Assembly (NCBI GenBank): GCA_016217665.1
Contig: JACRHF010000092.1
Location: 1 to 40,331, forward strand
DNA length: 40,331 bases
Reading direction: 5' to 3'
Source of the DNA: Nitrospirota bacterium
Lineage (GTDB): Bacteria; Nitrospirota; 9FT-COMBO-42-15; HDB-SIOI813
Positions 1 through 40,331 of this stretch are shown here, piece by piece. The first letter of the stretch is position 1. The number at the start of each line of letters is the position of its first letter. Under the pieces are notes generated by a model. The model was not told the origin of the DNA, did no database searches, and was given only the letters and a program-made list of their open reading frames with translations. The position numbers and the translations under genes are program-made.

Positions 1-753
1 CCGGAAGATTTATTTGCCTACCAGACGGCGCTTTACACGGTGTATCACATGGATGAGGCGCAGATTTTCTACAACAAGGAAGATCAGTGGCAGATTCCGG
101 TTATCGCCGGCGGAAAACAGGCTGATTCAATGATGCGGCATGTGATTTTGAAACTCCCCGGCGAAATACAGGAAGAGTTTATTTTAATGATCCCGTTTAC
201 GCCTCGCGGCAAAGACAACCTCGCGGCCTGGATGGTCGCGCGCAATGACGGAGCGTTTTATGGACAGTTGGTGGTGTATCGTTTTCCAAAGCAAAAACTG
301 GTTTATGGACCTGCGCAGATCGTCAACCGCATCAACCAGGACGCAGAGATCTCCCGTCAGATTTCTCTCTGGGATCAGAGAGGGTCTGAAGTCATCAGAG
401 GCAGCCTTTTAGTCATTCCGATTGAAGAAGCGCTTATTTATATCCAGCCGATTTATCTGCGGGCCGAAGGCGGCAAAATCCCGGAGCTGAAAAGGGTGAT
501 TGTGGCGTATGAGAACCGCATTGCCATGGAAGAGACCCTGGATTCGGCTTTGGCATCCGTGTTTGGCGGCCGGGTTGTGCAAGACAAAGAAACAGCCAGG
601 ACTGTTACCAGAGTGCCGGAGCTGGGTCAAAATGTACTCCAGCAGGCGAAAGATCATTACAACCGCGCCCTTGAAGCACAGCGCCGCGGCGACTGGACTC
701 TCTACGGCGAAGAAATAAGAAAGCTTGGCGATTTATTGAAAAGCGCAAAGTAA
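1..753 (+). CDS. UPF0182 family membrane protein, C-terminal part (5' truncated by window)
   Basis: The reading frame is open from base 1 ([18 protein letters not shown]...), so the track start at 40 is only an internal GTG and the true start lies upstream. The stretch with [11 protein letters not shown], a following large mixed region ([20 protein letters not shown]) and [19 protein letters not shown] near the end match the soluble C-terminal part of the UPF0182/COG1615 family. These are large proteins with several N-terminal membrane helices and no established function. The short C-terminal helical segment ([17 protein letters not shown]) is typical of the family end. The gene ends about 50 bp before prfC on the same strand; I see no evidence of functional linkage. 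Family assignment is from motif recognition and fairly sure; function is unknown. Confidence 0.85.
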
Positions 754-803
754 TTCGCCCTCGTCCCGCAGGTCAAGTTATCAGGGGTATCCTGGCAAAA
801 AAG

Positions 804-2420
804 ATGATGTTAGGACAAAAAATATCAAATAGTAATGATCAGATAAAAAGAGAAGCATCGCGCCGGCGTACGTTTGCAATTATTTCGCATCCGGATGCTG
901 GAAAAACAACTCTGACTGAGAAACTTTTGTTGTATGGCGGTGCGATACAACTTGCCGGATCGGTGACGTCAAAAAAGAAACAGCGGGAATCCGCCTCCGA
1001 TTGGATGGAGATTGAAAAGAAACGCGGGATCTCCATTTCTTCAACGGTTCTTCAGTTTGATTACGAGAGCTACCGATTGAATTTGCTTGATACTCCCGGT
1101 CATAAAGATTTTTCCGAAGATACGTATCGCGTATTAATGGCTGTCGATGCCGTAATTATGGTGATTGATGCCGGGAAGGGAATTGAAAGTCAAACCCGTA
1201 AACTCTTTGAGATCTGTCGAAAACGCGGCATTCCTATTTTTACATTTATGAATAAACTGGACAGGCCTGCCAGGTCGCCGTTGGATCTTATAGACCAACT
1301 GGAAAAGGTGCTTGATCTTCATGCGTTTCCGGTTAACTGGCCCCTGGGAAATGGCGAAGAATTTAAAGGTGTTTACGACCGGTTGAAAAAGGCAGTTTAT
1401 CTTTTTGAGCGAGTGCCGGGAGGGGCATATAAAGCGCCTGTTTCTGTACACGATCTTTCCGAGCCCTCGGTAAAAGATATTCTGCATGAGCAAACGTATC
1501 GTGAGGTCGTCGAAGAGTTAGAGATGTTGGACGGCGCTCATGGCGGTTTTGACCTTAATGCCGTGCTCCAGGGAAAAACAACGCCTGTCTTTTTTGGCAG
1601 CGCGGCCAATAATTTCGGCGTGGAACTTCTTCTCAAGGGATTTCTGGAATACTCCTCAGAACCGGCTCCAAGAAAATCAAAGAATGGTTTGATCCCTTTG
1701 GACCATCCGGCTTTTTCAGCTTTTGTTTTTAAAGTCCAGACGAACATGAATCCTTTACACCGGGATCGTGTGGTTTTTGCACGGGTCTGCTCCGGGATAT
1801 TTCATCGTGACATGCCGGTATATCACCCCCGGTCCGGAAAAGAAATACGTTTATCTGACCCATACAATCTTTTTGGCCGCAGCAGAGAAGCTATAACCGA
1901 GGCGTATCCCGGTGATATAATAGGTTTTGTTACAAAACTGGATTTTCGTGTCGGGGACACGATCAGTCTTGACCCGGCCATAGTTTTTGAGGAAATTCCA
2001 AGATTTGCCCCGGAATGTTTTGCTTTCTTACATAACACAATACCCTCAAGTTATAAGGCGTTCCGTAAGGGTTTGGACCATCTTCTTGCTGAAGATATTG
2101 TACAGGTATATTTTCTTGAAAATTCAAGTCATGCAACTCCTCTTTTAGGGGCGGTAGGACCATTACAATTTGAGGTGATGCAGTTCCGCCTTAAAGACGA
2201 ATATAAGGCGGAATCCAGGCTGGAAATGATGCCGTGGAAGATTTTAAGGTGGCTGGAATCCTCTTTAGGGGATGAAGATTTAAAAAAACGTTTGCCGCAA
2301 GGAGCGGCATTCGCAACAGATGACCAGACCCGAAGGGTTATGCTTTTTCTAACTGACTGGTCTTTGAAATATTTCGCAGAAAATAATCCTTTGATAAAAT
2401 TCCTGGATACACCTCCTTAA
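804..2420 (+). CDS. prfC: Peptide chain release factor 3 (RF3)
   Basis: A cytoplasmic translational GTPase that recycles RF1/RF2 from the ribosome after peptide release. All G motifs are visible: the P-loop SHPDAGKT (about residue 29), the switch region KKRGISISS, DTPGHKDF, MNKLDR and a G5-like FFGSAANNFGV. The long C-terminal half has the RF3-specific VGPLQFEVMQFRLKDEY segment. Length (538 aa) agrees with the usual 525-535 aa plus a short N-terminal extension. The start is ATG-ATG (804 or 807) behind a weak purine tract (AAAAAAG), so either could be used. It appears to stand alone: the next gene is convergent and ends 13 bp away. I see nothing unusual in the catalytic motifs. Confidence 0.96.
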   Translation: MMLGQKISNSNDQIKREASRRRTFAIISHPDAGKTTLTEKLLLYGGAIQLAGSVTSKKKQRESASDWMEIEKKRGISISSTVLQFDYESYRLNLLDTPGHKDFSEDTYRVLMAVDAVIMVIDAGKGIESQTRKLFEICRKRGIPIFTFMNKLDRPARSPLDLIDQLEKVLDLHAFPVNWPLGNGEEFKGVYDRLKKAVYLFERVPGGAYKAPVSVHDLSEPSVKDILHEQTYREVVEELEMLDGAHGGFDLNAVLQGKTTPVFFGSAANNFGVELLLKGFLEYSSEPAPRKSKNGLIPLDHPAFSAFVFKVQTNMNPLHRDRVVFARVCSGIFHRDMPVYHPRSGKEIRLSDPYNLFGRSREAITEAYPGDIIGFVTKLDFRVGDTISLDPAIVFEEIPRFAPECFAFLHNTIPSSYKAFRKGLDHLLAEDIVQVYFLENSSHATPLLGAVGPLQFEVMQFRLKDEYKAESRLEMMPWKILRWLESSLGDEDLKKRLPQGAAFATDDQTRRVMLFLTDWSLKYFAENNPLIKFLDTPP

Positions 2421-2433
2421 CCATTCTGTGCTT

Positions 2434-3582
2434 TTATTTTTTCCTGCTCCCCTCGTACAATGCATACTCAAGGAGCCTGCATTCTATGGGACCGTTAAAA
2501 AACGGTACCCTTCTCTTTGCTGTCAACCTCACCTTCTTTGCCAGATCAGGGTTCCCTGTAAAGATATATCCTGTATATCCCCTGCACTTCTGTTTAAAGA
2601 AATTACCGATCCCCTTGTACACACTCTCAAGCTCTTGGACCTCCCCCATTCTTTCTCCATATGCGGGGTTGAGGATTACGATACCGCTGCCGTCTGGAAT
2701 TGAGGTTTCGGAATAGTCACATACAGCAAATTCAATCAACGGTTCCACCCCGGCCATAGTAGCATTCTTCCTTGCTGCCTCGATGGCATCTCTCCTGATA
2801 TCCGTGGCAATGATCCTGCAATCCAGGGTCTTTTTGGCCGCTTTGATTGCCTGTGTGCGCAGTTCCTTCCAAAGAGAATCATTAAATCCCTTCAGATGCA
2901 TGAATCCGAAATTATCCCTTAATATCCCTGAAGCCCTGTTCAGGCCAGCCAAGGCGGCTTCTATGGCAAGAGTCCCGCTGCCGCACATGGGATTGATGAA
3001 ATGGCCGTTCCCGTTCCATCCTGTAGCCTTGATAACCGCAGCCGCAAGGGTCTCCTGCATGGGCGCCTTCATCGGGATCTTTCTGTAGTTGCGTCTGGAG
3101 AGGGGTTCTCCCGAGGTGTCAAGATAAATGGAGCAGTCCTCATTCTTCCAGTACAGGTTCACCACAACCCTGTCTTTTTCGGGTCCTGAATCTGGACGCT
3201 GCCCGCACTTTTCCTTGATCCGGTCCACAATCGCATCCTTGCACTTTACATTGGCAAAGAGTGAGGTCCTGATGGTCGGATTATCCACACTGGATGTCAC
3301 ACAGACATATCCATCCCCGGCGATATACTCCTCCCATGCTATACCCGATACCGCACGATAGAGGTCATCCGCATCTTCCGCATGGAATTCCCTGAGGAGA
3401 AAGAGGACGCGATGTCCTGTGCGGAGCAGGAGATTCAGCCGGAGGGTATCGTCCATAGTTCCCTCGGTCTCGATGCCTGCAACGGTTTCATAGGTTACCG
3501 GGAATCCCAGCAGAAGGAGTTCTTCCCTCAAAAAAGGGGTTATTCCCCTGGCACAGGTAATCAGGATTTTGTTTTTCCCCAT
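2434..3582 (-). CDS. THUMP-domain class I RNA methyltransferase (RlmL N-half/YpsC-like)
   Basis: Predicted SAM-dependent methyltransferase acting on rRNA (N2-guanine type by family). The N-terminal THUMP-like region starts MGKNKILITCARGITPFLREEL. The methyltransferase domain has the family signature FINPMCGSGTLAIEAAL, the binding motif IIATDIRRDAIEAARKN, and NPAYGERMGEV where the family normally has NPPYGER. The track ORF begins at 3708, but I choose ATG 3582 because it is preceded by AGAGGA at about 9 nt and homology begins there; the upstream 42 residues look like untranslated sequence. Length is about 382 aa, as in stand-alone YpsC-like enzymes rather than the fused RlmKL. It is convergent with prfC. 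The upstream 175 bp to the next gene shows no clear signal. Confidence 0.85.
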   Translation of the reverse strand: MGKNKILITCARGITPFLREELLLLGFPVTYETVAGIETEGTMDDTLRLNLLLRTGHRVLFLLREFHAEDADDLYRAVSGIAWEEYIAGDGYVCVTSSVDNPTIRTSLFANVKCKDAIVDRIKEKCGQRPDSGPEKDRVVVNLYWKNEDCSIYLDTSGEPLSRRNYRKIPMKAPMQETLAAAVIKATGWNGNGHFINPMCGSGTLAIEAALAGLNRASGILRDNFGFMHLKGFNDSLWKELRTQAIKAAKKTLDCRIIATDIRRDAIEAARKNATMAGVEPLIEFAVCDYSETSIPDGSGIVILNPAYGERMGEVQELESVYKGIGNFFKQKCRGYTGYIFTGNPDLAKKVRLTAKRRVPFFNGPIECRLLEYALYEGSRKK

Positions 3583-3757
3583 GGCGTTATTTCCTCTAAG
3601 GTACTTTACCACAAAAAAGCGGCTAATGAGGAGAAGGTGAGGATACCGGTTGCAGTATGAACATATAGAATGGACAACTAAAGAAGTAAAGGAGATGGGA
3701 GACGGCAAGAATGTGGCATTGAATGGCTTGAATAGGTTGTAACATCAGGGATGCCGT

Positions 3758-4126
3758 TCATTCATGGGGTTTCTTCCCGGGCGCCATTTTCTGCTTCCTT
3801 TGCTCTATCCCTTCCACATCACAGCAGGGAGCCGACCCGTGCTTCAGCTCGGACTGTTCGTTCTCCTCTGTAAAATGGATCCACCCCCGCTTTATCTTCT
3901 CCATCAGGCTGTCGTCTAAGACAAACCCTGCCTCTACCAGACACCTTTCGAGGGCCTCTTCCCTGCACTCCAGGAGGTCATACTCAGCGAAGATATCCCC
4001 TTTCTCCACGTTGATCGTCACCTGTCTTATCCCTTTGAGCCTTTTCAGCCCTGACTCCCACTCGGCCTTGCCCCCCTGTTTCGGCGCTTCTTTAAACCTG
4101 ATATGGTGGTGCTTTATGTTATCCAT
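3758..4126 (-). CDS. Small HMA-like (ferredoxin-fold) protein without CxxC
   Basis: A 122-aa soluble protein. The alternation GIRQVTINVEKGDIFAEYDLLECREEALERCLVEAGFVLDDS suggests a beta-alpha-beta-beta-alpha arrangement like heavy-metal-associated domains, but the usual metal-binding CxxC loop at the N terminus is replaced by a His-rich start (KHHHIRF). The C-terminal tail has a vicinal Cys pair (APCCDVEG) and a Lys/Arg-rich end. ATG 4126 has a strong ribosome-binding site (GGGAGGAA). It follows the radical SAM gene by 65 bp on the same strand and may be the last gene of the cytochrome operon. The function is unknown; metal binding or a regulatory role is inference only. Confidence 0.6.
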   Translation of the reverse strand: MDNIKHHHIRFKEAPKQGGKAEWESGLKRLKGIRQVTINVEKGDIFAEYDLLECREEALERCLVEAGFVLDDSLMEKIKRGWIHFTEENEQSELKHGSAPCCDVEGIEQRKQKMAPGKKPHE

Positions 4127-4191
4127 AGTAGTTCCTCCCTATCATTCCTGGGCTGATTATGGTTTTAAAATACCACTTGGGGAGAGTAAAT

Positions 4192-5184
4192 TCAAGGAGT
4201 AAAGGGTTGTTCCCTTTCAAAATCAGGACAGTAGTAGTCTTTGCTGGAATAGTCCTGGACCCAGCCGTTCTCAAGCCCAGACCGGTCAAGCCATTCCATG
4301 ACCTTTTCATATTCCCGCGGGTTGATCGGCCTTGATACGAGCGGATATCTCCCTGCCTTATGGGTCGGAAAGTATTGAGACATCGTACTGATAAACGTCT
4401 TCTCTCCAACCTCATCGCGGATAAATCTCAGACTTTCTTCGCTTCCGGCAAGATCATTGGGCAATACCAGATGTCTGATGATTAACCCTTTTATCGCAAT
4501 GCCGTCAGCATCAACGACAAGGTCTCCCACCTGTCTCTTCATCTCGACAATCGCGGGCCTCGCATGCCGCACGTAATCCTTTACCTTTGAATATTTAAGC
4601 GCAGCCCTGTCGTCGCTGTACTTCAGGTCCGGGAGGTAGATATCGATGATGCCCTCTAAAAGACTAAGTGTCTGAATGGAATCGTAGCCATTGCTATTAT
4701 AGACCAGGGGGACACAGAGGCCCTTTGAAGCGGCGATCTCAACCCCCCTGACTATCTGCGCCGCAAAGTGGGAAGGGGATACGAAGTTGATATTGTGGCA
4801 TCCCAGCGATTGCAGTTCCAGCATGATGGCCGCCAGACGCTCCATGCTGACCTCATTTCTCCTTAATGAACCCGCCGGTTGAGAGATCTGATGGTTCTGA
4901 CAGAAGACGCAACGGAGATTGCAGTGGCCAAAGAATATGGTCCCTGAACCTCTTGTCCCTGAGAGTACAGGTTCTTCACCATGGTGGGCACAGTAGCTCT
5001 CCACGATAGGAAGATGGCCGGAACGGCAGAAACCTCTCTCCCCCTTGACCCTGTCCACCCGGCAGGACCGAGGACAGAGGGCGCAGTCCCGGAGGACCTC
5101 TTCAAGGGCAAGGGCCCGATCATGGAGCTCACCCGATTCCAAGAGGCTGAGGTATCCTGGTTTAAGTTCCAAATCTCTTTTCAA
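4192..5184 (-). CDS. PflX-like radical SAM protein (COG1313)
   Basis: A radical SAM protein related to pyruvate-formate-lyase-activating enzymes. It has an N-terminal four-Cys region (CALCPRSCRVDR...GFCRSG), then the radical SAM cluster motif CNLRCVFCQNHQISQ (CX3CX2C), then NINFVSPSHFAAQIV and YNSNGYD typical of the PflX/COG1313 family. The size, 330 aa, is usual. The start is TTG at 5184 with AGGGGT upstream; homology (YLSLLESGEL) starts right after it. It overlaps the 3' end of the Fe-S flavoprotein gene by 23 bp, so the two are translationally coupled. No glycyl-radical enzyme is present in the window, so its target is unknown. Its place at the end of an electron-transfer operon may point to a maturation role for a partner protein, but that is inference. 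Confidence 0.88.
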   Translation of the reverse strand: MKRDLELKPGYLSLLESGELHDRALALEEVLRDCALCPRSCRVDRVKGERGFCRSGHLPIVESYCAHHGEEPVLSGTRGSGTIFFGHCNLRCVFCQNHQISQPAGSLRRNEVSMERLAAIMLELQSLGCHNINFVSPSHFAAQIVRGVEIAASKGLCVPLVYNSNGYDSIQTLSLLEGIIDIYLPDLKYSDDRAALKYSKVKDYVRHARPAIVEMKRQVGDLVVDADGIAIKGLIIRHLVLPNDLAGSEESLRFIRDEVGEKTFISTMSQYFPTHKAGRYPLVSRPINPREYEKVMEWLDRSGLENGWVQDYSSKDYYCPDFEREQPFTP

Positions 5185-6463
5185 TCTGCACCCCTATCTT
5201 GTTGAGGAACTCGTTGGGCAATTCGCCGCCGGCAAATATATAGACATAATCATTCGGAACCTCAACGATCTCCTTAGGGGTCGAAATCTTTATGTCCTTT
5301 TCCCCAATCTCCCTGATATTGGATTGATGCATTATTGTAACACACTTTTTGGCAACCATGCCATCCAGGCGTTCCTTGTTCATGGGCTTGATGCGGCTAA
5401 AGGCCTCACCCCTGTAAGAAAGGATGACCTTGTTCCCAGGCTGGCTCCCCAGGGCGATGGCCGCCTCTACTGCGCTGTCACCGCCGCCGACCACAACGAT
5501 ATTCTGATGCTGGTGCTGCTCAGGTTCCAATAGACGATAAGACACCTTGGGCAGATTCTCTCCGGGGACCCCGAGCTTTCTTGGGGTGCCGCGCCGGCCT
5601 ATGGCCAATACAATGTTCCGGGCAAGGTACTCCCCCTTCGCTGTAAAGATCTTAAACCCCTCGTCTTCGAATTTGACATCCAGCATCTTTTCCTTCGTCC
5701 TGATGGTCAGGACTGTCTTCCCTATGACTTCCTCCCAGAGGGAGAGGAGCGCCTCTTTGGTAGTCTCCTTCAGTTTTACCCTTCCATACATCGGGAGGTC
5801 CATGGGAGAAGTCATCACGATTTTATGCCTCGGATACTGAAGTACCGTTCCTCCGATATCGTCCTGCTCGATGGTTACAGACTTTAGATTATGCCTTACA
5901 GCGGCAAGGGATGCAGAGATCCCTGCAGGCCCCGCGCCAATGATGGCGAGGTCATAGAGATCGCCCCTTTTTTTCTCATCGCTTCGGAGAAGACAGGAGA
6001 GATATTCAACGACCTCACGCCCCTGAGTCACCGCGTTCTTAATCAGCCCCATGCCCCCCAGCTCTCCTACAATAAAGACCCCTTTGATATTCGTCTCAAA
6101 ATTGGGCGTCACATGCGGAATATCCACCCCCCGGGTCTCGGTCCCAAAGACCAGTTTTATTGCACCAATGGGGCAGGCTATGGCACAGGCCCCGTGTCCT
6201 ATGCAGCGTGATGCATTAATCAGACTGGCCCGGCCGTTGACAAGGCCGATGATATCCTTTTCAGGACATGCCTTGACACAGGCGCCGCTGCCAATACACT
6301 TTGCCGGGTCGACATAGGGGTGGATATGCACTGGTTCATGAGTCCCATATTCCTTTGCCTTTTTTATCTTTTTTAAATTCTTCCGGCTTCTCTTGCCCTG
6401 TTGAATGGTATAGATACCGACTACCGAGGATATAAAGAAAAATGAGATGATAGACGTAAGCAT
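5162..6463 (-). CDS. Membrane-tethered ferredoxin-FAD NAD(P)H oxidoreductase
   Basis: A 433-aa protein. One N-terminal membrane anchor (about 3-22), then two ferredoxin-like motifs (CIGSGACVKACPEKD and CIGHGACAIACP), then a thioredoxin-reductase-like flavoprotein with FAD motif IGAGPAGISAS and NAD(P)H motif VVGGGDSAVEAAIALG. In both Fe-S motifs the second Cys of CxxCxxCxxxCP is replaced (Ser and His). From memory this is common in this subfamily and suggests unusual cluster ligation. No redox-active CxxC of true thioredoxin reductase is seen. ATG 6463 has a GGGGGA ribosome-binding site. It lies 53 bp after the barrel gene and overlaps the radical SAM gene. With its anchor facing the cytoplasm it could move electrons between NAD(P)H/ferredoxin and the membrane b-cytochrome of the same operon (inference). 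Confidence 0.85.
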   Translation of the reverse strand: MLTSIISFFFISSVVGIYTIQQGKRSRKNLKKIKKAKEYGTHEPVHIHPYVDPAKCIGSGACVKACPEKDIIGLVNGRASLINASRCIGHGACAIACPIGAIKLVFGTETRGVDIPHVTPNFETNIKGVFIVGELGGMGLIKNAVTQGREVVEYLSCLLRSDEKKRGDLYDLAIIGAGPAGISASLAAVRHNLKSVTIEQDDIGGTVLQYPRHKIVMTSPMDLPMYGRVKLKETTKEALLSLWEEVIGKTVLTIRTKEKMLDVKFEDEGFKIFTAKGEYLARNIVLAIGRRGTPRKLGVPGENLPKVSYRLLEPEQHQHQNIVVVGGGDSAVEAAIALGSQPGNKVILSYRGEAFSRIKPMNKERLDGMVAKKCVTIMHQSNIREIGEKDIKISTPKEIVEVPNDYVYIFAGGELPNEFLNKIGVQIEKRFGT

Positions 6464-6516
6464 CTTTTAGTCCCCCCGAGGTAATGCCTCACAGATAAAT
6501 CCTTAGTCCACTCAAG

Positions 6517-7782
6517 TTAAAAACTCCATGAAATACGGGACAGGATGGTATTTGTATAATAATCCTTGGCCTGTCTCCCTTCGTAGGATAGGGATAGAGT
6601 CCACCTTCTGCTTAGAGTCCAATATCCGGATACATCATATGTAGTAATATTATCGGTGTAATCGGCAATGTCATAGGCACCCGTTATGTAAGAACTGTGT
6701 AACGTGACTTGAAATACATCGTCAAAGAACCGGCTGAACTGTACGTTGTAAGTGTTAGAATTAGAACTGTAACTATCAGCCAAAGTAGCGCTCATATCCA
6801 TAGAGATATGCTGGTTCAGTAGATTGTCGTTCCTGAAACCGATCTGATACGTACTGGAACTCCTTAATTTCTTTTCGAGGGCATTGTAATGCAAGCTCTG
6901 GAGATCATATCTCCCGTATAGGGTATACCGCTCACGGAACCTGTAGTCACCTTGGACATAATAGGATTGCTGCCGGCTCGTTTCGATCTCAAAGTCCATC
7001 GATCTGTAAAGTTGGTACGCCCGAAACTGATTATAACCAAAGGTGAGGCCCTTTCTGTAGTCAGGCCGGTAGGAAAGTTCCACCATGACATTTGTCAGGT
7101 CACTTTTTTCTTCGAACTGGTTTATATCCACAGTCAATGATCCATAGAGTCTTATTTGTTTCAAAGGGAAAAAGGAGGATTGTCCATATATATATTCACG
7201 ATCCGTTCTCCCTTTATATCCGCTATAGATATAGGCGAGATTGGCAAACAACTCCTCCTTACGATAGAAAATGTATCCACCCACCGTGGTGAAGTCTGAG
7301 TTTAATTTTCCAGTATAAGGGTCCGGCTTTGTCCCCCCAAAGATTCCTATGCCGAGTTTTTCCCCTTGCAGAATAAGATTGACTCCATCCACCCTTTCAA
7401 CATATAACTCCTTGGGCCATAGTCTGCCTGCTGCGAAATAGTACCCCTCGACTCCGGTATATTCAAGATTCAGGGTATCAATACGTTCATTGTTGCTATG
7501 CCTGTTATAATCTTTCGACCCGAGGTTATTCCGCTCTCTCCCTTCAAAATGAAAGGAAAGACTTCCAGCCTTATTAAATTTATTGGCATCCAACCGGATA
7601 CGGGTGGATAGAAGATTAAAATCATAAGCAGAACTGGAATCATCAGTATAATAATCTTCTAAGGAAACAAGGCCGTGATATTCCGCACCAAACACTTTGT
7701 GTGCGGTATTTAGAAGGGTCAATAAAAAGAGGACGCTGTATAAAACTGCAGATGTTTTTCTCATCACTTTAATGTGTGCCAT
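6517..7782 (-). CDS. Outer-membrane beta-barrel protein of the cytochrome operon
   Basis: It has a signal peptide (MRKTSAVLYSVLFLLTLL...VFGAE) and then about 390 residues of alternating aromatic/polar strands, with short turns and longer Tyr/Asn/Asp-rich loops. It ends in ...SRISWSF, a C-terminal Phe typical of BAM-inserted barrels. I count roughly 18-22 possible strands but cannot fix the number. The ORF from ATG 7782 overlaps the cytochrome stop by 14 bp; the second ATG at 7764 (MRKTSAV) gives a more normal signal peptide. No good Shine-Dalgarno precedes either, so translation is probably coupled to the cytochrome gene. I see no sequence motif identifying a specific porin family. Its position beside a 49-haem cytochrome suggests it plays the MtrB-like sheath/porin role (inference). 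Confidence 0.72.
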   Translation of the reverse strand: MAHIKVMRKTSAVLYSVLFLLTLLNTAHKVFGAEYHGLVSLEDYYTDDSSSAYDFNLLSTRIRLDANKFNKAGSLSFHFEGRERNNLGSKDYNRHSNNERIDTLNLEYTGVEGYYFAAGRLWPKELYVERVDGVNLILQGEKLGIGIFGGTKPDPYTGKLNSDFTTVGGYIFYRKEELFANLAYIYSGYKGRTDREYIYGQSSFFPLKQIRLYGSLTVDINQFEEKSDLTNVMVELSYRPDYRKGLTFGYNQFRAYQLYRSMDFEIETSRQQSYYVQGDYRFRERYTLYGRYDLQSLHYNALEKKLRSSSTYQIGFRNDNLLNQHISMDMSATLADSYSSNSNTYNVQFSRFFDDVFQVTLHSSYITGAYDIADYTDNITTYDVSGYWTLSRRWTLSLSYEGRQAKDYYTNTILSRISWSF

Positions 7783-10700
7783 AAGGATGACATCTGAGGC
7801 ATTCAGAGTTTAGTGTCGTCTTATGTACCTTTTTCCCTCTGGCTGTATGGCATTCGATACATCCTCCTTTGTTCGTAAAGGCCCCTCCTGGATGACAGGC
7901 GGTGCAATTAGTCGGATTGGTCCCGGCATGATTGAGAGGGAAAGTTGTCGTAGGATGCGTGAAGGTCCAGGAGCTGGTGGACTTATGGCAGGTCTCACAG
8001 GTCGTCCAGTTATACGTTGTATGGCTCGCAGGCTTCGCAGGCGTACTGTAGCTCAAATGGCAACTCGAACACCCGGAGGTCGCCGTGCTATGCGTAAAGG
8101 CCCAGGCCGTCGTAGACTTGTGGCAGGTCTCGCAGGTCGTCCAGTTATTCGTCGTATGACTCGCAGGTTTTGCAGGATTGCTGTTTGTCAGATGACAGCC
8201 CGAACAGTTGGTGGTCACAGAGGGATGGATATGAGAGGTCCACGTTGTGATTGATTTATGGCAGTTCTCGCAGGTTGTGGAATATCTTGTCGTGTTGTTA
8301 ATATGTGTCGCAGGCCTCGTGCTGAGATGACAGCTCGAGCAGCCGGTGGTGGCCGTCGTATGGATAAACGTCCATGCCGTCGTGGACTTATGGCAGGTCT
8401 CGCAGGTCGTCCAGTTGTTCGTCGTATGACTCGCAGGCTTTGCCGGCGTACTGTAGCTCTGGTGGCAGCTCGAACACCCCGTCGTCGCCGTGGTATGTTT
8501 ACGCGAGGCCCATAAGGCTGTCGATATATGACAATTTTCACAGGTACTCGAATATGTCGTAGGATTGCTGGAATGACTTGCAGGCCTGTCACTGAGATGA
8601 CAGCTCGAACACCCGGTGGTGGCTGTGGTATGGATGAACGTCCATGCCGTCGTGGATTTATGGCAGGTCTCGCAGGTCGTCCAGTTATTCGTCGTATGAC
8701 TCGCAGGCTTTGCCGGCGTACTGTAGCTCTGGTGGCAGCTCGAACACCCGGTGGTGGCTGTGGTATGTTTACGCGATGACCAGGCCGTTGTTGATATATG
8801 ACAACTCTCACAGGTACTCGAATATGTCGTAGGATTGCTGGAATGACTTGCAGGCCTGTCACTGAGATGACAACTGGAGCAGTTGCTGCTTACCGATGGG
8901 TGAGTGTGCGATGTCCATGCAGTGATTGAGGTATGGCAGACCTCACAGGTTGTTGTGTTTTTTGCCGTACTAGTTGTGTGGCTAGCGGGTCTGCCATTGA
9001 TATGGCACCTTGAACAACCCTTACTCAATTGGACATGTTTAAAAGACCATGAAGTAAAGTTTGGCGAATGACATTCCGTACAGTTCTTGCTATATCCTTT
9101 GGAGAGATGATCAGACGCGGAGTTATATTGGCTGAGATGACAACTAAAGCATGCCGATGTCGTATTCCTGTAAACGCGGTTTCTGTGGCAGTCCTGACAT
9201 TCTGCCGTCCTGTGCCCTCCGATCAAGGGGTAGCCTGTCTTACTGTGATCAAACTGAGTGGGGTTCCATGTCTTTTCACTGTGACATTGAGCGCAGTTTT
9301 GGCTGCCAAATTGGTTGAAGTGTGGATCTGCATGACACTGGCTGCAATACCGGCTGGCCCCTTTATACTCTCCTTTAGTCTTGTGACAACTCGTACAGAC
9401 GATATCATTATGAACTCCTCTTAATTCAATGCCTCCCTCCTTCTTATGGTTAAATTTCCTTGGGAACCAGTCATTCTGTGTATGACATGAGCCGCACTCT
9501 TCTTTGAATTCCCCTTTGTGAATATCCTTATGGCAATCAATGCACTTTTCCGCCTTTGTCTTGTATCTCTTGTTCTCATGACACTTTTCACACTCTGTGC
9601 TTTTATGCTGTCCAATGAGCGGAAAATTCGTCTGTCTGTTATGGTCGAGGGTAGACTTTTTCCAATCCGCTGTGCTGTGGCATTTCGCACAGTTATTCCC
9701 CAATTCTTTTTTATGGGTATCGTCCTTCTCGTGACAATCATAGCAGCGGTCAGGCAGGGGCTTGTATTTTCCATCCGCATGACATTTCTCACAGGAGGTC
9801 TTTAAGTGCTTTCCGTCCAGCCTGTATCCCTCATACTCCCGGGCATTATGCTCAAAGAGGGACGGCTTCCAACCTTTCATGGTGTGGCAGGCCTCGCACT
9901 TCTTATCTTTAAACTGTCCCTTATGCGTATCCTTATGACAGTCCGAGTTATCACAGCTCTTGTAATTTAAAGGCTTGTAGCGCCCCTGAACGTGACACTT
10001 CTCACAGACCGTTTCTACATGCTTTCCCTCTAATTTATATCCCATGTACTTGGGTTCATTATGCTCAAAGAGGGACGGCTTCCACCCTTTCAGGGTATGA
10101 CAGGCCTCGCACTTCTTATCTTTAAACTGTCCCCTGTGGGTATCCTTATGACAGTCCGAGTTATCGCAGCTCTTGGTATTCAGAGGCTTGTAACGCCCCT
10201 TTACGTGACACTTCTCACAGGCCGTCTTTATATGTTTTCCTTCAAGTTTATATCCGGTATATTCCGGTGCCGCATGATTAAAGAGGGATGGTTTCCAACC
10301 CTTGATGTTATGGCAGGCCTCACAGACCTGATCTGTAAACTGCCTTTTGTGCGGGTCATTGTGGCAGGCTGAATTGTTGCAGGTTTTAAAAGGGATCCCG
10401 GTGAGTTGGTTACTCTTGTGACACTTGTCACATTTTACCTGGAGATGCTTATCGATGAGGGGATATTTTGTTTTGGCGTGGTCTGTGGGGACCTTTTTCC
10501 AACTCTCGGTTGTGTGACACTCTTTGCATGCTGGTTTATCTTTATGAGGATCTTTATGACAGGTACGACACTCTTCAAACTTATCAACCCGATATCTATT
10601 TTTTACATGACACTTATCACACTGAGTCTCAATATGTTTGCCAGTAAGGGCATACTTTGAATCCCTGTCATGATTGAATTTTTCAATTTCCTTCCATCCC

Positions 10701-11200
10701 TTGATGTTGTGACAGCGCTCACAGTCCCTGTCCAGTTCCCCTTTATGTTTATCTTTATGACAGGAGATACACTCTTGGGACAGGCCTGTATAATTCCCCC
10801 CTTTTTTATGACACTTCTCGCATTTGGCAGTGGAGTGTTTATCCAGGAGGGGATAATCTGTATCTTTGTGATTGAACTTATCCTTTTCCAGTGAGACTAT
10901 TTTAAAACTTCCACCCTTGTGGTCCGTGTGGCATTTAATGCAAGCATCTGTATACTTTGCATGGACCCCCGCCTTTTTCCTGATCCTCTCTGCCAGCTTA
11001 TCGTGGCAATCAAGACATTTAGTGTCAGGGATCCCGCCTCCCAGGGCGTGGCATTTCGTGCAGCTTGTAATTCCCTCGTATTTTTTATGAGGAGATGTGA
11101 GGTCTCCTGGACTTATCAACGATCCAATGCCTTCCTGCGCCAGGGCCGGTGAGCAAGACAGAAGAATCATCATGATAAGGAATAATTTTTTAAGCAGCAT
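7769..11200 (-). CDS. Giant multiheme cytochrome c (about 49 haem motifs)
   Basis: An 1143-aa exported protein. The signal peptide MLLKKLFLIMMILLSCSPALA could be cut after ALA, or at the Cys if LLSC acts as a lipobox. Counting by eye I find 46 CX2CH and 3 CX4CH motifs (CNNSACH and two CDNSDCH), one haem per about 23 residues, with many extra His as distal ligands. The first two-thirds is Lys-rich with a recurring block (CEACH..KGWKPSLF.H......GYKLEGKH....CEKCH). From about residue 735 the protein becomes Ser/Thr-rich with a two-haem unit (GCSSCH..., CETCHKSTTAW) repeated many times. The gene starts 6 bp after the b-cytochrome gene and overlaps the barrel gene. It probably forms a periplasmic-to-surface haem wire; whether it leaves the cell cannot be told from sequence. 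Confidence 0.93.
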   Translation of the reverse strand: MLLKKLFLIMMILLSCSPALAQEGIGSLISPGDLTSPHKKYEGITSCTKCHALGGGIPDTKCLDCHDKLAERIRKKAGVHAKYTDACIKCHTDHKGGSFKIVSLEKDKFNHKDTDYPLLDKHSTAKCEKCHKKGGNYTGLSQECISCHKDKHKGELDRDCERCHNIKGWKEIEKFNHDRDSKYALTGKHIETQCDKCHVKNRYRVDKFEECRTCHKDPHKDKPACKECHTTESWKKVPTDHAKTKYPLIDKHLQVKCDKCHKSNQLTGIPFKTCNNSACHNDPHKRQFTDQVCEACHNIKGWKPSLFNHAAPEYTGYKLEGKHIKTACEKCHVKGRYKPLNTKSCDNSDCHKDTHRGQFKDKKCEACHTLKGWKPSLFEHNEPKYMGYKLEGKHVETVCEKCHVQGRYKPLNYKSCDNSDCHKDTHKGQFKDKKCEACHTMKGWKPSLFEHNAREYEGYRLDGKHLKTSCEKCHADGKYKPLPDRCYDCHEKDDTHKKELGNNCAKCHSTADWKKSTLDHNRQTNFPLIGQHKSTECEKCHENKRYKTKAEKCIDCHKDIHKGEFKEECGSCHTQNDWFPRKFNHKKEGGIELRGVHNDIVCTSCHKTKGEYKGASRYCSQCHADPHFNQFGSQNCAQCHSEKTWNPTQFDHSKTGYPLIGGHRTAECQDCHRNRVYRNTTSACFSCHLSQYNSASDHLSKGYSKNCTECHSPNFTSWSFKHVQLSKGCSRCHINGRPASHTTSTAKNTTTCEVCHTSITAWTSHTHPSVSSNCSSCHLSDRPASHSSNPTTYSSTCESCHISTTAWSSRKHTTATTGCSSCHQSYSTPAKPASHTTNNWTTCETCHKSTTAWTFIHTTATTGCSSCHLSDRPASHSSNPTTYSSTCENCHISTALWASRKHTTATTGCSSCHQSYSTPAKPASHTTNNWTTCETCHKSTTAWTFIHTTATTGCSSCHLSTRPATHINNTTRYSTTCENCHKSITTWTSHIHPSVTTNCSGCHLTNSNPAKPASHTTNNWTTCETCHKSTTAWAFTHSTATSGCSSCHLSYSTPAKPASHTTYNWTTCETCHKSTSSWTFTHPTTTFPLNHAGTNPTNCTACHPGGAFTNKGGCIECHTARGKKVHKTTLNSECLRCHPYGTH
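8311..8850. repeat. Two near-identical 270-bp tandem units inside the cytochrome gene
   Basis: Bases 8311-8580 and 8581-8850 match almost base for base at an exact 270-bp offset (for example tccatgccgtcgtgga at 8371 and 8641). Each encodes 90 residues with four CxxCH motifs. More diverged copies continue on both sides (from about 7960 to 8310 and from 8851). The unit is in frame, so gain or loss of copies would lengthen or shorten the haem array by four haems without breaking the reading frame. Confidence 0.85.
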
Positions 11201-11206
11201 AGTTGT

Positions 11207-12103
11207 TTACGCCGTATGTGTGGACCGGAACAAATAATAGATAACGACATGTAACATCATGATCAAAAACATCACAATCGCTAAAGGGATATGAACAATA
11301 TGCCAGTAATGCAGAAGTCTATGGGATGTGGAAAGATAATTCCTTTTTCTGATCAGGGCAGCCTTTTTCTTGAGGAGGAAATCGATCTCCTTTCTTATCT
11401 TCCGCGGGATGTGGTAGTTGGTTTTTAATATCCTGTTTAACTGAAATATTCGGTAAGAAATCGTAACATCGCTCTGAAGCGTTACCAGAAGGGTTTTTAG
11501 TAAGCCAATATTTTCAGAATCAATGTCTGCCGCATTGATGACCTTGCTGAAATCAGAGATTTTAATTCCTCCTGAATATTTAGTTAACTGGGCTTCAATG
11601 GTTTCTATCGTACATTCGATATCGTGGACTTCCAGTTCGGTCCCTGCCAGACTCCTCGGTATCTGCACATAGATATATCTTCCTAATATTCCAAAGATCA
11701 TTGTGATGATCATGGACCAAAAGCTGGTCGCGATGATCCCGCCGAACTTGAATGTGGTATGAAGGGTGACAAACAGGGGGCCCAGAATGCCCAAGAACAT
11801 GTGGGCCGTCAGCCAATGACGCAATGAACCAAAGGATGTGAACCATGCAATCCTCTTACGAACACTGTAGAGCATCATGATCACCATCATTCCAGAACCG
11901 AGCCATCCAAGAAGATGCCAGATTCCCTTTCCTGGTTCATAGATCACGGGATATTCTTTCAGGTAATCATACTGGTGCATCAGGTGCAACATACTATAGT
12001 CTGGCTCGTATCTCTCCATGTAGCTTTCATAGCCTCCGGCACATAAGGTCAGCAGGAGGGTGATAATAAGAAACAGATAAAGAGTAAAGTCTTCTTTATT
12101 CAT
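11207..12103 (-). CDS. Membrane b-type cytochrome-like protein of the electron-transfer operon
   Basis: A 298-aa integral membrane protein with about five helices: roughly residues 6-24, 62-81, 94-117, 122-147 and 266-291. Candidate haem ligands lie in helices: H63, H96, H101, H115, H265, H268, H271 and H285, the pattern of a di-haem b561-like quinone/cytochrome b protein. A soluble, partly helical insert (about 150-255) separates helices 4 and 5. It is the first gene of the operon, followed after 6 bp by the multiheme cytochrome. ATG 12103 lacks a clear Shine-Dalgarno. A strong promoter with a palindrome lies about 20 bp upstream. It likely exchanges electrons between quinol and the periplasmic haem chain (inference). 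No close named family is recognised, so the exact haem number is uncertain. Confidence 0.75.
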   Translation of the reverse strand: MNKEDFTLYLFLIITLLLTLCAGGYESYMERYEPDYSMLHLMHQYDYLKEYPVIYEPGKGIWHLLGWLGSGMMVIMMLYSVRKRIAWFTSFGSLRHWLTAHMFLGILGPLFVTLHTTFKFGGIIATSFWSMIITMIFGILGRYIYVQIPRSLAGTELEVHDIECTIETIEAQLTKYSGGIKISDFSKVINAADIDSENIGLLKTLLVTLQSDVTISYRIFQLNRILKTNYHIPRKIRKEIDFLLKKKAALIRKRNYLSTSHRLLHYWHIVHIPLAIVMFLIMMLHVVIYYLFRSTHTA

Positions 12104-12121
12104 AATTTATCGGTTATACGA

Positions 12122-12157
12122 CTTTGGGATTTTATTCCCAAATATATTATTTGTCAA
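12122..12157 (-). promoter_or_regulatory. Promoter with palindromic operator, cytochrome operon (copy 1)
   Basis: On the minus strand: TTGACA (12157-12152), a 17-bp spacer and TAAAAT (12134-12129). The palindrome TTGGGAATAAAATCCCAA (12141-12124) covers the -10 box. Transcription should start near 12122, about 19 nt before the ATG. The same arrangement, 32 of 36 bases identical and 20 of 20 over the palindrome plus two flanking bases, occurs at 28838-28873 before the ATP-grasp operon. The half-site geometry TGGGA-N6-TCCCA equals that of CRP/FNR-family sites; its position over the -10 suggests repression. Confidence 0.8.
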
Positions 12158-12309
12158 GTTTTTAAAAAGGAGAGGTTTTTTAAAAAAGGCCATTTTTCTG
12201 ATTATTGACGTTTTATCGTGAGTTATATTAGGATGTATTTACTTTTCGGGTTTTTCCGTAGATATATAATAAGGATTAAGGCCGCAGAAATCCAGATAGA
12301 ATCTTTACA

Positions 12310-13551
12310 ATGGACGTGGAATCCCCTGACAATCCAAACGATTCTGAAGAGACAGAGGGCTCGCAGAGAGTCCCCTCCTCTGATCCTTTAAAGACCTACC
12401 TGAAAGAGATGCGGTCTGTGGCCCTTCTCACAAGAGAGGAGGAGACTGGCCTTGTTAAAGAGATCGAACAATACAGGATGACCATTGCGGGGGAGCTGTT
12501 AAAAACCAGGATTACCCTTGAGGAGCTTAACCACCTCATAAACAGAGGGGATAAAAAGAGGAGGGGGGAACAGACACCCGACTATCTGATTGACGAAGGT
12601 CTGGCGAATGAAGACAGGCAGGAATTGACGGATATCCTTGAGGCGATAAAAGAGGCCGTTTCGATCTGGGGTAAGGAAAAGGACCGGGAGAGGCTGATAC
12701 AACTTCTCGTCTTTATCGAGAAACAGGCCCACATCTTTGAAAGGGTGATTGAAAGATTGATAGCGCTGAACCAGAAAGAACTGGAAGAGGTGATCAGGAA
12801 CACCAGTGTCCTGGAAGATAAGATAAAAAGGGCAAAAGACCATCTCATCAGGGCAAATCTCCGCCTTGTCGTCAGTATAGCACGAAGGTACGCAAACAGA
12901 GGACTCCAGCTCCCTGATCTGATTCAGGAGGGGAATATCGGGTTAATGATTGCCATGGATAAATTTGAATATCAGAGGGGGTTCAGGTTCTCAACGTATG
13001 CGACCTGGTGGATACGCCAGTCCATATTAAAGGCGGTTGCCAACCAGGGAAAGACCATCCGTGTCCCGCTTCACATGCTTGGCGTTATCAATAAGTTTGT
13101 CCGTACCTCCCATTATCTTTTACAGGAGAAGGGAAGAGAGCCTACTGCTGAAGAACTCTCCGAGAAAATGGGGCTCTCCGTTGAAAAGATAAGGGAGATA
13201 TTAAAGACCATGCAGGAACCGCTATCCCTTGAGAGGCCTGTGGGCAGCGAGGGGGATGCCCTGCTGGAGGATTTTATAGAGGATTCTCAGCCAACAGCCC
13301 CCCATGATGAGATCGTTAAAAATGAACTGGCCGGACAGATCAACGAAACCCTGTCCACCCTCTCCCCCCGTGAGGAGAAGGTCTTGAGGATGAGATTTGG
13401 CATCGGGGAATCTAAGAGTTATACACTGGATGAGGTGGGGGAATACTTTCATCTGAGCCGGAAGAGGGTGCGTCAGATTGAGGCAAAGGCCCTCAGAAAA
13501 CTCCGCCACCCCCGGCATGCTAAGAATCTACGGACGTTCTCAGATAAGTAA
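12310..13551 (+). CDS. RpoD-like (group 1/2) RNA polymerase sigma factor
   Basis: A 413-aa sigma-70 family protein without region 1.1. Region 1.2 (DPLKTYLKEMRSVALLTREEE), an inserted helical non-conserved region (about 75-170), region 2 (LIQEGNIGLMIAMDKF..FRFSTYATWWIRQ), region 3 (REPTAEELSEKMGLS) and region 4 (LSPREEKVLRMRFGIG...RVRQIEAKALRKLRHP) are all complete. Two promoter-reading positions differ from E. coli RpoD: T440 (-10 contact) is Leu in WWIRQSIL, and E585 (-35 contact) is Lys in LSRKRVRQ. It is therefore probably an alternative sigma factor. It is divergent from the cytochrome operon. A TATAAT at 12265-12270 is a possible -10 with no good -35. ATG 12310 has only a weak ribosome-binding site. 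The stop codon abuts a palindromic element. Confidence 0.9.
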   Translation: MDVESPDNPNDSEETEGSQRVPSSDPLKTYLKEMRSVALLTREEETGLVKEIEQYRMTIAGELLKTRITLEELNHLINRGDKKRRGEQTPDYLIDEGLANEDRQELTDILEAIKEAVSIWGKEKDRERLIQLLVFIEKQAHIFERVIERLIALNQKELEEVIRNTSVLEDKIKRAKDHLIRANLRLVVSIARRYANRGLQLPDLIQEGNIGLMIAMDKFEYQRGFRFSTYATWWIRQSILKAVANQGKTIRVPLHMLGVINKFVRTSHYLLQEKGREPTAEELSEKMGLSVEKIREILKTMQEPLSLERPVGSEGDALLEDFIEDSQPTAPHDEIVKNELAGQINETLSTLSPREEKVLRMRFGIGESKSYTLDEVGEYFHLSRKRVRQIEAKALRKLRHPRHAKNLRTFSDK

Positions 13552-13759
13552 AGATGATGCTGAAAACTACGGGGCACCCATTGCTACGAAGTAAATGCAA
13601 TGGGTCGTGCGGCGTCAGAGCATTGGATTTGAGCCTCAACGTACACGACCCGTTGCATTTCGCTTCGCGAGCAACGGGTACCCCGACGCCTCGACTCAAA
13701 TCCAATGCTCTTCCTTCGGGTACCCACAAAGTGGGTGTGGGTAGTTTTGAGCATCATCT
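13552..13759. repeat. 208-bp compound palindromic element between convergent genes
   Basis: The ends are inverted repeats: 13552-13570 and 13741-13759 match in 18 of 19 positions. Inside, a 37-39-bp arm pair (13573-13609 against 13644-13682) is inverted with few mismatches, and each arm is itself a hairpin (ACCCATTGC/GCAATGGGT; ACCCGTTGC/GCAACGGGT). A second pair, GAGCATTGGATTTGAG (13619-13634) against its exact complement at 13695-13710, interleaves with the first, giving an A-B-A'-B' order. A further hairpin ACCCAC-aaa-GTGGGT lies at 13722-13736. It fills the gap between the sigma gene and the efflux operon and has no credible ORF. It is most likely a non-autonomous mobile/REP-like element; it could also act as a bidirectional terminator. 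Confidence 0.8.
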
Positions 13760-13786
13760 CAGCACATTAAGGTTATTTGAACAGCT

Positions 13787-16700
13787 TTATTTGAGGTGCC
13801 AGCCGCGCCAAAGGGTATATATGGCCGGGATGACCACGAGGGTCAATATCGTTGATGATACCATCCCGCCTACCATCGGAGCTGCGATCCTCTTCATCAC
13901 CTCTGAACCTGTGCCGCTTCCCCACATGATCGGGAGGAGGCCTGCCATGATTGCGACTACTGTCATCATCTTGGGCCTGACCCTCTCCACTGCCCCCTCC
14001 ATGACTGCAGCGTGCAGATCCTTTATGGTCTGCATCTCGTGGCGGTTGAACCTCTCCTGATAGGCATGATCTAAGTAAATCAACATGACCACTCCGGTCT
14101 CTGCCGCGACACCTGCAAGGGCAATAAAACCCACCCCAACGGCAATACTCATGTTATACCCCAGCAGATACATCAGCCACACCCCTCCAACCATTGCAAA
14201 GGGTAAAGAGAGCATGACTATCAGTGTCTCCGCAACGTTGCCAAAATTAAAATAAAGGAGCAGGAATATGATGGCGAGTGTCAATGGGACGATGACCTTA
14301 AGCTTTCCATAGGCCCTTTCCATATACTCATACTGGCCGCTCCATGTGACATAATAGCCGGGTGGGAATTTTACCTTTTCTAATACCGCCTTTTGGGCAT
14401 CTGCCACATAACTTCCAATATCCCTCCCCCGCACATCCACATAGACCCATGTGTTTAATGAAGCATTTTCAGTCTTTATGCCCGCCACCCCCTTGCTCAA
14501 TCTTATATCAGCTATCTGGGATAGCGGTATGTACTCCCCATGCATAGTGGGTATCAGGACACGGCCTATCTTATCGACACTATCCCTAAGCTCCCTCTTG
14601 TATCTCACATTCACAGGATATCTCTCAAGACCCTCAACTGTGGTCGTTATATTTTCTCCGCCGATGGCAGACATGATAACCTGCTGTATATCCTCTATCT
14701 TCAGGCCATATCTTGCTGCCTCATCCCTCTTTATATCTATATCCACATAATAGCCACCGATAATCCTCTCTGCAAAGGCGCTGGCCGTTCCGGGCACATT
14801 CTTTAGGGCCCCTTCAATATCCACTGCTAACTGTTCTATGGTCTTTAAATCTTTTCCAAAGACCTTCACTCCCACAGGCGTCCTGATACCGGTTGCCAGC
14901 ATATCCACCCTGTTCTTTATAGGCATGGACCACTGGATAGGCACGCCCGGCATCTCCAGTGCCACACTCATCTCCTGAACAAGCTTATCCACAGTCATAC
15001 CAGGCCTCCACTGACTCTCTGGTTTCAGATTTATCGTCGTCTCAAACATCTCAAGCGGCGCCGGATCTGTGGCTGTCTGCGCCCTCCCTACTTTCCCAAA
15101 GACCTGTTCTACCTCCGGGAAAGATTTGATAATCCTGTCGGTGGTCTGGAGAAGCTCTCCTATCTTTGTAACTGAAACGCCAGGAAAGGTCGCTGTCATG
15201 AACATAAGGGAGCCTTCATACAGTGTTGGCATAAACTCACTCCCGAGTCTTTTAAACGGATAGAGGGTTGCCACAAGCACTAAAATTGCCAGCAGAAGGG
15301 TGAGAATCTTTATACGAAGGACAATATTTATGACGGGTCTATAGACCCATATCATTAACCGTGTGATAGGATTTTTTCTCTCCGGAAGGATCCGTCCTCT
15401 TATGAAAATCCCCATCAATACAGGTACAAGAGTTATTGACAGCAAGGCCGATGCCGCCATGGCAAATGTCTTGGTGAATGCCAGAGGTTTAAAGAGCCTC
15501 CCCTCCTGGGCCTCCAGAGTAAAAACAGGCATGAATGAGACGGTGATGATGAGGAGGGAGAAAAACAGCGGCGGCCCGACCTCTTTTGCTGCGTCAAGCA
15601 CTATCTCCCAGTGGTCCTTCCTGCCCCCTTCCCTTTCGATATGCTTATGGGCATTTTCTATCATCACGATGGCGCCGTCTATCATAGCGCCGATGGCAAT
15701 AGCAATGCCGCCAAGACTCATGATATTGGCATTGATCTTGAGATAATACATGATAGCGAAGGATAGGAGGATGGCCACAGGAAGCATAAGGATGGCAACG
15801 AGGGCGCTCCTGAAATGAAGGAGAAAGACGATGCAGACAAGGGAGACGATGAGAGACTCTTCAATGAGCTTTTCCTTCAGCGTATCTATCGCCCTGTGAA
15901 TGAGGTCACCCCTGTCATATGTCGTGATAATTTGTACGCCTGGTGGAAGACCGGGTTTTAGTTCTTCTATCTTCTTCTTGACATTATCTATAACCTTCAG
16001 GGCATTTTCACCAAACCGCATAATAACAATTCCACCCACGACCTCACCCTCGCCATCTCTGTCCACAATCCCACGTCGCTCATCCGGCCCAAGCTCAACT
16101 CTTGCTATATTCTGTACCCTGATAGGTGTTCCACTCCGGTCTACCTTGAGCACGATATTTTCTATGTCAGGTATCTTCTTGATATATCCAAGCCCCCTGA
16201 CCATGTACTCACGCTCTGTCAGCTCAACGACTCTACCCCCAACATCAATATTGCTCATCTTGATAGAGTCTATGACATCTTTAAGTGAGATGTTATAGGT
16301 GATGAGCTTACTGGGGTCTATATTCACCTGATACTGCTTAACGAAGCCGCCGATGGATGCCACTTCAGAGACCCCTGGCACCTTTGTCAGTTGATACCGG
16401 ACATACCAGTCCTGGATACTCCGGAGCTCTGCAAGGTCATATCCCTTCCCCTCTATGCTATATTCAAAGACCCATCCGACCCCGGTAGCATCCGGCCCCA
16501 GGGAGGGCGAGACCCCTCCGGGGAGTTTTCCCGCAGCAAAGTTAAGATATTCTAAGACCCTTGATCTTGCCCAGTAGATATCCGTCCCATCTTCAAAAAT
16601 AATATAGACGAAGGATACACCAAAGAAAGAAAAGCCCCTCACCACCTTGGCCTTAGGAACCGCCAACATTGCTGTGGTAAGGGGATATGTGACCTGGTCT

Positions 16701-16885
16701 TCAACCACCTGCGGTGCCTGACCAGGGTACTCCGTGTAGATGATCACCTGGACATCAGAGAGATCAGGGATAGCGTCGAGAGGGGTTTTATAGATTGCCC
16801 ATATCCCCCAAGCCACTGCAAAAGCGGTAAAGAGGAGGATCAAAAACTTGTTATTTATAGAAAATTCTATGATCTTTTTTAACAT
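13787..16885 (-). CDS. cusA: Heavy-metal efflux RND pump, Cu(I)/Ag(I) type
   Basis: A 1032-aa inner-membrane RND transporter of the HME group. It exports monovalent Cu/Ag through a tripartite complex using proton motive force. Family segments seen include DVQVIIYTEYPGQAPQVVEDQ near the N terminus, GGIAIAIGAMIDGAIVMIENAHKH in the proton-relay helix, and GSGTGSEVMKRIAAPMVGGM near the C terminus. The three Met residues that bind metal in E. coli CusA have counterparts: MFMTATFPGVS, LEMFETTINL and VDMLATGIRTPVG. This favours Cu/Ag over Zn/Co/Cd. It starts 5 bp after cusB without an obvious Shine-Dalgarno, so it is probably coupled. It is the last gene of the operon and faces the palindromic element. 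Confidence 0.95.
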   Translation of the reverse strand: MLKKIIEFSINNKFLILLFTAFAVAWGIWAIYKTPLDAIPDLSDVQVIIYTEYPGQAPQVVEDQVTYPLTTAMLAVPKAKVVRGFSFFGVSFVYIIFEDGTDIYWARSRVLEYLNFAAGKLPGGVSPSLGPDATGVGWVFEYSIEGKGYDLAELRSIQDWYVRYQLTKVPGVSEVASIGGFVKQYQVNIDPSKLITYNISLKDVIDSIKMSNIDVGGRVVELTEREYMVRGLGYIKKIPDIENIVLKVDRSGTPIRVQNIARVELGPDERRGIVDRDGEGEVVGGIVIMRFGENALKVIDNVKKKIEELKPGLPPGVQIITTYDRGDLIHRAIDTLKEKLIEESLIVSLVCIVFLLHFRSALVAILMLPVAILLSFAIMYYLKINANIMSLGGIAIAIGAMIDGAIVMIENAHKHIEREGGRKDHWEIVLDAAKEVGPPLFFSLLIITVSFMPVFTLEAQEGRLFKPLAFTKTFAMAASALLSITLVPVLMGIFIRGRILPERKNPITRLMIWVYRPVINIVLRIKILTLLLAILVLVATLYPFKRLGSEFMPTLYEGSLMFMTATFPGVSVTKIGELLQTTDRIIKSFPEVEQVFGKVGRAQTATDPAPLEMFETTINLKPESQWRPGMTVDKLVQEMSVALEMPGVPIQWSMPIKNRVDMLATGIRTPVGVKVFGKDLKTIEQLAVDIEGALKNVPGTASAFAERIIGGYYVDIDIKRDEAARYGLKIEDIQQVIMSAIGGENITTTVEGLERYPVNVRYKRELRDSVDKIGRVLIPTMHGEYIPLSQIADIRLSKGVAGIKTENASLNTWVYVDVRGRDIGSYVADAQKAVLEKVKFPPGYYVTWSGQYEYMERAYGKLKVIVPLTLAIIFLLLYFNFGNVAETLIVMLSLPFAMVGGVWLMYLLGYNMSIAVGVGFIALAGVAAETGVVMLIYLDHAYQERFNRHEMQTIKDLHAAVMEGAVERVRPKMMTVVAIMAGLLPIMWGSGTGSEVMKRIAAPMVGGMVSSTILTLVVIPAIYTLWRGWHLK

Positions 16886-16890
16886 AATTT

Positions 16891-18387
16891 TTAATGACTA
16901 TGCTCTATCGTCTTCTCTTTCTTTTGAGGCCCTGAATCCCCCTTTGCATTCTCCCCTTGCTGGTGTCCAACCATCCCGGACAGGGCGGCCTTTAGACTGC
17001 TCTCTGAATCCACTAAAAAGTTGGCAGAGGTCACAACTGCCTCACCCTCTTTTACTCCTCCAAGGATCTCATAATAACCCTCTGCCTTTGCCCCTACCTC
17101 TACATCACGGGGTTCAAATCTACCATCCCCTTTGTCAATAATGACGACCTGCCTGACACCTGTATCTATCAGCGCCGAATCCGGTACTGCCACAGCATCT
17201 CTTGCCACATCGACCTCTAATTCTACCTTTACATACATCTCCAGTTTTAACTTGTGTTCAGGATTTGGTAGTTCAAACCTGATCTTGGCGGTTCTTACTT
17301 CTGCACCCCCCTCAGGTGTATATCTGATGGTGCCAAGGTGTGTATAGATATGCTGGATCTCACCGATGTACACCTCACTCGGAGAGTACGAGGGCATAAT
17401 CTTTGCCTTCTGGCCCACCTTAACAAAGGGGAGCTCGTATTCATACAGCTCTCCATAGATCCAGACGACCGAGTGGTCGATAATTTTAAAGAGCGGTTCT
17501 CCTGCCTCAATCCTCGTCCCCTCAACCACCATCTTCTCTGTAACACTCCCCTGAGCAGGGATACGGATTGTCATGGTCCTTGTAATCTTACCGTCTTTTT
17601 CAAGCTTCTTTATCTGATCTTCAGATATATCCCAGTATTTAAGCCTCAGCCTCGTCGCTGCCAACAGGGATTCCGCATTCTCTCTTATTTCCGGGTAAGG
17701 ACTCTCTTTCACCTTTTCCACCGCTCTGAAAGCCAGCAGGTACTCCTCCTGGGCAGAAACAAGCTCAGGGCTATATAACTCTAAGAGTGGTTCATCATGG
17801 CTCACCATTTGATCCGTCCTGTTTACATAGAGCTTTTCTACCCACCCCTCGACCTTGGCACTTATGTTAAAAACCTTCCTTTCATCCGGGGCGATCCTTC
17901 CGACAGTCCTTATAATCCTCTTCAAAGAGCGCCTGGTTACTACAGCCGACTTTACCCCGATCTTCTGGATCTTCTCAGGGCTTATCCTAACAGTCCCGGG
18001 GACCTCCTCCAAGCGCCCCTCTTCCTCATAGACCGGTATATAATCCATCCCCATCTCATCTTTTTGGGGTATGGGAGAGGTCGCCGTGGGGTTCATGGGA
18101 TGGCGGTAGAATAAGACCTTTCTTTCGCCCTTTTCCTTCTCTGCAGGCCCTGCCTCTTCTTCATAGACCGGGATGTAGTCCATCCCCATCTCGTCTTTCC
18201 TGGGTGTCGGTGATGTGACCTTGGGATTCATCGGATGCCGGTAGAACAGGACCTTTCTTTCCGTCTGCTGGGGGCCCTCCCCACTCTTCACTCCAAAAAG
18301 ATTGATGATATATTCCTTATTAAGAACCCCAAGCCCGATCACGATGCCGGCAAGGATGAGAACCAACAACATTGCTAACCTTTTCAT
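16891..18387 (-). CDS. cusB: Metal efflux membrane fusion protein with two heavy-metal-binding domains
   Basis: A 498-aa periplasmic adaptor linking the RND pump to the outer-membrane channel. It has an N-terminal signal/anchor (about 5-22), then two copies of a metal-binding module of about 32 residues (FYRHPMNP...KDEMGMDYIPVYEEE) at about 48-80 and 93-125, then the usual MFP hairpin, lipoyl (RIPAQGSVTEKMV) and barrel domains (ISPEKIQKIGVKSAVV at their start). One copy is normal; the tandem copy is a duplication still about 80% identical. The C-terminal tail is short and Lys/His-rich. The start ATG 18387 has GGAGGAG...GGG upstream, which overlaps the cusC stop. It is the middle gene of the operon. 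Confidence 0.93.
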   Translation of the reverse strand: MKRLAMLLVLILAGIVIGLGVLNKEYIINLFGVKSGEGPQQTERKVLFYRHPMNPKVTSPTPRKDEMGMDYIPVYEEEAGPAEKEKGERKVLFYRHPMNPTATSPIPQKDEMGMDYIPVYEEEGRLEEVPGTVRISPEKIQKIGVKSAVVTRRSLKRIIRTVGRIAPDERKVFNISAKVEGWVEKLYVNRTDQMVSHDEPLLELYSPELVSAQEEYLLAFRAVEKVKESPYPEIRENAESLLAATRLRLKYWDISEDQIKKLEKDGKITRTMTIRIPAQGSVTEKMVVEGTRIEAGEPLFKIIDHSVVWIYGELYEYELPFVKVGQKAKIMPSYSPSEVYIGEIQHIYTHLGTIRYTPEGGAEVRTAKIRFELPNPEHKLKLEMYVKVELEVDVARDAVAVPDSALIDTGVRQVVIIDKGDGRFEPRDVEVGAKAEGYYEILGGVKEGEAVVTSANFLVDSESSLKAALSGMVGHQQGENAKGDSGPQKKEKTIEHSH

Positions 18388-18393
18388 TTTTCC

Positions 18394-19662
18394 CTACTCC
18401 TCCAGGATCTCCGCCCCGACAACACCCTCTAAGGAGGCGATCCTCTTATAGTATGTGACGAGCGACCCGATGTAATCAATTCTCGTCTTTCTTAGAATCC
18501 TCTCTGTATCCAGTAAGGTTAAAAAGTCTATCTTCCCGGTCTGGTAATTTTTAAGCGCTGAATCAAAGGAGAGCTCGACCTGAGGGAGCAGGCTCGTCTC
18601 ATAGAGCGTCCTGATCCTGTCGGCGCTCTCCACTTTGACGACCCCCTCTTTCACCTCTGCAGACCGGATATTCTCTTCTGCCCTGAGTTTATACTGGCCG
18701 GCCTCTACAGTGCTCTGGGCCTCCGTGACCTGGCTGTCATACTTGCGCTGCCATATCGGGATGTTGATCTGGAACATGGCATCCCAGGCATCGAATCTCC
18801 CATCCCGCTGGATGGGGGCAAGATCTACCATAAAGTCAGGATAGTAGTTTTTTCTGGCAAGCTCCACTCCGATCTGATTCGCCTCGATTTCATATCTCAT
18901 CTTCTGTAAAGCGGGGTTGATCTCCAGGGCCTTTTCAGTAAGCTCTTCAACCTTTATGTCCACTTTTTTTTGGGGGATCGCAGAAGGGTCCTGGAGAGGG
19001 GCCTCCTGGGAACGGTTTAACAGCGCTTTTAGCCCTGCCTGTCCAACCTCCCTTTCAGCTTCAAGTTCGGTGATTTCATTAATCAACATGGTCAACTCAA
19101 CCTGGGCTTTGATCACATCCTGCTGGGATGCCTGACCTGTGGCATATTTGATCTTCGCAATCTCCGTCATGCTGGAGAGGAGTCCTTTGATCTCTTTTAG
19201 AATCTTTATGGATTCGGATAGTAAGAGGTACTCATAATAGGCATCCTTGACCATGGTAACGATCTCGAGCTCCCTGACCTTTACTTCAGCCTCGGCCATC
19301 AAGACCTCTTTGAGTGCCATGCCCTTCTGCAAGGACCTCTTCCCCGGGTAAGGAAACATCTGGCTGATGCCGTATTTTGTCTGCATTGCATTCCCGGGGC
19401 TTGGAAATGGATTGTCCCTTGAGAGGTCTTCCATCTCTATCCGGAAGGATGGATCATCAAGAACCCCCTCTGCCCTGGCTTTAGCCTCCTTTGCCTTGAT
19501 ATTCCGGCGCAGGGCCTGTAATTCAGGATTATTATTCTTAGCCTCCTCAATAAGGCCCCTGAGAGAAAGGGTCTCTTGAGCAAAGACCGGCACAGAGATT
19601 AATAAAGAAGTTAGAAGCAAGAAGCAAGAAGCAAGAAGCAAGATAAAGGCTTGTACCCTCAC
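18394..19662 (-). CDS. cusC: TolC-family outer-membrane efflux protein
   Basis: A 422-aa outer-membrane channel subunit of the tripartite pump. It has a signal peptide (to VFA/QE, about residue 28), then two OEP repeats rich in coiled-coil heptads (SLRGLIEEAKNNNPELQALRRN; LTEKALEINPALQKMRYEI). It lacks the lipobox Cys of E. coli CusC at the cleavage site. The start is GTG 19662; a promoter places transcription start only about 1 nt before it, so the message may be nearly leaderless. The signal peptide is encoded by four 7-bp tandem repeats, which could shift frame by slippage. It is the first gene of cusCBA, 6 bp before cusB, and divergent from the GT51 gene. Confidence 0.9.
   Translation of the reverse strand: MRVQAFILLLASCFLLLTSLLISVPVFAQETLSLRGLIEEAKNNNPELQALRRNIKAKEAKARAEGVLDDPSFRIEMEDLSRDNPFPSPGNAMQTKYGISQMFPYPGKRSLQKGMALKEVLMAEAEVKVRELEIVTMVKDAYYEYLLLSESIKILKEIKGLLSSMTEIAKIKYATGQASQQDVIKAQVELTMLINEITELEAEREVGQAGLKALLNRSQEAPLQDPSAIPQKKVDIKVEELTEKALEINPALQKMRYEIEANQIGVELARKNYYPDFMVDLAPIQRDGRFDAWDAMFQINIPIWQRKYDSQVTEAQSTVEAGQYKLRAEENIRSAEVKEGVVKVESADRIRTLYETSLLPQVELSFDSALKNYQTGKIDFLTLLDTERILRKTRIDYIGSLVTYYKRIASLEGVVGAEILEE
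19613..19640. repeat. Heptanucleotide tandem repeat (AGAAGCA x4) in the cusC signal peptide
   Basis: Four perfect head-to-tail copies of AGAAGCA (TGCTTCT on the coding strand) lie in codons about 8-17 of cusC. The unit is not a multiple of three, so gain or loss of one copy would shift the frame. Confidence 0.9.
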
Positions 19663-19669
19663 AAGACCT

Positions 19670-19698
19670 AATATATTCTACAATGCGTAGAATGTCAA
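19670..19698 (-). promoter_or_regulatory. cusCBA promoter with palindrome in the spacer
   Basis: On the minus strand: TTGACA (19698-19693), exactly 17 bp, then TATATT (19675-19670). The inverted repeat ATTCTAC-gcatt-GTAGAAT (19693-19675) fills the spacer. Spacing of 17 rather than 19-20 bp argues against a MerR-type activator and for a repressor. The predicted start, about 19663, is next to the GTG start codon of cusC. No metal regulator gene is adjacent. Confidence 0.7.
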
Positions 19699-19752
19699 GA
19701 GGGCTGTCTCTATTCTAAAATCTCTGCAATCCATTTATAATATCCCGTATCC

Positions 19753-20961
19753 ATGAAAAAGGACCGCGGGAAATTAGTCACCTGGGTTTTATTACCTCTG
19801 CTCCTTATCCTCTTTGCCATATCCGCAGGGGCCACCCTATGGGTCTATCATTTATTAAAGGACCTCCCGGATGAAAGGGCCATACAGGGCTTTACCCCAA
19901 AGGCGGTTACAACGGTTTATGACAAGGATGGAGATGTTCTGACCACGATCTATGAAGACAAGAATCAGATATGGGTCCCTCTCTTCCAGATCTCGGAGGC
20001 CGTGAAAAAGGCGGTCATCGCCACCGAGGACCCCTCTTTCTTACAGCACAGCGGGATTGATTACCGGCAGACATGGGAATCTATCAAGGATAATCTAAAG
20101 GGGTGGCAATGGATCAGGGGCGGGAGCACCATTACCCAGCAGGTGGCAAAGAATGTGTACCTGTCGGGAGAGAAGACCCTGACACGGAAGATAAAAGAAT
20201 ACTTCCTGGCCAAAAGGATAGAGTCTGTACTCCCCAAGGAAAGGATCCTGGAGATTTATTTCAACGAGGTGGGGTGGGGGTATGGGATCTACGGGGTTGA
20301 ACTGGCGGCCCGGTTCTACTTAGACAAACCTGCCGCAGAGCTTAACACAGCGGAGGCCGCCTTTCTTACGGCAATGCTCCGCAACCCTGCTATCTATAAT
20401 CCACATAAGGCCTTAGAGCGGGTGACAAAAAGAGAGCAGCTCGTCCTGGCGCTTATGCTGCAGCATCATCTGATTACCCGGGAAGAGTATGACAAGGCCG
20501 TTTCATACCCAATAGAGCTGAGGCGTCATAAGCCGCACAAGAGATTCGCATCTATTGGATTAGACCGGCATGCAGGCGCAAAAGATGCAACTCCCTGTTA
20601 TTCACGGTTAATCGAAGGTTATTTGGTGCAGACCCTCGGTCCACACCTCCTCTATGACGTGGGGCGTGCGGTCCGGACGACGATTGATGACAGGGTACAG
20701 GGAAAGGTCGAAGAGGTTATCAGAGAGGTGGAGGGAGACGATGAAAGGGCTGCCGTAAATCCTGACATGATCGGGCTTCTGCTGGAGAATGGAAGCCAGG
20801 TCAGGGCGATTGGATGTACACCGGTGTGGGAGGCGGCGGCGGAAAAGATGAGAGGCCTCGGGCCGCCTTTTGATTCTTATATGTATTACAGGGTTATATC
20901 CGAGCAGGATATTGCATGGAAGGATATTGTGCTGATCGCCACAGAGGAAAATTTATTGTAA
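19753..20961 (+). CDS. Monofunctional peptidoglycan glycosyltransferase (GT51), PBP1-like without transpeptidase
   Basis: A membrane-anchored enzyme that polymerises lipid II into glycan strands. It has one N-terminal helix (about 9-31), then the GT51 domain: ATEDPSFLQHSGID with the catalytic Glu, GGSTITQQVAKN, KEYFLAKRIE...ILEIYFNEVGWGYGIYG, and AFLTAMLRNPAIYNP. At 402 aa it is longer than MtgA. It continues past the GT domain into about 150 residues resembling the linker of class A PBPs (TIDDRVQGKVEEVI), but has no SxxK or KTG motifs and ends before a transpeptidase domain. A TATAAT sits 12 bp before ATG 19753, with no good -35. The following lolA-like gene starts 59 bp downstream on the same strand. 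Confidence 0.9.
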   Translation: MKKDRGKLVTWVLLPLLLILFAISAGATLWVYHLLKDLPDERAIQGFTPKAVTTVYDKDGDVLTTIYEDKNQIWVPLFQISEAVKKAVIATEDPSFLQHSGIDYRQTWESIKDNLKGWQWIRGGSTITQQVAKNVYLSGEKTLTRKIKEYFLAKRIESVLPKERILEIYFNEVGWGYGIYGVELAARFYLDKPAAELNTAEAAFLTAMLRNPAIYNPHKALERVTKREQLVLALMLQHHLITREEYDKAVSYPIELRRHKPHKRFASIGLDRHAGAKDATPCYSRLIEGYLVQTLGPHLLYDVGRAVRTTIDDRVQGKVEEVIREVEGDDERAAVNPDMIGLLLENGSQVRAIGCTPVWEAAAEKMRGLGPPFDSYMYYRVISEQDIAWKDIVLIATEENLL

Positions 20962-21020
20962 ATAAGAAAATAATAGGTTAAAATGCAACTATTTTGACCT
21001 TCAGAAAGGAGATTCGGACA

Positions 21021-21842
21021 GTGACAATTAAGAGCAGGCTATTATTATTGGCAGGAGTGGTCATCGGCAGTCTGGGAATGTCGTTTTTAACCTCAACGGC
21101 GGGATATGCGGAGCTGACCGCCGACCAGATCGTGGCAAAATCAGAAGATGTCTATCCAGGGATGGATCAGCAATCGAAGCTTACCTTTGCAATCCGGGAG
21201 GCTGATGGCGGAGAAAGGAAGGTGATCTTGCGGAGGTACTGGAAAAACTACCCCGGGGATTCCAATATAGATTCCAAGGTGCTGGTATTTCATGAGTATC
21301 CTCCGGACACAACGGGAACAGCCTTTATGGTGTGGACCTATAAGACCGCTAAGCGCAAACCAGAGGACCTCTGGATATACCTCCCGATCCTCCGCAAGGT
21401 ACAGAAGCTGCCTGAACACCCGGATGAAATATTCAGCGGGGCCAATCTGAAACCTGCGGACATGATCCCCAGAGATGTCAGTCTTGACCAGCATAAATTA
21501 TTACGCGAAGAGACGATCGAGAATCAGCAGTACTACGTTGTCGAGAGCACCCCGAAGGAGGTCAATCGAAACTACAACTATGGTAAGGTCGTCAAATGGA
21601 TCAAAAAGAGTGATTTCCTTAAAGAGCGCATTGAATATTATAATACGGACGGAACGCTCCTGAAGACACAATTGATCACATGGAAAAAGGTCAAGACGGC
21701 CTACGTATGGGAAAAGGTGGTTCTCACAAGTGCCAAGACCGGGGTACAAACGATGCTGAGTATCAGCGACGTGGAGATCGATACCGGCCTCAATGATAAG
21801 ATCTTCTCAGAGAGGACGATGTCTACAGGGAAGGTAAAATAA
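21021..21842 (+). CDS. LolA-like outer-membrane lipoprotein-sorting protein
   Basis: A periplasmic protein of the COG2834 group, with a half-barrel LolA-like fold that may carry lipoproteins or lipid. The track starts at a TTG (20994), but GTG 21021 has AAAGGAG at 9 nt and gives a clean signal peptide (MTIKSRLLLLAGVVIGSLGMSFLTSTAGYA). Family features include MVWTYKTAKRKPEDLWIYLP, LRKVQKL and SGANLKPADMIPRDV. Mature length is about 245 aa. Its stop is 1 bp before the start of the sensor gene, so the two are probably co-transcribed and coupled. It is not the general LolA chaperone; members like this often sit with RND lipid exporters, absent here. The true substrate is unknown. Confidence 0.8.
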   Translation: MTIKSRLLLLAGVVIGSLGMSFLTSTAGYAELTADQIVAKSEDVYPGMDQQSKLTFAIREADGGERKVILRRYWKNYPGDSNIDSKVLVFHEYPPDTTGTAFMVWTYKTAKRKPEDLWIYLPILRKVQKLPEHPDEIFSGANLKPADMIPRDVSLDQHKLLREETIENQQYYVVESTPKEVNRNYNYGKVVKWIKKSDFLKERIEYYNTDGTLLKTQLITWKKVKTAYVWEKVVLTSAKTGVQTMLSISDVEIDTGLNDKIFSERTMSTGKVK

Positions 21843-21843
21843 G

Positions 21844-23655
21844 GTGAAGACATTGGAGCACGTACAAAAAAAGGCAGGTCTTCAGAAAAGACTCGTCCTG
21901 TCAACCCTTGTCGTCAGCTTCCTGGCAGGCCTTATGGTGCTGGGCCTTATCTACATTACAGGCAAGGCCGCTCTCAAGGAGACCATCGGCGGGACATTCC
22001 GGGAACTTGCAGAGACAGTCGGCAGTAATATAGACCTCTCGGTGAAACACCACATCGAAGAATCCAGGCTCCTCGCCTCTGCCCAGAGTGTGCTCTCTGC
22101 GATCGAAACCTCAAATCTCGTCTATGAAGGAGAGACGGATGAAGAGATCACGAAGAGGGTCCTTGAGATAGAGAACCGGTGGACAGGGGCCGTTGGAGTC
22201 AATGCCTATCTGTTTGAAGTGCTCAATAACAGGGCCACGGATTATCTGAAGGATTTTGTTACAAGCGCTGAGCAGGGTATTCACAACATCATCCTGGTGA
22301 CCAATGAACGCGGGGCCGTTGTGGCGGCAACAGCAAAGCCCAAACATTACTACTACGGAGATCAGAGGTGGTGGAGGTTTGCTTATAACAGTGGGATCGG
22401 GGCGGTCTACGTCAGCGATATCTATACGAGTGAAGAGTTTGGAAACAAGACCTTTGATATCGCAGTACCGGTCGTCAAAGGGGGGAGGGCGATCGGAGTC
22501 GTCCTCATGTCGCATAATGTAGATGTCTTTTTTAAGGCGATTACTGCGGCAAAGGTAGGTGAGACCGATCATGTGATGCTCGCAAATTCGGATGGCGAGC
22601 TTCTGTTCTGTCCTGTATTTGGAACCAAGGAACACCGGATTGACAAAGAATTGCTGAAGGGGATTACAAAGGAGGCATCCGGATGGACCGTGACCACAGC
22701 GGATGTCCACTTTCCAGGGAAGCAATCGATCGTCGGATTCGCCCCGGTCAAGATCACGTATACCCTCGGCAAGGAAAATCTTGACGGCAGACACTGGCAT
22801 GTATTTACCAGTCAGGACCCGCAGGAAACCTTCATGCCTGTATTTTCTCTCCTCATCAGGATCGGCATTGCCGGGCTGATTGGCGCCTGTCTCATCATCA
22901 TCCTGGGTTATTTCAATGCAGGGAAAATCGTAAAACCCGTCAAGGAATTGCAGAAAGGGGCAGACCTCATAGGCGCAGGCGATCTGGACTACAGGATCTC
23001 CGTGAAGACAGGGGATGAGATAGAGGACCTTGCAGCCAAATTCAATGACATGGGCGCCAAATTAAAACTCTTCTACATCAAACTGGAAGAGATGGTTAAG
23101 GAGAGGACCAGGGAGCTTGAACAGAGAAATGAGGAGATATCGATACACTACTCCGTTGTCTCCACCTTAAATCAGTCTCTTGATCTTGAGAGGACATTCT
23201 CTGAATCCTTAAAGACCCTGATCGAGGTGATGAAGGCGGACGCGGGGGTTATATGGATGCTGGACAACCGGAGGAGGCGTTTTGCCATCGTGGCCTCGAC
23301 TGGGATAGAGTTCAATCCTGAACGGGAACAGAAATACTCGGAGCTGTTTGAGTTCATCGGGGATAAGATTATCACCGGCGGACAGATGTGGTCTTCGGAA
23401 AATCTCACCGTAGATGAACGTATTGAGGGTATTACCCTTCCCTCAGAAGAGGAGTGTCTTGCCATTGTAGGGATCCCCTTAAAGTCAAAAGATAAGGTGC
23501 TGGCCATCATGTATCTCCTCTATAAAAATATCCGGGCTCTAACCTCCAGAGAGGAAGATCTGCTCCTCTCCATCGGGAGCCACATCGGCATTGCCATCGA
23601 AAATTCCCTCCTCTTTGCAAAACTTCTGCGGCATGATGAACCGGAGAATAAGTAA
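21844..23655 (+). CDS. dCache-HAMP-GAF membrane sensor protein without output domain
   Basis: A 603-aa protein. Helix 1 is at about 17-39, a periplasmic double-Cache region at about 45-325 (with YYYGDQRWWRFAYNSGIGAVYVSDIY), helix 2 at about 332-356, HAMP at about 357-410 (IVKPVKELQKGADLIGAGDLDYRI), a coiled coil (KLEEMVKERTRELEQRNEEI) and a GAF domain at about 450-590. It then stops: no HisKA/HATPase, GGDEF, EAL or methyl-accepting region. The GTG start, 1 bp after the lolA-like gene, implies coupling. The gene downstream does not supply an output domain. It might signal through a partner, or the output domain may have been lost; the end looks natural (LLRHDEPENK) with a palindromic repeat just behind. 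Confidence 0.85.
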   Translation: MKTLEHVQKKAGLQKRLVLSTLVVSFLAGLMVLGLIYITGKAALKETIGGTFRELAETVGSNIDLSVKHHIEESRLLASAQSVLSAIETSNLVYEGETDEEITKRVLEIENRWTGAVGVNAYLFEVLNNRATDYLKDFVTSAEQGIHNIILVTNERGAVVAATAKPKHYYYGDQRWWRFAYNSGIGAVYVSDIYTSEEFGNKTFDIAVPVVKGGRAIGVVLMSHNVDVFFKAITAAKVGETDHVMLANSDGELLFCPVFGTKEHRIDKELLKGITKEASGWTVTTADVHFPGKQSIVGFAPVKITYTLGKENLDGRHWHVFTSQDPQETFMPVFSLLIRIGIAGLIGACLIIILGYFNAGKIVKPVKELQKGADLIGAGDLDYRISVKTGDEIEDLAAKFNDMGAKLKLFYIKLEEMVKERTRELEQRNEEISIHYSVVSTLNQSLDLERTFSESLKTLIEVMKADAGVIWMLDNRRRRFAIVASTGIEFNPEREQKYSELFEFIGDKIITGGQMWSSENLTVDERIEGITLPSEEECLAIVGIPLKSKDKVLAIMYLLYKNIRALTSREEDLLLSIGSHIGIAIENSLLFAKLLRHDEPENK

Positions 23656-23682
23656 CGGAACAAGGATGGGGGAAATTGAATT

Positions 23683-23716
23683 CCCCCCCTTTAGAAAAGG
23701 GGGGATGGGGGGATTT
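23683..23716. repeat. G/C-run palindromic repeat, intergenic copy
   Basis: A hairpin of C7-TTT-aga-AAA-G6 followed by a second run atGGGGGGATTT lies between the sensor and the YkgJ gene. The form matches the copy inside the DUF2156 gene at 24624-24669 and, more loosely, the one at 23918-23938. Confidence 0.7.
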
Positions 23717-23730
23717 GATCAAGGATTCAG

Positions 23731-24339
23731 GTGAAACTATTACAACCCAGCATCCGACAGGTGGTCCCTCCGGCGTGGTGCGCAGATTGTGACATCTGCT
23801 GCCGTTTCCCGGAAAAGAATAGTTTCCTTGCGCCTTATTTTACAAGGGAAGAGATTACCTCAGCTACGGAATTTCTTGGTGGGGGGACAGAATTAAATTC
23901 TGTCCCCGATGCAAATTCCCTCCCCTTCAAGGGGAGGGACAGGGTGGGGATGGGGTTATTTTCAGGCGAACCAAAGACTGGCTGCAAGATAACCCTGATC
24001 CCCTATAGAGAAGGCTACGTATGTCCTGCCTTCGACCCTGCAACAACCCAGTGCAAAATATATGATGCCCGTCCCATCGACTGCAAGTTATACCCCTTTG
24101 CCATCCTGTGGAACCCATCGGGCAAGGAAGTCCTGTTAGGCATTGATACCAAGTGCCCTTTTGTGACAGAACATGCGGAAGATGGCCTTCTCAAAGAGGC
24201 ATCCCTTGAGATTGCATCGGCCTTAGAATCAGCGCCTCTCCTGGATATCCTTGCCTCAAACAGGGAAATAATAGGTCCTTATCAGGATGATGTCATCCCC
24301 TTATTCACCCTAAAGGGTCTTACAAGCAGAATAATTTAA
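23731..24339 (+). CDS. YkgJ-type Cys-cluster protein with in-frame palindromic insertion
   Basis: A 202-aa protein of the YkgJ/zinc- or iron-chelating Cys-cluster family. The N-terminal CADCDICCRFP (CX2CX2CC) pairs with YVCPAFDPATTQCKIYDARPIDCKLYPFAI later; the Cys set probably binds a metal ion or Fe-S cluster. Between them, residues about 51-78 (GGTELNSVPDANSLPFKGRD...) are not expected in the family and are encoded by two perfect palindromes at 23883-23907 and 23918-23938, so a repeat has been inserted with the frame kept. The start is GTG 23731. The family has no firm function; members are often found near chemotaxis/flagellar or oxidoreductase genes. It may still fold, with the insert as a surface loop. 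Confidence 0.8.
   Translation: MKLLQPSIRQVVPPAWCADCDICCRFPEKNSFLAPYFTREEITSATEFLGGGTELNSVPDANSLPFKGRDRVGMGLFSGEPKTGCKITLIPYREGYVCPAFDPATTQCKIYDARPIDCKLYPFAILWNPSGKEVLLGIDTKCPFVTEHAEDGLLKEASLEIASALESAPLLDILASNREIIGPYQDDVIPLFTLKGLTSRII
23883..23907. repeat. Perfect 25-bp palindrome in the YkgJ gene
   Basis: GGGGACAGAATT, a single A, then AATTCTGTCCCC: 12-bp arms with no mismatch. It is translated as part of GTELNSVP. From memory, this GGGGACAGAATT-type palindrome resembles REP sequences associated with Y1 (RAYT) transposases; no such gene is in the window. Confidence 0.85.
23918..23938. repeat. Perfect 21-bp palindrome in the YkgJ gene
   Basis: CCCTCCCCTT-c-AAGGGGAGGG: 10-bp arms with no mismatch, 10 bp after the previous palindrome. 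It is followed by a G-rich tail (GGGTGGGGATGGGG) like that of the intergenic repeat at 23683. Confidence 0.85.
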
Positions 24340-24351
24340 AAGAGAGTCTAC

Positions 24352-24373
24352 GGCGGGGCTAAAAAACCCCGCC
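24352..24373. terminator. GC-rich hairpin after the YkgJ gene
   Basis: GGCGGGG-ctaaaaaa-CCCCGCC, 7-bp perfect stem, 12 bp after the stop codon. No U-run follows, so it is a weak candidate for an intrinsic terminator; it could act as an mRNA stabiliser or be another palindromic repeat. Confidence 0.4.
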
Positions 24374-24394
24374 TATCGGGCTGAATATCACCCC

Positions 24395-25333
24395 ATGAAT
24401 AACTTACATCAATTGGGTCTCAGGCCTTTAAGGATAACGGATATCCCCTTAATAGATCGCCTCCTCAGTTCAGAAGAGACGATGCTCTCGGCTTACGCCT
24501 TTGTCAGCCACTACCTCTGGTCTGATCTTTTTCATTTCTACTGGGGAATCCTCGATGACCATCTCTGTCTCTTTGCGCAGTACAATGATTATCTTTATAT
24601 GCCGATTCCGCCCATTTTATCTGAAAATCCCTTCTCCCCCTTTGAAAAAGGGGGATTAAGGGGGATTTTACGAAAGGTTTTTTCTATTATGCAGGCAGTC
24701 AATAAGAATAAGTCCGTCTCGCGCATCGAGAATATTGATGCGGCTCAAATAGAGGCATTCATATCCCTTGGATACAATGTTACGTCAGGAGAAGGGGAAT
24801 ATGTCTACCTCCGTGAAGACCTTGCAACCTTAAAAGGGGATCCGTACAAATCAAAGAGGGCTATGTGCAATCATTTCATAAAGAACTACCACTACAGTTA
24901 TGAACCCTTCCAGGCACAGTTTGCGGACGACTGTATCCAACTATATGAAGTATGGAAGAAGAGAAAGAGAGAGAGAGCCAGTGATGCCTTTTCTCCTCTC
25001 TTGTCAGAAGACGCATCCCTGGCACACCGGCAGGCCATTATGCAATATGACGCGCTTCAATTAACCGGCAGGGTGGTCCGGATCAACAACAGGGTGGAGG
25101 GCTATCTGTTCGGATTTAAAAGAAGGGAGGATATATTTTGCATCCTGTTGGAGATCACAAACCCTGATATCCGGGGGCTTGCCCAATTTATATTCAGAGA
25201 GTTTTGCAGAGAGCTGGATGGCTATACCTATATAAATGCCCTCGGAGACTCAGGGCTTGAAAATCTGCGGAGGGTCAAACTCTCGTACCGGCCGTCGAAA
25301 ATTGTCCCATCCTATATCGCCTATTTACCCTGA
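24395..25333 (+). CDS. DUF2156/GNAT-like acyltransferase with repeat-derived insertion
   Basis: A 312-aa protein of the DUF2156 (phosphatidylglycerol lysyltransferase C-terminal-like) family, a double GNAT-type fold. Typical parts are FVSHYLWSDLFHFYWGILDDHLCLF, YLREDLATLKGDPYKSKRAMCNHFIKNY, VEGYLFGFKRREDIFCILLEITNPDIRGLAQFIFREF and INALGDSGLENLRRVKLSYRPSK. There are no membrane helices, so it is the stand-alone cytosolic type. Residues about 77-92 (NPFSPFEKGGLRGIL) are encoded by a 46-bp palindromic G/C repeat in frame and do not belong to the family. No Shine-Dalgarno precedes ATG 24395. The substrate is unknown; aminoacyl-tRNA-dependent transfer is known for relatives. Confidence 0.82.
   Translation: MNNLHQLGLRPLRITDIPLIDRLLSSEETMLSAYAFVSHYLWSDLFHFYWGILDDHLCLFAQYNDYLYMPIPPILSENPFSPFEKGGLRGILRKVFSIMQAVNKNKSVSRIENIDAAQIEAFISLGYNVTSGEGEYVYLREDLATLKGDPYKSKRAMCNHFIKNYHYSYEPFQAQFADDCIQLYEVWKKRKRERASDAFSPLLSEDASLAHRQAIMQYDALQLTGRVVRINNRVEGYLFGFKRREDIFCILLEITNPDIRGLAQFIFREFCRELDGYTYINALGDSGLENLRRVKLSYRPSKIVPSYIAYLP
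24624..24669. repeat. 46-bp palindromic repeat inside the DUF2156 gene
   Basis: AAAATCCC at one end and GGGGATTTT at the other enclose a CCCCCTTT-ga-AAAAGGGGG hairpin. This is the same plan as the repeat at 23683-23716. It is translated as NPFSPFEKGGLRGIL. Confidence 0.8.
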
Positions 25334-25346
25334 TGGGGAGATCTCT

Positions 25347-25721
25347 TTATGGCCTCTTCCCTTTGCGGACAGCTAATTGGAGGAAGGTGAGGATACTCTT
25401 CTTATAATCGCTGTTATCTATCTTTCTAAGCCAGGCCACAAACTCTCTCTCTTCTGGTGACATATAGGGGTGACCCCGGTCCATAATACTCACCCTCCCT
25501 TCCCCCTTTTCTTCAAAGAAATAGGTGATCGGGACATCGAGGGCATTAGATATAGCCTGCAGGCGATCCGTATTTAAATAACTCGTTCCATTCTCATATC
25601 GCTGGAACTGTTGATAGGTGATGCCGAGGGCCTCTGCTAATTTTTCCTGGGTCAACCCTAATTCCTTCCGCCTGTCTCTGATCTTTAACCCGATAAACGT
25701 CCTGTCCTTGATCCTGTACAT
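25347..25721 (-). CDS. XRE-family transcriptional regulator
   Basis: A 124-aa DNA-binding protein. The HTH at about 13-67 (IRDRRKELGLTQEKLAEALGITYQQFQRYENGTSYLNTDRLQAISNALDV) is followed by a short C-terminal helical region (PEEREFVAWLRKID) for dimerisation. The ORF opens at GTG 25745, but ATG 25721 (MYRIKDRTF) has GGTGAGGGA at a proper distance and is preferred. It is divergent from another XRE gene. The intergenic 136 bp hold a palindrome (25824-25842) that could be its operator. It is convergent with the DUF2156 gene, whose stop is 13 bp away. The controlled genes may be the DUF6922/AbiEii pair or itself; that is inference. Confidence 0.88.
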   Translation of the reverse strand: MYRIKDRTFIGLKIRDRRKELGLTQEKLAEALGITYQQFQRYENGTSYLNTDRLQAISNALDVPITYFFEEKGEGRVSIMDRGHPYMSPEEREFVAWLRKIDNSDYKKSILTFLQLAVRKGKRP

Positions 25722-25820
25722 CCAGAGTCCCTCACCTTGCTCCACGGTTTAAGGAGTGCACTGAACACGATACAAGGTGAAGAATACAAAAGTCTACAAT
25801 ATACAATTTGCAATAAATCA

Positions 25821-25849
25821 TTGACAATTACCATATAATTGTTGTATAG
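25821..25849 (+). promoter_or_regulatory. Promoter and palindromic operator of the second XRE gene
   Basis: TTGACA (25821-25826), 17-bp spacer, then GTATAG (25844-25849) as a moderate -10. The inverted repeat ACAATTA-ccata-TAATTGT (25824-25842) overlaps the -35 and fills the spacer, the usual place for an XRE/Cro-type repressor to bind. The ATG (25858) is only about 8 bp beyond the -10. Confidence 0.6.
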
Positions 25850-25857
25850 GGATAGCA

Positions 25858-26214
25858 ATGCCTGGTGAAATGTCATTTCTAAAAAGGTTTGGAAGACAGC
25901 TCCGCATCTTCAGGAAGCAGAAGATGATCTCGAGAGAGGACCTGGGGTTGAAAACCAGACTCTCCGCTGAAGATATCGGGGAGTTGGAGGCAGGAAATCT
26001 GGACCCACCCCTGAGCACGATCTTTCTTATCGCACGGGCGCTTGATGTCCATCCCGAAGATTTGTTGATCCCTTCAGGGGGAATCAACCGTCAATATTAT
26101 GCCTACCGGTGTTATCTTTTAAAACAGATCAGTGCCCTTTCCCAAAGGGATTTGAAGAAGGCCATCAAGGTTCTGCACGACCTTTTTGAGACCTGGCCGT
26201 CTGAAACAAGGTGA
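25858..26214 (+). CDS. XRE-family transcriptional regulator, second copy
   Basis: A 118-aa protein. The HTH at about 9-67 (FGRQLRIFRKQKMISREDLGLKTRLSAEDIGELEAGNLDPPLSTIFLIARALDVHPEDLL) is typical Cro/C1 type. The C-terminal part (LLKQISALSQRDLKKAIKVLHDLFETW) is helical. ATG 25858 has AGGG at 6 nt. The operator-like palindrome directly in front suggests autoregulation. It precedes the DUF6922/AbiEii pair on the same strand by 64 bp and may regulate it. The sequence differs clearly from the divergent XRE gene, so they are not a recent duplication. Confidence 0.85.
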   Translation: MPGEMSFLKRFGRQLRIFRKQKMISREDLGLKTRLSAEDIGELEAGNLDPPLSTIFLIARALDVHPEDLLIPSGGINRQYYAYRCYLLKQISALSQRDLKKAIKVLHDLFETWPSETR

Positions 26215-26278
26215 ATGTCCTTTCTTTCGTAAGATAATCATTGCGGAATCTTTAAGGATTTGGGATAATTTCTCTATT

Positions 26279-26587
26279 ATGGAGAAAGACTCCTTGCCAG
26301 TGGAATTTCATGGATATTTCTGGGATATAGACACAAAAGCTTTATCTGTTACTCAAGATGCGTTTTTTATTATCGAGAGATTGTTGGAATATGGAAATGA
26401 GAAGGCCATACAATGGCTATTGCATCAGTACTCTAAGGATGAGATATCCAATGTTGTAAGAACCAGCCGCCGATTATCTGCACGCAGCACCAATTTCTGG
26501 GTACACATTTTAGATATCCCTGTGGAGGAAGTCTTATGTTTATCGAAGTCCTTCCAGAACACCTGCCGGGCCATCTGGAAACACTAA
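26279..26587 (+). CDS. DUF6922-like protein (putative antitoxin partner of AbiEii)
   Basis: About 102 aa. The sequence LPVEFHGYFWDIDTKALSVTQDAFFIIERLLEYGNEKAIQWLLHQYSKDEISNVVRTSRRLSARSTNFW fits DUF6922, small proteins with an FWD(V/I)D motif. They very often precede AbiEii-type nucleotidyltransferase genes. I take ATG 26279 (MEKDSLPV) over the track start at 26186 because homology begins there. The ribosome-binding site is weak. The gene overlaps the next one by 52 bp, so the pair is co-translated. A role as antitoxin is by association and is unproven for this family. Confidence 0.7.
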   Translation: MEKDSLPVEFHGYFWDIDTKALSVTQDAFFIIERLLEYGNEKAIQWLLHQYSKDEISNVVRTSRRLSARSTNFWVHILDIPVEEVLCLSKSFQNTCRAIWKH

Positions 26588-27165
26588 GTAAATCAGGCAT
26601 CCTGGCGCCTTTTTATTTGGCAGGAGGTACTGGATTAGCTTTACAATTGGGACACCGTAGATCCGTCGATTTAGATTTTTTTACGTTTGAGGCCTTTGAT
26701 CCTTCCGAGATAGCGATAAAACTCACCTCAATCGGCCATTTTATCATTGAGAGTAAATCATCAGGGACACTGCATGGACTCTTCCAGAATATCAAGCTCA
26801 GTTTCTTCTGTTACCCCTATCCCCTGCTAAAAGATTTTCATCCTTTCTCTGGCGTATCAATTGCAGATGCTGTTGATATTGGGTGCATGAAGATTGATGC
26901 TATTTCCAGCCGGGGGTCACGGAAAGATTTTATAGACCTGTATGTCATATGCCGTGAAATAGCCCCATTGCATGAGATGCTCGGATTCTTCGAGAAGAAG
27001 TACAGAGGTATTGAATATAATAAAATGCATATCTTAAAAAGTCTTATCTACTTTGATGATGCAGAGCCGGAGCCAATTCCATTGATGCTAAAGTCAGTTG
27101 AATGGGATGATGTTAAAAATTTCTTCATAACTCAGGTAAAATCAATCTCAAAACATTGGCAGTAA
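26536..27165 (+). CDS. AbiEii/AbiGii-like nucleotidyltransferase (putative toxin)
   Basis: A 209-aa protein. The nucleotidyltransferase core is FYLAGGTGLALQLGHRRSVDLDFFTF (GG-motif and DLDFF metal-binding carboxylates). It also has ADAVDIGCMKIDAISSRGSRKDFIDLYVICRE, as in AbiEii/type IV-like toxins. ATG 26536 has GGAGGAAG upstream, inside the DUF6922 gene. In known AbiE systems the toxin transfers nucleotides to tRNA; here the partner is DUF6922 and not a classical AbiEi with winged HTH. The key residues look complete. The two XRE genes just upstream could give transcriptional control. Confidence 0.8.
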   Translation: MFIEVLPEHLPGHLETLSKSGILAPFYLAGGTGLALQLGHRRSVDLDFFTFEAFDPSEIAIKLTSIGHFIIESKSSGTLHGLFQNIKLSFFCYPYPLLKDFHPFSGVSIADAVDIGCMKIDAISSRGSRKDFIDLYVICREIAPLHEMLGFFEKKYRGIEYNKMHILKSLIYFDDAEPEPIPLMLKSVEWDDVKNFFITQVKSISKHWQ

Positions 27166-27277
27166 GCTGGGAACATCCGGTCAATTAAAGTAACCCTCTG
27201 AAACAGGGTTGTCAGAAGAAGGAGAATAGGTTATATTGGGATGCGTCAACCGGATAAGAAAGAAAGGGGGTATCAAG

Positions 27278-27766
27278 ATGCCAAGACGTATTGGGCCGTG
27301 GAGAGGTCCATCAGAGTTGGAGAACATGAAGGAGAAAATGGAAAGACTATTCGAGGAATCCGTAGGAAGGGGATGGGGGCTGAGGGGATGGCCGGCATTG
27401 AGGCGTTTTGAGGCGATGAAGAGAGCTCAGGAGTGGGCGGCTTCACCAAGGATAGACGTCTTCGAGGAAGAGAACGAGGTGGTGGTCAAGGCGGAGGTGC
27501 CGGGTCTCGAAAGAGAGAATATCGAACTCTCTCTGGAGGGAGACATCCTGACCATCAAGGGGGAAAAAAAGAAGGAAGAAAAACTCGAAGACGAAGATTA
27601 TTTCTACTGTGAGCGTTATTACGGGGCCTTCTCCAGGAGGGTTGAACTTCCAACCGAGGTGCAGTCAGACAAGGTCAAGGCGACGCTTAAGAACGGGGTC
27701 CTCGAAGTGCGTCTCCCCAAAACAGAGACGGCGAAAAAGAAAGAACAAAAAATCAAGGTGGATTAG
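27278..27766 (+). CDS. Hsp20 / alpha-crystallin small heat-shock protein
   Basis: An ATP-independent cytoplasmic chaperone that holds unfolding proteins. The alpha-crystallin domain (about 55-155) runs from SPRIDVFEEENEVVVKAEVPG to LKNGVLEVRLPK. An N-terminal Arg/Trp-rich arm (PRRIGPWRGPSELENMKEK) precedes it. The C-terminal extension is short and Lys-rich (KKKEQKIKVD) and has no IxI motif beyond the final IKV. The track starts at 27236, but ATG 27278 has a strong GAAAGGGGG at about 7 nt. The upstream 110 bp show a small hairpin (AACCCT...AGGGTT) but no CIRCE box or clear sigma-32 promoter. The 3' end overlaps the convergent phosphoesterase gene by 14 bp. Confidence 0.93.
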   Translation: MPRRIGPWRGPSELENMKEKMERLFEESVGRGWGLRGWPALRRFEAMKRAQEWAASPRIDVFEEENEVVVKAEVPGLERENIELSLEGDILTIKGEKKKEEKLEDEDYFYCERYYGAFSRRVELPTEVQSDKVKATLKNGVLEVRLPKTETAKKKEQKIKVD

Positions 27767-28733
27767 GCTTAACTTTTGTCATCCACACTGTGAAGAATTC
27801 CGACATGTTTGGGGTTGCAGCTGCGGCGCCAGGAAACCTTGTCAATCCTAACCCCTCTAACATGAGTCGTAGTGTGCTTTCATGCTGGTAGAAGGTCGTT
27901 GAACGATAGTTCTTTTTTGCCAGGGGACTTACGATAACCATCGCCACATGGCCACCTCCATGAGTCCTATCGCTATCATTGGCCTCATCGAAGACTATAA
28001 TCAAAAGACCATCCTTCTGAAATGCTGTGCTTGAAATCAGCGGAGCAATGTTATTGCGCAGCCATCTGTCAGCTTCAGCGAGCGTCCCATCATGTGAGTT
28101 GTTATTTAGATTGGGTACTACGAAGGAAAAATCAGGCAATAGGTTGTTTGCAAGATCCTTTGAAAACTGAGTAAAAGGCACCAGATTTTGTACTTGAGTC
28201 AGATTGTCTCTTACATCGGAAAAGAAAGATAAAGGATTGTGCCGCGCAACATACGAGTGTTTACCACTTCCCGTGTACCCTACGGAAGGCAGATCTTCTG
28301 CATAGCTTTTCCAGGTTTTCCCGCCTGCCAAAAGCTGCCGTACGATGTTGTCTGCGGAGATCGTCTCTTTAAAGTGGGAATCATTTGTTATGATTTTGCC
28401 AGTGGTGAGCATCATGTAATTGCCAATTGAAGGGTGGGTATTCGCGTAATAATTGGTAGCAAGGCCGTATTGATCAGCCAGACTGTTGAGATAAGGCATA
28501 TCCGGCTTACCAATGATATCCGAATAATTTTGGTTCTCCTCAACCACGAGGATCACATGTTTGAATTGGGCAGTCTCAAGTACTGGTTGTAAGGGGGTCG
28601 GCCGGGGAATTGCGCTTGAACCCGCCGGAGACTTGGCGCTGGCCTCACCGGATAGCCTCCCTGACAGGTGGTTGCCAAAAGCAAAAAGGAGGATCAATAA
28701 ACCTATAAAAGTAGATACCCTGAGTGTCTTCAC
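27753..28733 (-). CDS. Secreted phosphoesterase-family protein (acid phosphatase/phospholipase C-like)
   Basis: A 326-aa exported hydrolase of the phosphoesterase superfamily (PF04185: AcpA, phospholipase C). It has a signal peptide or anchor (TLRVSTFIGLLILLFAFGNHL), a Pro/Ser linker, and core motifs HVILVVEENQNYSDIIG, THPSIGNYMMLTTG, LNNNSHDGTLAEADRWL and IIVFDEANDSDRTHGGGHVAMVIVSP. The ORF is open to 28844, but GTG 28733 has GGAG and gives a proper signal peptide. It is divergent from the ATP-grasp operon with 223 bp between. TTGACG at 28814-28809 is a possible -35 of its own. It likely frees phosphate outside the cytoplasm; the substrate is unknown. It is at the edge of the phosphate-related region. 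Confidence 0.82.
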   Translation of the reverse strand: MKTLRVSTFIGLLILLFAFGNHLSGRLSGEASAKSPAGSSAIPRPTPLQPVLETAQFKHVILVVEENQNYSDIIGKPDMPYLNSLADQYGLATNYYANTHPSIGNYMMLTTGKIITNDSHFKETISADNIVRQLLAGGKTWKSYAEDLPSVGYTGSGKHSYVARHNPLSFFSDVRDNLTQVQNLVPFTQFSKDLANNLLPDFSFVVPNLNNNSHDGTLAEADRWLRNNIAPLISSTAFQKDGLLIIVFDEANDSDRTHGGGHVAMVIVSPLAKKNYRSTTFYQHESTLRLMLEGLGLTRFPGAAAATPNMSEFFTVWMTKVKPNPP

Positions 28734-28837
28734 TTTTTCTCCTCTTCTAATTAGATGCAGAATAGAGATTTGCTTTATGGGTGTAAAGTAACATGGTAAT
28801 GCTTTTCCCGTCAATGGAAATCTCCATAAAAAAATAG

Positions 28838-28873
28838 TTGACAAACAAAATTATTGGGAATAAAATCCCAAAG
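28838..28873 (+). promoter_or_regulatory. Promoter with palindromic operator, ATP-grasp operon (copy 2)
   Basis: TTGACA (28838-28843), 17 bp, TAAAAT (28861-28866). The palindrome TTGGGAATAAAATCCCAA (28854-28871) covers the -10. It is the same as at 12122-12157 (32 of 36 positions). Transcription should start near 28873 and give a leader of about 80 nt. Confidence 0.8.
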
Positions 28874-28875
28874 AA

Positions 28876-28932
28876 CCTAAGTCATACTTAGGCGAGTATC
28901 AGCCTATATGGAGGTGCCTTATGAGAGACTAA
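28876..28932 (+). promoter_or_regulatory. Leader of ATP-grasp operon: hairpin and three-codon uORF
   Basis: The leader starts with the hairpin CCTAAGT-cat-ACTTAGG (28876-28892), then GGAGGTG (28910-28916) at a perfect distance before ATG AGA GAC TAA (28921-28932). That is a minimal uORF (Met-Arg-Asp) 24 nt upstream of the first ATP-grasp start. The ribosome-binding site of the uORF is stronger than that of the real gene (GGGA). It may modulate translation; this is inference. Confidence 0.45.
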
Positions 28933-28956
28933 TAACATAGACGTAAAAAGGGACCT

Positions 28957-29781
28957 ATGAAAATCGGCTTTATTGTGGAGACACGGTACCTTCGGCAGGA
29001 GATGCCCGGGGCAGTGATCAATACCTTCAAAAGGAGGGGTATTGATACAGAAGTGATCTGTCCACGTGAGAGTTATTTTAACCCTAAAGAGGGTGTCCTG
29101 AAGGCTGAAGACGGCACCGAGCTCAACCTGAATCATTACGAGGCTATCGTCTCGAGGAATCGTAATCCACTTGGGCTGGCAATGCTTGCCTATGCCGATA
29201 CAGCAAAAATTTTAACGATCAATACCCACGCCTCAGTCCAGAGGGTAAGGAATAAGGCTAAAATGGGCATTTCTCTTGCTCTGGCGGGTGTGCACTGTGC
29301 CCCAACCTTTTTAGCTGATCATGCCTCCATGCTTTCCAAACTTCCGCAAGACTTTTTTCCGCTCATTTTAAAGGCTACCTACGGCGATAACAGCCAGGGA
29401 CTCCGCCTGATTCGCCGCCCTGAAGACCTCGGTGACCTCCATTGGGGTAATGACCTGGTCCTGGCCCAGCACTTCCTTACCAGCGATGGATTTGACCTAA
29501 AACTCTATGTCTGTGGAAAAACTGTTTTTGCCGCCCGCAAGCCATCGCCAATCAATGGTGATCCAAAAGCACCCGCCCAGCTCATTGAACCGGATGCTCA
29601 AATGGTAAAGCTTGCTCTCCGCTGCGGAGAGATCTTCGGCTTAGATATTTATGGGGTCGATACGATTGAGACAGGCGATGGCCCTGTGGTCATCGAAGTT
29701 AATGATTTTCCAAACTTCACTGGAATACCAAAAGCCGCTGATATTATAACCGATTACATTCTGTCAAGAATCAATCGATAA
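28957..29781 (+). CDS. ATP-grasp protein 1 (RimK/ITPK-like)
   Basis: A 274-aa soluble ATP-dependent ligase or kinase. The N-terminal half is a pre-ATP-grasp domain (KIGFIVETRYLRQEMPG...). ATP-grasp features follow: RVRNKAKMGISLALAGVH, FPLILKATYGDNSQGLRL (nucleotide-binding Lys and loop), GFDLKLYVCGKTVFAARKP, and GLDIYGVDTIETGDGPVVIEVNDFPNFTG with E-x-N for Mg. It differs from copies 2 and 3 by Glu in place of Asp and FPNF for FPG(Y/F). It is the first gene of a six-gene operon, behind a promoter-operator and a leader with a small uORF. No close characterised homologue is recognised. Typical RimK forms peptide-like bonds with Glu; ITPK phosphorylates inositol phosphates. Which applies cannot be told from sequence alone. 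Confidence 0.75.
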   Translation: MKIGFIVETRYLRQEMPGAVINTFKRRGIDTEVICPRESYFNPKEGVLKAEDGTELNLNHYEAIVSRNRNPLGLAMLAYADTAKILTINTHASVQRVRNKAKMGISLALAGVHCAPTFLADHASMLSKLPQDFFPLILKATYGDNSQGLRLIRRPEDLGDLHWGNDLVLAQHFLTSDGFDLKLYVCGKTVFAARKPSPINGDPKAPAQLIEPDAQMVKLALRCGEIFGLDIYGVDTIETGDGPVVIEVNDFPNFTGIPKAADIITDYILSRINR

Positions 29782-29802
29782 AAGAGAGGACACACCTATT
29801 AC

Positions 29803-30645
29803 ATGGACATAGCATTTCTTTTGCAAGATTCGGGATCTGAAGACCATGCCCCTCACGTTAGTTCTGTGACAAGGGATATTATTGACAGACTGCATGAAAG
29901 AGGGGCAAATGTAGACCTCCTGGTTCTGGAGAAAAAATCAATAGACCTTTCAAGTATCCGTCCTTCCTATGACCTCTATGTACTGAAGTCGAAGACCCCT
30001 TTGGCCCTCAGTCTGGCTGGAGCGCTCGCAGCAACAGGTGCCAATATAGTCAACACATACAGAGCGACACTTCTTGCCAAAGACAAGATTGCATCAACGG
30101 CGATACTGTCAGCATTTGATATACCTGTCCCTCCCTCATGGGCTACAGGCCAACCATCTTGTCTGTTCCCTCTGATAGAGGAAGGACCCCTTTGGATCAA
30201 ACCACCCCATGGCTCCAGGGGAAGGGGAGTTCGTCGTGTAAGTGCCTTTGCAGAGATGGACGGCCAATCCCCGCCAGTGGATGCCTATGGTCTGCCACTC
30301 TCATTGTTTGTCCAGAAGGAGGTGCCATCTGGTGGCCGGGATCTCAAGGTTTATGTTGTTGGTAGTCGGGTATGGGCGATCAGCAGACCGTGGCCTGCCC
30401 GCACGATTGAAGACAAAATAGGAACACCAGCATCTCTATCGCCTGAAATCCAGTCAATAGCCCTGTCATGCGGTAGGGCATTGGGACTGGAAATTTACGG
30501 CGTTGATTTCCTGGTCATGAGGAATCAGTTTTTTGTCATTGATGTTAATGCCTTTCCAGGTTTCAAAGGGGTGGTAGAAGTCCCGTTCTATCTGGCGGAA
30601 TATATCTATGAACGTGCCTATAGACTATGTAATCATATTATCTAA
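29803..30645 (+). CDS. ATP-grasp protein 2 (ITPK/RimK-like)
   Basis: A 280-aa protein, 21 bp after copy 1. Features include LWIKPPHGSRGRGVRRV (nucleotide-binding), GRDLKVYVVGSRVWAISRPWP, and GLEIYGVDFLVMRNQFFVIDVNAFPGFKGV. The D-V-N-A-FPGF motif and KV(Y)VVG...RP segment look more like inositol-trisphosphate 5/6-kinases (D-I-N-x-FPGY; KVFVVG...RP) than RimK (E-V-N-x-SPG; IRCFVVG). Overall similarity to copies 1 and 3 is clear but far from identity, so the three diverged long ago and probably act on different substrates. The ribosome-binding site GAGAGGA lies somewhat far (about 12 nt) from ATG 29803. Confidence 0.75.
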   Translation: MDIAFLLQDSGSEDHAPHVSSVTRDIIDRLHERGANVDLLVLEKKSIDLSSIRPSYDLYVLKSKTPLALSLAGALAATGANIVNTYRATLLAKDKIASTAILSAFDIPVPPSWATGQPSCLFPLIEEGPLWIKPPHGSRGRGVRRVSAFAEMDGQSPPVDAYGLPLSLFVQKEVPSGGRDLKVYVVGSRVWAISRPWPARTIEDKIGTPASLSPEIQSIALSCGRALGLEIYGVDFLVMRNQFFVIDVNAFPGFKGVVEVPFYLAEYIYERAYRLCNHII

Positions 30646-30672
30646 GGCTCAAATAGAGGAGGAGTAAAACAC

Positions 30673-32076
30673 ATGAACCCTATGAATAGTATAGGCATAC
30701 GGCAGAAAAAGGCTGTTATCTTTGGTGCCGGCAAAATGGCCTGCGGGCTCCTTGGTCAACTCCTGTTTCATTCAGGTTTTCACACTTTGTTTGTAGCGCG
30801 TCGTGCAGAGGTCATTAATACGATTAACCGCTGGGAGGGATATGCTCTTGAGACAGCCGGAGACGGAAATAGGCGGTTGTCCATCCGCAACTGTGCCGCC
30901 CTTTCTATCCATGATGAATACAGGGTGATAGAGGCAGTGGCCAAGGCAGATGTGGTTTTTACTGCTGTCGGTATTGATAACTTATCAGCCGTGACCCCAC
31001 TTATTGCCGAGGGTCTTTGGATAAGAAGCCAGATCCCTAATACTCCTCCCCTTAACGTAATCGCATGTGAAAATCTTCCTGGTACAGGAGATTATCTTCG
31101 TCATCAGGTTCTTAACGCAGTGCTTATGAAAAAAACAATATTGATAGATCATCTTGGTGGTTTCTCGGCTGGTCTGACCCGCCGTGTTATGACCGGCGGT
31201 TTTATAGAAGAAGATGGTAGATTGATATTTTCCTCTGACTCAGAGATTGGTCTGATCATAGATACCCGTGGCCTTAAGGGTGACTTTCCAGATATGCAGG
31301 GTATAACTTTTACAGATGAATTCCCTGTAATGGTCATGCGCAAGCTCTTTACCATCAACTGTATCCAGACGATCGCTGCCTACCTCGGGTACAGAGAAGG
31401 TTGTCGTTACGTCCATGAGGCCGCTGTCCACCCCCGGGTAATGCCGGTACTCACCCGTGCTATGGCAGAGGCTATGGCGGCACTCAAGGCTGAATACCCT
31501 CATTATTCTAAAGAGATTGAGCAGGAGATGGCTAATGTCCTGGAGCGTATTAGTAATGCCGGTTTATCTGACACCATAAGCCGTGTCGCCCGAGAGCCCC
31601 GCCGCAAGCTCTCTCCGCGTGAGCGTTTAGTCGGGCCTGCGATTTTAGCGCGGAAGCATGATCTGCCCTATGAGAACCTCTGTCACGGGATCGCTGCGGC
31701 CCTATCCTACGATGACCCTACTGATGCGCAGGCAGTGATCCTGCAGGAGGAAATCAAGACCTATGGGATAGAAAAGATTCTGACTGAAGATTGTGGCCTT
31801 CTACCCTATGAACCCATTGCCTTAACAATCAAACGATTTTGGAGAGATATTGCCGGCACTATTGGCCGTAATCCGTCATCTTCCACTGAGAACGTTATTG
31901 TAGACGACATTTTTCAACGCCTGTCCCTGGATTTTACCATGGATCATGACCCCAATCTGGTCAAGATTGTACTGACCAGTGTGCAGAAAGAATTTATAGA
32001 TGCCCAGATCCATAATTATTTGCCAATCCTCATAAAAAAGAGAGCCGCCGAACTGCTTAAGGAGATGAGCAAGTGA
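30673..32076 (+). CDS. Mannitol-1-phosphate dehydrogenase-like enzyme with C-terminal three-helix bundle
   Basis: A 467-aa NAD(P)-dependent polyol(-phosphate) dehydrogenase homologue. The Rossmann motif is VIFGAGKMACGLLG, followed by PPLNVIACENLPGT, FPDMQGITFTDEFPVMVMRKLFTIN, AAYLGYREG and SRVAREPRRKLSPRERLVGPA, all as in MtlD. The catalytic K and N (KLFTIN) remain, but the following His (NTGH in MtlD) is Gln (NCIQ). About 80 C-terminal residues beyond the MtlD core (VDDIFQRLSLDFTMDHDPNLVKIVLTSVQKEFIDAQIHNYLPIL) resemble the three-helix-bundle dimerisation domain. The ribosome-binding site is GAGGAGGAG. It overlaps the next gene by 4 bp (GTGA). It sits between ATP-grasp genes, so it likely makes or reduces their substrate (inference). 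Confidence 0.82.
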   Translation: MNPMNSIGIRQKKAVIFGAGKMACGLLGQLLFHSGFHTLFVARRAEVINTINRWEGYALETAGDGNRRLSIRNCAALSIHDEYRVIEAVAKADVVFTAVGIDNLSAVTPLIAEGLWIRSQIPNTPPLNVIACENLPGTGDYLRHQVLNAVLMKKTILIDHLGGFSAGLTRRVMTGGFIEEDGRLIFSSDSEIGLIIDTRGLKGDFPDMQGITFTDEFPVMVMRKLFTINCIQTIAAYLGYREGCRYVHEAAVHPRVMPVLTRAMAEAMAALKAEYPHYSKEIEQEMANVLERISNAGLSDTISRVAREPRRKLSPRERLVGPAILARKHDLPYENLCHGIAAALSYDDPTDAQAVILQEEIKTYGIEKILTEDCGLLPYEPIALTIKRFWRDIAGTIGRNPSSSTENVIVDDIFQRLSLDFTMDHDPNLVKIVLTSVQKEFIDAQIHNYLPILIKKRAAELLKEMSK

Positions 32077-32864
32077 AAGTCTGTTTCCTGCTGGAAAGGG
32101 GCTCCCCCCCTCGTATGAATCCCATCCTGGCGGAAACATTTGCCCTGCTGGAAGGTAGAGGAGTAAAGGTAGCGGTACTGTATCCTGAAGAAGAACTACT
32201 CAGGTTAGACACGCTGACCGTGGAAGCCGACCTCTATCTCCTCAAGTCAGATACAGAGCTATCCCTGAGTCTGGCAAATGCCCTGGAAGGTATGGGAGCC
32301 AGGATAATTAACCATTGTAAAGCCTGTATCCAGATCAAAAATAAAGTGCTTGCAGCCGCTACTCTACTGCGTGTGGGAATACCGACACCCCGCTCGCTTG
32401 CAGCTTCCCGCCCAGCCCAATTATCAGAAATGTTTACGGCTACTCCTCTGATTCTGAAGCCCTATAGGGGATACCACGGCGTTGGAATCACTATTGCAGG
32501 GACGCCATCAGATATTCCTCCTCCTGAGACCTATCCAGATATGGTCTTCGCTCAAGACTATCTGTCTGCTGCACGCAGAGACCTCAAGGTGTTTGCTATC
32601 GGGGAAGATATTTTTGGGGTACGTAAGGCCTTTTCTGCTAATAGTTTTCTCCAGGCGGGAGAACCTTCTCCACTGTCTCCGGAAGTAGAGGAGATTGTCC
32701 GAAGATGCGGCCAGGCCTTCGGGCTGGAACTCTACGGTATCGATTTTGCGGAAAGCGGAGACAAAACCTACGTGGTAGATATAAATTACTTCCCGGGCTA
32801 CCGTGGCGTACCGGACGCTGCTCAACACCTTTCCGGCTACATCCTAAAGGTGTTAAGGAACTAA
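32073..32864 (+). CDS. ATP-grasp protein 3 (ITPK/RimK-like)
   Basis: A 263-aa protein starting at GTG 32073, overlapping the dehydrogenase stop (GTGA). Motifs: LILKPYRGYHGVGITIAG, RRDLKVFAIGEDIFGVRKAF, and GLELYGIDFAESGDKTYVVDINYFPGYRGVPDA. The last motif, D-I-N-Y-FPGY-x-G-V-P, is almost the signature seen at the C terminus of inositol 1,3,4-trisphosphate 5/6-kinases. All nucleotide- and Mg-binding elements of the ATP-grasp fold seem present. It is the third ATP-grasp gene of the operon. The following MFS gene starts 1 bp after the stop. No signal peptide: it acts in the cytoplasm. Confidence 0.76.
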   Translation: MKVCFLLERGSPPRMNPILAETFALLEGRGVKVAVLYPEEELLRLDTLTVEADLYLLKSDTELSLSLANALEGMGARIINHCKACIQIKNKVLAAATLLRVGIPTPRSLAASRPAQLSEMFTATPLILKPYRGYHGVGITIAGTPSDIPPPETYPDMVFAQDYLSAARRDLKVFAIGEDIFGVRKAFSANSFLQAGEPSPLSPEVEEIVRRCGQAFGLELYGIDFAESGDKTYVVDINYFPGYRGVPDAAQHLSGYILKVLRN

Positions 32865-32865
32865 T

Positions 32866-34083
32866 ATGAGGGGCAATGTTGCGATAATAGCACGGGCTAT
32901 ACGTTCGAACCCGACGATTGCGGCTGTGACTGCTGAGGGTTTTCTGACACGCTTAGGTTTTGGGATGGTCAGTTTTGCCCTCCCTCTCTATGCCCTTGCA
33001 CTGGGCATGAGCGTAGCAGAAGTGGGGATCCTTTATGCGGTACGTTCCGTTACAACTATTATGGTCAAACCGGTGATGGGATGGGCAGCCGATCATCTTG
33101 GCCGCAAGCGTACTCTCCTGGCCGCCGTGATCCTGCGATGCCTGGTTGGTTTTCTGTTTGTCTTTGCAACACTGCCATGGCATCTCTATGTCATCCGCAT
33201 TCTAAGCGGCGCTATGACAGCGGCCCGTGACCCCTCGGCATCAGCTTTGATTGCTGAGCATGGGAACAAGCGTAATATGGCCTCATCCTTTGCCTGGTAT
33301 ACCACTGCGCGTGAAGTGGGTAAGTCGCTCGGCTATGCCGTTGCCGGTCTGCTCATTACGGCGCCAGGAGGATACCGCACTATATTTTTGATCGCTTTCC
33401 TGACTTCCTGCGCCGCTCTGGTAACCGTCATCCGCTACGTCCGGGAGCACAAAAACTCAGAGGATGAGGAGGTTCCCGATCAGAAAGTCGTTTCTTCTCT
33501 CCAGCAACAACCACCCAAGATTCGTCATAGCAGCCTCCTCATACGTTATGCCGGTTTTGGTCTCATGGTGGCTCTTAATGCAGAGATGATGCGGGGGCTT
33601 TTCCCGATTATTGCCACTCAGTACGCCCATTTAACAGAAGGCCAGGCAGGAATAGCTGCCGGCGCTTCAACGATTGCTATTCTGGCAGCAGGTCCTATCT
33701 TTGGCTGGCTCTCAGATAATTTCAGCCGCAAATTAGCGCTCAGTGCCCGAAGCTTTGCCAATTTGTTTTCATCATTATTATATATCTTTGTCCCGACCTT
33801 TTCAGGATTCCTTACAGCCAGGGTGATGGATGACACGGGCAAGGCTGCCTTCCGGCCAGCCTGGGGAGCAATGCTGGCTGAGGTGTCAGATGCAGACCCG
33901 GCCTCACGGGGACGCACTATCTCGCTTATTGATTCTGCGTCTAACATTGGAGAAGTACTAGGACCCACGTTAGCAGGTATATTGATGGCTGCATTTGGCC
34001 TGCCAGTAATGCTCAGTGTACGTGTAGTGCTTTCCCTTATTGTGGAGATACAGGCATTTATAACATTCAAAGGACAGGTGTAG
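32866..34083 (+). CDS. MFS transporter of the ATP-grasp operon
   Basis: A 405-aa inner-membrane permease of the major facilitator superfamily with about 12 hydrophobic helices. MFS motif A is seen as GWAADHLGRKR after helix 2, with a second copy GWLSDNFSRKL in the other half. A charged central loop (REHKNSEDEEVPDQKVVSSL...) separates the halves. ATG 32866 lies 1 bp after the previous stop, with AAGGA as ribosome-binding site. It is more like drug/metabolite exporters than sugar-proton symporters, but the direction cannot be fixed. In this operon it may export the product of the ATP-grasp enzymes or bring in a substrate (inference). Confidence 0.88.
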   Translation: MRGNVAIIARAIRSNPTIAAVTAEGFLTRLGFGMVSFALPLYALALGMSVAEVGILYAVRSVTTIMVKPVMGWAADHLGRKRTLLAAVILRCLVGFLFVFATLPWHLYVIRILSGAMTAARDPSASALIAEHGNKRNMASSFAWYTTAREVGKSLGYAVAGLLITAPGGYRTIFLIAFLTSCAALVTVIRYVREHKNSEDEEVPDQKVVSSLQQQPPKIRHSSLLIRYAGFGLMVALNAEMMRGLFPIIATQYAHLTEGQAGIAAGASTIAILAAGPIFGWLSDNFSRKLALSARSFANLFSSLLYIFVPTFSGFLTARVMDDTGKAAFRPAWGAMLAEVSDADPASRGRTISLIDSASNIGEVLGPTLAGILMAAFGLPVMLSVRVVLSLIVEIQAFITFKGQV

Positions 34084-34109
34084 AAAATTTATATTAACAG
34101 GAGGCAGCA

Positions 34110-35438
34110 ATGTTAATGGGATTCTGGTTGATTATACCCCTAAGTCAGTGTCAGGCAAACGACAGACTGCTGGATATTCTTAAGAGTAAGGGAATCATTA
34201 CTGACCAGCAATTAAAGGAGATCAACAACGAGTCAATGAATGAGGTAAATGCCTCTTACAGAAATGGCTTTAAACTGGAAACCGGCGACCATAGATTTTC
34301 TCTTCAATTAGGCGGGAAGATACGGGCCGACTTCCGTTATTTTGCCAACAATAGTGCATTCGATACGTTTGATTTGCGAAAAGCCAAATTCTCAGTCGGC
34401 GGTACTGTCTTTAAGGATTATGACTATAAATTGAGTGTTGGTTTTGACAGTGGCACAGCAAAACTTAAAGATGCCTATATCCGGTACAATTTTTCTCCTG
34501 ACATCCAGCTTAAGGCAGGTCAATTCAAGCACCCCTTCGGATATGAGCGCCAGTATTCATCGAGGTATTATCCATTTATGGAGCGTGCGACGACAACCTC
34601 CGGCCTAACATCCAGCCGCGATAGGGGAATCGGATTGGAAGGCAACCCATTTAATGGCTATCTTTCCTATGAAATTGGCATCTTCAATGGAACAGGATCC
34701 AATAGTACCAACAATAACGACGATTTTGATTATGCCGGCAGGTTGATACTGCATCCTACAAGGGGAAATAAAGGTGGCTTCGACGCGGCCATAGGTACCT
34801 CTTATGCCTGGGGACAGCAGCAGGGGATGAAGAGTAAGGATATCAATCTTAAGACAGAGACCAGGAGTAACAATACCTATTTTACTGCTGAAATTCCGAC
34901 TGACCGCGGCTATAACAGAGAGAGACAAAGTATCGGGGCAACCCTTCTCTATGGTTCCTCTATGTTGAATGGTGAATACCTGAGAACAGATTACGACTTT
35001 AATAAAAAAACGAATATTCAGGGTGGGTATATAGGTGCCGGCTACCTTTTGAGTGGTGAAGGTCGCTTCATTAAAGATGGCAGGGTCAGGTATGAAGATG
35101 TTAGAAGGCCGGTGGATTTTGAAAAGGGCCAATGGGGTTGCTGGGAGATGGGAGTACGTTATTCCTGGTTTAAGGTAGATGATAGATTCTTCCAGAATAA
35201 TGGGATTTATTCCGGATGGACTGCCGTGGACGTGACTAAGAATGTGAACAAAGGAAATGCTCTTACTACAGGAGTTAGTTGGCGCTTTAATGACATGTCC
35301 CGCATTGTGGCCAACTGGGTCCATTCTAAAGCAGACAATGACCTTATAGGAGGGACATCCAATATCTTTACTCTCGAGAATGGCAACAAGATGGATACCG
35401 AAGATGCCTATCTGATGAGATTTCAGATCGAATTTTAG
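34110..35438 (+). CDS. OprO/OprP-type phosphate-selective porin-like protein
   Basis: A 442-aa outer-membrane porin. The short signal peptide (MLMGFWLIIPLSQCQA) lacks the usual basic n-region but is preceded by AGGAGG at a good distance, so I keep ATG 34110. A short helix (LLDILKSKGIITDQQLKEIN) follows, then the OprO/P barrel: FSLQLGGKIRADFRYF, LRKAKFSVGGTVFKDYDYKLSV, IQLKAGQFKHPFGYERQYSS, FMERATTTSGLTSSRDRGIGLEG, ending in ...YLMRFQIEF with C-terminal Phe. It is the last gene of the ATP-grasp operon (26 bp after the MFS gene). Relatives transport phosphate/pyrophosphate or other anions. It could give outer-membrane passage for the anionic substrate or product of the operon. Confidence 0.87.
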   Translation: MLMGFWLIIPLSQCQANDRLLDILKSKGIITDQQLKEINNESMNEVNASYRNGFKLETGDHRFSLQLGGKIRADFRYFANNSAFDTFDLRKAKFSVGGTVFKDYDYKLSVGFDSGTAKLKDAYIRYNFSPDIQLKAGQFKHPFGYERQYSSRYYPFMERATTTSGLTSSRDRGIGLEGNPFNGYLSYEIGIFNGTGSNSTNNNDDFDYAGRLILHPTRGNKGGFDAAIGTSYAWGQQQGMKSKDINLKTETRSNNTYFTAEIPTDRGYNRERQSIGATLLYGSSMLNGEYLRTDYDFNKKTNIQGGYIGAGYLLSGEGRFIKDGRVRYEDVRRPVDFEKGQWGCWEMGVRYSWFKVDDRFFQNNGIYSGWTAVDVTKNVNKGNALTTGVSWRFNDMSRIVANWVHSKADNDLIGGTSNIFTLENGNKMDTEDAYLMRFQIEF

Positions 35439-35477
35439 TTGCCATACAAAAGATACCCACTTTTCAGTGTGCCCTCA

Positions 35478-36305
35478 TCAGGTTACGCCTTCTGCGGTGA
35501 AAGCCTGTGCGGCTTTGAGAAGAAGCGGATGGAGTTTCGGGCCTGCGGCTACGAAACCGAGCGGCTGCTTTAGTTCGGCTCTGTTAAAGCGTATCTCCTC
35601 CCCATTCAGAAGCGTGGCCTTACCTCCCGCTGCAAGGACAAGGGCTGCACCGGCACAGATACCCCATTCCTTCCGGGGCTTTTTCGAGAAAACGCCGTCT
35701 TCCAGCCCTGCAGCTACACGTGCAAGCTTGTAGGCCATACTGGCAACAGGGATGAGCGGAGGGGAGGGAATTATTTGAGTGAGACCCCGGCGCCACTCCT
35801 TTCTCGATACAAGGAGCCGTGCTCCGGAGAGGTCCTCCGCATCGTTCACTTTCACCGTTGCGCCGTTCAGGCTGACGCCTAACCCAAGGCCACCCGCAAA
35901 AAGCTCATCCCGCCTTGGATTATAGACAACACCCAGGACAGCCCGTCCTTCGACTGAAAGCCCAATAGAGACGCTGAACTCATCGCCGAGATCAATGAAG
36001 TTGCTTGTTCCGTCGAGCGGATCGACTATCCAGACACGGGAATGTGAAAGTCTTTTAGGGGAGTCAGCAATCTCCTCAGAGTAGATTGCGTCATCCGGAA
36101 AAGCGTTTTTGAGCCCCGTTAGAATAAGATTGTTCGCCTCGCGATCGGCAGGGGTGACGACTTCGTCATGCTCCTTGTGACCAACCTCAAGTGGTCCGGA
36201 AAGATAGCTGAGGATAAGAGCCCCGGCTTCCCGCGCCAGCCTCTCAGCCACTTTCAACTCACCTTGCAGCCGGTCTGCCTTTTCACGTATAAAATTTGAA
36301 GTCAT
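35478..36305 (-). CDS. Inositol monophosphatase-family phosphatase (IMPase/CysQ-like)
   Basis: A metal-dependent phosphatase, about 275 aa. Motifs: VVTPADREANNLIL, IYSEEIADS, WIVDPLDGTSNFID (DPxDGTxNF), then EWGICAGAALVLAAGG. In the last motif the metal-binding Asp expected in W-D-x-x-A-G is Gly. The ORF opens at GTG 36326; I prefer ATG 36305 (MTSNFIREK), though evidence is weak. It lies 30-50 bp behind phoU and is probably the last gene of the pst operon. It is convergent with the porin gene. It may hydrolyse inositol phosphate, PAP or another sugar phosphate; the Gly variant could change activity. Its place beside ITPK-like genes is notable. Confidence 0.84.
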   Translation of the reverse strand: MTSNFIREKADRLQGELKVAERLAREAGALILSYLSGPLEVGHKEHDEVVTPADREANNLILTGLKNAFPDDAIYSEEIADSPKRLSHSRVWIVDPLDGTSNFIDLGDEFSVSIGLSVEGRAVLGVVYNPRRDELFAGGLGLGVSLNGATVKVNDAEDLSGARLLVSRKEWRRGLTQIIPSPPLIPVASMAYKLARVAAGLEDGVFSKKPRKEWGICAGAALVLAAGGKATLLNGEEIRFNRAELKQPLGFVAAGPKLHPLLLKAAQAFTAEGVT

Positions 36306-36355
36306 GACGTTGAATCTCTTTCGCACCTAAAATTTAATCTCGAGTTCATATCCCC

Positions 36356-37021
36356 TCAATACTTCGAGACGTTCATCTCCTCCATCTTCCCGGTGACCAT
36401 GAATACAATCCTCTCGGCGATGTTGGTCACCCGGTCTGCGGTCCTCTCTAAATTGTGGGCGGTCCAGATGAGGTAGGTCGCACCCTGAATCGTCCTGGGA
36501 TTTTCTATCATGATCAGCAGAAGCTCCCGGTATATCTGGTCATAGAGGGCATCGACCTCATCATCTTCATTGCATATCTGTCTTGCCGATTCAATGTCCT
36601 TGTCCACAAAGGCCTTCATGCATCTCTCAAGCATGGAGAGCCCTTTCTCACCCATCCTGGGTATGTCAACGAGCGGTTTTACTAAAGAGTCCTCCCCGAT
36701 GGCGATATTGATCTTGGCAATCCCTTCAGCGTGGTCCCCTATCCGTTCAAGGTCTGTGATAATATTAATCACGGCCGCTAATATCCTGAGATCAACAGCC
36801 ATTGGCTGCTGCGTCGCAATCAGAAGGAGGCATTTATCCTCGATGTCGAAACGCATTCTATTAATGATGATATCTTCCCTGATAATCCTTTTAGATGTCT
36901 CAAGGTCTCTCTGTTTCAGCGCTTCGATGGAATCCTTCAATGCCTTGCCCACCTTATCCGCCATCCTGAGCACTTCGTCCTGCACATCCTTCAGGGCCTT
37001 ATGATAGGCTTCTCTGGTCAT
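36356..37021 (-). CDS. phoU: Phosphate-specific transport regulator PhoU
   Basis: A 221-aa cytoplasmic metal-binding protein made of two three-helix PhoU repeats. It links Pst transport activity to the PhoR/PhoB signal and prevents phosphate over-uptake. Both repeats have the acidic motif: LERIGDHAEGIAK (first) and LERTADRVTNIAERIVF (second). The length is usual. ATG 37021 has AGGAGG at a good distance. It follows pstB by 38 bp. No PhoB/PhoR genes are in the window. Confidence 0.96.
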   Translation of the reverse strand: MTREAYHKALKDVQDEVLRMADKVGKALKDSIEALKQRDLETSKRIIREDIIINRMRFDIEDKCLLLIATQQPMAVDLRILAAVINIITDLERIGDHAEGIAKINIAIGEDSLVKPLVDIPRMGEKGLSMLERCMKAFVDKDIESARQICNEDDEVDALYDQIYRELLLIMIENPRTIQGATYLIWTAHNLERTADRVTNIAERIVFMVTGKMEEMNVSKY

Positions 37022-37059
37022 ATTGCCTCCTGTTTAAAGAAAAAAATCCTTGACCCTTT

Positions 37060-37809
37060 CTACCCAAATCTCCCGGTGATATAGTCTTCTGTCAATTTAT
37101 TGGAGGGGGCGGTAAATATCTTTTGGGTAATATCAAACTCTATCAACTCCCCCATCATAAAAAATCCTGTAACATCTGATACCCGCGCGGCCTGCTGCAT
37201 ATTGTGCGTCACGATGATCACCGTATATTCCTTCTTCAGCGCTGTGATCAGGTCTTCCACCTTGGCTGTTGCGATCGGATCGAGGGCAGAGCAGGGCTCG
37301 TCAAAGAGGATGACCTCAGGCTGGGTGGCGATGGCACGGGCGATGCAGAGTCTCTGCTGCTGACCGCCGGAAAGGGCAAGGGCGCTGGCATGAAGCCTGT
37401 CCCTGACCTCCTCCCAGAGGGCGGCTTTTTTGAGGCTCTCCTCTACCACCTTATCGAGGGTCCCCTTTTTGCTGATCCCCTGAATCCTGAGGCCGTAGGC
37501 CGCATTCTCATAGATACTCTTGGGAAAGGGATTGGGTTTTTGAAACACCATCCCGATGCGTCTTCTCACCTCGGTAATGTCCAGATCCCTTGAGTAGATA
37601 TTGGTGCCGTTGTAGAGTATCTCCCCCTCAAGACGGAACTGCGGTACAAGGTCATTCATCCTGTTCAGGCACCGGATGAATGTACTCTTGCCGCAGCCGG
37701 AGGGTCCGATGATGGCGGTAACAGACCTTGCCTGGATTGCAAGGCTCACATTCTTTACCGCCTGCTTCCCGCCGTAAAAGGCGCTCACCTCTTTGATCTT
37801 AAAGGCCAT
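37060..37809 (-). CDS. pstB: Phosphate ABC transporter ATP-binding protein PstB
   Basis: The 249-aa ATPase of the high-affinity phosphate importer. Walker [11 protein letters not shown]-loop [11 protein letters not shown], signature LSGGQQQRL, Walker [14 protein letters not shown] and H-loop IIVTHN are complete. ATG 37809 (MAFKIKEV) with AAAGGGA is preferred over the TTG at 37827. It follows pstA by 42 bp and precedes phoU. All key residues look normal. Confidence 0.97.
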
Positions 37810-37851
37810 ATTTATTCCCTTTACCAAATGCGGAATTCCAAACTAAAATTA

Positions 37852-38748
37852 TTACCACCGTATCTTTTTCTGATGCCTGTGCCTGATCCATACGGCCAGA
37901 CCATTCATTGCAAAGGTAATCATGAGAAGAACAATGATACCCGCCGCGGCATCGGCAAAGAAGCCCTTTTGCGGTCTGGAGACCCAATTGAATATCTGTA
38001 TTGGCAGGACTGTAAAGGGGTCAAAGAGCCCCTGAATACTAAAAAAGGGAAATTCTGACGAGATGGGGCTTGTGGGCAGGAAGGCCACGTACGTGAGCGC
38101 GCCGATGGTGATCAGCGGGGCTGTCTCGCCTACCGCCCTCGACATGGCAAGGATGATCCCTGTCATGATGCCTGGCATAGCCGCAGGGATCACCTGATGC
38201 CAGATGGTCTGCCACTTGGTGGCCCCGAGGGCATAGGATGCCTCCCTTATCGAGGAGGGTATCGCTCTCAGCGCCTCCCTCGCAGACATGATAACGATAG
38301 GCATCACAAGGATGGCCAGGGTTGCCGCACCGGCTATGATACTTCTGTCAAGTTGCATTGCCCTGACAAAAAGTCCAAGTCCCAGGAGTCCATAAATAAT
38401 GGAAGGAACACCGGCAAGGTTTGCGATATTGATCTCGATGAGGTTTGTCAGCCAGTTCTTTTTACCGTACTCCTCCATGTGTATCGCCGCCATTATCCCG
38501 ACCGGAAGGGCCAATAGTCCTGTCAATAGCATGATCCATACCGTCCCTACCCATGCGGAGAGGATCCCCGCCTCCTGCGGTCTCCTGGATGGATAGCTCG
38601 TCAGGAACTGCCATCCGAGCCTTCCAAGGCCGTCTGAAAGGACATCCAGGAGGAGGGCTACAAGGACCGCCAGACCTATCAGAGTTGCAAGCAGCCCGAG
38701 TATATAGAATATCCTGTTAGACCATTTATTGAAAACCTTTCTATCCAT
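37852..38748 (-). CDS. pstA: Phosphate ABC transporter permease PstA
   Basis: A 298-aa inner-membrane permease with six helices. It shows the ABC permease motif EASYALGATKWQTIWHQVIPAAMPGIMTG, and PSIIYGLLGLGLFV and ETAPLITIGAL typical of PstA. A ribosome-binding site (AGAAGG) lies just before ATG 38748. It forms the channel with PstC. The 51-bp gap to pstC holds two copies of a 14-bp repeat. Confidence 0.95.
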   Translation of the reverse strand: MDRKVFNKWSNRIFYILGLLATLIGLAVLVALLLDVLSDGLGRLGWQFLTSYPSRRPQEAGILSAWVGTVWIMLLTGLLALPVGIMAAIHMEEYGKKNWLTNLIEINIANLAGVPSIIYGLLGLGLFVRAMQLDRSIIAGAATLAILVMPIVIMSAREALRAIPSSIREASYALGATKWQTIWHQVIPAAMPGIMTGIILAMSRAVGETAPLITIGALTYVAFLPTSPISSEFPFFSIQGLFDPFTVLPIQIFNWVSRPQKGFFADAAAGIIVLLMITFAMNGLAVWIRHRHQKKIRW

Positions 38749-38768
38749 CCTTCTAACTTCTTACCTCC

Positions 38769-38796
38769 TGCCTCTTATTTCTTGCCTCTTATTTCT
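38769..38796. repeat. Two 14-bp tandem repeats between pstC and pstA
   Basis: TGCCTCTTATTTCT occurs twice head to tail, with related pieces (cttcttacctcc) next to it. It is noncoding and purine-rich on the mRNA strand, lying just upstream of the pstA ribosome-binding site. Similar AGAAGCA repeats occur in cusC. Confidence 0.8.
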
Positions 38797-38799
38797 GCT

Positions 38800-39690
38800 T
38801 TACTCATACACCTCCCTGAACTTTTGCCGCAGCCAGTAGCTTATCATATTCAGTACAAAAGTCACAACGAACAGGCTGATCCCCACGGCAAAGATCGTCT
38901 TATACTCGATAGTCCCCGTGGGCGTATCGCCGAGGCTGACCTGGACGATATAAGCAGTGACCGTTTCGAGGGGGACAAGGGGGTTGAGGGTCAACCTCGG
39001 CTGCTGCCCGGCCGCAATGGCCAGGATCATCGTCTCCCCTACTGCCCTGGATATGCCTAATATAAAAGAGGCGGCTATGCCGGAAAATGCCGCCGGTACA
39101 ACGACCCTGGTGGCCACCTGAAGTCTTGTCGCCCCCAGGGCATAGGCCCCTTCGCGCAACCCCATGGGGACTGCATGCATCGCGTCTTCACTTAAGGAGG
39201 AGACAATGGGTATAATCATGACCCCCATGACGATCCCGGGGCTCAGGGCGTTGAATCCGGCGAGATCGGGTATCACCTTCTGTAAAAGCGGTGTTACAAA
39301 GAGGAGCGCAAAATAACCGTACACCACCGTGGGTACAGCAGCGAGGACCTCAAGGAGCGGCTTGACTACCGTTCTTATCCTCTCAGAGGCATATTCACTC
39401 AGATAGATGGCGCTGATCAGGCCAACCGGGAGTGCCACACTTATAGCGATGAGGGTTGTCAGAAAGGTGCCTGTAAAAAGAGGAAGGATGCCAAAGTGTT
39501 TTTCTGCGAAGAGGGGGGTCCACTGGGTGTCTGTCAGAAAGTCTATGATAGAGACCTCTTTAAAAAAACCGAAGGTCTCAAAAAAGAGGACGGCAATGAT
39601 CCCGAGGGTTACAAAAATAGAAAAGAGGGCGCTCAGAAAAAGCGCCCCCTCAATAAATCTTTCTTTCAAGCGTTGAACTCGCTTAGTCAT
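38800..39690 (-). CDS. pstC: Phosphate ABC transporter permease PstC
   Basis: A 296-aa inner-membrane permease with six helices. It has the motif [42 protein letters not shown], and [26 protein letters not shown] typical of PstC. It pairs with PstA. The start ATG 39690 has a weak ribosome-binding site. A long palindrome lies in the 103 bp between it and the pstS fragment, so in this strain transcription from the pstS side may be weakened by the palindrome and the insertion. Confidence 0.95.
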
Positions 39691-39719
39691 CGCAACTTAT
39701 TCTCTCCCGGGTCAAGCGG

Positions 39720-39776
39720 GGGGTCAGGTCTTGAATTTTGACATTTATATCATGTCAAAATTCAAGACCTGACCCC
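39720..39776. repeat. 57-bp perfect palindrome between pstS and pstC
   Basis: 25-bp arms with no mismatch (start GGGGTCAGGTCTTGAATT, end AATTCAAGACCTGACCCC) around a 7-nt loop ttatatc. From memory this GGGGTCAGGTCTTGAATTTT-type sequence is a widespread REP-like repeat linked with Y1 (RAYT) transposases. On the mRNA it would form a very stable stem between pstS and pstC. Confidence 0.9.
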
Positions 39777-39793
39777 TTTAGCTCTTTAGCTTC

Positions 39794-40199
39794 CTACTCC
39801 TTCTGTAACAGGTTCTCGATCTTGACACCAACCTGGGAACCCTGGCCGCCGAAGACAGAGCCGGTTGTGCGTTTTCTGAATCTCTTCCGGACAAGCTCAT
39901 AGGCCTTCTCCGGTAATGCGATGTATCCAACCTCTTTGGATAGCGTTCCGCCGTTCTTTGTATAGAATTCCACAAATCTCTGCACCTCTCCTTTATCAGC
40001 AGACTGCTTATTCACATAGATAAAGAGCGGTCTGGACAGAGGCTGATAGGCCCCCTTCAGCACATTATCATATTCAGGGAGGAACGCCCCTTTGCCGTTT
40101 GCTTCGTTCTCATCATCAATCGGAATCAGTTTCAGCTTGTCTTTGTTCTCCTCGTAGTATGCCACACCAAAGAATCCCAATGCAAGGACACGTATTGAA
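39794..40199 (-). pseudogene. pstS: pstS 3' fragment, interrupted by an insertion sequence
   Basis: The C-terminal ~135 codons of the periplasmic phosphate-binding protein (ALGFFGVAYYEENKDKLKLIPI, YQPLSRPLFIYVN, VGYIALPEKAYELVRKRF). The track's start at 40180 is an internal TTG. Upstream the frame continues for some codons (SIRVLALGFFG), then changes into unrelated sequence with a stop at 40237-40235. Homology ends near 40199, where repeated TAAAATGTAACC motifs of an insertion sequence start. The signal peptide and first half (phosphate-binding residues) must lie beyond the element, outside the window. The pst operon is otherwise intact, so the insertion probably disables the sensor/receptor or is polar. 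Confidence 0.8.
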
Positions 40200-40331
40200 T
40201 CATCTAAAATGTAACCATGAGGGTTATCGTTAACTCATTTAAAATGTAACCCACCTTAATTGATACAAGGAGGGTTGCATTATGAGTAAGAAATCCAAAA
40301 GGGAATATCTGAAAACCATCTATCCCAGGTA
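40200..40331 (+). mobile_element. Left end of an insertion sequence in pstS (continues past window)
   Basis: Two 17-bp copies of TCAT(C/T)TAAAATGTAACC (40200-40216, 40235-40251), 35 bp apart, look like subterminal transposase-binding repeats. A transposase-like ORF starts at 40282. The other end and any target duplication lie outside the window. Confidence 0.65.
40282..40331 (+). CDS. Transposase/integrase N-terminus (3' truncated by window)
   Basis: ATG 40282 with an excellent ribosome-binding site (AAGGAGGG) opens a frame that stays open to the window end: MSKKSKREYLKTIYPR. This N-terminal sequence resembles integrase-catalytic-domain (DDE) transposases of IS elements common in environmental bacteria. 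Only 16 residues are visible, so the family is tentative. Its place inside pstS, behind terminal repeats, supports the call. Confidence 0.55.
   Translation, partial: MSKKSKREYLKTIYPR

Follow-up and report, generated by a model that had tools for sequence, protein, structure and literature searches.

Background

CRP/FNR-type regulators recognise palindromic operators with the consensus TGTGA-N6-TCACA or TTGAT-N4-ATCAA. A single TTGgGA appears, as one of the weak entries, among the TTGTGA-type sites listed in PMC545781. Autoregulated winged-helix one-component repressors of the IclR/BlcR, MarR, GntR and IdeR types have a palindromic operator over their own promoter. In Geobacter, multiheme cytochromes are under the control of GEMM-I (c-di-GMP / cGAMP) riboswitches (PMC6456294). 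The candidate regulator described here and its gene neighbour belong to DUF6502 (PF20112) and DUF5666 (PF18914), respectively, and Pfam gives no function for either family. A literature search, which excluded most subscription papers and all preprints, found no mention of DUF6502, PF20112 or TGGGA-N6-TCCCA as written.

The operator considered here resembles those of CRP/FNR proteins in being a palindrome of 5-bp half-sites with a 6-bp spacer, but the half-site is TGGGA, the spacer in Alphaproteobacteria is 5 bp and DUF6502 has no CRP/FNR match. The position of the operator and the predicted helix-turn-helix and winged-helix units recall the autoregulated repressors, but no match of DUF6502 to the IclR/BlcR, MarR, GntR or IdeR types was significant in either sequence or fold, so membership in these families is not claimed. 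As in Geobacter, a riboswitch was present in the cytochrome operon leader of three relatives; in contrast, DUF6502 would act at transcription initiation and no such riboswitch was found at the operon studied here. One-component helix-turn-helix autorepressors are of a known kind, while the role of the DUF6502 family, its operator and its regulon appear to be new.

Results and discussion

The window, a 40,331 nucleotide stretch of the draft genome of a Nitrospirota bacterium, has two operons with nearly the same promoter (Table 1). The 36-mers TTGACAAATAATATATTTGGGAATAAAATCCCAAAG on the minus strand and TTGACAAACAAAATTATTGGGAATAAAATCCCAAAG on the plus strand were identical at 32 of 36 positions, while the next best match to TTGACAAATAATATATTTGGGAATAAAATCCCAAAG anywhere in the window was 22/36. 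TTGACA-17-TAAAAT was exact in both promoters, and an identical 18-bp palindrome, TTGGGAATAAAATCCCAA, overlapped both -10 boxes. When up to three mismatches were allowed, the palindrome matched twice in the window, compared to a mean of 0.07 in shuffled sequences, none of which (0/100) had two matches. The draft genome, 1.71 Mb long and about 77% complete, had exactly three perfect copies, each within a TTGACA-17-TAAAAT promoter and with different flanks. The only other matches were a single sequence with 3 mismatches that occurred twice, close to the ends of two contigs, in neither case in the promoter layout. The earlier note had described the paired 36-bp elements and their common palindrome as a shared promoter-operator, as opposed to duplicated flanking sequence, and had proposed that many copies away from promoters would indicate a dispersed repeat. 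Its description of the elements was confirmed, and with every exact copy in the draft genome lying in a promoter the sequence is not a dispersed repeat.

Table 1 Features of the two operons in the window and riboswitches in related loci
Feature	Position	Strand	Remarks
Radical SAM protein	4192..5184	-	possible final gene of the cytochrome operon
Fe-S/FAD pyridine-nucleotide oxidoreductase	5162..6463	-	neighbour conserved
421-aa protein	6517..7782	-	judged by its sequence character to be an outer-membrane beta-barrel; without Pfam match; neighbour conserved
Giant multiheme c-type cytochrome	7769..11200	-	1143 aa, 46 CxxCH + 3 CX4CH
298-aa membrane protein	11207..12103	-	cytochrome operon gene 1; no Pfam match
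Cytochrome operon promoter-operator	12122..12157	-	-35 TTGACA 12157-12152; -10 TAAAAT 12134-12129
Palindrome TTGGGAATAAAATCCCAA, cytochrome promoter	12124..12141	-	predicted DUF6502 binding site; kept in orthologous operons
ATP-grasp operon promoter-operator	28838..28873	+	-35 TTGACA 28838-28843; -10 TAAAAT 28861-28866
Palindrome TTGGGAATAAAATCCCAA, ATP-grasp promoter	28854..28871	+	predicted DUF6502 binding site
RimK-like ATP-grasp ligase	28957..29781	+	ATP-grasp operon gene 1
RimK-like ATP-grasp ligase	29803..30645	+	
Mannitol-dehydrogenase-family protein	30673..32076	+	
RimK-like ATP-grasp ligase	32073..32864	+	
MFS transporter	32866..34083	+	
Porin O/P-family outer-membrane protein	34110..35438	+	
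c-di-GMP-I riboswitch	L098:1307-1409	+	
c-di-GMP-I riboswitch	L096:2429-2538	-	
c-di-GMP-I riboswitch	L097:2473-2566	-	

The third exact copy, on another contig, directly preceded the ATG of a DUF6502 gene in the same TTGACA-17-TAAAAT context, making DUF6502 the candidate regulator. This was the sole regulator gene found with the site, the kind of gene that the earlier note had proposed to look for. Autoregulation is classically suggested when a regulator gene shares an operator with the presumed targets, so the site was tested at DUF6502 genes generally.

In the taxonomic family to which the window belongs, all seven DUF6502 genes found (7/7) had the palindrome immediately in front of the ATG and TTGACA or TTGACT as the -35 box. 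In a set of 45 DUF6502 loci drawn from Nitrospirota and Gammaproteobacteria, an exact TGGGA-N6-TCCCA was located within 100 bp upstream of 22 genes, and a copy with at most one mismatch upstream of 26, where shuffled upstream regions gave an expectation of 0.075. The 100 bp upstream of about half of the sampled DUF6502 genes lacked a site; several such genes lie behind another gene, often DUF5666, though not all are explained in this way. The distance between the TGGGA and TCCCA arms in 49 DUF6502 loci was sharply distributed (gap 6, n = 29; gap 5, n = 4; all other gaps from 2 to 12, n = 1), and ten control palindromes gave no comparable peak. The gap-5 cases were the four alphaproteobacterial plasmid loci examined, from Methylocystis, Azospirillum, Rhizobium and Microvirga (L167, L168, L169, L170). 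The 5-bp-spacer site was upstream of DUF6502 in three of the four and downstream of DUF5666 in Rhizobium.

The operator and the promoter were most often in one register. The -35 box was phase-locked to the operator, with 22 exact and 5 one-mismatch copies of TTGACA at one distance, and the -10 box was made up of the final five N6 spacer bases together with the T that opens the right arm. The operator therefore lies within the promoter of DUF6502 itself and overlaps the RNA polymerase site, as would be expected of an autoregulated repressor. The view of the earlier note, that placement over the -10 box fits repression, agrees with this commonest arrangement, in which the -10 box is inside the operator. 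Moreover, the -10 box was 5-8 nt before the ATG in 20 of the 26 DUF6502 genes with a site (7 or 8 nt in 18), so close that transcription is expected to begin at or beside the start codon. Judged from this promoter geometry, the DUF6502 mRNA is apparently often leaderless (e.g. L015, L085, L090).

The site also tracked the gene among genomes. TTGGGA-N6-TCCCAA was present in 11 of the 12 Nitrospirota genomes with DUF6502 over the cut-off but in only 8 of the 87 without it, a total of 99 genomes (Fisher p = 7e-9, relatedness ignored). The twelfth, G017, had a variant site at the DUF6502 start. Four genomes of family f9 each had a single TTGGGA-N6-TCCCAA on the same contig as DUF6502, about 2 kb past its end. 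Of 229 gammaproteobacterial genomes that were sampled, 64 had DUF6502, which is also present on many rhizobial plasmids. In Gammaproteobacteria, the site occurred in 22/40 genomes with DUF6502 and in 7/40 without (p = 1e-3, relatedness ignored), and a tally of the listed coordinates placed 20 of the 37 sites in the former group within about 3.3 kb of DUF6502.

The candidate regulator of this genome is a clear DUF6502 protein (E 1.3e-91; score 306.6 bits, cut-off 27 bits; positions 2-264 of the 268-position model covered). DUF6502 was the only profile matched at E values up to 0.1; neither the CRP/FNR sensor nor the HTH_Crp domain was matched. In an alignment of 44 sequences, the segment around SRVSVLTGLTRKEV was strongly conserved and R61, R70 and K71 were invariant. 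In the AlphaFold model (mean pLDDT 84.5), helices 59-66 and 70-78 form a helix-turn-helix that is followed by a winged-helix-like unit, so that DUF6502 is predicted to be a helix-turn-helix protein in the general sense, with conserved basic residues. A Foldseek search with the model gave no significant relative (best E 0.2), so the DNA-binding fold is a prediction; its weak top matches included many winged-helix DNA-binding proteins, several of them repressors of the IclR/BlcR, MarR, GntR and DtxR/IdeR types. One DUF6502 member had a weak GntR match (E 0.011). Sequence relatives in the PDB were also sought, but the matches were at chance level only. The alignment had no conserved cysteine, so DUF6502 is unlikely to contain a simple sensor of the thiol or Fe-S type.

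The genes that recurred beside the sites across lineages were DUF6502 and DUF5666 (cluster of 44 proteins); no other regulator did so. Most of the DUF5666 proteins that were read have N-termini like those of exported lipoproteins. In this genome, the gene after DUF6502 encodes a DUF5666 lipoprotein, and the third gene of the operon (L006:10554-11435) an ATP-grasp protein. Two of the three predicted operons therefore encode ATP-grasp enzymes, and the regulon visible in the assembly is predicted, from the sites, to consist of the DUF6502-DUF5666-ATP-grasp, the 46-CxxCH cytochrome and the RimK/MFS/porin operons. Elsewhere, cytochromes with 21 and 27 CxxCH motifs around two sites in G017 are predicted targets, as is a protein that the site precedes in Sedimenticola (L156:5284-7443), in which DUF5666 is fused to a multiheme cytochrome that is in part MtrC/MtrF-like. 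Other predicted targets are large ankyrin-repeat proteins of G004 and G007 whose genes come immediately after the site (L051:6235-8028 and L049:4384-6201), and beta-propeller proteins of two Gammaproteobacteria with the site near the gene start (L139:4962-7262, annotated as PF09826, and L140:5093-7249), the next gene in both of these loci encoding pyruvate kinase. The possibility that the site in G009 is a relic of a deleted DUF6502 gene was rejected, since the site is followed by a lipoprotein gene in its own right.

The cytochrome operon begins with a membrane protein that, from its hydrophobic His-bearing segments, is probably a b-type quinol-linked subunit. Orthologs of the operon (membrane protein, cytochrome, barrel-like protein and Fe-S/FAD oxidoreductase) were found in five further members of the family. 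TTGACA and the operator were kept at the operon in all of the genomes with DUF6502, namely this one, G003, G004, G006 and G007, with one mismatch in the G007 operator. In G005, where no DUF6502 was found, the TTGACA promoter was intact and the palindrome was absent; this assembly is only 85% complete, so the loss of DUF6502 is not certain. Conservation upstream of orthologous operons, which the earlier note had made a condition of its reading, was in this case found in the relatives having DUF6502. Farther afield, homologs of operon gene 1 in family f9 had one to three sites in all 14 loci examined (14/14), and in 5 of these a DUF6502 gene with its own site was located within about 20 kb. Three homologs in family f3 had no site, and their genomes had no DUF6502 match. 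In G350, no site was found at a distant homolog of operon gene 1, although its DUF6502 gene has one.

A c-di-GMP-I (GEMM, RF01051) riboswitch was found in the cytochrome operon leader of G004, G005 and G007, and the operator was also present in G004 and G007 but absent in G005. No c-di-GMP-I riboswitch was found at the operon in the window; the G003 leader retains a terminator-like hairpin. A gene for a primary-type sigma-70 factor (window 12310-13551) is divergent from the cytochrome promoter, and likewise in G003.

The ATP-grasp operon was not found in a search of 14 relatives. A phylum-wide search gave two close orthologs of its first gene, 77% and 67% identical, in genomes where neither a DUF6502 match nor an exact copy of the site was present. 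The operon thus looks like a lineage-specific recruit to the regulon, and its link, read from an identical promoter in one genome, is weaker than that of the cytochrome operon. The joining of both operons in one predicted regulon, as in the earlier note, is supported, more strongly for the cytochrome operon, where the operator is conserved with DUF6502; membership of the ATP-grasp operon is not conserved among relatives. Convergent to this operon are genes for an inositol-monophosphatase-family protein, PhoU and an ABC ATPase (window 35478-37827), an arrangement that resembles phosphate-uptake clusters.

Judged from genome comparison, DUF6502 very probably binds DNA at this repeated promoter palindrome. 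From the site, its promoter phase, its co-occurrence with DUF6502 and its conservation, all of which are properties of the sequences, and from the helix-turn-helix of the structural model, we infer DNA binding, dimerisation, repression and relief by a signal. It is highly likely that DUF6502 is a dimeric helix-turn-helix autorepressor, that the palindrome is its operator and that DUF5666 lipoproteins and multiheme cytochromes are its targets. DUF6502 would bind TTGGGA-N6-TCCCAA, or TGGGA-N5-TCCCA in Alphaproteobacteria. The bound dimer would cover the -10 box, which is inside the operator, and so should exclude RNA polymerase, repressing the DUF6502 gene and the adjoining DUF5666 lipoprotein gene. 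Unlinked copies of the site would place other DUF5666 genes and, in Nitrospirota, the multiheme cytochrome operon under the same control, and some inducing signal would relieve the repression.

Several other explanations were considered. It is unlikely that DUF6502, although bound at the site, serves chiefly in activation or in dual regulation; some sites are not phased to the -35 box in the usual way and some promoters have two or three sites, but the commonest layout, with 27 exact or near-exact TTGACA boxes at one distance, has the -10 box inside the operator, where a dimer should keep RNA polymerase out. It is quite unlikely that another, unlinked regulator binds the site and that DUF6502 is merely one of its conserved targets. 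The proposed autoregulation of DUF6502 was read from promoter position, and an incomplete genome could harbor an unseen regulator, but only DUF6502 and DUF5666 recur at the site and the DUF5666 proteins that were read look exported. Moreover, the site follows DUF6502 in two phyla, is gone from G005, where DUF6502 was not found, and DUF6502 has a predicted DNA-binding fold.

The earlier note had favored a CRP/FNR-type dimer, by analogy of TGGGA-N6-TCCCA with TGTGA-N6-TCACA. The half-sites are indeed spaced as in CRP operators, and one CRP/FNR-like (HTH_Crp_2) gene is present in the genome, but that gene, on contig C44, has no site, the exact sites being on contigs C4 and C71, and the one regulator gene that has it, DUF6502, matches no CRP/FNR model. 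CRP/FNR genes were matched in 14/14 control genomes, so their presence cannot explain which genomes bear a site that is rare and tracks DUF6502. A CRP-type dimer is not expected to tolerate a 5-bp spacer, such as that of the alphaproteobacterial sites. Recognition by a CRP/FNR-family protein is accordingly very improbable, and the assignment in the earlier note was abandoned. That the sequence is a repeat, mobile or dispersed, or has matched by chance is hardly credible: the 32/36 identity itself is all that speaks for it. This was rejected because the whole genome has just three exact copies, which lie in promoters whose flanks differ, and because the same kind of promoter position is kept across phyla.

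Conclusions

Taken together, the comparisons make it likely that DUF6502 is an unrecognised repressor family of Nitrospirota, Gammaproteobacteria and Alphaproteobacteria, with its operator within the -10 box, an often leaderless mRNA, a spacer that changes from 6 to 5 bp in Alphaproteobacteria, and a core regulon of DUF5666 surface lipoproteins to which multiheme cytochromes of extracellular electron transfer are added in Nitrospirota and Sedimenticola. If true, DUF6502 would acquire a function, a DNA motif and a list of targets, and the DUF5666 lipoproteins a regulatory context. Named members of the family, such as WP_048816547.1 of Azospirillum lipoferum 4B and that of Methylocystis iwaonis, make the proposal testable. 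For Nitrospirota known here only from draft genomes, specific repression of an operon that encodes a giant multiheme cytochrome would offer an entry point to the question of when extracellular electron transfer is switched on.
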